DNA of 64,000 nucleotides from assembly GCA_903860975.1 (NCBI GenBank), contig CAIOSI010000051.1, positions 1-64,000 on the forward strand, written 5' to 3'. The notes under the pieces are model-generated. The model made no database searches, was not told where the DNA came from, and was given only the letters and a program-made list of their open reading frames with translations. The position numbers and the translations under genes are program-made. The DNA is from an uncultured Alphaproteobacteria bacterium. Lineage in GTDB: Bacteria; Pseudomonadota; Alphaproteobacteria; Caulobacterales; Caulobacteraceae. Position 1 is the stretch's first letter; every line of letters begins with the position of its first letter. This document shows positions 1 to 64,000 of this stretch, piece by piece.

Positions 1-1
1 C

Positions 2-820
2 GTGCGCGGCGGCGCCGGAACGGCTACACGAACGGTCGGCCTGTTGGGAGGCATCCTTACCTATGCAGTTGACGCCGGCATCATCGAACGCAATCCGGCA
101 CATGGCCTGAAAAAGCCCAAGGACAATGTGCGCAATCGTCGTCTCAGTGAGGCCGAGTACCGAACCCTTGGGCAAATGCTGCGCAAGGCTGCCGAAAATG
201 AGAAGTACGCGCTGACGGTTGAGATCATACGGTTGATCGCCCTGACAGGCTGCCGCCGCAGTGAGATCATCGGCTTGATGTGGGACGAAGTGGATCTCGA
301 CGCCAGTTGCCTCCGCCTCGTTGACAGCAAGGAGGGCGACTCTGTCCGCCCGACGGGGTTACCCGTCGTCGAGCGCCTCGAGGAACGCCGGAAGGAAACC
401 GCGAGCAGTTACGTCTTCCCAGGCGAGCGCAATGCCGCCGCGTTTGGGAGTTTCCCAAACCATTGGGAACAGATTTTCAGGGCGTCACCGCTCGCCGACG
501 TGACGCCTCACGTCCTGCGGCACAGCTTCGCCAGTATCGCTAACGACCTCGGATTCACCGAAATCACCATCGCAGCGCTCGTGGGCCACTCCAAGGGTAC
601 GATGACCAGCAAGTACATCCATACGCTTGATACGGCGCTCATAATGGCCGCAGACACGATCGCCGGTTACATCCTTGGGCTGCTGGATGGGATTGAGTTC
701 AAGCAGACGGCTTACGCCTTGGACCGCGACTCACGGCGAGCCGCCCTCGATCGCTTCCTGACCAAAGCGGTGGGAGAGACGGGGAGCGAGGTTGAAGGAC
801 CGACACGCCAAGCTGCCTGA
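2..820 (+). CDS. int: Tyrosine recombinase / phage-type integrase, 5' end cut by window
   Basis: Catalytic-domain signatures: 'ALTGCRRSEIIGLMWDEVDL' (Arg I box) and 'HVLRHSFASIANDLGFTEITIAALVGHSKGTMTSKYIH' (H-x-x-R ... GH ... Y). The N-terminal arm-binding domain is missing because the window starts inside the gene. Confidence 0.93.
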   Translation: MRGGAGTATRTVGLLGGILTYAVDAGIIERNPAHGLKKPKDNVRNRRLSEAEYRTLGQMLRKAAENEKYALTVEIIRLIALTGCRRSEIIGLMWDEVDLDASCLRLVDSKEGDSVRPTGLPVVERLEERRKETASSYVFPGERNAAAFGSFPNHWEQIFRASPLADVTPHVLRHSFASIANDLGFTEITIAALVGHSKGTMTSKYIHTLDTALIMAADTIAGYILGLLDGIEFKQTAYALDRDSRRAALDRFLTKAVGETGSEVEGPTRQAA

Positions 821-892
821 TTTCGTGTCAGTCCCCCTCATCGCCCCCTCATGGTGGCCACCTTATCGTGGCTTGTCAGCGCGGCGAATTCG

Positions 893-904
893 GGATATAT
901 ATCC
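893..904. promoter_or_regulatory. Perfect 12-bp palindrome GGATATATATCC upstream of the antitoxin gene, candidate TA operator
   Basis: Self-complementary 12-mer 21 bp upstream of the ATG at 926, in a locally AT-rich stretch. Confidence 0.45.
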
Positions 905-925
905 AGATATAAATTGGAGGCTGCC

Positions 926-1228
926 ATGGGCAACGCCGCACAGAAGAGAGCAATCCAGAACTACCGCGCGCGCCTAACGCAGCGCGGTTTCACGCGCTTT
1001 GAGATCATGGCGCTTGAATCTGATCGCGATTTGATCCGATCGCTTGCCCGCCGCCTCGCCGAGGAAGGGCCTGAAGCGGAGCAGGTCCGCGCGGCCATGA
1101 AGACGGCCGTCACGGGTGAGCCGCCCAGGTCGGGTGGCATCCTGACCGCTCTGCGGCGCTCGCCTTTGGTGGGGGCCGAACTCGACTTCTCGCGCCCACG
1201 TGAAGAGGGGCGAAAGGTCGACCTGTGA
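926..1228 (+). CDS. Antitoxin partner of the PIN toxin (VapB-like position)
   Basis: Small ORF (MGNAAQKRAIQNYRARLTQRGFTRFEIMALESDRDL...) overlapping the VapC-like ORF start by 4 nt. Confidence 0.7.
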   Translation: MGNAAQKRAIQNYRARLTQRGFTRFEIMALESDRDLIRSLARRLAEEGPEAEQVRAAMKTAVTGEPPRSGGILTALRRSPLVGAELDFSRPREEGRKVDL

Positions 1229-1656
1229 CACGCTATCTTCTCGATACGAATATCATCAGCAATGTCGTCAAGCCGCAGCCTTCGGAACTGCTGCTTGGTT
1301 GGATGGCGGCACAACGTGATGATGATCTGTTTATCGCCTCACTGACGGTCGCCGAAATCCGACGCGGCATCTTGGAGAAGCCTCGCGGGAAGAAAAGAGA
1401 TGCTCTCGATGCATGGTTCGCTGGCCCTGAAGGGCCGCAGGCCATCTTCACGGGCCGCATCCTCTCGTTCGACGACAAGGCTGGTTTGATCTGGGCGCGG
1501 CTCATGGCGGAGGGGAAAGCGGCCGGGCGACCTCGTAGCGCGCTCGACATGATTATTGCTGCGGTCGCTGGCGCCATGGATTGCGTGGTCGTGACCGACA
1601 ATGAAAAGGACTTCGCAGGTATCCCGTTCGTCAACCCTATGCGCGGATCGGAATGA
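1225..1656 (+). CDS. vapC: PIN-domain toxin, VapC family
   Basis: 'MTRYLLDTNIISNVVKPQ', 'TVAEIRRGI', 'ALDMIIAAVA', 'VVVTDNEKDFAGI': the acidic residues of PIN domains. Confidence 0.9.
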   Translation: MTRYLLDTNIISNVVKPQPSELLLGWMAAQRDDDLFIASLTVAEIRRGILEKPRGKKRDALDAWFAGPEGPQAIFTGRILSFDDKAGLIWARLMAEGKAAGRPRSALDMIIAAVAGAMDCVVVTDNEKDFAGIPFVNPMRGSE

Positions 1657-1692
1657 TGTGGTGTCGCACAAAAAATAGCTCGGGAGGGCAGT

Positions 1693-2475
1693 ATGGCTGA
1701 AACCCAGATCGAGTGGACCGACTCCACATGGAATCCCGTCGCGGGATGTTCGATCGTCACCGCTGGCTGCACGAATTGCTACGCCATGGAGATGGCTAGG
1801 CGCCTCGAAGCGATGGGTGTCGAAAAATATATTGGGCTGACGCGGAAGACCGGCCGACGCACAGTCTGGAACGGCATCGTGCGCGAGGATATGGACGCGC
1901 TGACGATCCCGCATAGGTGGCGTAAGCCACGCAAGATTTTCGTTAATTCTATGAGTGATCTGTTTCACGAACAGGTCAGCGATGCGTTCATCATCGAGGT
2001 GTGGCGGGTCATGCGCGAGACCCCCCATCACAATTATCAGATCCTTACAAAGCGGCCAGAGCGAATGGCGGAGCTAGTCGCCACCAAGATCGGCGAAGTT
2101 ATGCCGAACGTGTGGCTCGGAACCAGCATCGAAGACGCAAGTGTGATTGGTCGAATCGAGCACCTGCGCCGGGTTCCCGCAGCTATCCGCTTTATTTCCT
2201 TCGAGCCGCTGATCGGACCTGTCGGCGCGGTCGATCTTCGAGACATCCATTGGGCGATCATCGGCGGCGAGAGCGGCAAATCCGCCCGACCGATCCGCGA
2301 GGAGTGGATCGACGAAATTTACGCCCAATGCCTATCGACCGGCACGGCCTTCTTTTTCAAGCAGTGGGGGACTTGGGGCAAGGACAACAAAAAACGCTCG
2401 AAGAAAGCCAATGGCCGCGAATATCGCGGCAGAACTTGGGATGAAATGCCTGCCGCTCCGCAAGCGGTTGCATGA
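1693..2475 (+). CDS. DUF5131 / phage Gp37-Gp68 family protein with a three-Cys motif
   Basis: 'IEWTDSTWNPVAGCSIVTAGCTNCYAMEMA' (C-x7-C-x2-C), 'IFVNSMSDLFHE', 'ILTKRPERM', 'WLGTSIED', 'IRFISFEPLIGP', 'WAIIGGESG': hallmarks of the family. Confidence 0.9.
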   Translation: MAETQIEWTDSTWNPVAGCSIVTAGCTNCYAMEMARRLEAMGVEKYIGLTRKTGRRTVWNGIVREDMDALTIPHRWRKPRKIFVNSMSDLFHEQVSDAFIIEVWRVMRETPHHNYQILTKRPERMAELVATKIGEVMPNVWLGTSIEDASVIGRIEHLRRVPAAIRFISFEPLIGPVGAVDLRDIHWAIIGGESGKSARPIREEWIDEIYAQCLSTGTAFFFKQWGTWGKDNKKRSKKANGREYRGRTWDEMPAAPQAVA

Positions 2476-2502
2476 CGGGCGGGGACGCGGTGGGGGCTTA
2501 TA

Positions 2503-3771
2503 ATGGTCGAGAAACGATACGAATGGACTGATGGCGCGACACTCGAAGAGCATTCAAAGCGCAAGCACAAAATTCTCCGAGAGTATGTCTTCGACTATTT
2601 GACTGTTCGCTGCAAACTGCCGCAGCAGGAGCGTTTCCGGCTTGCTATCGTCGATGGATTTGCCGGCGGCGGTCGCTATCAATGCGGCACATCGGGTTCC
2701 CCGTTGATCTTTATCGAGGAATTGAAGCGAGCGACCGAAGCCGTGAATACCAATCGTGTGGTTCAGGGGCTTGGCGCCATCGAGGTTGAGTGCCTGCTTG
2801 TCTTCAACGACGCCAGCCAAGACGCAATCGAGCTTTTGAAGACCCATGTGGCGCCAGTTCAGGCTGACATCGCCGCGACATGCCCGAAGCTTCACCTGCG
2901 CGTCGAGTATCTGAATGAATTCTTCGAAGCGGCCTATCCCAAGATCAAACGTTTTCTGGAGCAAGGCCGCTACCGAAGCGTGATCTTCAATCTGGATCAG
3001 TGCGGCCACAGCCATGTCGAGCGGAATACGATTCTCGACATTATGCATTCCTACCCCGCCGCCGAAATATTCTATACATTCGTCATTAGCTCATTGCTGG
3101 CCTTCCTTCAGAAGGACCAGCCGGAGCGTCTGCGTGCTCAGCTCGACCATCTCGGTCTGGCTAGCAGCGACGTCCAGACGCTCGATGGCATGATGAGTCA
3201 AAGAGACTGGCTTGGCACGGCCGAGAAGATTGTCTTCGACGCCTTTCGCCTCTGCGCTCCCTATGTCAGTCCCTTCTCGATCAACAATCCTGGCGGCTGG
3301 CGGTATTGGCTGATCCATTTCGCCAATGTCTATCGGGCGCGGCAGGTCTACAACAATATCCTCCATGACAACGCGAGCCTTCAGGCCCATTTCGGTCGAT
3401 CTGGCCTCAACATGCTGTCCTATGATCCACGGCACGACGAAGGGATGCTCTATCTCTTCGACGTTAGCGGTCGGGCTTCGGCCAAGACCCAGCTACTCGG
3501 AGATATTCCCCGTCTTGTGACCGACGCTGGCGACGCCATGTCCATGATGGAATTTTACGAGAACATCTACAATGTTACGCCAGCGCATGCAGATGACGTC
3601 CACGCGGCGATCATGGAAAATCCTGACCTAGAAGTGATTACGCCCACGGGGGGTGAACGACGTAAGCCCAATACAATTGGCGTCAATGACATCATCAAAA
3701 TCAAGACGCAGCGCAGTTTCTTTCCCATGTTCTTCGACGCTGCGGACGGACGAAAAGGCAGCAAAAAATGA
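2503..3771 (+). CDS. tcmP: Three-Cys-motif partner protein TcmP
   Basis: 'TLEEHSKRKHKILREYVFDYL', 'LAIVDGFAGGGRYQ', 'SVIFNLDQCGHSHV'; immediately downstream of the three-Cys protein. Confidence 0.85.
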   Translation: MVEKRYEWTDGATLEEHSKRKHKILREYVFDYLTVRCKLPQQERFRLAIVDGFAGGGRYQCGTSGSPLIFIEELKRATEAVNTNRVVQGLGAIEVECLLVFNDASQDAIELLKTHVAPVQADIAATCPKLHLRVEYLNEFFEAAYPKIKRFLEQGRYRSVIFNLDQCGHSHVERNTILDIMHSYPAAEIFYTFVISSLLAFLQKDQPERLRAQLDHLGLASSDVQTLDGMMSQRDWLGTAEKIVFDAFRLCAPYVSPFSINNPGGWRYWLIHFANVYRARQVYNNILHDNASLQAHFGRSGLNMLSYDPRHDEGMLYLFDVSGRASAKTQLLGDIPRLVTDAGDAMSMMEFYENIYNVTPAHADDVHAAIMENPDLEVITPTGGERRKPNTIGVNDIIKIKTQRSFFPMFFDAADGRKGSKK

Positions 3772-3866
3772 TTGCTGCCAAATATCAGCTATGTCGTGCA
3801 ACCAAAGTCAGTTCATCGCTCTATAGCGTCCCTGACCTCATTCCTCGATAAACGGGAGGAAGGAGC

Positions 3867-4646
3867 ATGGCGCAGTTCAATGATTGGTGTCTTTCGGTCG
3901 ATGAGCCGGTCGGGAATCATTTTCGGCGGGTGATGACCGGTCAGGCGGCACAACTTCCGACTGGTGTCCAGGCAACGGCCGCGATCATCCCTTCGCACTA
4001 TGCGTCGGAGGAGCAAGTCGCGCGGGCGCTGGCCCGTCTTGGCAAGCCGGTCGCCGCCGCGCTGATCGAGGGCAAGCTCCCCACCACCAAGGCGATCCGC
4101 TCCGGCGATCTCGGCGAGATCTACGCGACGGAATGGATCGATAGCCAGAGCGGCGGCTATCGCGCACCGATCAAGCGCCTCCGCTGGAAAGACCATCGCA
4201 ACATGGCGATGCGCGGCGACGACGTTATTGGCATCCTCCAGGACGTTCAGACCCAGCGCCTGCATTTCCTGAAGACTGAAGCAAAAAGCCGCGTCGCGCT
4301 GACAGCACAGGTGCTTACGGAAGCCCGCGCTGGCCTCGACAAGGATGGCGGACTGCCGTCCGCCCACGCTTTGTCATTCATTTCGGCTCGACTCCTCGAG
4401 CTAAACAATCTGCCGCTCGCCGATGCGATCGATGATGCGCTCCTGAAACACGGCATTCCACCACAGAACGTTCGGCATCTCCTGTTTACATTCTCCGGCA
4501 ACGCACCGGACGCCATGCTGACTGCGTCTCTCCAGGCCTACCCCGGCCCCATCAACCAATGGGGCGTCGGCCTGCGTGTGGATGGCCATGCCGCCTTCAT
4601 CGGCGCGGTCTACGATCGAGTGATTGCCGATGCCAACAACCCCTGA
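3867..4646 (+). CDS. hamA: HamA (DUF1837-type) of a Hachiman defence system
   Basis: 'GDLGEIYATEWI', 'LRWKDHRNMAMRGDDVIGI', 'LKTEAKSRV' (PD-(D/E)xK-like E...D...ExK); overlaps the start of a large SF2 helicase. Confidence 0.85.
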   Translation: MAQFNDWCLSVDEPVGNHFRRVMTGQAAQLPTGVQATAAIIPSHYASEEQVARALARLGKPVAAALIEGKLPTTKAIRSGDLGEIYATEWIDSQSGGYRAPIKRLRWKDHRNMAMRGDDVIGILQDVQTQRLHFLKTEAKSRVALTAQVLTEARAGLDKDGGLPSAHALSFISARLLELNNLPLADAIDDALLKHGIPPQNVRHLLFTFSGNAPDAMLTASLQAYPGPINQWGVGLRVDGHAAFIGAVYDRVIADANNP

Positions 4647-7600
4647 AGGCATCGCAGCCGATATCACGGAGGCCGCAACTGCCGGCTTTCGTGGTAGCCT
4701 CATCGCCCGTGGTCAGGCCCGCGCGATTATCTGGCGCAATGGCGCCTTACCTCCCGATGCGCCAGCCTTTGCGCCCCAGCTCAGCTACGATCTTCATTCC
4801 TACGGCTACGCGCTTCTCGGGCTAGGTCTTCGCCTACGCGAACTCGGAGGCGACGCCGCTCAAGCGCGCACCGCCTTTGAACAGGCCGCCACCGCTCTCG
4901 AGGCCGTAATCGCGAAGGGCAACCGCGAAGAGGTAGATCGCGACTTTCACTTCGTGATGGCGGCAGCGAGCTACCATCTCGCTCACCTGTCCGCCCGCGC
5001 CTATTCCCTACTTGCGATTGTAGAAAGCGACGAGAATTTTTCGCCTATCGAACGTGTCATCGCGCAGTTAATGCGTCGCAACTTCGGAGCCCTTCGCGCG
5101 AGCATCCTTGACTACAGGACTTCCGGCGAAGGCAGCGACACTCGGATCGCAGCCGCCATCCAAGCCAACCTCGATCAGTCCGAAGCTGCGGCAAACCCCA
5201 TCGACGGCAGCAGTGACTTCCTGTTCGATGGTCTCGACACGGCACTAAACGACACCTTCCTGGCGGCCATGTCCCTTTTTCTTGTCGCGTTGGAACGTGG
5301 CGAGCGGGCGCTTCTGGACCAAGCGCTGGAACGCCTTCAGGTGAGCCTGTCCATTTGCAGCGAGTTGAACATGCTTCCGCAATGGTGGGCGCATCGCATC
5401 GCTATCCACCTCCTATCGGACCTCTGGTCGGTTACCTTCCACGAGAGGGTGCCGCTACAGTCAGCTGGCGGCGACGCTGCTGACTGGCCACGGCTTCGCG
5501 AGCTCTTCATCGCACTGCTTCAACGACGCCCCAAAGCGGAGGTCGATCTCTGGCCGTCGCAGGTCGAGGCCGCAGCCCGCGCCGTCGATCAGTCCGACGA
5601 CCTTGTTGTTTCCCTGCCGACGAGCGCCGGAAAGACGCGCATCGCCGAACTCTGCATCCTGCGCTGCTTGGCCGGAGGCAGGCGCGTGGTCTTCATCACT
5701 CCGTTGCGCGCACTTTCGGCTCAAACTGAAACTACTTTGCAGCGAACCTTCGGTCCTCTCGGAAAGACGATTTCGGCGCTCTACGGCAGTATCGGGGTCA
5801 GCGGCTTCGATGAGGACGCGATCCGAGAACGGGACATCGTCGTCGCGACGCCAGAAAAACTCGACTTTGCGCTGCGGAACGATCCGTCCCTTCTCGATGA
5901 CGTCGGTCTGCTAGTCTTCGACGAAGGGCACATGATCGGCCTCAATGAGCGTGAAGTTCGATATGAGGTGCAAATACAGCGGCTCCTTCGCCGACCTGAC
6001 GCACAGGGACGGCGGATAGTGTGCCTCTCGGCGATATTGCCATCTGGAGACCAGCTCGACGATTTCGCCGCTTGGCTGCGCCGTGATCACCCCGGCGGCC
6101 TGATCAAGAACGACTGGCGCCCAACCCGGCTCCGGTTCGGCGAGGTGGTATGGGCGTCGCCAAGCGCGCGGTTGAACCTTCGCGTCGGCAACGAGCGGCC
6201 GTGGGTGCAGCGATTCCTTACTGGCGCTGCGCCACCCAACTGGATTCCGCCGAAGCGTCGCCGAACCCGCCTCTTCCCCGACAATCAGCGCGAACTATGT
6301 CTCGCAACCGCTTGGCGGCTGGTCGAGGATGGGCAGACAGTCCTAATCTTCTGCCCCGAGCGGCGAAGTGTTGAGCCGTTCGCCGATGTCATCGTCGATC
6401 TTCATGAGCGCGGCACGCTACGCGCGTTGCTCGAAGCTGATCCAGCCGTCCTCAACACGGCGATTGCGCTCGGCGAGGAATGGTTGGGGCCGGATAGCGC
6501 GATCCTCAAGTGCCTTCGCCTTGGGGTCGCTTTGCACCACGGCGCGCTGCCGACAGCCTATCGCAAAGAGGTGGAGCGCCTACTGCGCGACAATGTGCTC
6601 AAGGTAACAGTCTCGTCGCCCACCTTGGCGCAGGGCCTCAACCTTTCGGCCACGGCCGTTATCATGCACTCGCTCCACCGCCATGGCGAAAGGATCGAAA
6701 TCTCCGAGTTCAAGAATGTTATCGGCCGCGCGGGGCGCGCCTATGTCGATGTTGAAGGCATTGTGCTCTTCCCGATGTTCGACGATATCGCGAAGAAGCG
6801 ACGCAACTGGGAAGCGCTCATCAACGATCTCGGCGCGCGAAACATGGAAAGTGGCTTGGCGCTTCTGGTTTGGACGCTTCTGAAGCGCATGCACGCGCGT
6901 ATCGGCGGCGACCTCAATCAACTCGTCGATTATGTCGTCAACAACGCTGCGGCCTGGACATTTCCGGAGATCGCGAACGAGGAGATCGACGATCGCGCGC
7001 GCGCCCTTGCCGACTGGGAGCGGCACGTAGCAACGCTCGATACGGCCATCCTCAGCCTGATCGGCGAGAGCGACATTCCAGATGAGGGGATAGAAGCTGC
7101 GCTGGACGATATTCTCCAGTCCTCTCTCTGGCAGCGCCGCCTGTTGCGACAAAACGAGCAGGTCCAGCAGGCCCTTAAGGCGGGCCTGGTGTCACGAAGC
7201 CGACTTATCTGGAGCCAGTCGACGGCGCCGCGCCGCCGGGGCTACTTCCTTGCCGGAGTCGGATTGACAACGGGGCATGCCCTGGACGTGATCGCGGCGA
7301 ACGCGAACATTCTCTTGGTTCAGGCCAATAGCGCCATTCTTGCAGGCGATGCAGAAGCGGCGATTGCCGCCATCACGGTGCTCGCCGAGCAGGTCTTCAC
7401 ATTCTATCCCTTCATGCCGGATGCTATGCCCGCCAACTGGCGGGACATTTTGCGCGCGTGGCTTCTCGGCCAGCCTCTCGCCATCATCGCCACCGGGCAG
7501 GAATCGGAGACGCTTCAGTTCATCGAAGGGGGTCTGGTCTACCGTCTACCCTGGGCTATGGAGGCGATCCGCGTCCGCGCCGCCGCGAACGGCGATACCG

Positions 7601-8148
7601 TCGGTGTTTTTGACCTTCCTCTTGAAGACCATGAGCTTGGCCTTGCCGTGCCTGCCGTTGAAACCGGAACGCTGAACCGCTCCGCGTCGATCCTCATCCA
7701 GGCCGGTTTCAATTCCAGGCTTGCCGCCGTCAAGGCTGTCATCGATACAGGTGCCACCTTTCAGACTGGCCAAGAGCTTCGGCAATGGCTCAACTCGGAA
7801 GCTGTCGCGGCGTGGAGCACGCAGCCGGATTGGCCGACTGCCGAGACCAAGGCAATGTGGACGGATTTCGCTCAGAGCTTTACGCCGCGCGAAAACCGCA
7901 CATGGGCGGATCGCCGATACTGGGCAAACGTGGCGTGGCTCGGCGCGCCACCACCGCCGGGCACCCCTGTTCAGGTTCATCATTGGTCTGGTCAGCCGCG
8001 CGTGCTTTCGGCAGACGGAACGCCACTTGGCACCGTGCAAGCCGCGCTAAATCCAGGAAGAGCTGGCCTGTTACGAGCGCAGGTGGCTCACGACATCCGA
8101 CGGATCGACATAACCTACTTGGGGCCGGCAGACTTGTCGGGCGAATGA
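4630..8148 (+). CDS. hamB: HamB, DEAD/DEAH-box helicase of Hachiman
   Basis: Walker A 'LPTSAGKTRIAEL', 'VFDEGHMIG', 'SPTLAQGLNL', 'NVIGRAGRAYVDVEG'; about 1170 aa, 17-nt overlap with hamA. ATG 4630 preferred over TTG 4624. Confidence 0.88.
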   Translation: MPTTPEGIAADITEAATAGFRGSLIARGQARAIIWRNGALPPDAPAFAPQLSYDLHSYGYALLGLGLRLRELGGDAAQARTAFEQAATALEAVIAKGNREEVDRDFHFVMAAASYHLAHLSARAYSLLAIVESDENFSPIERVIAQLMRRNFGALRASILDYRTSGEGSDTRIAAAIQANLDQSEAAANPIDGSSDFLFDGLDTALNDTFLAAMSLFLVALERGERALLDQALERLQVSLSICSELNMLPQWWAHRIAIHLLSDLWSVTFHERVPLQSAGGDAADWPRLRELFIALLQRRPKAEVDLWPSQVEAAARAVDQSDDLVVSLPTSAGKTRIAELCILRCLAGGRRVVFITPLRALSAQTETTLQRTFGPLGKTISALYGSIGVSGFDEDAIRERDIVVATPEKLDFALRNDPSLLDDVGLLVFDEGHMIGLNEREVRYEVQIQRLLRRPDAQGRRIVCLSAILPSGDQLDDFAAWLRRDHPGGLIKNDWRPTRLRFGEVVWASPSARLNLRVGNERPWVQRFLTGAAPPNWIPPKRRRTRLFPDNQRELCLATAWRLVEDGQTVLIFCPERRSVEPFADVIVDLHERGTLRALLEADPAVLNTAIALGEEWLGPDSAILKCLRLGVALHHGALPTAYRKEVERLLRDNVLKVTVSSPTLAQGLNLSATAVIMHSLHRHGERIEISEFKNVIGRAGRAYVDVEGIVLFPMFDDIAKKRRNWEALINDLGARNMESGLALLVWTLLKRMHARIGGDLNQLVDYVVNNAAAWTFPEIANEEIDDRARALADWERHVATLDTAILSLIGESDIPDEGIEAALDDILQSSLWQRRLLRQNEQVQQALKAGLVSRSRLIWSQSTAPRRRGYFLAGVGLTTGHALDVIAANANILLVQANSAILAGDAEAAIAAITVLAEQVFTFYPFMPDAMPANWRDILRAWLLGQPLAIIATGQESETLQFIEGGLVYRLPWAMEAIRVRAAANGDTVGVFDLPLEDHELGLAVPAVETGTLNRSASILIQAGFNSRLAAVKAVIDTGATFQTGQELRQWLNSEAVAAWSTQPDWPTAETKAMWTDFAQSFTPRENRTWADRRYWANVAWLGAPPPPGTPVQVHHWSGQPRVLSADGTPLGTVQAALNPGRAGLLRAQVAHDIRRIDITYLGPADLSGE

Positions 8149-8378
8149 TTCATGACGATGTGCCCGTCGCTCAAAAATGCCGACGTCTGATGTGCTGAAC
8201 CAAGCGGCATGATTTTTAGAAGATTAAGGGCGGGAAATTAGAATTGTTGGCGGCGACATTTAGAACCCGAAAGGCGGGGAAAGTCTTCCCCTGCGGCTGA
8301 GCCAAGGTCTCTGCCGACCCCTTCAGCGGGGACACCCCGCAACGCCCCTTCAGAGTGAGAGTGCGGACGGGATTTCCG

Positions 8379-8420
8379 TGACGGGTTGAGTGCCGGGAGA
8401 GAGGCTTTCGGCGCCCGTCA
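8379..8420 (+). promoter_or_regulatory. Leader hairpin, copy 1 (upstream of DUF932 gene)
   Basis: TGACGGG (8379-8385) pairs with CCCGTCA (8414-8420); inner GCCG (8392-8395) pairs with CGGC (8409-8412); ATG at 8435. Confidence 0.6.
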
Positions 8421-8434
8421 TGGAGAATTTTCCC

Positions 8435-9640
8435 ATGAACATGCAGGTTCTCGACGCTCGCCGTGATATGAGCGGCGGCTACAAAGTGGATGTCACGCGC
8501 GGCGAACGCGTCGGCCGGGTCTCGTCCGAATGGTTCTCGCGACCCGATGACGAGCGGTTCCTTTCGCTGGGCGAGCTGGCCAGCGCGGTGCGTGGCCGTT
8601 CTGAGCGCAGCCGAACCCGTGTTGTCGAAACCGCCCTCATTCATGTCGAGGCGAACCGGAATGACCCAGAGCGCCTTGCCCTGATCCTCCCCGGCGCCGA
8701 GGCGCCCGTGGCCCCGACCCATTGGAGCTTCGGCCAGTTGGCGGCCCAAATCGGGGCGCCCGCCGCCTATCTGCGGCAACTGCCCGCGCCGCTGGCCGCG
8801 ATAAATCTGCAATATGGCCTGACATCGAATCGCGCCGAGCAGATGAAGACGTTGGAAACCGATGATGCGCGAACTGGGGGCCGCATCGAACTGCGGGCTG
8901 TCACCGGCCCCGATTATGGCCGCATCTACGACCATGAACTCGTCGAAGCCGTGCAGCGCATCGCCGGCAACGGAACCGGCGATACCCGATGGAAAGTGCC
9001 GGGCGTCCTCGACTGGTCGACCGGCATTTATAACCCGCGCGTCGACATCACCAGGGACACCACCACGCTCTATGCGTCCGACCGTGACGTCTTTCTCTTC
9101 CTGGTCGATGATTTCAACCCCATCGAGGCGGGGCGGCTGCACGATGGTTCACCCGACCTCTATTTCCGGGGCTTCTATTGCTGGAACAGCGAGGTCGGCG
9201 CCAAGACGCTGGGCATGGCGAGCTTTTACCTGCGCGCCGTCTGCCAGAACCGCAACCTATGGGGCGTCGAGGATTTCGAGGAGATAACGATCCGGCACAG
9301 CAAATACGCCGCCTCGCGCTTCGCCCATGAAGCGGCGCCCGCGCTGCTGAACTTCGCCAATTCCTCGCCGCTGCCCTTCATCAACGGCATCAAGGCAGCA
9401 CGCGAGCGGATCGTTGCCCGCACCGACGAGGATCGCAGCGATTTCCTGCGCAAGCGCGGCTTCTCGAAGGCCGAGACCGGCAAGATCATCGAGACAGTGC
9501 TGGCCGAGGAAGGCCGCCCGCCGGAATCCATTTTCGATTTCGTTCAGGGCATCACCGCAGTCGCCCGCGACAAACCGCACCAAGACGCCCGCCTCGACAT
9601 GGAGGCCAAAGCAAAGAAGCTGCTCGATCGGGCCGCCTGA
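8435..9640 (+). CDS. DUF932 domain-containing protein
   Basis: 'LPAPLAAINLQYGL', 'GRIYDHELVEAVQRI', 'DRDVFLFLVDDFNPIE', 'RGFYCWNSEVGAKTLGMASFYLRAVCQNRNLWGVEDFEEITIRHSK': typical DUF932. Confidence 0.88.
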   Translation: MNMQVLDARRDMSGGYKVDVTRGERVGRVSSEWFSRPDDERFLSLGELASAVRGRSERSRTRVVETALIHVEANRNDPERLALILPGAEAPVAPTHWSFGQLAAQIGAPAAYLRQLPAPLAAINLQYGLTSNRAEQMKTLETDDARTGGRIELRAVTGPDYGRIYDHELVEAVQRIAGNGTGDTRWKVPGVLDWSTGIYNPRVDITRDTTTLYASDRDVFLFLVDDFNPIEAGRLHDGSPDLYFRGFYCWNSEVGAKTLGMASFYLRAVCQNRNLWGVEDFEEITIRHSKYAASRFAHEAAPALLNFANSSPLPFINGIKAARERIVARTDEDRSDFLRKRGFSKAETGKIIETVLAEEGRPPESIFDFVQGITAVARDKPHQDARLDMEAKAKKLLDRAA

Positions 9641-9759
9641 TTTGCGTGACGCCGGGGACACGGATTTGCGCGTCTCCGGCCCTACGTTTCCGCGCCTATC
9701 CGTTTTCCAGATCACTGAGGCGCTGCCCCTTCAGAGGAAGAGGGCGGCGCTTCGCTTCG

Positions 9760-9803
9760 TGACGGGTTCAGGTCCGAGAGAGAGGCTTTCGGGCAGCCCG
9801 TCA
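9760..9803 (+). promoter_or_regulatory. Leader hairpin, copy 2 (upstream of ParB-like gene)
   Basis: TGACGGG (9760-9766) pairs with CCCGTCA (9797-9803); inner CCGA (9774-9777) pairs with TCGG (9789-9792); ATG at 9817. Confidence 0.6.
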
Positions 9804-9816
9804 TGGAGTAAGCACC

Positions 9817-11952
9817 ATGGCAACTGCCGTCCAGAAAATCACCCTGTCGTCGTCGCGCGACATCCCCTTCAACAAGCTCGTGCTCAGCCAGTCGAACGTG
9901 AGGCGAGTGAAGGCCGGCGTCTCCGTCGAGGAACTCGCCGAATCCATCGCACGGCGCGGCCTGATCCAATCGCTTCATGTCCGCCCCGTCCACGACGCGG
10001 AGGGTCTGGAAACCGGCATGTTCGAAGTACCCGCCGGCGGGCGCCGCTATCGTGCGCTCGAACTCCTCGCCAAACAAAAGCGCCTGGCCAAGACTGCCCC
10101 GGTGCCCTGCGTTGTCGGCGACGCGGCGAGCGGCATCCTGGTCGATGAAATCTCCCTGGTTGAAAACATCGAACGGGCGCCGCTGCACCCGCTCGACCAG
10201 TTCCGTGCGTTTCACGCGATGCGCGAGAAGGGCATGACCGAGGAGGCCATCGCCGCCGCCTTTTTCGTGGGCGCGAACGTCGTCAAGCAACGCCTGCGCC
10301 TCGCCGCCGTGTCGCCCGTCCTGCTCGATGTCTATGCCGAGGACGGCATGACGCTCGAACACGTAATGGCCTTCACCGTTACCGAGGACCACACCCGTCA
10401 GGAACAGGTCTGGGCGGCGATCCGCGATAGCTGGCAGAAAGAGCCCTGGCAGATCCGGAGGATGCTGACCGAAACCACGGTCCGCGCTTCAGACAAACGC
10501 GCGATCTTCGTCGGTGTCGATACCTATGAAGCCGCCGGTGGCATCGTGTTGCGCGATCTTTTCCAGTCCGATGATGGCGGGTGGCTCCAGGACGTCGGCA
10601 TGCTCGATCGTTTGGTCGCAGAGAAGCTCAGGGCAGAAGCCGACAAGATAGCCGCCGAGGGCTGGAAATGGGTCGAGGCGAGCCTCAGCATTCCTTACGG
10701 GGCCACCCATGGGATGCGCGAGCTTTCCGGCGCGCCGATCGAGATGACCGAGGAAGAACGGGCGACCCGCGCGGCCTTGCAGGCGGAACTGGATCGCCTG
10801 ACCGAGCAGTACGATAACGCCGACGAACTGCCAGACGAGATCGATCAGCGGCTGGGCGAGATCGAAGCCGCGATCGAGGCGCTCGACAATCGTCCGATGC
10901 GCTTCGAACAGACCGAAATCGCTATCGCCGGGGCCATCATCACCATCGACTCCGATGGGTCGCTGATCGCACACCGCGGCTATGTCCGCCCCGAGGACGA
11001 GGCGCCGATCGAACCGACGCACGAAAACGGCCACCCGACACCTGATGGCTCGGAGGTGTCATCACTGGCGCATGGTGTAAAGCCGACCGTCGTCACCATG
11101 GGCGGACAGCCCCTCCAAGGCGAGGATGAAGAGGACGATGGTGTCAAGCCGTTGCCCGAGCGCCTGGTGACCGAACTGACGGCCCACCGCACGCTGGCTT
11201 TGCGCGACGCGGTCGCACAGAACCCTCGGATCGCAATGACGGCGCTCCTGCACAAACTCGTCTCCGATACCTTCCACCATCGCTCGGCAAATGGTGCGCT
11301 CGAGGCTCAGGTTCGGCATGTCTACTTCCCCGCCCAAGCACAAGACCTCGGCGAGAGCGCATCGGCCCAGGCCGTTGATGATCGCCACGCGCAGTGGAAT
11401 GGCCGCGTCCCGGCTGACGACACCGCGCTCTGGGACTGGCTGACCGAATTGGACGAGGAAGGTCGCATGGCGCTTCTTGCGCATTGCGTCAGCTACGGGG
11501 TGAACGCGCTCTATGAGCGGCCCAACCCCTATAGCGGCTCCGGTGTCAGCGAGCAGGCCCTGCAACTGCGCTTCGCCCAGGCCGACAGGCTGGCAAGGGC
11601 GACCGGGCTCGACATGGTGCAGGCTGGGTGGCGGCCAACGGTCGGCAATTATCTCGGCAGGATCACCAAGTCGCGCATTCTCGAATCCGTGCGCGAAGGC
11701 GCCGGTGAACGCGCGGCGCAACTCATCGACCATATGAAAAAGTGCGACATGGCCAAGGAAGCCGAGCGCCTGCTGGCCGATACCGGCTGGTTGCCCGAAC
11801 CGCTCCGACTTGCCGATGTAGATGGTGCAATCGGGGGCGAGCCTGCCGATCAAAACGGCGACGACGCGGCTTTGCCTGCCTTCCTCACCGATGACGGCGA
11901 GGATGACGAGGCGACCGAGGACGAAGACGCCACGGCCATCGCCGCTGAATGA
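9817..11952 (+). CDS. ParB/RepB/Spo0J-family nuclease-like partition protein
   Basis: 'LSQSNVRRVKAGVSVEELAESIARRGLIQSLHVRP', 'GGRRYRALELL', 'LVENIERAPLHPLDQFRAFHAM'. Confidence 0.88.
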   Translation: MATAVQKITLSSSRDIPFNKLVLSQSNVRRVKAGVSVEELAESIARRGLIQSLHVRPVHDAEGLETGMFEVPAGGRRYRALELLAKQKRLAKTAPVPCVVGDAASGILVDEISLVENIERAPLHPLDQFRAFHAMREKGMTEEAIAAAFFVGANVVKQRLRLAAVSPVLLDVYAEDGMTLEHVMAFTVTEDHTRQEQVWAAIRDSWQKEPWQIRRMLTETTVRASDKRAIFVGVDTYEAAGGIVLRDLFQSDDGGWLQDVGMLDRLVAEKLRAEADKIAAEGWKWVEASLSIPYGATHGMRELSGAPIEMTEEERATRAALQAELDRLTEQYDNADELPDEIDQRLGEIEAAIEALDNRPMRFEQTEIAIAGAIITIDSDGSLIAHRGYVRPEDEAPIEPTHENGHPTPDGSEVSSLAHGVKPTVVTMGGQPLQGEDEEDDGVKPLPERLVTELTAHRTLALRDAVAQNPRIAMTALLHKLVSDTFHHRSANGALEAQVRHVYFPAQAQDLGESASAQAVDDRHAQWNGRVPADDTALWDWLTELDEEGRMALLAHCVSYGVNALYERPNPYSGSGVSEQALQLRFAQADRLARATGLDMVQAGWRPTVGNYLGRITKSRILESVREGAGERAAQLIDHMKKCDMAKEAERLLADTGWLPEPLRLADVDGAIGGEPADQNGDDAALPAFLTDDGEDDEATEDEDATAIAAE

Positions 11953-12012
11953 TCACCTTGCGCGGGGAGTGGCAAGGGTCCGCTCTCCGCGCCCTTTCCA
12001 AGGGAAATCACC

Positions 12013-12231
12013 ATGGTTGATTCATCCGCCACAGCGCGCCGCGTGGTCTTTCAATACCTCGTGCCCGTCCACGTCGAAGTTGAAGACGGTCTCGTCACCT
12101 GCGTGACCGTGATCGACGAAACGCCCGTCCGCGATCCGATCGTCGTCGAAGGCGATGAAAGCTATCTGTCAGCCGCCGTTGCCGCCGCAGATGACGGGCA
12201 AGACTGGCCGTCCTGGCAGTTCGGATACTGA
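12013..12231 (+). CDS. Small conserved hypothetical protein
   Basis: 72-aa ORF in backbone orientation, spaced after a GC-rich hairpin (about 11961-11993). Confidence 0.55.
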   Translation: MVDSSATARRVVFQYLVPVHVEVEDGLVTCVTVIDETPVRDPIVVEGDESYLSAAVAAADDGQDWPSWQFGY

Positions 12232-12268
12232 TCCACCCCTTCCATCCATCACCACGGCCCGATCACGT

Positions 12269-12306
12269 CCGCGCGGCGAGTCCCCGCGCGGCGCCGGGCT
12301 TTTCCT
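12269..12306 (+). terminator. Candidate Rho-independent terminator
   Basis: CCGCGCGG (12269-12276) pairs with CCGCGCGG (12284-12291), then CGCCGGGCTTTTC. Confidence 0.45.
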
Positions 12307-12319
12307 GTCGGAGGCCCAC

Positions 12320-12736
12320 ATGGCTGACTATTTCATCCACTTCTCGTGCCTGCTCGATGTCGGCACGCCGGCGAACGCCGCCCGCGCACTCGATCTCTAC
12401 AACGCCCTGTCCGAGGCCGGCGCTTCGGAGGAGCCGCCTTCCGACGGGTTCCTCCTTTCGATTCAGCCCGAGCATGGCGGCTCTGCGCTCTGGATGCGCG
12501 ACGACGTCACCGGCGATCCCGAGCGCGTCATCCAGTTCGTGAAACGCTGCGCCGCCGAGTTTCAACTCACCGGCCGCTGGGGGTTCCAATACGCGAACAC
12601 CTGCTCGAAGCCGCGCCTCGATGGCTTCAGCGGCGGGGCGCATGTGCTCGACCTTGGCGCCGGCGAGACAATCGCCTGGACCTATACCGATGGCTGGCTT
12701 GCCTCAGTCCTCGACGGAGGCGACGGCGATGCCTGA
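12320..12736 (+). CDS. Conserved hypothetical protein
   Basis: ATG 12320, 138 aa, overlaps the next ORF by 8 nt. Confidence 0.6.
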   Translation: MADYFIHFSCLLDVGTPANAARALDLYNALSEAGASEEPPSDGFLLSIQPEHGGSALWMRDDVTGDPERVIQFVKRCAAEFQLTGRWGFQYANTCSKPRLDGFSGGAHVLDLGAGETIAWTYTDGWLASVLDGGDGDA

Positions 12737-13373
12737 GATCATCGAAACCACTGTCTATGAGCTCCATGAGCTTTCCGACGGGGCAAAGGCAAAGGCCCGC
12801 GCCTGGTTTCGCGAAGGCGGCTTCGACCACGACTGGTACGATGCCGTCTACGCGGATTTCGAGCAGATTTGCGCGATCCTCGGCGTAGTACTGAAGACCA
12901 ATACCGTCCGCCTCATGGGTGGAAGATCGCGTCAGGAAGCATGCATCTATTTCCGCGGCTTCTGGAGCCAGGGGGACGGCGCGTGTTTCGAAGGGCGCTA
13001 TGCGCATGCGCCTCGGGTGTCTGCAAAGATCCGCGAGCACGCGCCGCAGGACGCCACACTTCACCAGATCGCTGACGCCTTGCAGGCCATACAACGGCGC
13101 AATTTCTGCCAGCTGCGAGCCGATGTCCGCCATCGCGGTCACTATTATCACGCGTATTGCATGGCGATCGACGTCGAGCGCGAGAGCCCGACCGGACAGG
13201 ACATGACCCATGGCGCCGAAAGCATCGTGACCGAAGCCTTGCGCGATCTGGCGCGCTGGCTCTACCGGCAGCTCGAACAGGAATACGAATATCAGACGGC
13301 CGATGAGACCGTCGACGAGGCCATAGCCGCCAATGCCTATACTTTCACTGACGTAGGTCGGCGGTTCGGCTGA
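12729..13373 (+). CDS. Conserved hypothetical protein, 'antitoxin of TA stability system'-like annotation class
   Basis: MPEIIETTVYELHELSDGAKAKARAWFREGGFDHDWYDAVYADFEQICAILG...; start overlaps the upstream ORF. Confidence 0.65.
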   Translation: MPEIIETTVYELHELSDGAKAKARAWFREGGFDHDWYDAVYADFEQICAILGVVLKTNTVRLMGGRSRQEACIYFRGFWSQGDGACFEGRYAHAPRVSAKIREHAPQDATLHQIADALQAIQRRNFCQLRADVRHRGHYYHAYCMAIDVERESPTGQDMTHGAESIVTEALRDLARWLYRQLEQEYEYQTADETVDEAIAANAYTFTDVGRRFG

Positions 13374-13382
13374 CCTTCACAG

Positions 13383-13412
13383 GCGCCCCGCCTAACGGCC
13401 GGGCGCTTTTTT
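13383..13412 (+). terminator. Rho-independent terminator
   Basis: GGCGCCCCGCCTAACGGCCGGGCGCTTTTTT: GC stem plus T6 run just after the 13373 stop. Confidence 0.75.
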
Positions 13413-13523
13413 CATGTCCACACATGAGAGGAAGAGGACTGCCGGAACGGGATGAGACCCGTGCGGCTGAGAGAGAGCGGCGCGCGGGCTCGTTCCTTCC
13501 CGCTCTCCTTGAGGTCCCTGCCC

Positions 13524-16500
13524 ATGACCATACTCGTTCCCGCCGCCGCGGCGTCGGCGTCGCCGCTGCTGCGCGACCCGTCCTCCGCCATTCACGCCGC
13601 CGCCAATCTTCTGCTTCCCAAGCTCGAACAGGGCCAGCATGTCGAGGCATCCCATCTGCGACGCGCCATGGAAGATGCGTTCGGCGCCTCCGACGCATCT
13701 GGCGCGTGGGACTGGAAAGTCGCCTATGACGCCTGCGAAGTCGCGACGGTCCTATTCCTGCGCAAATACGGAAAAGCCCTTTTCCGCAAAGCCGCCTCTC
13801 CGACTTCACGCCTTTGCGTGCTGGAGAAGATCGCCGCGCTACTGCCAACGCACACGCGCCGTTCCGAGGAAAGCCAGGCGTTTCAGCAATTCTCCACGCC
13901 GATTCCACTCGGCCTTGCTGCACTGACTGCGGCTGCGATCATGCCGAGCGACCGTGTGCTGGAACCCTCGGCGGGCACCGGCCTCCTTGCCATCCTCGCG
14001 CAGACCATTGGCGGCTCGCTGACCCTCAATGAACTGGCCGAAACCCGCGCCGATCTGCTCGGCCACCTCTTTCCGGCCACCGCCGTCACCCGCTTCGACG
14101 CCGCGCAGATCGACGATCACCTCGATACAGATGTGATCCCGACCGTTGTGTTGATGAACCCGCCGTTCTCAGCCTTGGCCAAGGTCGCTGGAAGAGTTCA
14201 TGATGCCGGTTTTCGGCACATTTCATCGGCCCTCGGCCGCCTCGCGCCCGGTGGCAGGCTAGTCGCGATCACCGGCGCCAATGTCGGACCAGACCTCCCG
14301 GACTGGCGCGACACCTTCGTCGCTTTGCAGGGCCGCGCGCGTGTCGTGTTCAGCACTGCCATTGCCGGTTCGGTCTACGCCAGGCACGGCACCAGTTTTC
14401 CGACGCGGCTGACGATCATCGACAAGCTCCCCGCGGAAGATCCGACCGCGTTCCCGGTCTCGCCGGGCATCGCCCCTGATGCGGGCACGTTGCTCGACTG
14501 GATCGAAGCTCACGTACCGCCGCGACCGGCTGTCGCGCTCGCGATAAGCGCGACGCCGATGATCGCCACGGCGCCCAAATCGGTGCGCGGCTACATCGCC
14601 TGCTCAACGCCCACCCGTCCGGCCAGCCACGTCGCCGCCGATCCGGAAGCGATTGATCTTGTCTATGAGACCATCGATTGGGCGCCGCCCCGAAGCGACC
14701 GGATGAGCGATGGCCTCTATGAAGGCTACGCTCTTCAGTCGATCCGTATTCCTGGATCTCAGGCCCACCCCACCAAACTCGTGCAGTCGGCGGCCATGGC
14801 CTCTGTCGCGCCGCCCAAGCCCAGCTACCGACCGACGCTGCCAACAAACATCCACACGCTGCTGTCCGATGCTCAGCTCGAAACCGTCATCTACGCCGGC
14901 GAAGCGCACGGGGATTTTCTCGCGGGGTTGTGGACCGTCGATGAAACCCACGACCTCGTTCAAGCCGCACCAGAGGGCGCAACCCACACGGTCCGGTTTC
15001 GGCGAGGCTTCATGCTCGGCGACGGCACGGGCGCGGGCAAAGGACGCCAGTCGGCCGGCATCATCCTCGACAATTGGCTTCAGGGCCGTCGCAAGGCCGT
15101 ATGGATCAGCAAGTCGGACAAGCTGATCGAGGACGCGCAGCGCGACTGGTCTGCGCTGGGCATGGAGCGCCTGCTGGTCACGCCGTTGTCGCGCTTCCCG
15201 CAAGGCAAGCCGATCTCGCTTTGCGAAGGCGTCCTGTTTGCAACCTATGCCACGCTGCGCTCCGACGAACGCGGCGAAAAGGTTTCGCGGGTTAGGCAAA
15301 TCGTTGATTGGCTAAGCGCCGATTTCAACGGGGTCATCATTTTCGACGAGAGCCATGCCATGCAGAACGCCGGCGGCGGCAAGGGAGAACGCGGAGACGT
15401 CGCCCCATCACAGCAAGGGCGCGCCGGACTGCGTTTGCAACATGCACTGCCCGATGCCCGCGTCGTCTATGTCTCAGCCACCGGCGCCACCAGCGTTCAC
15501 AACCTCGCCTATGCCCAGCGCCTGGGTCTCTGGGGCAGCGATGACTTCCCCTTCGCCACCCGCGCCGAATTCGTCGAGGCCATCGAGGATGGCGGTGTTG
15601 CAGCGATGGAAGTGCTGGCACGCGACCTGCGTTCGCTCGGCCTCTACACCGCCAGGTCGCTCTCCTATGACGGCGTGGAATATGAGCTGGTCGAACACAG
15701 GCTGACCGACGACCAGCGCCAGATCTACGACGCCTATGCCGGAGCCTTCGCCATTATCCACAATCACCTCGACGCCGCGATGGAGGCAGCAAACATAACC
15801 GGCAGCGACGGCACGCTGAACCGCCAAGCCAAGTCCGCCGCCCGCAGCGCCTTCGAGTCAGTGAAGCAGCGATTTTTCGGTCATCTGCTGACCTCAATGA
15901 AAACGCCGACCCTGATCCGCTCGATCGAGCGCGATCTTGAGGCCGGCCACGCCGCCGTCATCCAGATTGTCTCGACCGGCGAAGCGCTGATGGAGCGGCG
16001 TCTTGCGGACATCCCGACCGAAGAATGGAACGATGTGCGCGTGGACATCACGCCGCGCGAATATGTTCTGTCGTATTTGCAGCACTCCTTCCCAGTGCAA
16101 CTGTATGAGCCCTACACCGACGGTGAGGGTAATCTCGCCTCGCGGCCTGTTGTTCGTGATGGCCAGCCGGTCGAATGCCGCGAAGCCGTCCGCCGCCGCG
16201 ACGATCTCATCGAACGGCTCGCCGCGCTGACACCCGTCCCGGGCGCGCTCGACCAAATCGTTCAACGGTTCGGCGCCGATATGGTGGCGGAAGTTACGGG
16301 ACGATCGCGGCGCATCGTTCGCAAGGGCGAGCGCTTCGCCGTCGAGAACCGCGCCGCCAGCGCCAATCTCGCCGAGACGGCTGCCTTCATGGACGATCTG
16401 AAGCGCATCCTCGTCTTCTCGGACGCAGGCGGCACCGGGCGCAGCTATCATGCAGACCTGTCGGCAAAGAACCAGCGGCTGCGCGTCCACTACCTTCTCG

Positions 16501-17840
16501 AACCGGGCTGGAAAGCCGACGCCGCGATCCAAGGCCTCGGGCGCACCAACCGCACCAATCAGGCGCAGCCGCCGCTTTTTCGTCCGATCGCAACGGACGT
16601 GAAGGCCGAGAAGAGGTTCCTTTCGACGATCGCGCGGCGGCTCGACACGCTGGGCGCCATCACGCGCGGCCAACGTCAGACGGGCGGACAGGGCCTGTTT
16701 CGGCCCGAAGACAATCTTGAAAGCCCATACGCTCGCGCCGCGCTGCGGCAGCTCTACTTGCTCATCGTGCGCGGAAAAATCGAGGATTGCTCTCTCGAAC
16801 GCTTCGAGACCGCCACGGGCCTCAAACTTATGGATTCAACCGGCATCAAGGACGAGCTTCCGCCGATCACGACGTTCCTCAACCGCCTGCTGGCGCTGAC
16901 CATTGAGTTGCAGGGCATTCTCTTCACGGCTTTCGAGCAACTGCTCGACGCCAAGGTGGCGGGCGCCATCGCCGGCGGCATCTATGACCTTGGCCTTGAA
17001 ACGCTGACGGCAGAGAGCTTCGTCGTCACCGACCGGACGCCGATCTATACCCATCCCGCGACCGGCGCGGAAACACGCCTACTCGCCATCATCCAGCGCG
17101 AGCGCAATCGGCCGATGTCGCTTGACGACGCTCTGGCATGGTTGGACGACGGCCATGGAAAGCTGGTGGTCAATGCCAAATCCGGCCGCGCCGCAGTGCA
17201 GGTTCCAGCGCCGTCGCTCATGCTCGACGATGGCGAAATTGAGCGCCGTATCCGGCTGATCCGCCCGATGGACCATCATCACGCTTCTCTGGCCACGATG
17301 GCGGAAAGCCATTGGGAAGAAGTGGATCGGCAGGCCTTCGCCTCTGCGTGGAATCGCGAGTTGGACGATGTGCCGACCTTCACCGACAGCACGATCCATA
17401 TCGTTGCGGGCCTTCTCCTCCCAGTCTGGAAGCGCCTGCCCAATGAATCAACGCGGGTCTATCGCCTCCAGACCGATGACGGCGAGCGCATCATCGGTCG
17501 CCGCGTCTCTCCCGCCTGGGCCGCCAACGTCGCTTCGGCAGGAGTCACCAACCTCAGCGCTGCCGATGCCTACAACGCCCTGATCGATGGGCGCACTATC
17601 ATCGATCTTGCCGAGGGGCTCCAACTGCGACGTGCCCGGGTCATGGGCGCCAACCGGATTGAACTGACGGGGTTCACCGAGGCCATGCGCGAACGCCTGC
17701 GCGCCTATGGGCTCTTCACCGAGATCATTTCGTGGAAGCTGCGTTTCTTCGTACCCATCGATGCAAATGGCGCCAGCGTTCTCGGCCGTTTGATCGAGAC
17801 CTATCCGGCCCTGCGCATCTACGAGCGGGAGGCCGCCTGA
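13524..17840 (+). CDS. Strawberry-notch-like protein: N-terminal SAM-methyltransferase fused to SF2 helicase
   Basis: MTase: 'VLEPSAGTGLLAILAQ', 'VVLMNPPFSAL'. Helicase: 'GDGTGAGKGRQSAGIILDNW', 'IIFDESHAMQN', 'VSATGATS', 'FSDAGGTGRSYHAD', 'IQGLGRTNRTNQ'. Confidence 0.9.
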   Translation: MTILVPAAAASASPLLRDPSSAIHAAANLLLPKLEQGQHVEASHLRRAMEDAFGASDASGAWDWKVAYDACEVATVLFLRKYGKALFRKAASPTSRLCVLEKIAALLPTHTRRSEESQAFQQFSTPIPLGLAALTAAAIMPSDRVLEPSAGTGLLAILAQTIGGSLTLNELAETRADLLGHLFPATAVTRFDAAQIDDHLDTDVIPTVVLMNPPFSALAKVAGRVHDAGFRHISSALGRLAPGGRLVAITGANVGPDLPDWRDTFVALQGRARVVFSTAIAGSVYARHGTSFPTRLTIIDKLPAEDPTAFPVSPGIAPDAGTLLDWIEAHVPPRPAVALAISATPMIATAPKSVRGYIACSTPTRPASHVAADPEAIDLVYETIDWAPPRSDRMSDGLYEGYALQSIRIPGSQAHPTKLVQSAAMASVAPPKPSYRPTLPTNIHTLLSDAQLETVIYAGEAHGDFLAGLWTVDETHDLVQAAPEGATHTVRFRRGFMLGDGTGAGKGRQSAGIILDNWLQGRRKAVWISKSDKLIEDAQRDWSALGMERLLVTPLSRFPQGKPISLCEGVLFATYATLRSDERGEKVSRVRQIVDWLSADFNGVIIFDESHAMQNAGGGKGERGDVAPSQQGRAGLRLQHALPDARVVYVSATGATSVHNLAYAQRLGLWGSDDFPFATRAEFVEAIEDGGVAAMEVLARDLRSLGLYTARSLSYDGVEYELVEHRLTDDQRQIYDAYAGAFAIIHNHLDAAMEAANITGSDGTLNRQAKSAARSAFESVKQRFFGHLLTSMKTPTLIRSIERDLEAGHAAVIQIVSTGEALMERRLADIPTEEWNDVRVDITPREYVLSYLQHSFPVQLYEPYTDGEGNLASRPVVRDGQPVECREAVRRRDDLIERLAALTPVPGALDQIVQRFGADMVAEVTGRSRRIVRKGERFAVENRAASANLAETAAFMDDLKRILVFSDAGGTGRSYHADLSAKNQRLRVHYLLEPGWKADAAIQGLGRTNRTNQAQPPLFRPIATDVKAEKRFLSTIARRLDTLGAITRGQRQTGGQGLFRPEDNLESPYARAALRQLYLLIVRGKIEDCSLERFETATGLKLMDSTGIKDELPPITTFLNRLLALTIELQGILFTAFEQLLDAKVAGAIAGGIYDLGLETLTAESFVVTDRTPIYTHPATGAETRLLAIIQRERNRPMSLDDALAWLDDGHGKLVVNAKSGRAAVQVPAPSLMLDDGEIERRIRLIRPMDHHHASLATMAESHWEEVDRQAFASAWNRELDDVPTFTDSTIHIVAGLLLPVWKRLPNESTRVYRLQTDDGERIIGRRVSPAWAANVASAGVTNLSAADAYNALIDGRTIIDLAEGLQLRRARVMGANRIELTGFTEAMRERLRAYGLFTEIISWKLRFFVPIDANGASVLGRLIETYPALRIYEREAA

Positions 17841-18874
17841 TGACACGGCTTGATGCTGGAGATCTTGCCCATCGTCTCGGTCGACAGGCTGAGGCGGTTT
17901 GCCGCCGTTACCTCGGCGCCGGGCGTAGACAGGGCCATTACTGGCTGGTGGGCGACGTCTACAACACGCCGGGCCGATCCCTCTTCGTGCGGCTTAAGGA
18001 TTCACCCAAAGGCCCGGCGGGAAAGTGGCAGGATGCCGCGACGGGCGAGCGTGGTGACCTGCTCGACGTGATCCGTTTGGCCTTGGGGCTCGCTGACTTC
18101 GCCCATGTCGCTGAGGAAGCGCGCGCCTTTCTCAGTCTGCCACATCCCGAACCCACATGGTCACAGCCGAAATCGCCACGCGCACCGTCAGGGTCGGCCG
18201 AGGCGGCAAAGCGGCTCTTTGCTATGTCGAAGCCGATCAGCGGCACACTCGCGGGCACGTATTTACGTCGTCGCGGCATCACGACTTTGCACGGAACCGG
18301 AAGTCTCCGCTTTCACCCTCGCTGCTATTATCGGCCCGATGAGCATGAGGTCATCGAGACATGGCCGGCGTTGATCGCCGCCGTCACGGATCTCAGTGGC
18401 CAGATGACCGGCGTGCATCGCACCTGGCTCGCACCCGATGGCAGCGACAAGGCGCCGATCGACACGCCGCGCAAGGCGATGGGCGACCTCCTCGGCCACG
18501 CGGTCCGCTTCGGCGTGCCCGGCGAAGTGATGGCGGCCGGCGAAGGCATTGAAAGCGTGCTGTCCATTCGCGAAGTGCTGCCCTGCATGGCCACGGCGGC
18601 AGCGCTCTCGGCGGCTCACCTCGCCGCCATCCTCTTCGCGGAACCACTGCGGCGGCTCTATATCGTTCGCGACAATGACCCGGCAGGCGACGGCGCACGA
18701 GATAGCTTGGTCGAACGAGCCGATGCGGCGGGTATCGAGACGATCGGGCTCTCCCCCACGCTCGGGGACTTCAATGAGGATCTACGCAAACTCGGCATCG
18801 ACGCGCTTCGGGGAAATATCCGATGTCAACTCGCTCCGCAGGACGTCGCCCGCTTCATGCGCGCCGCAGCATAG
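17840..18874 (+). CDS. Toprim-domain (CHC2-primase-like) protein
   Basis: 'VRLKDSPKGPAGKWQDAATGERGDLLDVIRL', 'TYLRRRGI', 'EGIESVLS', 'LYIVRDNDPAGDGA'. ATG overlaps the previous stop. Confidence 0.85.
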   Translation: MTRLDAGDLAHRLGRQAEAVCRRYLGAGRRQGHYWLVGDVYNTPGRSLFVRLKDSPKGPAGKWQDAATGERGDLLDVIRLALGLADFAHVAEEARAFLSLPHPEPTWSQPKSPRAPSGSAEAAKRLFAMSKPISGTLAGTYLRRRGITTLHGTGSLRFHPRCYYRPDEHEVIETWPALIAAVTDLSGQMTGVHRTWLAPDGSDKAPIDTPRKAMGDLLGHAVRFGVPGEVMAAGEGIESVLSIREVLPCMATAAALSAAHLAAILFAEPLRRLYIVRDNDPAGDGARDSLVERADAAGIETIGLSPTLGDFNEDLRKLGIDALRGNIRCQLAPQDVARFMRAAA

Positions 18875-19190
18875 TCGGAGCCGGAGAGATCGCGGTGAGC
18901 AACGCCGTCACTGTGCCCGCAGGCAAGCGTCTCGCCATCGAAAGGAGGACCGCGCCTCGGCCTTCGAGAGGGCGATAGGCCCACAAGCGGTCTGGCCCGG
19001 CAATGGCGGCGGCAAGCTATTTTCCGGCAGCGCGCATCGCGCCTTTCCATCGCGAACCAAAATAGCCTGCCTCTGCCATCCTCCGCTGCGCTCCGGCCCT
19101 TCGCCATGCTCCGGGTTCAGGGCCATTCCGCCCGTGGGCTTCTTCGCCATGAAGGCCGCGACGGTCGCGGTCCAATCGATGGAGAATACC

Positions 19191-20117
19191 ATGAGCGGGC
19201 ACGACGATTTTGAGCCTCACCACGACGCTTCCCCGACCGACCACGTTCTGCGGGAACTGCAACTCTACGGCTACCGTCCCTTCGCTGACGAACCCGATCC
19301 CCGGCCACTGCCCGAAGGCGACCGTGTCGCCGGCGCCATCGCTGACATTTTCGATGCCCTGATCTCTACGCTGGACGACACCCGCCTCGAACCCGACCTC
19401 GACGATCTCCTCTGGTCGACCGTCAATCTCTTTCACCGCGCGACAGAGCGGATCGAACGCGAACTCGACGACAACGAGCAGGCGCAGCGGCGCAGCCAAC
19501 GCGAGCAAGATGGCAGCGAGGTGAAGTCAGTCGAACTGGAACGATTGATCGCCGAGGGCCAAACCCTTCTCGAACGGCGCGATGCTTTCGAGCTGATGCG
19601 CGACCAGGCCGCCGATCACTTCGAGCGACAAACCGGATCGAGCTGGCGCCCCCGTTCCGGCTCCAAGGTCAACCATCGCAATATGACCGCGGCGATGATC
19701 GATAGCCGCGATTTTCTCGCTGCCAAGCGCCGCGCCGAGACCGAAGTGCTCATGCCCGCCGGGCCAAAGATCGCCTTCTCCGGCGGTGACAGCGCCGATC
19801 ACAAGCTGATCTGGGCTAAACTCGATCAGATCCGCGCCAAGCACCCCGACATGGTGCTGATGCACGGCGGAAGCCCCAAAGGCGCCGAAAAGATCGCCGC
19901 GCGCTGGGCCGACACACGCAAGGTGCCGCAGGTCGCCTTCAAGCCCGACTGGACCAAGCACGCCAAGGCCGCCCCCTTCAAGCGCAACGACCAGATGCTG
20001 GGCGTCATGCCGATCGGCGTCATCATCTTCCCCGGCACGGGCATTCAGGACAATCTCGCCGACAAGGCCCGCAAGCTGGGCATTCCGGTCTATCGGTTCG
20101 GCAAAGGCGGCGCGTGA
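19191..20117 (+). CDS. DUF2493 (SLOG-like) domain protein
   Basis: 'KIAFSGGDSADHKLIWAKLDQIRAKHPDMVLMHGGSPKGAEKIAARWADTRKVPQVAFKPDWTKH...GVIIFPGTGI'. Confidence 0.85.
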   Translation: MSGHDDFEPHHDASPTDHVLRELQLYGYRPFADEPDPRPLPEGDRVAGAIADIFDALISTLDDTRLEPDLDDLLWSTVNLFHRATERIERELDDNEQAQRRSQREQDGSEVKSVELERLIAEGQTLLERRDAFELMRDQAADHFERQTGSSWRPRSGSKVNHRNMTAAMIDSRDFLAAKRRAETEVLMPAGPKIAFSGGDSADHKLIWAKLDQIRAKHPDMVLMHGGSPKGAEKIAARWADTRKVPQVAFKPDWTKHAKAAPFKRNDQMLGVMPIGVIIFPGTGIQDNLADKARKLGIPVYRFGKGGA

Positions 20118-20123
20118 GCGCCG

Positions 20124-20876
20124 TCAATCCAGCTCAACTCCCCAAAATCCCAGAACGGAAAGCACTTCATCTTTGGGGTAGTGGAGAAGGCTGGCATTCG
20201 CGAGGTCGGCCTTCCACTTGTCTTTTCGCTTGGCTATTTCACGTTCAATGCGTTCGCCGAACGGCGCTATCCCAGGTGGAAGAATTCCAGGACGATCTGG
20301 GCTTGGCCAAGACCGTGGATAATCGTCGGGGATCCAGCCGCTTTTGACTTTGTCTGACTGCGCGGTGACCGAAGGATGTTCACAAACCCAGCCATACAGG
20401 TGAAATGCGCAGACCCGCAGCATGGCCTTGATCTCGGGCAGCGTGTCCGTGAATCCCTTGAGCGGTGTTGGCAGCCAGACCATATTGGCCACACAGGAGA
20501 AGTAGCGTGGATCTTGAACTACGCTGCTTTGCTGCGCGAATGATGGATCGTCGTATCCCCAGATATGGCAGACGGTCCAATTTTTTGGCTTCGGTGAGGC
20601 CACGCCAAGGGCTGCCACCAGCGCGTTCAGCGCGGCAACATTGCCTTCGAACTTCTCTGCGGTAATTTTCGTCGCCCGTCGGGTGTTCGTGTAGCGCCGC
20701 AACCATCCAGCGTCATACAGCGGTCGACCCCGCGCCGTATGCGGCGCCCACACAGGTAACCGTCTGAAAGTCTCCGGATGAACCCAGCGCGCTGTCCGCT
20801 CGATCAACTCGACGACGGCAGGGATGTCGTCACGGAGAGCCTCGTTCCCGTCTGGTATTTGAAATCCTACCGCCAT
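20124..20876 (-). CDS. Hypothetical protein with a possible divergent HNH-like signature
   Basis: 'VCHIWGYDD...DPRYFSCVANMVWLPTPLKGFTDTLPEIKAMLRVCAFHLYGW' gives H...N...H spacing like a treble-clef HNH. Only gene on this strand here; ATG at 20876. Confidence 0.6.
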   Translation of the reverse strand: MAVGFQIPDGNEALRDDIPAVVELIERTARWVHPETFRRLPVWAPHTARGRPLYDAGWLRRYTNTRRATKITAEKFEGNVAALNALVAALGVASPKPKNWTVCHIWGYDDPSFAQQSSVVQDPRYFSCVANMVWLPTPLKGFTDTLPEIKAMLRVCAFHLYGWVCEHPSVTAQSDKVKSGWIPDDYPRSWPSPDRPGILPPGIAPFGERIEREIAKRKDKWKADLANASLLHYPKDEVLSVLGFWGVELD

Positions 20877-21176
20877 TGTTCGCCCGTATCCCGTCGCCCT
20901 CCAACGTGGCCGACCGAGACATGGCCGGACTCCAACGCAGCGAAGCTTTTGACCACTGATCTTAGCATCCAGCGAACCACAGACCACCCCCGCGATCCAT
21001 TGCGCTGATCCTTGGTCCTCCCGCGGGCCTATCGCCATCAACCCGTAAAGGGTCGGACTACGCATGCGCGTGCCGCCACTCCGGCTACGCCTTCGCGGTG
21101 ATTGCAGCCCACGGCCGGACACATCGGGCGCCTGTCAGCGGGGGATGGTCCTCCGCTTCGCACAGGAGCCGGATCG

Positions 21177-21344
21177 ATGTCCTTCAACGACGCTCACGCC
21201 TTTGCCTTCAGCCTCGCCACCACCCTCATGGCCGCCATCGTGATCTTTCGTGCCGGAGACGGCACCTTGTCGGTCACTCCCGCCGCAGAATACGACGGCG
21301 ACGACGCCGCGATCGTCCGCGAGATTGATCCTTTCGCCCCATGA
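21177..21344 (+). CDS. Small ORF, 55 aa, hypothetical
   Basis: MSFNDAHAFAFSLATTLMAAIVIFRAGDGTLSV...; hydrophobic segment; ends at a hairpin. Confidence 0.4.
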   Translation: MSFNDAHAFAFSLATTLMAAIVIFRAGDGTLSVTPAAEYDGDDAAIVREIDPFAP

Positions 21345-21392
21345 CGGGGCGAAAACCGTCGCGGCCGTGGCGGAAACCTCAACGGTTTCCGC
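21332..21392. promoter_or_regulatory. Two consecutive perfect 9-bp-stem inverted repeats
   Basis: TTTCGCCCC-ATGAC-GGGGCGAAA (21332-21354) and GCGGAAACC-TCAAC-GGTTTCCGC (21370-21392). Confidence 0.6.
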
Positions 21393-21486
21393 TCCCATCG
21401 GCGTTCATCTTTTGCTATATACAGCATCGCGCCGTGGTGGTGGTGGAGGCGCGACCGTCAGACCTTTTCCCACGGAGACCACCACC

Positions 21487-21924
21487 ATGATCCTTTTCGC
21501 GATCCTTATCTCCATCACGGCCATCGGCTTGTTCTGCTGGCTGCTGTTCACGCTTGCTACATTCGCCCTACCGCTCTTCGCCGGCATTGCCGCAGGCACT
21601 TGGGCCTATCACACCGGCTCCGGTTGGATCGGCGCAGTTCTGATCGGCCTGATTAGCGCTGCGCTGACACTCGGCATTGGCCAATTCCTGCTCATCGTTG
21701 TCCGACCGACCTGGGCGCGATTGCTGATTGCGTTGATCTTCGTGGCGCCAGCGGCAATCGCTGGCTACCACGCCACTCATGGTATCGTGAAGCACGCCAT
21801 GCCATCAGAATCCTGGCAGATCGCCTTCTCGATCATCGGCGCGGTCGCCGTCGGTATCACGGCATTCCTGCGCGTTGCGGGCATGGCGGCCGTCCCCTCC
21901 GGTCAGGGCTTTGCTAGGGCCTGA
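21487..21924 (+). CDS. Polytopic membrane protein, hypothetical
   Basis: Four to five hydrophobic helices from ATG 21487. Confidence 0.6.
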   Translation: MILFAILISITAIGLFCWLLFTLATFALPLFAGIAAGTWAYHTGSGWIGAVLIGLISAALTLGIGQFLLIVVRPTWARLLIALIFVAPAAIAGYHATHGIVKHAMPSESWQIAFSIIGAVAVGITAFLRVAGMAAVPSGQGFARA

Positions 21925-22499
21925 CATCTGCACCGGTAGCCATTCGCGACCCAGAGCGAACACTGCCGCCATCACCGTGATCACGCGGATTGCGGCTGGA
22001 AGTCCGCTTCGCACGATGCGGCCAGCGCCCGAATAGATTCTGCCGTCGTTGGGGTGACGATCCTTCGGCATCAATGATCGAGGCCGGACACGCCTCTCGT
22101 GTCGAGAGGCTACGTTGCTGGAACGGGCCGGGATGGGAAGCGCGCGGGGCCTGCCGATAACGAACGATGGAAGCCGATCGTCACTCTGAATGGACTTCTT
22201 AGGCCCTCAAAGGGCCGCCATTCATCTCCTGGAAATCCGTCGCCGAGCGCTCCAAACGACCTCTCCAATGGGCTGATCTGGCCGAAGGGCGGCTTCGCCT
22301 CGACCGCCTATGCCGCAACGGCGCGTCGCGATTTTCCTCCCCTGGGTTTCACCCATTCCTCGCGAAACAAGATAATCGCGCCCGCGCCATCCTCCGCTTT
22401 GCTTCGGTCGCAAGCGATGCGTCGTCGGTCGCATCCGGCCGGTCGATCGCCATCGAGGCCGCATGGTGCGGGCTCGAAACGGAAAATGGAGATTTCAAA

Positions 22500-22826
22500 A
22501 TGGCGACCATCGGCACCTTCAAGAAGTCCGGCACGAACGAGTTCACCGGCGACATCGTCACCCTCAGCGTCCAGGCGAAGGGCGTGCGCATCATCCCCGA
22601 CCTGCGCGCCACCGGCGAGAACGCCCCCAGCCACCGCGTCGTGGTCGGCCGCGCCGAGATCGGCGCCGCCTGGTCCAAGCGCTCCAACGAGGGCCGCGAA
22701 TACCTCGGCCTCAAGCTGGACGATCCCAGCTTCAACGCACCCATCTACGCCAACCTCTTCGACGACGAGGACGGCGAAGGCTACTCGCTGATCTGGTCCC
22801 GCCCCAACGGTCGACGGAGCGACTGA
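22500..22826 (+). CDS. DUF736 domain-containing protein
   Basis: 'MATIGTFKKSGTNEFTGDIVTLSVQAKGVRI...GREYLGLKLDDPSFNAPIYANLFDDEDGEGYSLIWSRP'. Confidence 0.9.
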   Translation: MATIGTFKKSGTNEFTGDIVTLSVQAKGVRIIPDLRATGENAPSHRVVVGRAEIGAAWSKRSNEGREYLGLKLDDPSFNAPIYANLFDDEDGEGYSLIWSRPNGRRSD

Positions 22827-22839
22827 AGCCCCAGAGCAA

Positions 22840-22867
22840 GGCCCCGGCCAGACGGCCGGGGCCTTTT
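22840..22867 (+). terminator. Rho-independent terminator
   Basis: GGCCCCGGCC-AGAC-GGCCGGGGCC-TTTT, perfect 10-bp stem after the DUF736 gene. Confidence 0.85.
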
Positions 22868-22963
22868 GCCCACGGACGACCGAATCAGTTCGCTCAGCGG
22901 GAGGACCCGACACTCGTTTCAGAGCCCGGGCAACAAAGGTTTTGGGTGGCGCGTCGCCCAAGA

Positions 22964-22980
22964 ACGACTAATATAGTCGT
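22964..22980. promoter_or_regulatory. Candidate operator ACGACTA-ATA-TAGTCGT
   Basis: Perfect 7-bp inverted repeat, 3-bp spacer, 42 bp upstream of the HTH regulator start. Confidence 0.55.
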
Positions 22981-23022
22981 AGTTCTGGCGTGCGCATTCG
23001 TGCCGGTGGGAGGTGATCATGC

Positions 23023-23277
23023 ATGATCACCGCTCGACAATCGCGGGCCGCACGCGCGTTGCTGGGTTGGACACAGGAGACGCTCGCTGACAAGGCCCAG
23101 GTATCCCTGACCGCGCTCAAGCGCCTCGAATCCGAAAGCGGGCTCGATGTGTACGAGACGACGCGGGATCAGGTGCGTAGGGCGTTTGAATCAGCCGGCG
23201 TCGTCCTCCTGTCCACGGATAAGGGCGAGGGTGTTCTGCGGCTCCATGAACCAAGCGATCGATCTGCCAGGCGCTAG
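23023..23277 (+). CDS. XRE-type HTH regulator (QseC-like position)
   Basis: 'QSRAARALLGWTQETLADKAQVSLTALKRLESESGLDVYETTRDQVRRAFESAGV'. Confidence 0.8.
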   Translation: MITARQSRAARALLGWTQETLADKAQVSLTALKRLESESGLDVYETTRDQVRRAFESAGVVLLSTDKGEGVLRLHEPSDRSARR

Positions 23278-23391
23278 CCGCCATACTCATTTTCACCTCA
23301 CCTGGCGTATTTCTGGGCTGATCTGTCACGGATCAACGACAGGAACGGATTTTGCGTACACAAATGCTGTTGGGCATTATGGTTACCGCTG

Positions 23392-23664
23392 ATGGAGCGC
23401 TCTACACCGCCATTCCTGGATGAACCGCCGCAAGGCCAGAAACTCACGTCCTATGATCGTGAGCATATGACGCTTTATCTGCGCCTCCTTGATGCCGACC
23501 GGGACAGCGCGGATTGGCGCGAGGCCGTGCAAATCCTGTTCGGACTGGACCCCGATCACGACCCTCAAAGGTGCCGCAAAGTTCACGCCACTCACTTGGC
23601 GCGCGCCAAGTGGATGTCCGAGAGCGGCTATCGAGAATTGCTGCGTAAAGACCAATCCCACTGA
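23392..23664 (+). CDS. DUF2285-type small protein (QseM-like antiactivator candidate)
   Basis: 'LTSYDREHMTLYLRLLDADRDSADWREAVQILFGLDPDHDPQRCRKVHATHLARAKWMSESGYRELL', next to the DUF6499/DUF2285 activator. Confidence 0.7.
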   Translation: MERSTPPFLDEPPQGQKLTSYDREHMTLYLRLLDADRDSADWREAVQILFGLDPDHDPQRCRKVHATHLARAKWMSESGYRELLRKDQSH

Positions 23665-23774
23665 TGGGCGATGCCAATAGGGCATCACCTGTTGCCGAGA
23701 TTCTGACTTCCAGCGGTCAACCCTTCCGGGAATCCTGATTCTCCCGCAATCGATTGATCTGGGGGAGGATGACA

Positions 23775-24537
23775 ATGATGCCCGATGCGTCACATTGGCG
23801 ATCTTCGGCACGTTACGACCATGTCGAGAAGCTGACCGCGTCGGGCCTTGCATGGGAATGGCTTCGCCGAAACGAGACCTACAATCAGGACTTCGAAGCA
23901 TTGTCCGCGAGGGACGCGGACCGGGCCATGTTGACGGAGAAAATCCGTCAGCGCTGGAGGTTGCGATTTCGCGGCAGATCCGTATCTCGATCAACCGACG
24001 CCTTCAGTCTTCTGGTTACCGCAAGACGACACCAGTGTCGTTGTCTTGACGTCGGCGCCCTCTGCCCTCGTCCAAGCCGATGACAGCCAGCCTTCGCTCC
24101 ATGGCGGGGCGGAGGAAGTTGACGAGCAAGGCGTCCATGCCATTTTTCAGCTTGGCAATGGCGAGCAGGTTCAGCTGCTCACGACCGGCTCGGCGCCGGT
24201 CGCGGCCGTCATACCGCTCGACCTCGAAGGTTTCGACAGGCTTCAAGCCGTTCACCGCCTGCTCGCGGGAATGCATGGCCGCGCCATCCCGCCTGACACC
24301 CGGATAACGCCCCAGCAGCGCGCGCGGGCAAAGCGCATGTTGCGAACATTCGACGGCGTTCGCGATGGCGCGACGCAGCTGGACATTGCGCAAACTCTAT
24401 TCCGAACCGGCGATCTCGACCGCGACGAATGGCAAGCCTCTTCGGCGCGCCATGCCATCAAATCCTTGTTGCGCGATGCCCACGGCATGATCGGGGGCGG
24501 CTATCGACGGTTGCTTCGCCACCATCGCCGGTCCTAG
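23775..24537 (+). CDS. FseA-like DUF6499-DUF2285 excision activator split in two frames; probable +1 frameshift near 23967-23970
   Basis: Frame A (23775 to stop 24083): 'SHWRSSARYDHVEKLTASGLAWEWLRRNETYNQDFEAL...RQRWRLRF'. Frame B is open from 23935 to 24537 and continues 'AADPYLDQPTPSVFWLPQDDTSVVVLTSAP...'. Joining at TTT|C gives a continuous family-like protein. Confidence 0.75.
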
Positions 24538-24679
24538 CCTCGTCCATCGCCCTGCCTCCGGTGGGCGATTTTGATACCCCCCAAATTCGCCCTGCAACCC
24601 GCCGGTTTCACTTCGCCATTGTGGCCTTCGTCCGCCGCCGTTCATCGGCAGCCCCAACGAACCCACGAAAGGCCGAACC

Positions 24680-24961
24680 ATGCGACCCGATCTCGCCGTC
24701 CTGCCACCGCGCTTCCTGCGCACCAAGGAAGCCGCCGAATTTCTGAGCCTCTCGGCGCGCACCCTCGAAAAGCACCGCACCTACGGAACAGGGCCTGACT
24801 ACAAGAAGCTTGGCGGCCGCGTCGTTTATGCCATCGACGACCTGCAAGCCTGGGCCGAACGCGGCGCGGTCACCTCGACCTCCGACCCGCGCGGCCTGGT
24901 CCTGCCGGCAAAGCGCCACCCGCTTTCCGCCGTGGCCCAGCCCAGCCGCTACGCACGCTGA
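24680..24961 (+). CDS. HTH_17/excisionase-like DNA-binding protein (RdfS-like candidate)
   Basis: 'PPRFLRTKEAAEFLSLSARTLEKHRTYGTGPDYKKLGGRVVYAIDDLQAWAERG', upstream of repA. Confidence 0.75.
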   Translation: MRPDLAVLPPRFLRTKEAAEFLSLSARTLEKHRTYGTGPDYKKLGGRVVYAIDDLQAWAERGAVTSTSDPRGLVLPAKRHPLSAVAQPSRYAR

Positions 24962-24979
24962 CCGCGGACGGCTCTTCCA

Positions 24980-26140
24980 ATGGCGGCGCGGCATCTCTCC
25001 CCATCAGAGCGCGGACAACTCGACCTGTTCCGAGCGCTGCCCGGCGACTTCGCGCCCAGAGATGCGCAGGATCTCATGGCCTATCCGTTCTTTTCCCTCT
25101 CCAAGACCCATCGCGTCGCGCCGATCGATTTCGTCTCCGGCGCCGTGTCGATCCGCGTCGAGGCCGTCCCTGATCACGGCATGGCGACCATATGGGACGC
25201 CGACATCCTGATCTGGGCGGCGAGCCAGATCGTCGAGGCGCGCGACGCAGGGCTTCGCACCTCGCGCCTGATGGTGGCGACACCATACGAAATCCTGAAG
25301 TTCATCGGCCGCGGCACCAGTATGCGCGACTATCAGCGCCTGAAGGCGGCGCTTGACCGGCTCCAATCCACGACCGTCTCCACGTCCATTCGCCAACCCA
25401 CCGAAGGGCGGCGTCATCGCTTCTCCTGGATCAACGAATGGAAGGAGCGCACCGACAGCCAAGGCAAGCCAGACGGCATCGAGATGATCGTGCCCGACTG
25501 GTTCTACAGCTGCGTGCTCGACAACGCGCTCGTGCTCACCATCGACCGGGCTTATTTCGACCTGACTGGCGGGCTCGATCGCTGGCTCTACCGGATCGTT
25601 CGCAAGCATGGTGGCCGCCAGCGCAATGGCTGGCGTTTTGACTTCCGCCATTTGCATCAGAAATCCGGCGCGCTCTCCCCATTCAAACGCTTCGCCTTCG
25701 AGCTGCGCGACATCATCCGCCGTCAGCCGCTGCCGGGATACACCCTCTTCCTCGAAGTCGAGATCGGCGGGCGGACACTTCTCGCTTTCGAGCCGAATCC
25801 GCCCTGTGGAAAACCTGTGGATTGCTTCGTGCCATTGGGAACCCGAGGGCGCGTGCCATCAGGAACCACCCCCTCGTGCCATGGGGAACCGAAACAGCGC
25901 TTAACTCGCGACAGCAAAACGGAAATTCGCGCCCTTAACTTAGAATCTAACTCAGAATCTAACTTTGAAGAGGGCGCGCGGGATGTGGAAAGCCTCATTC
26001 AGCACGCGGCTGACGCCCTCAGCTTGACCGGCAAAACGCGCCGGCGGGCCACGAATGGCGGCCAAGAAAAGGCCCCACGGCACGATGCGCGGGACGCACA
26101 GCAGCTTCCTCTCCGAGATCATTCGGGGGGCACCCGATGA
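24980..26140 (+). CDS. repA: Replication initiator protein RepA
   Basis: 'LMAYPFFSLSKTHRVAPIDF', 'WDADILIWAASQIVEARDAGLRTSRLMVATPYEILKFIGRGTSMRDYQRLKAALDRLQSTTVSTSIRQ'; plasmid RepA-like. Confidence 0.88.
   Translation: MAARHLSPSERGQLDLFRALPGDFAPRDAQDLMAYPFFSLSKTHRVAPIDFVSGAVSIRVEAVPDHGMATIWDADILIWAASQIVEARDAGLRTSRLMVATPYEILKFIGRGTSMRDYQRLKAALDRLQSTTVSTSIRQPTEGRRHRFSWINEWKERTDSQGKPDGIEMIVPDWFYSCVLDNALVLTIDRAYFDLTGGLDRWLYRIVRKHGGRQRNGWRFDFRHLHQKSGALSPFKRFAFELRDIIRRQPLPGYTLFLEVEIGGRTLLAFEPNPPCGKPVDCFVPLGTRGRVPSGTTPSCHGEPKQRLTRDSKTEIRALNLESNSESNFEEGARDVESLIQHAADALSLTGKTRRRATNGGQEKAPRHDARDAQQLPLRDHSGGTR
25805..25964. repeat. oriV-like array inside the 3' part of repA
   Basis: DnaA-box-like TGTGGAAAA (25805-25813) and TGTGGATTG (25816-25824); iterons CGTGCCATTGGGAACC (25828-25843), CGTGCCATCAGGAACC (25852-25867), CGTGCCATGGGGAACC (25875-25890); AT-rich repeats AGAATCTAACT (25942-25952, 25954-25964). 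Confidence 0.65.
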
Positions 26141-26790
26141 TACTGGCGCTCCTCAACCAAAAGGGTGGCGTCGGCAAGACGACGTTGGCGCTCAACCTCG
26201 CAGGCGCATGGGCCGCGAAGGGAAAGCGGGTGACGCTGATCGATGCCGATCCTCAGGGCTCGGCGCTCGACTGGTCCCAGCAGCGTAGCCGGGAAGGCCT
26301 GCCTCGCCTGTTCGGCGTCGTCGGCCTTGCGCGTGACACCCTGCATCGCGAGGCGCCAGAACTCGCCCGCGACGCCGATCATGTCGTGATCGACGGGCCG
26401 CCGCGCGTCGCCGGCCTGATGCGTTCGGCGTTGCTCGCGTGCGACTTGGTGTTGATCCCAGTGCAGCCTTCGCCATTCGACGGATGGGCGTCCGCCGAAA
26501 TGCTGGCGCTGGTGACAGAGGCCCGCATCTACCGGCCCGAACTGGCGGCGCGCTTCGTGCTGAACCGTTGCGGCGCGCGCACCTTGCTCGCCCGCGAGAC
26601 AGCCGAGGCGCTCGCCGATCACGACCCACCCGTGCTTGCCGCGACCATCGGCCAACGCATCGCATTCGCCGTCACCGCGCAATCGGGCCGACTGGTTTCC
26701 GAAATGGACGGCGACACACCCGCCGCGCGCGAAATCTCGGCGCTGGCGGACGAGATCGAACGTCTCGACATCAAAAGGCACGCGCAATGA
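26137..26790 (+). CDS. parA: ParA-family partition ATPase
   Basis: 'MILALLNQKGGVGKTTLALNLAGAWAAKGKRVTLIDADPQGSALDWSQQR'. Confidence 0.95.
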   Translation: MILALLNQKGGVGKTTLALNLAGAWAAKGKRVTLIDADPQGSALDWSQQRSREGLPRLFGVVGLARDTLHREAPELARDADHVVIDGPPRVAGLMRSALLACDLVLIPVQPSPFDGWASAEMLALVTEARIYRPELAARFVLNRCGARTLLARETAEALADHDPPVLAATIGQRIAFAVTAQSGRLVSEMDGDTPAAREISALADEIERLDIKRHAQ

Positions 26791-27038
26791 GCGAGCGCGT
26801 TACCCGAAAAAGCTTCGCTGCCCGCCCGGCCGATCCTGAGCGTTGGATCAGGACTGCCGACGCGCCTCAGCGCGACGGTGAGACAGGCGGCTTCACGGCT
26901 CGGCTCACCATCGACGTGACGCCGGATCTGCGCGGCCGCATCAAGATCACTGCGTTCCGGCGCGGCGTCACCGTCGCCGACATGCTGCGCGATTTACTGG
27001 CGCGTGAATTTCCCAAAACCGAAGGAGACCCATCATGA
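26787..27038 (+). CDS. Small ribbon-helix-helix-like partition partner
   Basis: Overlaps the parA stop; 'FTARLTIDVTPDLRGRIKITAFRRGVTVADMLRDLLAREFP'. Confidence 0.75.
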   Translation: MSERVTRKSFAARPADPERWIRTADAPQRDGETGGFTARLTIDVTPDLRGRIKITAFRRGVTVADMLRDLLAREFPKTEGDPS

Positions 27039-27556
27039 CCGGCGCCGCGGCTCCCCGCGTGCGCGGCGGCCCCGTGCCGATCGCGCAACGCTCCGATAAC
27101 CTCACCCATGTCGAACTGACCTGGGTGGAAAAGCGGATCGAGAACTGGATCAGGTTCGGCCGCGAAGCACACGAAGAGATCATCGATCGACGCCGCCGTG
27201 TGCTCTCCTTCCGGGCTGGCAGCACATTTGCCTTCGTTCGCTGGGCCGCCAATGACTTCGGAACGATCCTTTCTCGCATCGACATCGTGCGCGCCGTCTC
27301 GCCCGGCGAGACCTACCAGACGCTGCCGTTCGTGCGTCCTGGCGGCGAGATTCTGCTCAAGATCGAAGGTTGGCCGAAGGTCCAACAGGTGCTGCGCCAC
27401 ATCGACGCCGCAGAAGACGCCGGCGTCGACGCCTCCGACGTCTCCCCCGATCACTGGCGGCACGTCGCCAACCGGTTGAGCGCCGGTCAGGAACCTCGCG
27501 CCTACACGATGGAGCGCCACCAGGCGTGGCTCAAGCGCCGGGAGATCGAGCGATGA
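27035..27556 (+). CDS. DUF2840 domain-containing protein
   Basis: 'LTHVELTWVEKRIENWIRFGREAHEEIIDRRRRVLSFRAGSTFAFVRWAANDFGT', between parA and traF. Confidence 0.8.
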   Translation: MTGAAAPRVRGGPVPIAQRSDNLTHVELTWVEKRIENWIRFGREAHEEIIDRRRRVLSFRAGSTFAFVRWAANDFGTILSRIDIVRAVSPGETYQTLPFVRPGGEILLKIEGWPKVQQVLRHIDAAEDAGVDASDVSPDHWRHVANRLSAGQEPRAYTMERHQAWLKRREIER

Positions 27557-28098
27557 CCCGCTTCGGCTATATCATGGCGACGTATTTCGCCACGATGGGC
27601 GTCGCGATCGCCGCGTTCGTCTCCTTGCCGGTGAAGCTGCTCTGGAATGCCTCTGCCAGCACGCCCATCGGCTTCTATGACCTCGACCCGCCGCGCAACC
27701 TGAAGGTTGGTGACCTGGTCGCGGTCATGCCGGACAAACCGCTCGCCGACTTCATGGTGGAGCGCGGCTATATCGGCCGCGATGTGCCGCTCCTGAAGCA
27801 TGTCGCCGCGCTGCCGGGGCAAGAGGTTTGCCGCGTCGGCCGCAGCGTCACCGTTGACGCCGTGCCATTCGGTGATGCGCTCGATCACGATCATCTGGGG
27901 CGGGATCTGCCGGTCTGGCGGGGCTGCCGTCGCCTTGCGAACGGCGATCTCTTTCTCATGAACCCTGCCGTCCAAGACAGCCTGGACGGACGCTACTTCG
28001 GCCCGCTCCCGGCGCGCGCGGTGATCGGCAAGGCGACGCCCCTCTACACCGACGAAGCTGGCGATGGCCGCTTCATCTGGCGTGCGGCGACGCGCTGA
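27553..28098 (+). CDS. traF: S26-family signal peptidase, conjugal transfer TraF
   Basis: 'LLWNASASTPIGFYDLDPPRNLKVGDLVAVMPDKPLADFMVERGYIGRDVPLLKHVAALPGQEVCRVG' (Ser-Lys protease signature). Confidence 0.9.
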   Translation: MTRFGYIMATYFATMGVAIAAFVSLPVKLLWNASASTPIGFYDLDPPRNLKVGDLVAVMPDKPLADFMVERGYIGRDVPLLKHVAALPGQEVCRVGRSVTVDAVPFGDALDHDHLGRDLPVWRGCRRLANGDLFLMNPAVQDSLDGRYFGPLPARAVIGKATPLYTDEAGDGRFIWRAATR

Positions 28099-28143
28099 TC
28101 GCCGCGACTTCCACATCCCCAACCAAACACCACGGAGGTTTTC

Positions 28144-28479
28144 ATGTCGCAAATCGGTCAATTCACGCGCGGCAAATCGAACTTCATCGGCCGCATTCGC
28201 ACCGTCTCACTCGATATTGAACTCGTCATCGTTCCGGTCGAGCCGTCCGACACCGAGAATGCACCAGACTACCGCGTCCACATCGAAAGCGATGACGGTC
28301 CGGAAGCTGGCGCTGGATGGAAACGTATAGGCGAGCGAGCGGGCGAATACATCGCCCTGGTGATCGACGATCCCACGTTGCCGCAGCCTATCCGAGCCAA
28401 CCTGTTCCGCGACGACGACGCCGGAAACGCATGGTCGCTGCACTGGAGCCGGCTGCAATCGCGCGGCGGGAAGGACTGA
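28144..28479 (+). CDS. Second DUF736 domain-containing protein
   Basis: 'MSQIGQFTRGKSNFIGRIRTVSLDIELVIVPV...GEYIALVIDDPTLPQPIRANLFRDDDAGNAWSLHWSR'. Confidence 0.88.
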   Translation: MSQIGQFTRGKSNFIGRIRTVSLDIELVIVPVEPSDTENAPDYRVHIESDDGPEAGAGWKRIGERAGEYIALVIDDPTLPQPIRANLFRDDDAGNAWSLHWSRLQSRGGKD

Positions 28480-28483
28480 CGCC

Positions 28484-29188
28484 ATGGGCCGACCCGTCCT
28501 TCTTTTCCTTTTCGGCCTGTCGTTCGCCTGCGTTATGCCGTGTGCGACATTCGCCGAACCTTTGGCTGTCGCGCGGCCTAACCCACGCGACCCCTACGGC
28601 GCTCGTATCGCCGAAGCGGCGCAACGCTTCGAGCTTCCCGCCTCCTGGATACGCGCCGTTCTCAAAGCCGAAAGCAACGGCGATCCGCGCGCCATCTCGC
28701 CCAAGGGCGCGATGGGTCTGATGCAGGTCATGCCCGACACTTGGGCGGAACTGCGCGTCCGTCACCGTCTCGGCGGCAATCCTTACGATCCCCACGACAA
28801 CATCATCGCGGGATCGGCCTATATCCGCGCGCTCTATGATCGCTATGGATCGCCGGGCTGGATCGCCGCCTACAATGCCGGTCCGGGTCGCTATGAGGCG
28901 TCGTTGAGAGGGCGTCCGCTCCCCAACGAAACCCGTTCCTATGTCGCGACCGTGGCGCCAAATCTCGACCGCGGCGTCACCACGATCGCTGCGATCGATC
29001 GGTTTGCCTGGACCCGCGCGCCGCTTTTCATCGCGCAGCCGGATCGCACGTCTGGCTCCGACCCGGCCACTGCCGAACGAACTGCGAATGACAGCAAATC
29101 GACGCCGGTTGTGCACGATGTTTCAGACATCGTCCCGCAGTCAGACGGCTTATTCGTCAGCCGTTCATCAGAAGGGATCGTGCGATGA
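28484..29188 (+). CDS. Lytic transglycosylase (SLT)
   Basis: 'LPASWIRAVLKAESNGDPRAISPKGAMGLMQVMPDTWAELRVRHRLGGNPYDPHDNIIAGSAYIRALYDRYGSPGWIAAYNAGPGRY'. Confidence 0.93.
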   Translation: MGRPVLLFLFGLSFACVMPCATFAEPLAVARPNPRDPYGARIAEAAQRFELPASWIRAVLKAESNGDPRAISPKGAMGLMQVMPDTWAELRVRHRLGGNPYDPHDNIIAGSAYIRALYDRYGSPGWIAAYNAGPGRYEASLRGRPLPNETRSYVATVAPNLDRGVTTIAAIDRFAWTRAPLFIAQPDRTSGSDPATAERTANDSKSTPVVHDVSDIVPQSDGLFVSRSSEGIVR

Positions 29189-29284
29189 GCGCCGCGGTTC
29201 CCCATCGCACGATGGCGGGCGCTGGCGTGGGATGGAGTGCGCGAAGGTGGAGCACGGAGAACACGACCGGAAGATGGCGAGATA

Positions 29285-29360
29285 AAAGGCCGCGAGGTGC
29301 GGCGTGTTGCGGTCGTTTTGTTTCAAGAGGTTATGGCTCATTATCGCGAGGTGCAGGGTT
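29285..29360. other. oriT candidate region upstream of the relaxase gene
   Basis: Non-coding gap before the relaxase with GCCGC-GAGGT-GCGGC (29289-29303), direct repeat CGCGAGGTGC (29291-29300 and 29345-29354), and bottom strand ACCCTGCA resembling the IncP/Ti ATCCTG|C nic consensus. Confidence 0.35.
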
Positions 29361-29432
29361 TTGCCGCACATCGCGGCGACGCCGCTTTCTCCGCGATTTC
29401 AGACGCTTGATGCGATGTGCGGGTCTCAGGTC

Positions 29433-31172
29433 ATGAGCGGCGAGGACGACTTCAACATCCGTCCGGGCCGCATTCGCTCGCCCAGTGCGCAACGTGCGCG
29501 ACCGTTCATCGCGCAGGCCCTGGCGGCCGCGCAAAAGGCCGGCGCCCGCGTCTCTCGTTCCGGGCGGATCAGCTCCGGCAACCGTTCCACCTTCGGCCGT
29601 GGCCGCACGGCGAGCGTTCGCGCCAACCGCCTCCTGACCGGTCGGTCCCGCGTCGTCGTAATCAAGACCCGCGTGGTGCGCCATCACGCCCGCGCGACAC
29701 CACTGACGTCGCATCTCAACTATCTGCGCCGAGAGGGCGTAACCCGTGACGGAGAGAAGGCGCGGTTATTCGGCCCGGAGAGCGGCGAGGTTGATGGCCG
29801 CGCCTTTGCGGAGCGTGCCGAAGAGGACCGCCATCATTTCCGGTTCATCGTCTCGCCCGAGGACGCCGTGGATATGGCCGACCTCAAATCCTTTGCCCGC
29901 GAGCTGATGGGCCAGATGGAAAAAGACCTCGGCACGAAGCTCGATTGGGCCGCCGTCGATCACTGGAACACCGACAATCCGCACGTTCACATCATCCTGC
30001 GCGGCCGGACCGATGACGGACAGGATCTCGTCATCGCCCGCGACTACATCAAGGACGGGATGCGTGCCCGCGCCGCAGACCTCGTAACCCAGGAACTCGG
30101 GCAGCGAACCGACATCGACATCCGCCGTAATTTGGACCGGCAGATCGAGGCGGAGCGTTGGACGCAGCTCGACCGCCAGCTCGTCCGTGACGGTCGCGAT
30201 ACGGGCGTCATCGATATGGCGCCCGATCCAAAGGCCCCGCCCGACGAGTATCACGCGCTGAAGGTTGGACGCCTTCACAAGCTGGAATCGCTCGGTCTCG
30301 CCGATCAACTCGGCCCTGGCCAATGGGTGATCAGCGACAAGGCCGAGACGACCTTGCGGGAACTCGGAGAACGTGGCGACATCATCAAACGCATGCACCG
30401 CGCCCTTACCGAACGCGGCATCGAGCGCGGGTCGTCAAACTATGTGCTGGCAGCCGAAAGCCTCGATGCGCCGATCATCGGCAGGCTGGTCGATCGTGGT
30501 CTCGACGACGAACTCAAATCCACGGCCTATGCCGTGGTCGATGGCGTAGACGGCCGCACCCATCACATCCGGTTGCCAGACCTCGAAGCGACAGGCGACG
30601 GCGCACCGGGTTCCATCGTCGAACTGCGCAAATTCGACGACGCAAGCGGTCAGCGCCGCGTCGCGCTGGCTGTTCGCTCCGATCTCGACATCGACCATCA
30701 GATCACGGCGCCCGGCGCCACTTGGCTGGACCGGCAGAACATCGCGCGCACGCCCGTCGCCCTCTCCGAAGGCGGCTTCGGCGCCGAGGTGAAGCAGGCG
30801 ATGGAGCGTCGCGCCGAGCATCTGGTCGAACAGGGCTTTGCCAATCGCAACGGCCCGCGCGTCACCTTCAACCTCAACCTGATCGACACGCTGCGCAACC
30901 GGGAAATGGAAACGCTCGGCGAGAAGCTCGCTGCCGAATCCGGCCAGCCCTTCAAGCGCGCGGGGAGCGGCGAATACATCGCTGGTTCCTACCGCCAGCG
31001 CTTCACGCTCGCCTCGGGCCGCTTCGCCATGATCGACGACGGCCTCGGTTTCCAGCTCGTTCCCTGGACGCCCTCTCTCGAAAAGCAGCTTGGCCGCCAT
31101 GTCTCCGGCGTCGCCCGTGGCGACGGGGGCGTCGACTGGAGCTTCAGCCGCAAATGGGGCCTCGGCCTTTGA
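29433..31172 (+). CDS. VirD2/DUF3363-family relaxase
   Basis: 'RVVVIKTRVVRHHARATPLTSHLNYLRREGVTRDGEKARLF', 'HHFRFIVSPEDAVDMADLKSFARELM', 'DHWNTDNPHVHIILRG'. Confidence 0.93.
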   Translation: MSGEDDFNIRPGRIRSPSAQRARPFIAQALAAAQKAGARVSRSGRISSGNRSTFGRGRTASVRANRLLTGRSRVVVIKTRVVRHHARATPLTSHLNYLRREGVTRDGEKARLFGPESGEVDGRAFAERAEEDRHHFRFIVSPEDAVDMADLKSFARELMGQMEKDLGTKLDWAAVDHWNTDNPHVHIILRGRTDDGQDLVIARDYIKDGMRARAADLVTQELGQRTDIDIRRNLDRQIEAERWTQLDRQLVRDGRDTGVIDMAPDPKAPPDEYHALKVGRLHKLESLGLADQLGPGQWVISDKAETTLRELGERGDIIKRMHRALTERGIERGSSNYVLAAESLDAPIIGRLVDRGLDDELKSTAYAVVDGVDGRTHHIRLPDLEATGDGAPGSIVELRKFDDASGQRRVALAVRSDLDIDHQITAPGATWLDRQNIARTPVALSEGGFGAEVKQAMERRAEHLVEQGFANRNGPRVTFNLNLIDTLRNREMETLGEKLAAESGQPFKRAGSGEYIAGSYRQRFTLASGRFAMIDDGLGFQLVPWTPSLEKQLGRHVSGVARGDGGVDWSFSRKWGLGL

Positions 31173-31196
31173 TCCATTGCAGAAAGTACCATTGCC

Positions 31197-33182
31197 ATGT
31201 CAGCCACGAAAATTCTCTGGGGCCAGATCCTCGTCGTATTCGCCATCGTCCTCGTCTGCGTCTGGGGCGCGACCGAATGGGTCGCGTGGCGGCTCGCCTT
31301 CCAGCCAGAACTCGGACAGCCATGGTTTCGAGTACTCGGCTTTCCCTTCTACCTGCCGCCTGCCTTCTTCTGGTGGTGGTATGGCTACGACGCCTACGCA
31401 CCGTCCATTTTCGTCGAGGGCGCCTATATCGCCGCATCCGGCGGCTTCATCGCGGCGGCGATGGCGATCGGCATGTCGGTGTGGCGCGCGCGGGAAGCAA
31501 AGAAGGTCGAAACCTACGGCTCGGCGCGATGGGCCGATACCCATGAGATAAAAGCCGCCGGCCTTCTCGGTCCTGACGGCGTGGTGCTTGGCCGCTACGA
31601 TCACGACTATCTGCGTCATGATGGACCGGAGCATGTGCTGTGCTTCGCCCCGACCCGATCCGGAAAGGGTGTCGGTCTTGTCGTCCCTTCGCTGCTGACC
31701 TGGCCGGGCTCAGCCATCGTCCATGACATCAAGGGCGAAAACTGGCAGCTCACCGCCGGCTTTCGCGCCCGACACGGCCGCGTGTTGCTGTTCGATCCGA
31801 CCAACAGGAAGTCCTCTGCCTACAACCCACTGCTCGAGGTCCGCCGTGGCGAGTGGGAGGTGCGCGACGTCCAGAACATCGCCGACATCCTGGTCGATCC
31901 CGAAGGCAGTTTGGAAAAGCGGAACCATTGGGAAAAAACCAGCCACGCTCTCCTGGTCGGCGCGATCCTGCATGTCCTTTATGCCGAAGAGGACAAGACG
32001 CTCGCCGGTGTTGCCTCTTTCCTCTCAGATCCGAAGCGGCCGATCGAGTCGACGCTCGCCGCGATGATGAAAACCCCGCATCTCGGCGAGGCCGGACCGC
32101 ATCCCGTCATCGCCAGCGCCGCGCGCGAGCTGCTGAACAAATCCGACAATGAGCGGTCGGGCGTGCTTTCCACCGCCATGTCTTTCCTTGGCCTGTACCG
32201 CGATCCTGTCGTCGCGGAAGTGACGCGTCGATGTGACTGGCGCATCACGGACATCGTGACGGCCAAGCACCCGACAACGCTGTATCTCGTCGTACCGCCA
32301 TCCGACATCAACCGCACCAAGCCGCTGATCCGTCTGATCCTCAACCAGGTCGGCCGCCGCCTGACCGAAGACTTGCAGGCCAAAGCGGGGCGCCACCGCC
32401 TCCTGCTCATGCTGGATGAGTTTCCAGCGCTGGGTCGTCTCGACTTCTTCGAGTCGGCGCTGGCCTTCATGGCTGGCTACGGCCTCAAGAGCTTTCTCAT
32501 CGCTCAGTCCCTGAACCAGATCGAGAAGGCCTACGGTGCAAACAATTCCATCCTCGACAACTGCCATGTCCGGGTGAGCTTCGCCACCAACGACGAGCGC
32601 ACCGCAAAGCGCGTGTCAGATGCGCTCGGCACCGCCACAGAGATGAAGGCGATGAAGAACTATGCGGGCAGCCGGCTCTCCCCCTGGCTCGGGCACCTGA
32701 TGGTATCCCGATCCGAAACCGCCCGGCCGCTGCTCACCCCCGGCGAGGTGATGCAGCTCCCGCCTACCGACGAAATCGTCATGATCGCGGGCACGCCGCC
32801 TATCCGGGCGAAGAAGGCACGCTACTACGAGGATGAGCGCTTCAAGGAACGCCTTTTGCCGCCGCCGGTGCTGACCACGCCGAAGCAGGGAAGAACCGAC
32901 GACTGGACGACACTGCCGCTACCACCAAGGCCCGAGCTTGCTGAAGGCAGCCCTGCGCCCGATAGCCATGACGATGACCCGACAGAATCCGAGCGCCGCC
33001 AGCAGCCCGAACTCAACCGCGTTTCGCCAATTGAGCAGAAGGCGTCGGCCGAGAACGAATTCGAGATCGGTGTAGTCGACGACGACGACGATAATGCGGT
33101 CCGCAACAGCCGCATGACGCAGATAATGCAGGGGGTGGCGCGGCAGGTCACGCTTGATCCCGCCGACGGCATGGACCTGTGA
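31197..33182 (+). CDS. traG: Type IV coupling protein TraG/VirD4
   Basis: 'VLCFAPTRSGKGVGLVVPSLLTWPGSAIVHDIKGENW', 'LLLMLDEFPALGRLDFFESALAFMAGYGLKSFLIAQSLNQIEKAYG'. Confidence 0.95.
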   Translation: MSATKILWGQILVVFAIVLVCVWGATEWVAWRLAFQPELGQPWFRVLGFPFYLPPAFFWWWYGYDAYAPSIFVEGAYIAASGGFIAAAMAIGMSVWRAREAKKVETYGSARWADTHEIKAAGLLGPDGVVLGRYDHDYLRHDGPEHVLCFAPTRSGKGVGLVVPSLLTWPGSAIVHDIKGENWQLTAGFRARHGRVLLFDPTNRKSSAYNPLLEVRRGEWEVRDVQNIADILVDPEGSLEKRNHWEKTSHALLVGAILHVLYAEEDKTLAGVASFLSDPKRPIESTLAAMMKTPHLGEAGPHPVIASAARELLNKSDNERSGVLSTAMSFLGLYRDPVVAEVTRRCDWRITDIVTAKHPTTLYLVVPPSDINRTKPLIRLILNQVGRRLTEDLQAKAGRHRLLLMLDEFPALGRLDFFESALAFMAGYGLKSFLIAQSLNQIEKAYGANNSILDNCHVRVSFATNDERTAKRVSDALGTATEMKAMKNYAGSRLSPWLGHLMVSRSETARPLLTPGEVMQLPPTDEIVMIAGTPPIRAKKARYYEDERFKERLLPPPVLTTPKQGRTDDWTTLPLPPRPELAEGSPAPDSHDDDPTESERRQQPELNRVSPIEQKASAENEFEIGVVDDDDDNAVRNSRMTQIMQGVARQVTLDPADGMDL

Positions 33183-33189
33183 GGCGCCA

Positions 33190-33645
33190 ATGACGAAATC
33201 AGCCCGCAAGCAGCGTCTCTCAGTCTATCTCGATCCCGCTGTGATGAACCGACTCGCAGAACATGCGGCTCGGCGCGACCAGTCGCGATCCCTGATCGCG
33301 GAAGCCGCCATCGAATCTTTCCTCTCGCCCGACGCCGCTGAGCGGCAGGAAGCGGCGATCACCAAGCGGCTCGATCAGGTTGACCGACGCATGACGCGCC
33401 TCGAACGCGATGTCGGTATCTCGGTCGAAATGCTCGCTGTTTTTGTCCGCTTCTGGCTAGCGACCACGCCTGCGCTACCGGAACCGGCGGCGCAGGCGGT
33501 GCGCGCCAAGGCTGGCGAGCGCTATGACGCCTTCGTCACTGCGCTCGGTCGGCGTCTCGCCAAGGGGCCGAAACTTCGGCAAGAGATTGCAGAGGATGTG
33601 GGAGAACCTCCGTATTCTCGGGAGGATAAAAACCCGACTGCATAG
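33190..33645 (+). CDS. CopG-family ribbon-helix-helix protein
   Basis: 'KQRLSVYLDPAVMNRLAEHAARRDQSRSLIAEAAIESFL'; usual position after traG. Confidence 0.8.
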   Translation: MTKSARKQRLSVYLDPAVMNRLAEHAARRDQSRSLIAEAAIESFLSPDAAERQEAAITKRLDQVDRRMTRLERDVGISVEMLAVFVRFWLATTPALPEPAAQAVRAKAGERYDAFVTALGRRLAKGPKLRQEIAEDVGEPPYSREDKNPTA

Positions 33646-33650
33646 TCGGG
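33633..33650. repeat. Hairpin CCCGACT-GCAT-AGTCGGG at the 3' end of the CopG gene
   Basis: Perfect 7-bp stem overlapping the stop codon; marks the junction with the inserted ATPase/subtilase cargo. Confidence 0.5.
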
Positions 33651-33848
33651 CGACCGTGGCGGATCTAGCAGAACTTCAGCGTTTGGGCTACAAGCTCGAC
33701 CGAATGTCCAAGGAGTTTTGCCCGAACCCTCGAAGATATGTGGCGTTTTTTGCCCAATCGCCTAGAATCGCGGAAAATTCTTTAACGGCATCAGGTACGA
33801 TGCGAGGCAGATTAACGCCAGAAGTCCAACAGGAAAAAGGAGGCGAGC

Positions 33849-34859
33849 ATGTCGACGAAACAGATTCTCGCGCTCCTGAATTCGCATATCGACGGCGATG
33901 AAGATCAACTCTTGTCGATCGCGTTGCAGATTGCCGCGCAGGAAGCTCGCCAAGGGCGGCCGGAGGAAGCAGAAAAACTGAAGCGCCTCGTTCAAAAAGC
34001 GCGCGAACAGCGTCACGCCGGAAAGCCCGCTGTTGGACAGACGCCAATCCCGCTCGCGCGTCCCCGAGGCGAATTACAAGGCCTCGTTGAAAGCGCCTAT
34101 CCCAAGGTCACGCTGCCAAGCATGGTCCTTTCGGACGAGATTGCAAAGCGACTCGCGCGCATCGTGCGTCAGCAACAGGAGCGCGTGACCCTTCGCGACC
34201 ACGGTCAAACCCCTGCGACCCACATGCTACTCGTCGGGCCGCCCGGGACGGGAAAAACGATGACGGCTTCGGCTCTAGCCGGCGAATTGCGACTGCCACT
34301 CTTTACGGTTCGCCTCGAAGCCCTCTTCAGCCGCTTCCTTGGTGAAACAGCCGGAAAATTGCGCCTTCTGTTCGATCAAATTGCGCAGACTCGCGGCGTT
34401 TATCTGCTCGACGAGTTCGACGCTATCGGCGCTCGTCGAGGCGATCCGAACGACGTGGGCGAAATCCGCCGCGTCCTAAACTCGGTATTGGCATTCATGG
34501 AGGAGCCCAACTCGACCGACAGTCTCGTGTTGGCGGCGACAAACCATGTCGAGATTCTGGATGAAGCGTTGGCGCGTCGTTTCGACGAAGTGATAGAATA
34601 CACACTGCCTGATGTCGGCGCAGCCCGCGCCATCGTCGAGCGTCGCCTTGGCAAGTTCAAGTTTGCCGCAAAGACTTGGTCCGCACTCGAAACTGCGCTC
34701 GAAGGACTCAGCCAGGGTGAACTGGTCCGAGCGGCCGATGCGGTGGTCAAGGATGCCATCCTCGAAGGCGTTTCGAAGGTGTCACCAGAGGCACTACGTG
34801 ACGCCCTGGAAAATAGGCAGACATTGAAGGGTAAGTTCCGTCGTCAAACCAGCCGCTAG
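33849..34859 (+). CDS. ietA: AAA+ ATPase of an IetAS-like system
   Basis: 'HMLLVGPPGTGKTMTASALAGELRLPLFTVRLEALFSRFLGETAGKLRLLFDQIAQTRGVYLLDEFDAIGARRG', immediately upstream of a subtilase. Confidence 0.8.
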   Translation: MSTKQILALLNSHIDGDEDQLLSIALQIAAQEARQGRPEEAEKLKRLVQKAREQRHAGKPAVGQTPIPLARPRGELQGLVESAYPKVTLPSMVLSDEIAKRLARIVRQQQERVTLRDHGQTPATHMLLVGPPGTGKTMTASALAGELRLPLFTVRLEALFSRFLGETAGKLRLLFDQIAQTRGVYLLDEFDAIGARRGDPNDVGEIRRVLNSVLAFMEEPNSTDSLVLAATNHVEILDEALARRFDEVIEYTLPDVGAARAIVERRLGKFKFAAKTWSALETALEGLSQGELVRAADAVVKDAILEGVSKVSPEALRDALENRQTLKGKFRRQTSR

Positions 34860-34911
34860 GCAGGCTTCACCAGTCGGATCGAATGGAACGCAAATGAACA
34901 AGTAGGAACTT

Positions 34912-37464
34912 ATGGCGGAGCCAGACAATTTTGATACGAGAGACCGTCCGCATATTTCGATAGACGTTTTCCGTGAGACAGCCGCCTATTCCTTCCCGTC
35001 ACGCAAGCAGGAACGCAAACCGCTTCGCGGAGATTATTCGGCGCACGCTGCTCAACTTCTCGGTCAACTTGCACAGGCACTCGGCGAGGTTCCCTTACAG
35101 GCGGCAGATCCCCGCATTGCCATTCAGGGTCTGAAATCCGGCACGATTGTCGAAATCACAACACTCGCTCCGCCGGAGCAGTCCCGGACCAAGGCGGTAA
35201 AAATTCCAGCCGCGTTGGAGTTTCCAACTCAAGACGTGGTGCTGCTTCGCGCGGAGCGAAACGAGAATCGCTCAGAAAGCGCGCTGCTTTTCGTACCAGA
35301 TGATGCGCGGACCTTCCTTGAGGGTCGAATTGCTGCATACGGTCGCGATCCCAACAATCAGCGTCGATCAGATATTGAGAAGTTCGAGGTTGTGGAGGAG
35401 GTTCGCTCGATTGAACCCGGATCGCTCTTCACAGGAGACATAGATCTGGCAGCGCCTGACATAGTTTGGTGGGAGCTTTGGGTTCGTCAGCCCGTTGGTT
35501 TAGCTGATCGTCTAGCCGCTGCGGCGCGTAACGCGAACATCGATGTTCACGATGACCGTCTTGTCTTTCCCGATACGACCGTTCTATTTATCCATGCGAC
35601 CGTCGCAACAGTCGCGGATTTTGCTGGACGAGTGCCAGGTGCAATCACTGAGATTCGCCGCACGACCGGAACCATTGAACCGTTCTTGGACCGAGGGGAG
35701 ACAGGACTTGGTCAACACGACTGGGTCGCGGAATTGGCGCAACGTATTACGGCGCCAGCGCAGGATGCTTCTGTCGTTTGCACGCTCGACACGGGTATTG
35801 CGTCTGCACACCCACTGATCGCTCCCGGCCTTCGCGGTGCCTGGGCCTACGATGCGGCCTGGGGCACTGACGACCATCAACCGGATGGCGGCCATGGCAC
35901 GCCGCTTGCCGGTCTCGTACTCCTTGGCGACTTTGAAGCGCTTATGAACGATACGCGCCCCGTGACGCTTACCCACGGCGTCGAATCCATGAAGCTGCTA
36001 CCGCCGCATGGCTTCCCGCCGACCAAACCACCCAGCTATGGCTTCGTTACGCAAGGCGCAGTCAGTTTGATCGAAATTGAGCGCCCAGAAACGATACGCA
36101 GCTTCTGCATCGCGACCTCCGCAACCGATTTTCCGCCAAGCCGACCCTCCACCTGGAGCGGCGCGCTCGATCAGATTGCATCCGGAGCAATGCCAGGAGA
36201 ATCGGATGAAAACATCCCGGCATCAGAACGAACAAAGCGCTTGATCATGGTGGCGACAGGGAACGTCTCCGGCGGAATGGCGGTGGACGTTCTCCCCTCG
36301 CAACCGCTGGAAGACCCGTCGCAAAGCTGGAATGTACTTACCGTTGGCGGCTTTACCCGGAAGGAGCAGCCACCGGTACCGCCCCCAGTGATGCAGGCCG
36401 CAGTGCCGGCGAACCATCGCAGTCCGTTTAGCCGCGGTTCTCAGTCACTTCCCGATGACCTTACTCCGATCAAACCTGAGGTGCTGTTCGAGGCAGGCAA
36501 TATGCTTTCTGACGCAACTGGGTTTTGCGGCTGGAACCCGTCGGTCTCACTCCTGTCCGCAGGGTCCGATATGGCGGTGGAGCCCTTGGTCCCGTTTTGG
36601 GCGACCAGTGCGGCAGCAGGAATGGCGGGGCATTTCATCGGTCGCTTGCAATCGGCACGCCCAGATCTTTGGCCCGAGACACATCGCGCGCTCACGGTAG
36701 ACTCTGCCCACTGGCCGGAACCAATCCGCAAGAAGTTCATCGGCAAAGGGGCGCATTGGAAAACAGGTAAGGATGCCACCAAGGCCAAGAAGCAGGAAAT
36801 GCTTCGCGAGTTCGGATATGGGGTGCCGGACATCGAGCGCGCAATTCTGTCGGCTCGCAATGATGCGACACTCGTCGCACAGGCCGAAATCCAGCCCTTT
36901 GCCGTCGGTGCGGATGCCCGAACCGGCGTATTCAACGAGATGCACTTTTACGATTTGCCATGGCCGAAAGCCGTGTTGGAGCAGCTCGAAAACGAAATCG
37001 TCACGATGAAGGTTACGCTATCCTACTTCATAGAGCCAAACCTTACCGGCAAGGCTGCAACACGGCCCGATACCTATCGATCCTTCGGCCTTCGTTTCGA
37101 TATGAAAAAGCGCACCGAGACCAATGCCCGCTTCCGCAGTCGAATTTCTGCCGCTCAGGCAAAGGATGGAACGGAAACCGATGGCGAGACGAGTTGCTGG
37201 CTATTGGGGTCCAAGGCTATCCAGGCTGGCTCCCTGCACTGTGATCTCTGGCGCGGCCGAGCAATCGAGCTGGCTGGGCATGATGCCATCGCGGTCTATC
37301 CAGTAGGTGGCTGGTGGAAATCCCACTTCGGGCAAAAGAGAGTGACGGACAAGGCGCGCTATAGCCTGATCATCTCTATCTCCGCGCCCGGTCACGGAGT
37401 CGATCTCTATTCCGAGATCTCCACCCTTGTGGAGAACAAGGAAATTGAAGTGCTACTTGGGTAA
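34912..37464 (+). CDS. ietS: S8 (subtilisin-like) serine protease of an IetAS-like system
   Basis: 'VVCTLDTGIASAHPLI' (Asp), 'GGHGTPLAGLVL' (His), 'PFWATSAAAGMAGHFIGRL' (Ser); 850 aa, downstream of the AAA ATPase. Confidence 0.82.
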   Translation: MAEPDNFDTRDRPHISIDVFRETAAYSFPSRKQERKPLRGDYSAHAAQLLGQLAQALGEVPLQAADPRIAIQGLKSGTIVEITTLAPPEQSRTKAVKIPAALEFPTQDVVLLRAERNENRSESALLFVPDDARTFLEGRIAAYGRDPNNQRRSDIEKFEVVEEVRSIEPGSLFTGDIDLAAPDIVWWELWVRQPVGLADRLAAAARNANIDVHDDRLVFPDTTVLFIHATVATVADFAGRVPGAITEIRRTTGTIEPFLDRGETGLGQHDWVAELAQRITAPAQDASVVCTLDTGIASAHPLIAPGLRGAWAYDAAWGTDDHQPDGGHGTPLAGLVLLGDFEALMNDTRPVTLTHGVESMKLLPPHGFPPTKPPSYGFVTQGAVSLIEIERPETIRSFCIATSATDFPPSRPSTWSGALDQIASGAMPGESDENIPASERTKRLIMVATGNVSGGMAVDVLPSQPLEDPSQSWNVLTVGGFTRKEQPPVPPPVMQAAVPANHRSPFSRGSQSLPDDLTPIKPEVLFEAGNMLSDATGFCGWNPSVSLLSAGSDMAVEPLVPFWATSAAAGMAGHFIGRLQSARPDLWPETHRALTVDSAHWPEPIRKKFIGKGAHWKTGKDATKAKKQEMLREFGYGVPDIERAILSARNDATLVAQAEIQPFAVGADARTGVFNEMHFYDLPWPKAVLEQLENEIVTMKVTLSYFIEPNLTGKAATRPDTYRSFGLRFDMKKRTETNARFRSRISAAQAKDGTETDGETSCWLLGSKAIQAGSLHCDLWRGRAIELAGHDAIAVYPVGGWWKSHFGQKRVTDKARYSLIISISAPGHGVDLYSEISTLVENKEIEVLLG

Positions 37465-37666
37465 GGTGGCGCAAATTCGTCTACGCGATTGCTATGCGTG
37501 AAAGCGCATCTTCAAAGGCAAGATGTCTGCACCACCGCCGTTTTCCTGTATTTGCACGCCACGGTACTACGCCGATAAATCCTTGTTGAATCCGCCCAAA
37601 ATCCGGCTCTTTTACTCAACCCCGTAAGGGGAAGGTCTGTTGGTCCCCGCTTTAGATCGGGGCGAC

Positions 37667-38671
37667 ATGACGGCTTCACATCACAATTCGGAAGGGCTGG
37701 CGCGCGGCGCGCGGATGCTGCGCACCGCGCTCGGCCCCGCTATCGCCCGCTTTCTGGAAGATGCGTCCGTCGTCGAGGTGATGCTGAACCCCGATGGCCG
37801 CATCTGGATCGACCGGCTGTCCGAAGGGCTATCCGATACCGGCGAGCGCCTATCGCCCGCCGATGGCGAACGCATCGTGCGTCTGGTCGCTCATCATGTC
37901 GGCGCCGAGGTCCATGGCGGTGCGCCCCGTGTTTCGGCCGAGCTTCCCGAAACGGGGGAACGCTTTGAGGGCCTGTTGCCGCCCGTCGTCGCGGCGCCGG
38001 CCTTTGCGATCCGCAAGCCCGCCGTCGCTGTGTTCACGCTTGATGACTATGTCGCCGCCGGGATCATGTCCGCAGCACAGGCCGAGGCCTTGCGTCAAGG
38101 CGTCGTCACGCGCGCCAATATCCTCGTCGCAGGAGGCACCAGCACCGGTAAGACCACGCTGACCAACGCGCTGCTGGCGGAAGTCGCCAAAACCTCGGAT
38201 CGCGTCGTCATCATCGAGGATACGCGTGAGCTTCAATGCGCCGCGCCCAACCTCGTCGCCATGCGCACAAAGGACGGCGTCGCCTCGCTCTCCGACCTCG
38301 TCCGCTCGTCCCTTCGTCTTCGCCCGGATCGCATTCCAGTCGGCGAGGTGCGTGGCTCGGAAGCGCTCGAACTTCTCAAAGCCTGGGGCACCGGACACCC
38401 CGGCGGCATCGGCACCATTCACGCCGGCAGCGCGATCGGTGCGCTCAGGCGGATGGAACAGCTCATCCAGGAAGCCGTCGTCACGGTGCCGCGCGCGCTG
38501 ATCGCTGAAACGATCGATCTCATCGCGGTGCTCGCCGGTCGCGGCTCCGCGCGCCGCCTCGTTGAACTCGCTCGCGTCGAGGGCCTCGGCGCCGATGGCG
38601 ACTATCGCGTCGTGCCGACCCTCTGCGCTCCGACTTCTCTCGCCCCCAGCCTCCAAGGAGACCCCGCATGA
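37667..38671 (+). CDS. trbB: Conjugal transfer ATPase TrbB
   Basis: '[41 protein letters not shown]...[23 protein letters not shown]'. Confidence 0.95.
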
Positions 38672-39000
38672 TCCGTTCTCTTCAGTCTGTCCGCCGGCGC
38701 CTTGCCGCCACGGCGTCCTTCGCCGCGCTGAGCATGATGATGGCCGCGCCAGCCCATGCCTCAGGCTCATCGATGCCATGGGAGCAGCCGCTCCAGCAAA
38801 TCCTCAATTCGATCGAAGGACCGGTCGCCAAGATCATGGCGGTGATCATCATCATCGTCACCGGACTGACGCTGGCCTTCGGTGATACCTCCGGCGGATT
38901 CCGCCGCCTGATCCAGATCGTCTTCGGCCTGTCGATCGCGTTCGCGGCGTCGAGCTTCTTCCTTTCGTTCTTCAGCTTCAGCGGCGGAGCGCTGGTCTGA
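38668..39000 (+). CDS. trbC: TrbC (VirB2-like pilin)
   Basis: Signal-like N-terminus plus two hydrophobic helices; order trbB-trbC-trbD. Confidence 0.9.
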   Translation: MIRSLQSVRRRLAATASFAALSMMMAAPAHASGSSMPWEQPLQQILNSIEGPVAKIMAVIIIIVTGLTLAFGDTSGGFRRLIQIVFGLSIAFAASSFFLSFFSFSGGALV

Positions 39001-39281
39001 TGGCGGAGTTGCTCAACACTGCCGGCGAGGTTCCTGGCTACACCGTTCCGGTCCACCGCGCGCTGTCCGAGCCCATCCTGCTCGGCGGCGCGCCTCGCGC
39101 CATCGCCATCCTCAATGGCACGCTCGCCGGCGCGGTCGGCTTGGGTCTACGGCTGTGGCTGGTCGGAATCGCCATCTGGGCGATCGGTCACATGACCGCC
39201 GTTTGGGCGGCCAAGCGTGACCCTCTGTTTGTCGACGTCGTTCGCCAGCACCTGCGCACCCCAGCGCATCTCACCGTTTGA
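39000..39281 (+). CDS. trbD: TrbD (VirB3-like)
   Basis: 'VPVHRALSEPILLGGAPRAIAILNGTLAGAVGLGLRLWLVGIAIWAIGHM'. Confidence 0.92.
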   Translation: MAELLNTAGEVPGYTVPVHRALSEPILLGGAPRAIAILNGTLAGAVGLGLRLWLVGIAIWAIGHMTAVWAAKRDPLFVDVVRQHLRTPAHLTV

Positions 39282-39294
39282 ACGGGGCGCGGCC

Positions 39295-41733
39295 ATGATG
39301 AACCTTGCCGAATACCGCAATCGCAATGCCAGGCTCGCCGATTTTCTCCCCTGGGCCGCGCTGCTTAGCGAAGGTGTCGTCCTCAACAAGGACGGCAGTT
39401 TCCAACGCACGGCGCGATTCCGCGGCCCGGATCTCGACAGCGCTGTTCAGGCAGAGCTGGTCGCCGTCGCCGGGCGGCTTAATAACGCTTTCCGGCGGCT
39501 TGGATCGGGTTGGGCGATTTTCGTCGAGGCGCAACGTCATGCCGCCGCCACCTATCCTGTGAGCCGATTCCCCGATGCGGCCTCAGCGCTGGTCGAAGCC
39601 GAGCGCAGGGCGGATTTCGAAGAAGCCGGCGCGCATTTTGAATCCAGCTACTTCCTGACCTTCGCCTATCTGCCGCCGGCGGAGGACGCAGCCCGCGCCG
39701 AGACCTGGCTCTATGAAGGCCGTGCCAACAAGGGCATTGACCCGCACGAGGTCATGCTTGGGTTCATTGATCGCACCGACCGGCTCATCCGCCTCGTTGA
39801 GGCGTTCATGCCAGAATGCGCGTGGCTCGATGATGCCGAGACGCTCACCTATCTGCATGCCTGCGTCTCGACAAAGCGCCATCGCGTTCGCGTTCCAGAG
39901 ACGCCGATTTATCTCGACGCTCTGCTCGCCGATCAGGCTTTGACCGGCGGCCTCGAACCCCGCCTTGGCACGCAGCACCTGCGCGTGCTCACCATCGTTG
40001 GGTTCCCGACGGCGACGACACCAGGGCTCCTGGACGAGTTGAACCGACTGGCCTTCCCCTATCGCTGGGCGACGCGGGCCATCCTTCTCGACAAGACCGA
40101 CGCGACGAAACTGCTCACCAAGATCCGGCGGCAATGGTTCGCGAAGAGAAAATCCATCGCCGCAATTCTGAAGGAAGTGATGACGAACGAGGCGTCGGCA
40201 CTGGTCGACACCGATGCGTCGAACAAGGCGGCCGATGCCGACCTCGCGCTTCAGGAATTGGGCGCCGACTATGCCGGCGTCGCCTATGTGACCGCGACGG
40301 TCACTGTCTGGGATTCCGACCCGCGCGCCGCTGACGAGAAACTGCGCCTCGTGGAAAAGGTTATCCAGGGCCGCGACTTCACAGCCATGGCGGAAACCAT
40401 CAACGCGGTGGATGCCTGGCTCGGCAGCCTGCCGGGACACGTCTACGCCAATGTCCGGCAACCGCCGATTTCGACGCTCAATCTCGCCCACATGATACCC
40501 TTGTCAGCGGTGTGGGCGGGGCCGGAACGGGATGAGCACTTCGGGTCGCCCCCCTTGCTCTTTGGCAAGACCGAGGGAAGCACCCCGTTCCGGTTTTCCC
40601 TTCACGTCGGCGATGTCGGCCATACGCTGATCGTCGGTCCGACAGGTGCGGGCAAGTCCGTCCTTCTCGCCCTGATGGCCCTGCAATTTCGCCGCTATGC
40701 CAACGCGCAGGTCTTCGCCTTCGATTTCGGCGGCTCGATCCGCGCCGCGGCGCTTGCCATGGGCGGTGACTGGCATGACCTCGGCGGCGGGCTGACCGAA
40801 GGGAGCGCGACAAGCGTTTCCCTCCAACCGCTTGCCCGCGCAGACGACGCCGCCGAGCGGGCGTGGGCGGCTGACTGGATCACGTCTATCCTAATGCGCG
40901 AAGGTGTGAAGATCAGCCCCGAGGTGAAGGAGCACATCTGGACGGCGCTGACCTCGCTCGCTTCGGCGCCGGTCGAGGAGCGGACGATCACCGGCCTCTG
41001 CGTCCTTTTGCAGTCCAACGACCTGAAGCAGGCACTGCGGCCTTACTGTGTTGGGGGATCATGGGGACGGCTGCTCGACGCCGAGGCCGAACATCTTGGG
41101 ACCGCCACGGTGCAGGCCTTCGAGACCGAGGGCCTGATCGGCACGGACTCCGCCCCTGCGGTACTCGCTTATCTGTTTCACCGCATCGAAGACCGCCTCG
41201 ATGGATCGCCGACGCTCATCATCATCGATGAGGGCTGGCTGGCGCTCGACGATGAAGGCTTCTCGGGCCAACTGCGCGAATGGCTGAAGACGCTGCGCAA
41301 GAAAAACGCCAGCGTCATCTTCGCAACCCAGAGCCTGTCCGACATCGACGGCTCGGCCGTCGCGCCGGCCATCATCGAAAGCTGTCAGACTCGGCTTTTG
41401 CTGCCGAACGAGCGAGCGATCGAACCGCAGATCACAGCGATCTATCGCCGCTTCGGTCTCAATGACCGCCAGATCGAGATCATCGCGCGGGCCATGCCCA
41501 AGCGCGACTACTACTGCCAGTCCCGGCGCGGCAATCGCCTGTTCGAGCTGGGACTGTCCGAAGTTGCGCTCGCACTTTGCGCCGCCTCTTCGAAGACGGA
41601 CCAGACCGCCATCGCCAAAATCATCGACGAGCACGGTCAGGTCGGATTCCTCGCCGCCTGGCTGCGCTTTCGAGGCGCCAGCTGGGCTGCCGATCTCATT
41701 CCTAACCTCACCAACATGGAGATGTCCTCATGA
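39295..41733 (+). CDS. trbE: TrbE (VirB4-like ATPase)
   Basis: 'HTLIVGPTGAGKSVLLALMALQFRRY', 'LIIIDEGWLALDDEGFSGQLREWLKTLRKKNASVIFATQSL'. Confidence 0.95.
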   Translation: MMNLAEYRNRNARLADFLPWAALLSEGVVLNKDGSFQRTARFRGPDLDSAVQAELVAVAGRLNNAFRRLGSGWAIFVEAQRHAAATYPVSRFPDAASALVEAERRADFEEAGAHFESSYFLTFAYLPPAEDAARAETWLYEGRANKGIDPHEVMLGFIDRTDRLIRLVEAFMPECAWLDDAETLTYLHACVSTKRHRVRVPETPIYLDALLADQALTGGLEPRLGTQHLRVLTIVGFPTATTPGLLDELNRLAFPYRWATRAILLDKTDATKLLTKIRRQWFAKRKSIAAILKEVMTNEASALVDTDASNKAADADLALQELGADYAGVAYVTATVTVWDSDPRAADEKLRLVEKVIQGRDFTAMAETINAVDAWLGSLPGHVYANVRQPPISTLNLAHMIPLSAVWAGPERDEHFGSPPLLFGKTEGSTPFRFSLHVGDVGHTLIVGPTGAGKSVLLALMALQFRRYANAQVFAFDFGGSIRAAALAMGGDWHDLGGGLTEGSATSVSLQPLARADDAAERAWAADWITSILMREGVKISPEVKEHIWTALTSLASAPVEERTITGLCVLLQSNDLKQALRPYCVGGSWGRLLDAEAEHLGTATVQAFETEGLIGTDSAPAVLAYLFHRIEDRLDGSPTLIIIDEGWLALDDEGFSGQLREWLKTLRKKNASVIFATQSLSDIDGSAVAPAIIESCQTRLLLPNERAIEPQITAIYRRFGLNDRQIEIIARAMPKRDYYCQSRRGNRLFELGLSEVALALCAASSKTDQTAIAKIIDEHGQVGFLAAWLRFRGASWAADLIPNLTNMEMSS

Positions 41734-42491
41734 TCCCGCGCCGTTCTCGCGCGGCACGCCTCGCGCTCGTGCTGCTTACCGCTCCGGTGGCTGTCGCCCC
41801 GATTCTCGCCACACCCGCTCAAGCGCAGTGGGTGGTCTTCGATCCCTCGAACTATGCCCAGAATGTGCTGACGGCAGCCCGTGCGCTTCAGCAAATCAAC
41901 AACCAGATCACCTCGCTCCAGAACCAGGCGCAGAGTCTGATCAATCAGGCCCGCAACCTGGCCAGCCTGCCGTATTCGTCGCTGGCGCAGCTCCAGCAGT
42001 CAATCCAGCGAACGCAGCAGCTTCTCAGCCAGGCGCAGAACATCGCTTACAACGTCCAGTCAATCGATCAGGCGTTCCAGCAGAAATACTCGACCGCTTC
42101 GATGTTGGCGTCCGATGCCCAACTCGTCGCCAATGCTCAGGCCCGCTGGCAGAATACGGTCGGCGGTCTTCAGGACGCGATGCACGTTCAGGCGACCGTC
42201 GTCGGTAATCTCGACACCAACCGCACGCAGATGTCGGCGCTCGTCGGATCGAGTCAGTCCGCAACCGGCTCGCTTCAAGCAACTCAAGCTGGAAACCAGC
42301 TCCTTGCCCTTCAGGCGCAGCAATTGGCCGATCTCACTGCCGTCGTCGCGGCGAATGGGAGGTCACAGGCGTTGCAATCAGCGGAGCAAGCCGCAGCCGC
42401 CGCGCAAGGGCAGGCACAACGCCAGCGCTTCCTGACGCCCGGCACAGGCTACCAGCCCGGCAGCGCCCAGATGTTCTACAGCGGAAACTGA
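41730..42491 (+). CDS. trbJ: TrbJ (VirB5-like)
   Basis: 'AQWVVFDPSNYAQNVLTAARALQQINNQITSLQNQAQSLINQARNL'. Confidence 0.93.
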   Translation: MIPRRSRAARLALVLLTAPVAVAPILATPAQAQWVVFDPSNYAQNVLTAARALQQINNQITSLQNQAQSLINQARNLASLPYSSLAQLQQSIQRTQQLLSQAQNIAYNVQSIDQAFQQKYSTASMLASDAQLVANAQARWQNTVGGLQDAMHVQATVVGNLDTNRTQMSALVGSSQSATGSLQATQAGNQLLALQAQQLADLTAVVAANGRSQALQSAEQAAAAAQGQAQRQRFLTPGTGYQPGSAQMFYSGN

Positions 42492-42501
42492 GGACGGCGT
42501 C

Positions 42502-42810
42502 ATGGACGGTAAGACCCTCGCACGCATCGGCGCCATCGCCTTCGTCACGCTCGCCATCGTCACGTCAGCAATCGAGATGAACCGAAAGGAGGAAGCGCCC
42601 GAGGTCTTCGCGGGCACCGCGAAGGTTCAAACCGGCCCGGACCCGCTGGCTGCGGAACTCGGCCGTTGCAGCGGCCTCGGCGAAGCCGGACCGCGCGATC
42701 CGTCCTGCCTTGAGGCATGGGCCGCCAATCGTCGGCGCTTCCTCGGTGATGACACGACAACGGCACAATCCAGCGCCCCACAAGCGGCGGCCACCGGCGA
42801 GGCGCGCTGA
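42502..42810 (+). CDS. trbK: TrbK-like entry-exclusion protein
   Basis: Position between trbJ and trbL; 'CSGLGEAGPRDPSCLEAWAANRRRFLG'. Confidence 0.8.
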   Translation: MDGKTLARIGAIAFVTLAIVTSAIEMNRKEEAPEVFAGTAKVQTGPDPLAAELGRCSGLGEAGPRDPSCLEAWAANRRRFLGDDTTTAQSSAPQAAATGEAR

Positions 42811-42812
42811 TC

Positions 42813-44168
42813 ATGGGCGGCACAGGGGTCATCGACCAATTCCTCGCGGTCTTCACCCGCTACATCGACGGCGGCTTTGGCCTCCTAGGCGGCGAAGTCA
42901 GCTTTATCGCAACGACGCTGATCGTCATCGACGTCACGCTCGCCGCGCTCTTTTGGAGCTGGGGCGCCGATGAAGACATCATGGCGCGCCTTGTCAAAAA
43001 AACGCTGTTCGTCGGCGCGTTCGCCTACCTCATCGGCAACTGGAACAATCTGGCCCGCATCGTCTTCGAGAGTTTCGCGGGGCTAGGGCTGAAAGCATCG
43101 GGCACCGGCTTCACGACCGCCCAATTGCTGCAACCGGGGCAAGTTGCGCAGACGGGCCTCGACGCGGGCCGTCCGCTCCTGGCTTCGATCTCGAACCTGA
43201 TGGGCTACTGGTCGTTCTTCGAGAACTTCATCCAGATCTCTTGCATGTTCTTCGCTTGGGCGCTCGTGCTGCTCGCCTTCTTCATTCTTGCCGTCCAGCT
43301 CTTCGTCACGCTCATCGAATTCAAGCTGACCACGCTGGCCGGGTTCGTGCTGATCCCCTTCGGGCTATTCGGAAAAAGCGCGTTCATGGCCGAACGCGTG
43401 CTCGGCAATGTGATCTCATCCGGTATCAAGGTGCTGGTGCTCGCGATCATCATTGGCATCGGCTCGACGCTATTCTCTCAGTTCACGGCCGGTTTCGGCG
43501 GCGCCACGCCGACGATCGACCAAGCAATGGCGATCGTTCTCGCAGCTCTGTCGCTGCTCGGCCTCGGCATCTTCGGTCCTGGCATCGCCAATGGCCTCGT
43601 CTCTGGAGGCCCACAACTTGGCGCTGGCGCCGCCGCAGCGACCGGCCTTGCCGCTGGCGGCATGGCGCTCGCAGGAGGAGCCGCGATCGGCGCCGCAGCC
43701 GGCGGCGTCGGCGCGCTTGCCGGAGGAGCGGCGGCAGCAGCACGCGGCGGGGCCGCGCTCGCGGGTGGAGCCTCCACCGCGTACAGCCTCGGAGCGGCCG
43801 GCCAATCTGGAGCCGCCGGAGTCGCTTCCGGCCTCGGCAATGTCGCAAGCACCGGCGCGCAAGCTGCCGCCTCTCCGCTGAAACGCGCCGCGTCGCGCGC
43901 CGCTGACAGCCTCAAATCGAGCTACCAGTCAGGCGCGCGCGCCGCCTTCGAAATGACCGGAGGTTCGATCGGTGGCGATGCAGCCGAGGCCGAGGGCGCA
44001 GGCGCCGCGCCGACGGGCGGCTCCTCTGATCAAACACCCGCCTGGGCCGCGCGCATGAAGCGCTCTCAGGCCATGTCTCACGGCGTCCAGACAGCCGGTC
44101 ACGCGGTGCGATCCGGCGACAGCCATGGCGGCGGCTCTTCCGTCAACCTCTCCGAAAGTGACAGCTGA
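42813..44168 (+). CDS. trbL: TrbL (VirB6-like)
   Basis: Polytopic protein 'GVIDQFLAVFTRYIDGGFGLLGGEVSFIATTLIVIDVTLAALFWSWG', Ala/Gly-rich tail. Confidence 0.93.
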   Translation: MGGTGVIDQFLAVFTRYIDGGFGLLGGEVSFIATTLIVIDVTLAALFWSWGADEDIMARLVKKTLFVGAFAYLIGNWNNLARIVFESFAGLGLKASGTGFTTAQLLQPGQVAQTGLDAGRPLLASISNLMGYWSFFENFIQISCMFFAWALVLLAFFILAVQLFVTLIEFKLTTLAGFVLIPFGLFGKSAFMAERVLGNVISSGIKVLVLAIIIGIGSTLFSQFTAGFGGATPTIDQAMAIVLAALSLLGLGIFGPGIANGLVSGGPQLGAGAAAATGLAAGGMALAGGAAIGAAAGGVGALAGGAAAAARGGAALAGGASTAYSLGAAGQSGAAGVASGLGNVASTGAQAAASPLKRAASRAADSLKSSYQSGARAAFEMTGGSIGGDAAEAEGAGAAPTGGSSDQTPAWAARMKRSQAMSHGVQTAGHAVRSGDSHGGGSSVNLSESDS

Positions 44169-44851
44169 TGTTCAAGCGACCATCCACCCATTACGGCCAG
44201 GCGCCGCTACCCGAAACGCCTTATCAACGGGCCGCTCAGGTCTGGGATGACCGCATCGGCTCCGCTCGGGTCCAGGCCCGCAATTGGCGCCTCATGGCCT
44301 TTGGCTCGCTCATCCTTTCGGCGGGGCTGGCCACCGCGCTCGTTTGGCAATCCGCTTCCGGTTCAATCGTGCCGTGGGTGGTGCAGGTCGACAAGCTGGG
44401 CGCGGCTCAGGCGATCGCGCCGGCCACCTCCGACTACGAGCCAAGCGATCCGCAGGTCGCCTTCTACCTCGCCAAATTCATCGAACAGGTCAGAAGCATT
44501 CCGTCCGACCCGATTATTGTCCGTCAGAACTGGCTGCGCGCCTACGATTTTACGACGCAGGCCGGCGCGCTCGCGCTGAACGATTACGCCCGCACCAATG
44601 ATCCGTTCGCAAATGTCGGCAAACAACAGGTCGCCGTGGACGTGTCGTCCGTCATTCGCGCTTCCCCGACCTCCTTCCGGATCGCTTGGATCGAGCGCCG
44701 CTATCAGGACGGCAGTCTCGCCAGCACCGAGCGATGGAGCGCCATCGTGACCGTCGTCGTCCAGACACCGCGGACCGCCGACGCGCTCAGGAAGAACCCG
44801 CTCGGAATCTACATCAATGCCATCAACTGGTCGAAGGAGCTTGGACAATGA
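44168..44851 (+). CDS. trbF: TrbF (VirB8-like)
   Basis: 'FKRPSTHYGQAPLPETPYQRAAQVWDDRIGSARVQARNWRLMAFGSL'. Confidence 0.93.
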   Translation: MFKRPSTHYGQAPLPETPYQRAAQVWDDRIGSARVQARNWRLMAFGSLILSAGLATALVWQSASGSIVPWVVQVDKLGAAQAIAPATSDYEPSDPQVAFYLAKFIEQVRSIPSDPIIVRQNWLRAYDFTTQAGALALNDYARTNDPFANVGKQQVAVDVSSVIRASPTSFRIAWIERRYQDGSLASTERWSAIVTVVVQTPRTADALRKNPLGIYINAINWSKELGQ

Positions 44852-45891
44852 CGTCCGTCGTTCGCGGAGCCGCCCGCGTAAATCTGGAAAGTGCGGCTTT
44901 CCGCACCGCCTCAATCACGGTTTTACTGCTCTGCGCCACCGCGCTCACCGGCTGCGCCACGGCGATGAAGCCGCCGGAGATCACTTATGATGAAGCCGCT
45001 CCCGCCGTCCTTGCTGCCGATCCGCCCGCGCCAGTCAAAGTGGTTGAGCTGCCGAAGGTGCTGCCGCTGCCTGGACAATTGAAGCCAGTCGGTCAGGACG
45101 GCAAACCCACGCCAGAACCCGCCGATCCCACCGTGCGGGTAAATCAGGCCAATGCGGCTGCGCGCATGCAGCCAGTCAGGAATGGCTTCATCAACGCCAT
45201 CCAGATTTATCCGTTCGTCGAAGGCGCGCTCTACCAGGTGTATGCCGCCCCCGGTCAGATCACCGACATTGCCTTGCAGCCCGGAGAGACACTCGTTGGC
45301 TCCGGTCCCGTAGCGGCCGGCGACACCGTGCGCTGGATCATAGGCGACACCCAGAGCGGCGCGGGCGCGACCCAGCAGGTCCACATCCTCGTCAAGCCGA
45401 CGCGGCCTGAATTGATGACCAACCTCGTCATCAATACCAATGCGCGGACCTATCACCTTGAGCTGCGTTCGACCGAGAAGACTTACATGGCCTCGGTATC
45501 TTGGCAGTATCCGCAGGATCAGCTCATTGCGCTCCGCCGGCAGAATGCCGAGGCGCAAGCGGCGCAGCCCGTCGCCACCGGCGTGGATCTGGCGCGCGTC
45601 AATTTTCGCTACGACGTGACGGGTGACCGCGCACCGTGGCGGCCGCTCCGCGCTTTCGATGACGGCAAACAGGTCTTCATCGAGTTTCCGCGCGGCATCG
45701 CCCAAGGTGAAATGCCGCCGATCTTCGTCGTCGGTCCGGAAGGCGATACGTCCGAACTCGTGAACTACCGGGTGCGCGGCAATTACATGATCGTCGACCG
45801 GCTGTTCGCCGCCGCCGAGCTGCGCTTCGGTTCCGACAAGAACCAGAAGCGCGTGCGGATCTCCCGCACCGACGGAAGGCCGGCGTCATGA
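44848..45891 (+). CDS. trbG: TrbG (VirB9-like)
   Basis: Lipoprotein-like 'TALTGCATAMKPPEI'; 'PFVEGALYQVYAAPGQITDIALQPGETL'. Confidence 0.93.
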   Translation: MTSVVRGAARVNLESAAFRTASITVLLLCATALTGCATAMKPPEITYDEAAPAVLAADPPAPVKVVELPKVLPLPGQLKPVGQDGKPTPEPADPTVRVNQANAAARMQPVRNGFINAIQIYPFVEGALYQVYAAPGQITDIALQPGETLVGSGPVAAGDTVRWIIGDTQSGAGATQQVHILVKPTRPELMTNLVINTNARTYHLELRSTEKTYMASVSWQYPQDQLIALRRQNAEAQAAQPVATGVDLARVNFRYDVTGDRAPWRPLRAFDDGKQVFIEFPRGIAQGEMPPIFVVGPEGDTSELVNYRVRGNYMIVDRLFAAAELRFGSDKNQKRVRISRTDGRPAS

Positions 45892-47114
45892 TCGACAGCG
45901 GACCGGCGAAGGAAAATACGCCCGAGCCAGAAGACGGCGCAATGCCGTTGACTGGCGAACCCACTGCTCCAATGCGACTGCGTGCCGAACCTCCCCGCGT
46001 GACGCGAATTTCGCGAAAAGTGCTGGCAGGGTTGGCTCTCGTCGCCAGCGCCGGCATCGGCGCCGCGCTCATCTATGCGCTCCAGGCCGGTCACGGCGGC
46101 AAGACCCACGAAGAGCTGTATTCCACCGACAATCGCACGACGCCAGACGGGCTCGCGGGTCTGCCAAAGGACTATTCGGGTGTGCCGAAGCTGGGGCCGC
46201 CGCTGCCGGGCGATCTCGGTCGCCCGATCCTCAACGCACAAAACGCTGGCCAACCGGTCCCGACCCCAAACATCGGCGCGCCCAATCCGGGGATCAATCA
46301 GGAAGAGCAGCGCCGTCATCAGGAGTTGGAGTCGGCCAGGACAGCGCACCTGTTCGCATCTACCGAGACAAGGCCCGCCAACAACGCGCCCGCTCCAGCC
46401 ACGACGCCAGTGCTACCGCAGCCGGACCTCGCGAGCCTGGGCCTCGCGCCCCAGCCTGCCACGCCATCCGCGCAAGACCGCCAGCTCGCCTTCCTCAATC
46501 AGACCCCAGACAAGCGCACGGTCTCGACCGATCGCGTGGCGGCGCCTGCCTCGGCCAACGTGCTCCAGGCGGGCGCCGTCATCCCCGCCGCGTTGATCAC
46601 CGGCATCCGATCCGACCTTCCAGGCCAGATCACTGCGCAGGTCACCGAGAATGTCTACGACAGCCCCACGGGTCATATCCTTCTGGTGCCGCAGGGCACT
46701 CGCGTGATCGGACAATATGACAACGGCGTCGGCTTTGGGCAGCGCCGCGTGCTGTTGGTCTGGAACAGGCTCCTGTTTCCCAACGGCCGCTCAATCGTTC
46801 TGGAGCGCCAGCCAGGCGCGGACGCCGAGGGTTACGCGGGCCTTGAGGATGGCGTTGATTACCATTGGGGCGAACTCCTCAAAGCTGCCGCGCTGTCGAC
46901 CATTCTGAGCGTCGGCGCCGAGGCCGGGACAAGCCAGAACGAAAACAGCCTCGTTCAGGCGCTGCGCTCAGGCGCGTCCAACAGCATTAGCCAGACCGGC
47001 CAGCAAATCGTCAGCCGTCAGCTCAATATCGCGCCGACATTGACGGTCCGGCCCGGATTTCCGGTTCGCGTCATCGTTACGCGCGATCTCGTGCTCGAAC
47101 CTTATGGAGGCTGA
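45888..47114 (+). CDS. trbI: TrbI (VirB10-like)
   Basis: 'VIPAALITGIRSDLPGQITAQVTENVYDSPTGHILLVPQGTRVIGQYD'. Confidence 0.95.
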   Translation: MIDSGPAKENTPEPEDGAMPLTGEPTAPMRLRAEPPRVTRISRKVLAGLALVASAGIGAALIYALQAGHGGKTHEELYSTDNRTTPDGLAGLPKDYSGVPKLGPPLPGDLGRPILNAQNAGQPVPTPNIGAPNPGINQEEQRRHQELESARTAHLFASTETRPANNAPAPATTPVLPQPDLASLGLAPQPATPSAQDRQLAFLNQTPDKRTVSTDRVAAPASANVLQAGAVIPAALITGIRSDLPGQITAQVTENVYDSPTGHILLVPQGTRVIGQYDNGVGFGQRRVLLVWNRLLFPNGRSIVLERQPGADAEGYAGLEDGVDYHWGELLKAAALSTILSVGAEAGTSQNENSLVQALRSGASNSISQTGQQIVSRQLNIAPTLTVRPGFPVRVIVTRDLVLEPYGG

Positions 47115-47115
47115 A

Positions 47116-47355
47116 ATGGCGAAGCTGAAACTATCTCCCATTGCCGATGACAAGCCGGTTAAGGTCGCTGTCGAACTGCCCGCCAGCCTGCATCGCGATC
47201 TCATCGCTTACGCGGACATCCTGAGCCGCGAGTCCGGCCAACCGCAGACCGATCCGGTTCGACTGATCGTTCCCATGCTGGCGCGATTCATTGCGACGGA
47301 TCGGGGTTTTGCGAAAGCAAAGCAGGGTCGGCCAGTTCACGGCGAAACTCGCTGA
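47116..47355 (+). CDS. DUF2274 domain-containing protein
   Basis: 'KLKLSPIADDKPVKVAVELPASLHRDLIAYADILSRESGQPQTDPVRLIVPMLARFIATDRGF', directly after trbI. Confidence 0.88.
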   Translation: MAKLKLSPIADDKPVKVAVELPASLHRDLIAYADILSRESGQPQTDPVRLIVPMLARFIATDRGFAKAKQGRPVHGETR

Positions 47356-48274
47356 TCTCCTGCGATTGCCCGATACCAGCCATGGACCTCGCCATCTCAA
47401 GAAGTCTATGCAACGCCGGATTATCGTTATGCGGTGACCAAACTGCGCAAAAAGGCAGGAGCTCGCCGGCGATGGGTCGGAACATGACGCCCGGAAATTG
47501 CGCGGCCGTTGTCGCTTCGCTCGTGACCGTCAAACCGCGGCCGAGCGCCACGAGGCGCATGAGGTTGTCCCGACCGACGGCGTGATGGTGTATTTCGGGG
47601 TGGCGGCCAAGATCGGCCAGCCGCTTCACAAGGTAGTCGTGAATTTCCTCGCCGGGCGCGCTCTCGCTGACGATGAAGGGTTCACCGGCAAGTTCAGCGA
47701 AATCGACTTCCCCGTCGCCGCCGAGTCTATGCCCTGTCGGCAGTACGACGTAGATGCGTTCTGTCCAGAGTTGTAGGCCATCGCAGCCAGGCCAATCCGC
47801 CGCCCCGGTTATGAATGCGACATCGAGTTGGTGCTTCCGGATGGCGGCCACATGATCTGCGGGATTGCCGTCGATGAACGTGAGTTTGACGGCGGCGTGG
47901 CGGGCGCCAAACGATTCGATCAGGTCGGATAGAAATCCCGACGCCAGTGACGAGAATATTCCAATACGGACGTGACCATCTTCACCACGTCCGATCGCCG
48001 TCGCCTCGGCCTTTGCGAGGTTGATTTCCGACAACGCCTTGCGCCCGCGTTGGACGAACTGTTTCCCGGCATGCGTGAGCATGACGCCGCTTGGAGAGCG
48101 GATGAAGAACGCCGTCCCGAGCCGGTCCTCCAGCTCGCGGATGCGGCGGCTGATCGCCGATTCTTGAACGCCCAAAACTGCGGCAGCGCGCCGAAAGCTG
48201 CCATGGTCTGCCGCAGCAATCACATATTGGATGTGGCGGACTTGAACCGGCAAACTGACAGCCTCACCGATCAA
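47288..48274 (-). CDS. LysR-family transcriptional regulator
   Basis: 'HIQYVIAAADHGSFRRAAAVLGVQESAISRRIRELEDRLGTAFFIRSPSGVMLTHAG'. Confidence 0.93.
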   Translation of the reverse strand: MIGEAVSLPVQVRHIQYVIAAADHGSFRRAAAVLGVQESAISRRIRELEDRLGTAFFIRSPSGVMLTHAGKQFVQRGRKALSEINLAKAEATAIGRGEDGHVRIGIFSSLASGFLSDLIESFGARHAAVKLTFIDGNPADHVAAIRKHQLDVAFITGAADWPGCDGLQLWTERIYVVLPTGHRLGGDGEVDFAELAGEPFIVSESAPGEEIHDYLVKRLADLGRHPEIHHHAVGRDNLMRLVALGRGLTVTSEATTAAQFPGVMFRPIAGELLPFCAVWSPHNDNPALHRLLEMARSMAGIGQSQEISEFRRELADPALLSQNPDPSQ

Positions 48275-49472
48275 GCGCCGAGGCGAGCGCCAGTTTCGCT
48301 GTCTTCGGGTCGTAGACGTATCCGGTTATCGTCCCGTCCTTGATTCGGCTGACCGCCTCATCGACGGCGAAAAGTGGAGCTAGAAACCATTCCTTGGGTA
48401 CAATCGGTTGGCCGAAGCGATCCTTGATTTCAACATCGAGACGCGCGGCGCCAAAGACCTTGTGGATCAAGGATTCGAGCTTCGCCCGATTGACGTTGAA
48501 GAGTTCATAGGTGGCGACGATCTCGACATCGGCCATGAGATATGTGGGGTCGAGGCGCGCATTGGCGATGCGGCGGTCCACACTGCCGCCTGTCACGCCG
48601 ATCTTGTGGAGAATTTCCCGGTTAGCGACCACCAACGGATGGTCAGATTTGCTACGCAACACGTAGATCGTGCCGCTGGCCTGATCGCCGTCACCGGTCT
48701 GGTCGTCGAAAAGCGGCCCGGCGCTGGGCTCTGTAATCCGCCGACCAGCCTCATCCTTGTAAAGGGCACGCTGGAGCGACCGCAGCAGCAGATCGCTCTC
48801 GGTGCCATTGGAATAGATCACCCGGAGCCGCGCGTCGGTTTCCCCGTTCGGCGCCTTTATCGGATCGCCGACCTCGGCGACATAGGCAGTCTGGCCGCCA
48901 AGGATAAAAAACTGGCCGATTTGAATATCGGCTTTGAGGAAGCCCGCATCTTTTACAAAGCGCCTGGTCGTGCGAAGCCCGCTTTCAAGGTCGCTTTGCA
49001 CCTGTTGGAACAGGGGCTTGAACGTCTCGAAATCAAAGCATTTTTCCCGGCTCGCGATTTCCTCGGCTTCGCGCTTTTCGGCGCTGGTGCGCACGTGGCG
49101 CAGTTGGGTGATGTCAGATGAACCCGCCGCACCTTCCAGTTCGGCGAGCAGTTCATCCTCGTCCATCGAGTCCGCAGGCGCGACGGACGCGGCAGGTGCG
49201 CCCGTCAGCAATCCCTGATGATCAAACGGCGTGAGCAGGGACCGGCAATCGTCCAGCGCGCGCAGGCGGTCGAGCCGCACGGCGTAGAGCCGCTCGAATA
49301 TGTCGCCGTCCTCGCCATGTCGGGGTGCATGGCCGTTCTTTTCGACGAACCGCTGAATTTCTTCGAAGCCCGCGAGGATGCGTTCCTCGCGGGGCGAGCG
49401 GCCGCCCTTCTTTTCCGGCTGGGCGAAATCCGCCAGTTCGTCGCGCAGTTCGTCAAGGTCGAAGTCACTCAT
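48264..49472 (-). CDS. GIY-YIG nuclease family protein (T5orf172-like)
   Basis: 'GTIYVLRSKSDHPLVVANREILHKIGVTGGSVDRRIANARLDPTYLMADVEIVATYELFNVNRAKLESLIHKVFGAARLDVEIKDRFG'. Confidence 0.85.
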   Translation of the reverse strand: MSDFDLDELRDELADFAQPEKKGGRSPREERILAGFEEIQRFVEKNGHAPRHGEDGDIFERLYAVRLDRLRALDDCRSLLTPFDHQGLLTGAPAASVAPADSMDEDELLAELEGAAGSSDITQLRHVRTSAEKREAEEIASREKCFDFETFKPLFQQVQSDLESGLRTTRRFVKDAGFLKADIQIGQFFILGGQTAYVAEVGDPIKAPNGETDARLRVIYSNGTESDLLLRSLQRALYKDEAGRRITEPSAGPLFDDQTGDGDQASGTIYVLRSKSDHPLVVANREILHKIGVTGGSVDRRIANARLDPTYLMADVEIVATYELFNVNRAKLESLIHKVFGAARLDVEIKDRFGQPIVPKEWFLAPLFAVDEAVSRIKDGTITGYVYDPKTAKLALASALDR

Positions 49473-51537
49473 AGCGGCCCTCATCCTTGAAGCGGACGAA
49501 TGCGGCGGCGCCCTCAGCCAGGTGCTTTTCCCATGCGTCAGCCGAATTGATCGATGGCAGACGTCCGCGCTCCCGCTTGAACTCGACGGCGCGCTTGGCG
49601 ATCACCTTGGCCTCATCCGGCGTCAGGCTGGTGCGCTTGGCGGCAATCGCTGCGGCAACCTGCTTCAGGCTTTCCTCGCTCATCGTCTTGGCGAGAATGG
49701 CGTAGGCTTCTCCGAACGGATTGATCCGGTCGATCAGGTCAATGTCCAACTCCCGCACATCCATAGCGTACTTACGGACGCCGTCGACAAAGGCCGTATT
49801 GGCGCTCTCTTCGCCAACCGAACTGCCCGCCGCGACTTCTTTCGCCTTCTGGGTCAGATTCAGCGCCGCTACGGCATGCTGTCGAACGGCTTCCTGGTCC
49901 TCGGCGTCAAGCTGCGGGAACTTGTCCTTAATTATCTTGCCCATGCGCACCTGGGTGAGTTCTTCCGCCAGGGTTTCTCCTCCAGCGTGCTCTCCATCAA
50001 AGAGGCCCCGCTCGATCGTCGTCTTGTCCTGCACGAAGGCAGCGATCACCTCGTTCAGATCCTCCTGGCAGATGCGCGTCGCTTCCTCGCTCTTGGGCGT
50101 TGCCAGACCCTTGATCTCGATCTGGAACTTGCCTGATTCCTCGTTGAACCCGACGTTGCACTTGTTGGGATCATAGCCGCCCTCGCCATAGTCGAAACCC
50201 GGTGTCGGCTGGTTCTGCGGGTTCTTCGGCTTGAACTCGAAGCGCGGCGCCAGCACCTGCTCCATCAGCAGGCTGGCGGCGATGGCCTTCAACGTGTCGT
50301 TGACCGCCTCGGTCACTATGTCATCGGCGGCGGCCGGTTCGGCGATCAGGTTCGAGAAGCGAGCGCGGGTCTTGCCGGGCGCATCGCGGGTGGCGCGGCC
50401 GATGATCTGCACGATCTCGGTAAGGCTGGAACGATAGCCCACCGTCAGCGCGTGCTCGCACCAGATCCAGTCAAAGCCTTCCTTCGCCATGCCGAGCGCG
50501 ATGATTATGTCGACGTAATCACGATTGTTCTTTTGCGCCGAATCTTTCAGCGCGGCGGACACACGGTCCCGCTTGGCGGGGTCGTCATCGACCAGATCGG
50601 CGATGCGCAGAATCCGCCCGTCGGCAGCCTTGACCAGTTGGAAGCCTGTGGCGGGATCGGTCCCTTGCCAGGCGCCCAGCGTCTCGATGATGTGCTCCAC
50701 CTCCTTGATCTTGTCCTTCGTGCTCTCGCGCGAATTGACGTTGGGGATGTGGATGATCGTCTTCTCGGCCGGGTTCAGTACCTTCAAAATGTCGTCGGCG
50801 TAGGAGTCCGAATAGAAGAAATATCCGATGTCTAGCTGCTTCAGATATTGATAGCCGTTGAGCTGCTCATAGTAGGTGTAGGTGACGCTCTCGAACTTGC
50901 CTTCGTCCTGCGGAGCCAGCACTGCCTCGGCGTCACCGCGAAAATAGGACCCGGTCATCGCGACGATATGTACGCGGTCGCGCGTAATAAAATCGCCCAG
51001 ATGGATGCCGAGCTTGTTGTCGGGATTGGCCGAGACGTGGTGGAACTCATCCACAGCGATCAGCCGGTCGTCGAAAGCCGCGACTCCGAATTTGTCGATA
51101 GCGAAGCGGAACGTCGCATGGGTGCAGACCAGCACCTTGTCGCTGCTTTCCAGGAAAGCGCCGAGCGAATTGACCTTGCCGCCGTTGTCGTTACCAGGCG
51201 CGTCGCACAGATTCCATTTCGGCTCGACGTGCCAGTCAGCCCAAAAGCCATGCTTGCTCAGCGGCTCGTCATGGAAGCTGGCGCCGATGGACTTTTCCGG
51301 CACGACAATGATGGCCTGCCTGACGCCCTGATTGGCCAGCTTGTCGAGCGCGATGAACATCAGCGCGCGGCTCTTGCCCGAGGCCGGCGGGGACTTGATC
51401 AGCAGATATTGCTCGCCGCGCTTTTCGAAGGCGCGCTCCTGCATGGGCCGCATGCCGAACTCGTTGGCTTTGGTCGAGCTGCCGTTGCTGGCATAGGAAA
51501 CCGAAACGGAGGGAACTGATTTGATCGGGTTTGTCAC
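49465..51537 (-). CDS. DEAD/DEAH-box SF2 helicase (restriction-type)
   Basis: 'LLIKSPPASGKSRALMFIALDKL', 'LIAVDEFHHVSANPD', 'IVAMTGSYFRGD', 'VQIIGRATRDAPGKTRARFSN'. Confidence 0.88.
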   Translation of the reverse strand: MTNPIKSVPSVSVSYASNGSSTKANEFGMRPMQERAFEKRGEQYLLIKSPPASGKSRALMFIALDKLANQGVRQAIIVVPEKSIGASFHDEPLSKHGFWADWHVEPKWNLCDAPGNDNGGKVNSLGAFLESSDKVLVCTHATFRFAIDKFGVAAFDDRLIAVDEFHHVSANPDNKLGIHLGDFITRDRVHIVAMTGSYFRGDAEAVLAPQDEGKFESVTYTYYEQLNGYQYLKQLDIGYFFYSDSYADDILKVLNPAEKTIIHIPNVNSRESTKDKIKEVEHIIETLGAWQGTDPATGFQLVKAADGRILRIADLVDDDPAKRDRVSAALKDSAQKNNRDYVDIIIALGMAKEGFDWIWCEHALTVGYRSSLTEIVQIIGRATRDAPGKTRARFSNLIAEPAAADDIVTEAVNDTLKAIAASLLMEQVLAPRFEFKPKNPQNQPTPGFDYGEGGYDPNKCNVGFNEESGKFQIEIKGLATPKSEEATRICQEDLNEVIAAFVQDKTTIERGLFDGEHAGGETLAEELTQVRMGKIIKDKFPQLDAEDQEAVRQHAVAALNLTQKAKEVAAGSSVGEESANTAFVDGVRKYAMDVRELDIDLIDRINPFGEAYAILAKTMSEESLKQVAAAIAAKRTSLTPDEAKVIAKRAVEFKRERGRLPSINSADAWEKHLAEGAAAFVRFKDEGRYE

Positions 51538-54305
51538 GCGCGCGCCTCCGCCTTTTTCTTTGTCCCCTGGCTGCCGGACATTTTCGTGTAAAGCTCGAAC
51601 AGCTTTTCGAGCCGTTCAGTGTCGTTCTTGAACCGGCGACCGATGTAGATGCGTTCGAGCACCTCATCGTTGCGATCATGGGCGGCGCGAAGGTCATCGG
51701 GCATTTTAGAAATGCCGTCCTTCACTTCGTAGAGATCCGAAATCGTCAGTGGGAAATGAGCCTCGCGCGCGAGAAGGATTCCCTCAGCACATCGCTTGAG
51801 GTCCGCCTTATTCTTTTCTGTAAGTGGCGGAACTCCAAATGTATTATAACCTAGTACGTTTGAATAACTTATGCGCTCTTCAAGTTTCCCACAGACCACT
51901 TCAGCCCACACTCTATGCATTCTCGAAGAGCAAATCGCAAATATGAATAGCTCTCCATCGTATATTGCAAACAATTTGTTTGTTGCAATGCTATCTTCCG
52001 ATATAATTCCACACGGAATGTATTCTCTTTTTTCCGAAGACACCTCTGGAACTACGATAGCTCTTTTGCCGTAGTCTTGAATTTGAATGAATCGATGAGG
52101 ATCATTGGCGCGCCTACGCGTTGATTCGGCAGGACTTTGGCGGCGCGCTTCAGAAACACCTTCAAGACGTCTTGCTATATACTTAATATCGCGAGCTTGC
52201 GCTTCTTCAGAGTTTTCAATCCAAATACAATAACGATCAATGCCGTCGATCAGCTCTTTAGATCCGTACAGATTTCGAACAAATCCACTAGCTGCCGGGT
52301 TCTCGCGCAATAACAACCGCCTCTCGGCGGGTGACAGTATTAGGTGGCCACCATCTGTTGGTTGATTGCCTTTAAGCATTTTGGGGAAATGCGAAATAGA
52401 GTCACTATGGCGAGGAATAAAGACATCTGAAAAATCAAGCAAATATGGATTTATCCGTGAAACTTCACGTTTCGCACTCTCTGAAAATATGAATTTTTTG
52501 CCTCCACTCTTAGCTCGTATACCAACGACCACGCAGGTCACGCCCGCGTTATTTTTAGCAAGATTGGTCCATTTGAATGCTGACTGAGCGAAGAAAATTT
52601 CCAGGCCACCCGACAGAAGCTTTGGCCAAAGAAGATACACTTGCTCTCCTTGGCAAATCGAATTTGTGGTAACGAATGCCGCAGCGCCAGCAACCATTCG
52701 GCAATATTTTGCCGCGAGCCAAAACCATCCAGAGATGTAATCCAGATTTTTGTATTTAATGTCACATGGCTCAAAAAGCCTCTGAATATCCGACTTCTGC
52801 CCCTTTGATTGCTTCGAACTACCTACATAAGGTGGGTTGCCACAAACGTAGGTTTCCCCTCCCTCGTTCTCGAAGTCGATTTGGGCCTGATCGAGAGGTG
52901 TATTGAACAAGTCGTCACCGTGCAATTTTACGCCTGTTCCGGTCGGCGGGCAGACGCTCAGCCAATCGAGCCGCAAGGCATTCTCACAGGTGATCCAATT
53001 CAGCGCGTCGAGCGGCAGGAAATCCCGAAGCGCTTCCTTCTGACCCCGATAAAGCACGTCGCATTGATACTCGGCGATGATGAGCGCTAGGCGCGCAATC
53101 TCGGCAGGGAAGTCATGCAGTTCGATCCCGCGAAAGTTCGTGAGCGGAATTTCCGTGCGCCGGTCAGCTTCGTCGCGGCGGCGATTGATCTCGCGCTCGA
53201 TCGCCCGCATTTCCTTGTAGGCAATAACGAGGAAATTGCCTGAGCCGCAAGCCGGATCGAACACACGGATTTTCGACATCCGCTTGCGCAGGTTGAGCAA
53301 CATGCGCGCATTATCGCCAGCCTCTTCCAACGTCTCACGCAGATCGTCGAGGAATAGCGGGTTCAGGACCTTCAGGATGTTCGGCACACTGGTGTAATGC
53401 ATGCCGAGCGCACCTCGCTCATCGTCGCCGGCCACAGCCTGGATCATCGAGCCGAAAATGTCGGGGTTTATCTTCTTCCAATCCAGGCCACCGGCGTGAA
53501 GGAGGTAGGATCGGGCGGTGCGGCTGAATCGAGGAACTTCTGTACTGCCCGAGAACAACCCGCCGTTTACATAGTCGAAAGGATCGGCGGCCCAGCGCGG
53601 GATGCCAGCGGCAGCCCGTTCCAACGGCTTCGTATTCATGGCGCGGAACAGCGTGCTAATCACCTCATGGGTGTTGGATGAATCCTTTGCACTCATGGTT
53701 TCGATTGCAGAGGTGAACGCGCCGCTACCTTTGAAAATCTCTGTATCCTCCGCGAAGAAGCAGAAGATCAGCCGCGCCATGAAGTGATTCATGTCGTGCC
53801 GGCGCTGCGCGGTGCCCCATTCGCGGTTGTTCTTCAGCAGCTCGACATAGAGCTTGTTGAGGCGGCGTGTAGCCTTAACGTCAAGAGGATGGTCTTTTGC
53901 TGGCCTACTCGTCTTGATACCAGCCAGCGCGAAAAAGAAGTCAAATTCCTCATCAAAATCCGGATATGCACATGCGATTGTTTCGCCGAGCGTGAGATCT
54001 TCGGCCTCAAAAAGGTCACCATCCGTCGCCAGTACGAAGCGCGCCTTCGCCCGCGCCGTGGCCGGGCTGGCCTTCAACGCGGCGAGCGTCCGCGTAACTT
54101 CACCGGGCTTGCAAACGGCTATGTGGATATTGTTCGTCTGGAGCACGCCGCCCAGATCGGACTTGTTGGACTCGCCTTTGCGCAGGCGCTTGAGCGTGGT
54201 TTCCTTGTTCCCGAAGGCTTCAAGGAACGCATAGGGGAACTCATCAGCCGCGAAAGGCCGCGCCGCCAGCGCCGAAATGGCTTCTTCGATTTCGACCGCG
54301 TTCAT
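51534..54305 (-). CDS. Class I SAM-dependent DNA methyltransferase (MmeI/type IIG-like MTase plus specificity region)
   Basis: 'GMHYTSVPNILKVLNPLFLDDLRE', motif I 'VFDPACGSGNFLVIAYKEM', motif IV 'VCGNPPYVGSSKQS', C-terminal TRD-like region; ATGA overlap with helicase gene. Confidence 0.9.
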   Translation of the reverse strand: MNAVEIEEAISALAARPFAADEFPYAFLEAFGNKETTLKRLRKGESNKSDLGGVLQTNNIHIAVCKPGEVTRTLAALKASPATARAKARFVLATDGDLFEAEDLTLGETIACAYPDFDEEFDFFFALAGIKTSRPAKDHPLDVKATRRLNKLYVELLKNNREWGTAQRRHDMNHFMARLIFCFFAEDTEIFKGSGAFTSAIETMSAKDSSNTHEVISTLFRAMNTKPLERAAAGIPRWAADPFDYVNGGLFSGSTEVPRFSRTARSYLLHAGGLDWKKINPDIFGSMIQAVAGDDERGALGMHYTSVPNILKVLNPLFLDDLRETLEEAGDNARMLLNLRKRMSKIRVFDPACGSGNFLVIAYKEMRAIEREINRRRDEADRRTEIPLTNFRGIELHDFPAEIARLALIIAEYQCDVLYRGQKEALRDFLPLDALNWITCENALRLDWLSVCPPTGTGVKLHGDDLFNTPLDQAQIDFENEGGETYVCGNPPYVGSSKQSKGQKSDIQRLFEPCDIKYKNLDYISGWFWLAAKYCRMVAGAAAFVTTNSICQGEQVYLLWPKLLSGGLEIFFAQSAFKWTNLAKNNAGVTCVVVGIRAKSGGKKFIFSESAKREVSRINPYLLDFSDVFIPRHSDSISHFPKMLKGNQPTDGGHLILSPAERRLLLRENPAASGFVRNLYGSKELIDGIDRYCIWIENSEEAQARDIKYIARRLEGVSEARRQSPAESTRRRANDPHRFIQIQDYGKRAIVVPEVSSEKREYIPCGIISEDSIATNKLFAIYDGELFIFAICSSRMHRVWAEVVCGKLEERISYSNVLGYNTFGVPPLTEKNKADLKRCAEGILLAREAHFPLTISDLYEVKDGISKMPDDLRAAHDRNDEVLERIYIGRRFKNDTERLEKLFELYTKMSGSQGTKKKAEARA

Positions 54306-54366
54306 ACCCGTGTCCCTTGGCACGCGCGCTTACCCATATCGGTCAGTACGCCCAGATTGCCGATCA

Positions 54367-56574
54367 TCATTTCTGGAACCTCTCTGCGAGGTAGGGCGGC
54401 ATTTCGGCGAGAGATAACTCCTGCGAAGAGTTGCCGCTGCGGACATAGAATTTTTCTTGGCCGACGCCGTTCTTGTCCTTCACGGTGATTACGAGCGGTT
54501 TCGCCGACGTCTGAACATCGACCTGGCAAATCTCGATCTCGCCGATGGCAGGGAACAGAACCTTGAGCTTGCTACTGACAAAGGCAGCCCCGAACGCGCT
54601 GCTCAGCAGGTTGCGCAGGTGCAGCTCGAATTTGTCCCGGTTGGCGCCGCCGAGCGACAGGTAGTCCCCTTCGAGACCAAGGATTTCGCCACTGTCACTG
54701 ACGCCGATGAGCAGCGTTCCACCTTGGCTGTTGGCGAAGGCCGCGACCGTCTTGACGACCACCTCCTCCAGTTTCTTGTTGGCCGCCAGTTCCTTGAAGT
54801 CCCAGCGCAGGGACGATTTGAACTCCAGCTCGTCGTCCTCGCCCTCGGCGATCAGCTCTTCCAGCGTGATGGCGGCTTCCGGCGGCTTTGTGTCAGTGAT
54901 GCCAGTCAGGAACGCATTGAGATGCGATGCCAAAGTGGTGCGCCGGGTTTGTAGAAAGGCTTCGTAATTCTCGATTTTCCAAAGCGTTGGGTCTTCAGGA
55001 ACGCATTGCAGCGCGAGGCTATTCGGAAATCGGTCCTTCACGTCGGCCAAATACACCTTGGCGTCCGCTGCGCTTTTGGTGCGGTTGGCAATCTGGGTCA
55101 GAATTGCCCGGTTGGTCAGTTCCTGCGCGAGGGAATATTTCAGGCGGTTTTCCTGCCCATATCCCTGCGCCTTCAGCTTTGAATAAGGGAAGATGTGGTC
55201 GTTCTCGAGCGCATACTTTTTGCCCATGGCCTGGCGCAGTGCGACGCCGGTCGTGAAGCAGACGGCATTACGGCTCTTCAAATACCAGCGCAGGAGGCCA
55301 AACAGCGGGTGGGAAATCGATCGGCCGACGAATTCGTCGGGTGTGATCTCCAGGCGCCGCTCCTCCTCAATGACCGCCAACAGCTCATCGAACGGGTTTT
55401 TCGATTCCTTGATCGTGCGCAGGTCACGGTCTAACTTTTGAGGAAGCTGGCTGACGTATCGGGTCCTAATCTGGGAGTAGTAGAACCACTTCACCAGCTT
55501 GCGGATCTCGGCATCATTCAGGTGCGCGCCGCCTTTTTCGAAGCAATAGACGGTGATTGGGATCAGCGCGTAAACCGAGTTGATCTCATCCGTGTGGTCG
55601 ACGAAGGCATGCGACCGCATCAGGCTTGCGACGTAGTCCAGGACCTGACCGTCCAACAGCTTCCACGCTGCGCGCAGCTTTTCGTCGTTGTCGGCGTCGT
55701 GGAGTTTTTTCATCTCTGAGCCGAGGTGGTAGAGGCAACCCAGCAGGACATAAACGATGAAGTCCAGCTTGAAGACAAAGCCCTTCTCGGCCAGCTCGCT
55801 CAGCTTTTTCTTGAAGGTGTCACGAGCTTCCGGCCAGTACCCCGAAATCTGAGCAAGCGCGAGTTCGGCGTCGGTGAGCGACACGCCGCTGGCGTTCACC
55901 TTATAGAAAATATCGATGGCTTCACGCACGCTGGCCCGAACAGGAATGGTTTGTTCCGGAAACTCCCGGTCGAGGATGTTCTCGATCGCCCGCGTGTTGT
56001 CATCCATCACATCGTCGCGCTCGCGACTGACCGTCTCACCTTTCTTTTCCAGTTCGCGCACAATATCTTTGGCGCGAATTTTCCGCTGGAAAATGTCCGT
56101 GATGTTTTGCCATCGCGCGTCATTTTCCATCTTGGTTTTTGTGTAATAGGCGAGTTCCAGGGTCTCCACGTTCACGTAGAGCCCGCGCGTATCATTCAGG
56201 ATTTCGGAGGCGGTGTAGTAGGGCGGGATCTCGCCACGCACGAGCATGTAGAGCGTCGTGATGCGCTGCTGGCCATCCAGCAGGATGCGCACGGCTCCCT
56301 GCTTTTCATTGTATTTATGCGGACCTTTGAGTTCCGGCGGGTTCGCCGTCTCCCAGGTCAGCATCGTGCCGGTGGGGTATTGCTTGATGAGGGAGTCGAC
56401 CAGCTGCTTCGCGTCATCCCGCTTCCAGACGTACTCACGCTGAAAGGCCGGGACAAACAATTGGTGCTCGTCGATTTTCTCCAGTGCCGTCGAAATCTTC
56501 ATCAAAACCCCTTCCGCGCCGCCCGCGCGCCCAATGTATTGTTCTTCTATTCCGTCAGAACGGCGGTCGGACAC
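54367..56574 (-). CDS. DUF262 + HNH(DUF1524-like) + C-terminal AlbA_2 (Schlafen-type) fusion protein
   Basis: DUF262: 'LFVPAFQREYVWKRDDAKQLVDSLIKQYPTGTMLTWE', 'ILLDGQQRITTLYMLVRG'. HNH: 'LENDHIFPYSKLKAQGYG...LTNRAILTQIANRTKSA'. AlbA_2: 'DDELEFKSSLRWDF...VVKTVAAFANSQGGTLLIGVSDSGEILGLEGDY'. Confidence 0.85.
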   Translation of the reverse strand: MSDRRSDGIEEQYIGRAGGAEGVLMKISTALEKIDEHQLFVPAFQREYVWKRDDAKQLVDSLIKQYPTGTMLTWETANPPELKGPHKYNEKQGAVRILLDGQQRITTLYMLVRGEIPPYYTASEILNDTRGLYVNVETLELAYYTKTKMENDARWQNITDIFQRKIRAKDIVRELEKKGETVSRERDDVMDDNTRAIENILDREFPEQTIPVRASVREAIDIFYKVNASGVSLTDAELALAQISGYWPEARDTFKKKLSELAEKGFVFKLDFIVYVLLGCLYHLGSEMKKLHDADNDEKLRAAWKLLDGQVLDYVASLMRSHAFVDHTDEINSVYALIPITVYCFEKGGAHLNDAEIRKLVKWFYYSQIRTRYVSQLPQKLDRDLRTIKESKNPFDELLAVIEEERRLEITPDEFVGRSISHPLFGLLRWYLKSRNAVCFTTGVALRQAMGKKYALENDHIFPYSKLKAQGYGQENRLKYSLAQELTNRAILTQIANRTKSAADAKVYLADVKDRFPNSLALQCVPEDPTLWKIENYEAFLQTRRTTLASHLNAFLTGITDTKPPEAAITLEELIAEGEDDELEFKSSLRWDFKELAANKKLEEVVVKTVAAFANSQGGTLLIGVSDSGEILGLEGDYLSLGGANRDKFELHLRNLLSSAFGAAFVSSKLKVLFPAIGEIEICQVDVQTSAKPLVITVKDKNGVGQEKFYVRSGNSSQELSLAEMPPYLAERFQK

Positions 56575-56885
56575 GCGTCGGGCGCTGCGCCCTGAAAGGG
56601 AGCGACCTTAATTTGCGCTTCCCGCTCACGCGTCCGAGCGATGTCGTAACTATTCTGCATACGCATCAGGGTATCCATCGACACGCCGAATGCCTTTTCC
56701 AGACGGAGCGCCATTTCCGGTGACAGATGCGCTCGCTCATTGAGAACCGCTGACAGCGCCGCTCGTGTAACCCCTAGCGCCTGAGCCGCGTTGGTGACGG
56801 AAAGCCCCAACGGCTCGATGACTTCGCTCTTCACGAAACCGCCTGGATGCGCAGGCTTTCTAAGCCTCATACCGCCCATCGCCAT
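56547..56885 (-). CDS. higA: HigA-family antitoxin
   Basis: 'RKPAHPGGFVKSEVIEPLGLSVTNAAQALGVTRAALSAVLNERAHLSPEMALRLEKAFGVSMDTLMRMQNSYDIARTR'. Confidence 0.92.
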   Translation of the reverse strand: MAMGGMRLRKPAHPGGFVKSEVIEPLGLSVTNAAQALGVTRAALSAVLNERAHLSPEMALRLEKAFGVSMDTLMRMQNSYDIARTREREAQIKVAPFQGAAPDACPTAVLTE

Positions 56886-56897
56886 CGTCGCCGCCTC

Positions 56898-57188
56898 CTA
56901 CCGGCCATCTACCCAATCGAGATCGATAATCTCGGCTTGCCCTTCATCGATCCGAAATGTGAGACGATGGCGCTCCGTGACCGGAAGGCTTAGCCTCTCC
57001 AAGGTGCCCTCTGCCAGCGAGAGCGTGTTCCAACCTGGAACCGTCCGGACCTCATCTCGCCCGTCCATGTCCTGAAGAAAGGACACGATCCGACGCACTC
57101 TCGTTGCGACGGTGGGGGCGAGACCGGCTACATCATCGTCGGAGATGAACTTGCGCAGCCCGGCATGGACTACGTTTCTGATCTGCAT
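56898..57188 (-). CDS. higB: HigB/RelE-like toxin
   Basis: 'NVVHAGLRKFISDDDVAGLAPTVATRVRRIVSFLQDMDGRDEVRTVPGWNTLSLAEGTLERLSLPVTERHRLTFRIDEGQAEIIDLDWV'; 12 nt upstream of higA. Confidence 0.9.
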   Translation of the reverse strand: MQIRNVVHAGLRKFISDDDVAGLAPTVATRVRRIVSFLQDMDGRDEVRTVPGWNTLSLAEGTLERLSLPVTERHRLTFRIDEGQAEIIDLDWVDGR

Positions 57189-57346
57189 GGCTGAAGCTAG
57201 CCAAGGTTGCGAATAGCGTCAAGCGACACTATACAACCATTGCGGTGAAATTCGTCGCACGCATCGGGGTTCCGAGGTTCGAGAACTGCATCTTGCGGGC
57301 TATGGGATGGGGGTGAACTGCGTTCACACACCAACCTTTATGAGGT

Positions 57347-57423
57347 TGGCGCACCCGACACGATTCGAACGTGTGGCCTCCACCTTCGGAGGGTGGCGCT
57401 CTATCCAGCTGAGCTACGGGTGC
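57347..57423 (-). tRNA. tRNA-Arg(CCG), complete including encoded CCA
   Basis: Bottom strand GCACCCGTAGCTCAGCTGGATAGAGCGCCACCCTCCGAAGGTGGAGGCCACACGTTCGAATCGTGTCGGGTGCGCCA: full cloverleaf, anticodon CCG. Confidence 0.93.
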
Positions 57424-57564
57424 ATCTTGGTACTCGATAGTGCCTGAGCCTGAACGGGGTCAACCTCAAACACGAAACTCATAACGTCGATTCGGCTGCC
57501 ATAAGGACCCGGCTTTCACCCTACCTTTGTGCCGCCGCCGCCTCTCTACAGCCTCCTTTCAGTT

Positions 57565-57586
57565 TGCTTCCGCAGTGCTTCCGCAG
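57565..57586. repeat. Perfect tandem 11-bp repeat TGCTTCCGCAG x2, candidate integrase arm-type sites
   Basis: TGCTTCCGCAG at 57565-57575 and 57576-57586, in the non-coding gap between the complete and truncated tRNAs. Confidence 0.55.
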
Positions 57587-57619
57587 CCGCGGACCAGAGA
57601 AACTCACATTTTGAAGCGC

Positions 57620-57632
57620 AATCAAGTTATTG
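57620..57632. promoter_or_regulatory. IHF-site match AATCAAGTTATTG in putative att region
   Basis: Fits WATCAANNNNTTR at every position; flanked by an imperfect inverted repeat GAAGC...GCTTC (57613-57642). Confidence 0.5.
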
Positions 57633-57676
57633 ATTTTGCTTCGTTTTTCAAATTCGCCGCCCAGCAGACTTGACTT

Positions 57677-57724
57677 ACCCCTGCCTTCGGAGGGCAACGC
57701 TCTATCCAGCTGAGCTACGGGTGC
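57677..57724 (-). pseudogene. Truncated tRNA-Arg(CCG) 5' portion, putative attR of the element
   Basis: Bottom strand GCACCCGTAGCTCAGCTGGATAGAGCGTTGCCCTCCGAAGGCAGGGGT, then unrelated sequence: acceptor-5', D-arm and anticodon arm present, T-arm and acceptor-3' missing. Confidence 0.85.
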
Positions 57725-57782
57725 GCTTGCAGAGGATGCTTCCTCTAGCGGAAACCCCTGCCCCCCGCAAACGTTCGAAGCA

Positions 57783-58937
57783 CTAGCCCTTCACACTATC
57801 CCAGAAGGTCTTTGCTTTACCGGCGAAGTTGGCATTCTTCGGATGCTGCGCTTCGGTGGATAGGCCTGCGAATTCGCGCAACAGCTCTTTTTGGCGCGCG
57901 GTCAGCTTAGCCGGCGTTTCAACGAACAATTCGACGATCAGGTCGCCACGGTCGCGGGACCGAAGGGAAGGCATGCCGCGGCCCTTTAAGCGTACCGTGC
58001 GGCCTGTCTGGGCACCTTCGGGCACTTTGACAGGGAGTTTGCAGTTTCCGTCGCAGTTTTCGCCACCCATCAAGCAGGGCGCTTCGATTTCACCCCCCAG
58101 AGCGGCCACGGCCATTGGCACCGGAACAGTGCAGAGCAGGTCTAGACCGTCGCGCTCGAAGAGTTCGTGAGGGCTCACAGACAAGAAGATGTAAAGGTCA
58201 CCGCGCGGGCCACCACGGGCACCGCCATCACCCTCGCCAGACAGGCGGATTCGGGCACCGTCGTCGACGCCCGCCGGGATCCGCACCGACAGCGTCCGCT
58301 CGCGTCTCACTTGGCCCATGCCATGACAATCACTGCAAGGATCCAGGACCAATCGTCCTGAGCCGCCACAGCGGGGGCAGGCCCGTTCGATCGAGAAGAA
58401 GCCCTGGGTCGCCCGCACCCGACCTGCGCCGCCACACGCGTTGCAGGCGGAGGGGCTGGTTCCGGGTTTTGCGCCAGAGCCCGTGCAGGTCTCGCACGTC
58501 AACGCCGCCGGCACCGTTATCTCAACTTCGGAGCCGGCGTATGCCTGCTCAAGTGTGATCTCTAGATCATAGCGCAGATCCTGGCCGCGCGCAGGCCCGG
58601 AGCGTTGCTGTCCGCCTCGGCGGCCCCCAAACATGTCGCCAAAGACGTCACCAAACACGTCGTTGAAGATGTCGCCTACGTCGTTGAACTGGGGCCCGCC
58701 CTGTCCAGCGGAGCCGTTGACGCCGGCGTGGCCAAACCGGTCGTAGGCGGCGCGTTTTTGCGGGTCGGACAAGACCGAATAGGCCTCGTTGATTTCCTTG
58801 AATCGGCTCTCGGCCTCACTACAACCATCATTACGGTCGGGGTGATGCTCCATAGCGAGCTTACGGAACGACGCCTTCAATGCGCCCGCTTCGCAGGTGC
58901 GCTCGACACCGAGGATTTCGTAATAGTCGCGCATCAA
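57783..58937 (-). CDS. dnaJ: Molecular chaperone DnaJ
   Basis: J domain 'DYYEILGVERTCEAGALKASFRKLAMEHHPDRN', Gly-rich linker, four CxxCxG-type zinc repeats. Confidence 0.97.
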   Translation of the reverse strand: MMRDYYEILGVERTCEAGALKASFRKLAMEHHPDRNDGCSEAESRFKEINEAYSVLSDPQKRAAYDRFGHAGVNGSAGQGGPQFNDVGDIFNDVFGDVFGDMFGGRRGGQQRSGPARGQDLRYDLEITLEQAYAGSEVEITVPAALTCETCTGSGAKPGTSPSACNACGGAGRVRATQGFFSIERACPRCGGSGRLVLDPCSDCHGMGQVRRERTLSVRIPAGVDDGARIRLSGEGDGGARGGPRGDLYIFLSVSPHELFERDGLDLLCTVPVPMAVAALGGEIEAPCLMGGENCDGNCKLPVKVPEGAQTGRTVRLKGRGMPSLRSRDRGDLIVELFVETPAKLTARQKELLREFAGLSTEAQHPKNANFAGKAKTFWDSVKG

Positions 58938-59123
58938 ACCGTCAGGCGCCCAACATGCAGGTATGAGTGGTGAGTGGCTCTCGCCAGAGTGGGATAACCC
59001 CCGCCCGGCGACAAGACCTTAAGGCCAAAGGCGCGGGGGATATCTTTCGCACAGGAGCCGTAAACGTCTCCACGGTGGCGATCTCGTCGCGGCTAGCGCT
59101 CTGAGTCGCCACCGGGAGCTTCG

Positions 59124-61052
<1,929 letters not shown>

Positions 61053-61445
61053 TGAGAGTCTAACTCGCTCCTTGTTGGCGGACGCTGCGTAGAAGCCTTC
61101 AGGTGAAGCACTTCGGTCTGGCAACGCCCCCGGTTCGTTCAGGTCTAGGCCGGGATCCGCACCAGAGGTTTACTCTCACGGAACCCGTCAACTCCAGCCG
61201 ATATGGGGAAAATAGACGCGCTCGCAAGGGTGAAAGTCCCTAATCGCACGAAGGACATGACTCCAGACGTCCGGCCGCGGCTGGCGCATGCGGCGTTAGG
61301 TCTAATCGCCCGCGGCCATCAGCCCCTCACAATTGCTTGTCTGAAACCGATAAAGCCGGCGTCGGAAGAAGCGGGAAACACGCCTTTGACATTGGGGCGC
61401 TGTCCAAGGCAGGGTCGGTGCGCGTAAACAAACGGAGGCGTTCCC

Positions 61446-62309
61446 ATGGTCACCCTCACTCGTGCTGAAGGCAATTGGGCCGGGGATCTCGATCTGACCC
61501 GCCGCTCTATCGCCCTTGCCCTCGCCGGCGGCTATGCCGTCGCCGCCTATTCGGCCGACGCCGAAACAATCACGACCGATAGCGTGGGCTTGATCACCGA
61601 AACGGTCGATATCCAGACGGCCGACCGCAAGATTCCCGGCTTTCTGGCGCGCCCAGCCGCTAAGGGCAAACACCCCGTGATCTTCGTCAATTCAGAGATC
61701 TTTGGGGTTCATGAATGGGTAAAGGACGTCTGTCGCCGTTTAGCTAAGGCCGGCTATGTGGCTTTGGCCACTGACCTCTTCGTACGCGCCGGCGATCCCT
61801 CGAAGACCGCCGACATGAAAGTGGTCATGGATATCGTCAAGGCGACACCGGGCGACCAGGTGACCTCCGACACGGCCGCGTCACTGAAATATCTTGCCGC
61901 ACAACCGTTCGCCGACATGAAAAAGCTCGGTGTGACCGGCTTCTGCTGGGGCGGCGGCGCCACGTGGCTTTGCTGCGAACGGTTCCCGGAATTCAAGGCC
62001 GGCGTCGCCTGGTACGGACCGCTGAAGGCTGGCCCTTATCCGCGGACACCGCCAATCGACCTCGCTAAGGATCTTAAAGCGCCCGTGCTTGGCCTCTACG
62101 GCGGGCAGGACAAGGGCATTCCCGCAGCGGATCTCGACGCGATGCGCGAGGCGCTGAAGGCGGCCGGAAAAACGGGTAGCGAGATCATCGTCTACCCCGA
62201 GGCTCAGCACGGTTTCTTGGCTGACTACCGACCCAGCTTCAACGCTGAGGCGTCAAAAGACGCCTGGGGAAAGATGTTGGCCTTCTTCAAAGCGCACGGG
62301 GTGGCCTGA
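61446..62309 (+). CDS. Dienelactone hydrolase family protein
   Basis: 'HPVIFVNSEIFGVHEWVKDVCRRLAKAGYVALATDLF', 'GVTGFCWGGGATWL' (nucleophile Cys), 'VYPEAQHGFLADYRPS'. Confidence 0.93.
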   Translation: MVTLTRAEGNWAGDLDLTRRSIALALAGGYAVAAYSADAETITTDSVGLITETVDIQTADRKIPGFLARPAAKGKHPVIFVNSEIFGVHEWVKDVCRRLAKAGYVALATDLFVRAGDPSKTADMKVVMDIVKATPGDQVTSDTAASLKYLAAQPFADMKKLGVTGFCWGGGATWLCCERFPEFKAGVAWYGPLKAGPYPRTPPIDLAKDLKAPVLGLYGGQDKGIPAADLDAMREALKAAGKTGSEIIVYPEAQHGFLADYRPSFNAEASKDAWGKMLAFFKAHGVA

Positions 62310-62339
62310 GGAAGCCCGCCCGCGAAATGGGAAGCGCCG

Positions 62340-62753
62340 TTAGTGAGGCGCTTCTTCTTGGGCTGGGGTCGCGACCTGCGCGGCCTCAGCGGCCTTTTCT
62401 CCGGCCGGTGACGTCGATAGGGCTCCGGCGACACTGACACCCGGCGGAGCTGTGGCCGCCGCGGCTCTGACGGCGTCAGCAGCCTCTTGTCTGGCCTCTT
62501 TGTCCTCAAGCGCTTTTTCTTTTTCTGCCGGCGTCAGCTCGCGGGGAGCCTGACCCTCAATGCGGTCCTGACTGAGCGGGGTCGCGTCTGTGGCGACGAG
62601 TGGCGCAGCGCCGGCAGAACCTGCGAACTTCTCGCCCGGCATACGGCCGCGCTGCGGGGCGTTGTAGATTCCCAACGAAAAGGCGAGAATCGCGACGATG
62701 ACGATCAGGGCGGCGACAACCTGAAGCACCCGATGGGGCATGGACCACTGCAT
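62340..62753 (-). CDS. Hypothetical membrane-anchored Ala-rich protein
   Basis: Single N-terminal helix 'VLQVVAALIVIVAILAFSLGIYNAP', low-complexity tail. Confidence 0.55.
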   Translation of the reverse strand: MQWSMPHRVLQVVAALIVIVAILAFSLGIYNAPQRGRMPGEKFAGSAGAAPLVATDATPLSQDRIEGQAPRELTPAEKEKALEDKEARQEAADAVRAAAATAPPGVSVAGALSTSPAGEKAAEAAQVATPAQEEAPH

Positions 62754-62879
62754 GGAACAGACCCTAATGCCCGCGCAGATCGCTCGCAAATCGAGATCGC
62801 GACGCCAACAAAGTAAATGCCGGTTAACCCTCTTGCGGCGACAACAGCGCGGTTGATTTGCGTGGGAGTTGCGAAGGGC

Positions 62880-64000
62880 ATGGCGCGGACGGCGCGAAAG
62901 ACCGGCATGGCCCTAGTCTGGCACATTGTGGGCCTGGCCTGGACGCACCCGGGAGCCGCGCGCCTGCGCGGCGGCGTTGTCGCGGCTCTGGGGGCGGCGT
63001 TCGCGGTCGCCTTCGCCACCTACAATGCCAGCGATCCCAGCCTGAATGCTGCGGGACCCTCAGCTGCGACAAACGCGCTCGGTGCGACGGGCGCGACCCT
63101 GGCCGATATCAGTGTGCAGTCGTTGGGCTTGGCCTGCGCCCTGTTGGCTGTGACTGTCGTCGTGCTTGGACTGTGCCGTGCGACAGCATCCGAACCTGCG
63201 CGCAGCCGCGGACAATTGCGTCTGCGCGCGCTCGCCGGCGCTGCGGGCGTCCTCGCCGTAGCCGCAGCGCTTGCTTGGCCGGCTCCACCAGCGACCTGGC
63301 CTCTGGCGAAAGGGCTTGGCGGCTTATGGGGGGATGCGCTGCTGAACGGCTTTGCAGGGCTTTTGACTTACGCCCACTTGCCTTTGTCTAAACCGATCGC
63401 AGCTGTGGCCTTTGCGGTTTCTGGGCTCAGCGCCATGGGCTTCGCGATCGGCCTGCGTCGGGCTGAGCTGCGCACGCTGGGCGAATGGTTGACTGCGACG
63501 CTGACGGCAAAGCCAAAGGCGATCGCCAAGCCGGACCGCGGCCCCCGCGTCGCCGCGCGAGACCGCCGAGGGGCCGGCATCTCGGACGCCGCCCTCGATC
63601 CATTACCCGTTACGCTGGAGCCCGGCGAAGGCCCCAAGGTGAAACAGCCAAAGCTCGCCACGAAGGAAAGCACCCGCGAACAACGCGAAGCCCAATCCAC
63701 GTTCGAATTCCTGAAGCCCGGCGGGTTCTTGCTTCCGGAACTGTCCATGCTGGCCAAGCCCAAGCCGAGATCTGCGCAATTTGACGAAGGCGCGCTTCGC
63801 CAGAACGCGCAACTTCTGGAAAGCGTGCTGGCAGAGTTCGGCGTCCGCGGAAATGTGGACCAGATTCGCCCGGGCCCAGTGGTCACACTCTACGAACTGG
63901 TCCCGGCTGCCGGCGTGAAATCCGCCAGAGTGGTGGCGCTTTCCGACGACATCGCGCGCTCCATGAGCGTCGCCGCTTGCCGAGTCTCGGTCGTGCCAGG
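62880..64000 (+). CDS. ftsK: FtsK DNA translocase, N-terminal part, cut by window end
   Basis: Open frame from ATG 62880 to the window edge; four-TM N-terminus, then 'FLLPELSMLAKP...QNAQLLESVLAEFGVRGNVDQIRPGPVVTLYELVPAAGVKSARVVALSDDIARSMSV'. Confidence 0.93.
   Translation, partial: MARTARKTGMALVWHIVGLAWTHPGAARLRGGVVAALGAAFAVAFATYNASDPSLNAAGPSAATNALGATGATLADISVQSLGLACALLAVTVVVLGLCRATASEPARSRGQLRLRALAGAAGVLAVAAALAWPAPPATWPLAKGLGGLWGDALLNGFAGLLTYAHLPLSKPIAAVAFAVSGLSAMGFAIGLRRAELRTLGEWLTATLTAKPKAIAKPDRGPRVAARDRRGAGISDAALDPLPVTLEPGEGPKVKQPKLATKESTREQREAQSTFEFLKPGGFLLPELSMLAKPKPRSAQFDEGALRQNAQLLESVLAEFGVRGNVDQIRPGPVVTLYELVPAAGVKSARVVALSDDIARSMSVAACRVSVVP

Follow-up and report, generated by a model that had tools for sequence, protein, structure and literature searches.

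The window analysed here is the whole 64,000-nucleotide stretch at the start of contig CAIOSI010000051.1, from an uncultured member of the Caulobacteraceae. At its centre of interest lies a pair of overlapping reading frames offset by one base, flanked by candidate regulatory partners. The genes and elements of this cluster are as follows.

23023..23277, + strand: small HTH_3 regulator (PF01381, E 1.3e-5), in a position analogous to that of qseC
23392..23664, + strand: predicted qseM-like antiactivator, a lone DUF2285 protein (matches QseM, PDB 7UQT, E 4.7e-20, 47% identity)
23775..24083, + strand: fseA frame A, DUF6499 (PF20109), from ATG 23775 to TGA 24081-24083
23935..24537, + strand: fseA frame B, middle domain and DUF2285/RovC DNA-binding domain, joined from 23971
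23955..23961, + strand: Shine-Dalgarno (SD)-like putative stimulator UGGAGGU
23964..23970, + strand: putative shift site CGA-UUU-C, with C23970 skipped or, equivalently, U23967
24564..24591, + strand: candidate FseA box GGCGAT-N16-TTCGCC, recognised by its sequence
24680..24961, + strand: rdfS-like HTH_17 excisionase (PF12728, E 1.2e-8)

Frame A, preceded by an SD-like GGAGG 6 nt upstream of its ATG, matches PF20109 nearly end to end over residues 7-65 (78 bits, E 5e-22), bearing out an earlier sequence-only reading that had seen a DUF6499-like N-terminus here, and it carries AWEWLRRN, a form of the AWEFLRRN-like motif of the family. Frame B is open from 23935, just after a TGA at 23932-23934, to a TAG ending at 24537; it matches PF10074 (DUF2285) over the full length of the profile (105 bits, E 3.6e-30), and its DUF2285 domain has a net charge of +8, positive as in the FseA family. 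The source genome contains one DUF6499 and two DUF2285 domains, all inside this cluster. At the junction, CGC TGG AGG TTG CGA TTT is followed by a C and then by GCG GCA GAT CCG from 23971, with TTT at 23967-23969 and C at 23970, exactly where the sequence-only reading had placed them, as it had the opening of frame B. The join had also been likened to the RWGLRF-ADP type; the motif here is WRLRF, not WGLRF. A fusion would take the residues of frame A through Phe65.

In frame B, translation could begin at TTG 24046 at the earliest, and the conserved AADPYLDQPTPSVFWLP (the ADP...FW segment) is encoded upstream of it. Because no ATG, GTG or TTG precedes this motif in frame B at this locus (L001), AADP...FW would be translatable here only via a shift. 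Such a lack of a start before the conserved motif could be demonstrated in 32 of 117 homologues, fewer than expected, so that the argument is strong at this locus but not for all relatives.

The cluster is followed by genes typed as below, with a recombinase gene at the start of the window.

2..820, + strand: tyrosine recombinase, probable integrase (PF00589, E 1.2e-18), at the contig start
24980..26140, + strand: replication initiator RPA (PF10134, E 3.8e-90)
26137..26790, + strand: ParA-like ATPase
27370..28098, + strand: traF-like S26 signal peptidase (PF10502, E 3.4e-24), true start probably further in
28484..29188, + strand: lytic transglycosylase (PF01464, E 4e-24)
29304..31172, + strand: RlxS-type relaxase with DUF3363 (NF041267, E 2e-175, below the curated cut-off; PF11843)
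31197..33182, + strand: TraG coupling protein (PF02534, E 2.6e-103)
37640..47114, + strand: trb conjugation cluster, with TrbB-like ATPase, TrbE, TrbL and TrbI identified

As to the ends of the element, the integrase lies at the contig start, and tRNA-Arg(CCG) at 57347-57423 has only a partial repeat: 41 bp at 57684-57724, some 260 bp from the gene and 93% identical to it, which may be what is left of the attachment site of an integrated element. An insertion with genes for an AAA ATPase and a subtilase-family protease (33849-37464) separates traG from the trb cluster. Defence-like genes were also seen: at 3867-8148 a HamA-like protein and, after it, a DEAD helicase, resembling a Hachiman-type pair, and a minus-strand run at 49465-56574 comprising a helicase, an MmeI-type methyltransferase/restriction enzyme and GmrSD with a Schlafen/AlbA domain.

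Conservation and codon selection at the junction

A single-sequence scan of genome contigs yielded one relative only (L002). About 1,200 genomes were searched and the regions retrieved, giving 253 distinct DUF6499 sequences. DUF2285 follows in the +1 frame in 192 of these, in the same frame, as a single open reading frame (ORF), in 45, in the other shifted frame in 4 and after an in-frame stop in 1; 11 have no downstream partner. In published work, about 61% of 4709 FseA homologues were split (PMC10359603). Site counts were made on 189 distinct split sequences, with the WxL motif as anchor. TTT occupies the anchored place in 177 of them (178 if a locus with TTT one codon off is included), and every one of the 189 has C or T after the slip codon; with the sequences clustered at 60% identity, the figures are 87/89 clusters for TTT and 89/89 for the pyrimidine. 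The exceptions to TTT are 10 TGT, 1 AGT and 1 apparent ACC (L050), the last with TTT C one codon further downstream. L210-type loci, L014 and L039 are among those with UGU or AGU where UUU is usual. The split, with its +1 offset, is real and not chance. The alignment of the split ORFs with homologues, named beforehand as a check, shows the site to be conserved as UUU-Y, and these counts support UUU-C as a plausible +1 slip site, as had been proposed.

The codons themselves are under constraint. At the site, 177/177 Phe codons are TTT (p 5e-83), whereas TTT makes up 27% of the Phe codons in the rest of these genes; measured against the same background, Gly is GGG in 137/184 (background 12%), Leu is TTG in 96/166 (12% of Leu codons), and Arg before UUU is CGA in 104/123 (10%). 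Where Arg replaces Gly in WGL, as in 5 of the 189 split genes, this locus included, it is encoded by AGG in 5/5. Control columns within AWEFLRRN, taken from these genes too, lack this bias: Phe is TTC in 32 cases and TTT in 14, and Arg is rarely CGA. Non-Arg codons before UUU do not favour A in the third position (3/66), so the CGA effect is specific to CGA. A preference for UCC before UUU, as in the influenza-type site, was not significant among the split homologues (p 0.057). Single-ORF relatives mostly carry GGC, CGC and TTC at the site, without the codon pattern of the split genes, and TTC in 6 of the 7 having Phe there; since the comparison of split with single-ORF genes is confounded by lineage, the within-gene codon background served as the main control. 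One single-ORF relative, L018, still has CGA TTT, which suggests recent loss of the shift. Together, these results indicate that selection acts on the nucleotides of the site, beyond the protein.

An SD-like UGGGGG at the same place has been noted earlier by others (PMC10359603). At our locus, AGG gives a perfect GGAGGU match to the anti-SD instead of the usual GGGGGU, with a pairing energy of -10.5 kcal/mol; the mean is -9.5 among members with GGG and -2.8 among random windows. Because the amino acid has changed (Gly to Arg) while the SD-like sequence was kept, a role for this element is supported. A search for stimulatory 3' RNA structure in the homologues found none (mean z -0.16, control -0.31).

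Models for expression across the split

FseA is produced by +1 programmed ribosomal frameshifting in the reference system (PMC10359603), and we propose that the same happens here. Ribosomes would translate DUF6499, reach UGG AGG UUG CGA UUU C, and in most cases read on in frame A as far as its stop at 24083. Some, the minority, would shift +1, the simplest route being the re-pairing of peptidyl-tRNA-Phe from UUU to UUC, possibly helped by the SD-like GGAGGU and by the preceding CGA codon, and these would make a 253-residue FseA-like activator. In bacteria, +1 slips occur readily at UUU_Ynn, since tRNA-Phe can re-pair with UUC or UUU (PMC5009743), and UUU_CGN is a +1 site in influenza PA-X and amalgaviruses (PMC5052127). 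The locus shares its UUU-Y slip codon with the influenza PA-X type UUU_Ynn and UCC_UUU_CGU sites, and the invariant pyrimidine fits a slip on UUU because tRNA-Phe can re-pair on UUC/UUU. The activator, a relative of FseA, is probably made only by ribosomes slipping +1 at this conserved spot.

The spacing of the SD-like element speaks against a slip on UUU. UGGAGG ends 3 nt upstream of CGA and 6 nt upstream of UUU, and of these two distances it is 3 nt at which an SD is known to promote +1 shifting (PMC5009743). The shift might instead start with CGA in the P site, with tRNA-Phe entering in the +1 frame at UUC and U23967 being skipped, which for members with UUU predicts the identical protein. 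CGA is decoded by an inosine-containing tRNA-Arg. The weak pairing of this tRNA would be exploited together with the destabilising SD-like sequence 3 nt upstream. The bias towards CGA among Arg codons, with no matching third-base bias among other codons, favours such a start, as do the loci lacking TTT: 11 of the 12 have UGU or AGU, all 11 after CGA or CGG (p 0.014), and the tRNA of a UGU or AGU slip codon would re-pair poorly, whereas CGA-N-GUC works. The UGU/AGU cases stem, however, from about three lineages, the codon in this position is not Arg at roughly a third of split sites, which yet keep UUU-Y, and after CGA the first U is kept almost without exception, a constraint that a start at CGA would not by itself impose; alternatively, CGA may exert its effect from the E site while the slip occurs on UUU. 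We regard a start at CGA at this locus as unlikely, though worth keeping in view. That most split fseA genes shift from a P-site CGA with a prfB-like 3-nt SD spacing and a dependence on inosine wobble, UUU-Y being read in either frame by tRNA-Phe, seems to us marginally more doubtful again. The prfB +1 frameshift likewise has an SD-like stimulator, but here there is no A-site stop codon, and the SD-like element ends 6 nt from UUU.

Two further explanations dispense with the shift. Frame B might be initiated independently or by coupling, giving a separate DUF2285 protein and no fusion. Initiation could occur at TTG 24046, and two coding sequences are often entered in annotated records, but the product would lack the conserved ADP...FW segment, and separate initiation gives no account of the selection on the TTT, CGA and GGG/AGG codons; we consider it very improbable. 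That the gene is broken or the sequence in error, either of which would give a 1-base offset, can be given next to no weight: 189 distinct sequences share this offset at one and the same codon, both flanking domains are intact, and for the family as a whole the comparison refutes this explanation.

Putative regulatory partners and known systems

Our preferred reading, to which we give a probability of about 0.9, is that a split fseA on an integrated conjugative element yields, by a +1 shift, an activator that would control the rdfS-like gene and be blocked by a QseM-like protein. The split, its conservation, the codon-level selection on the site and the homology of each partner are direct observations on the sequences; from them we infer the efficiency of the shift, DNA binding and the control of excision. 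FseA would bind the box at 24564-24591 and turn on the rdfS-like gene at 24680, leading to excision and transfer, while the QseM-like protein encoded upstream would bind helix 2 of DUF6499, which along with TraR is a target of the QseM family, and so block the activator.

In the published system FseA activates rdfS through a box of inverted-repeat hexamers 15-16 bp apart. Our candidate has this layout and lies 89 bp upstream of the rdfS-like start, against 62 bp in the published logo, and the motif is weakly specific: inverted repeats cluster near the offset of the candidate box in homologues, and relaxed matches to the short motif are common at other offsets too. An rdfS-like relative is found downstream of split fseA in 143 homologous loci, and a lone DUF2285 gene upstream of it in 135 of the 187 split loci with enough flank.

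A QseM-type DUF2285 antagonist had been anticipated, and the gene next door at 23392-23664 fits this role. Its predicted product has DUF2285 without DUF6499 and is acidic, and its R31 and D34 align with Arg28 and Asp31 of QseM, on a numbering in which the solved chain (7UQT), 94 residues long, is taken to carry a tag of 11 residues. Both QseM residues are needed for antiactivation (PMC10359603). Lone upstream DUF2285 proteins have a mean net charge of -3.5 (138 split loci), against +9.5 for the DUF2285 of FseA (189); because the two groups do not overlap, we argue that the upstream gene generally encodes an acidic QseM-type protein.

The locus belongs to the described FseA family. DUF6499 and DUF2285 in two frames with a +1 join match split homologues and support the FseA-like product proposed in the sequence-only reading; FseA itself (msi172-msi171) of ICEMlSymR7A from Mesorhizobium japonicum has the same arrangement, with an SD-like sequence at the WxL codons and an element carrying rdfS, traF, rlxS and trb. 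Our locus differs in having Arg (AGG) for Gly in WGL and in placing fseA directly between qseM and rdfS. The M. japonicum QseM is likewise a lone acidic DUF2285 protein, while the gene here is on the same strand as fseA and directly upstream of it. Another known system is the split fseA of Paracoccus saliphilus p242883 (L267), whose fusion product is 60% identical and which shares the order DUF2285, DUF6499, DUF2285, HTH and RPA, then S26 and transglycosylase. It is annotated as separate DUF6499 and DUF2285 genes; it differs in being plasmid-borne and, at its site, TGG GGT TTG CGA TTT C, in having GGT where our locus has AGG. Both domains also align weakly with Yersinia RovC (PDB 6XZ5, E 5.6e-5), a distant similarity only. 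RovC activates a type VI secretion system (PMC10359603).

It had further been suggested that the same gate operates here as in ICEMlSymR7A. The frameshift and antiactivation parts of this proposal are supported by what we find, but its TraR/TraI quorum-sensing input to fseA is not. LuxI (PF00765) was unmatched in the genome, as it was in the control genomes, so that the search had no positive control; no LuxR was found near the locus, the one weak PF03472 match being on another contig. These results point against the input without proving its absence.

The switch itself is already published, and our analysis extends this known transfer switch to the present genome, with qseM, split fseA and rdfS commonly forming one compact block. 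It also describes in more detail than before which bases of the fseA slip site are under selection. The constraint on CGA was less expected and would allow a shift that starts at CGA rather than at UUU; if this were true of most split fseA genes, transfer of these elements would be tuned by a host tRNA modification.
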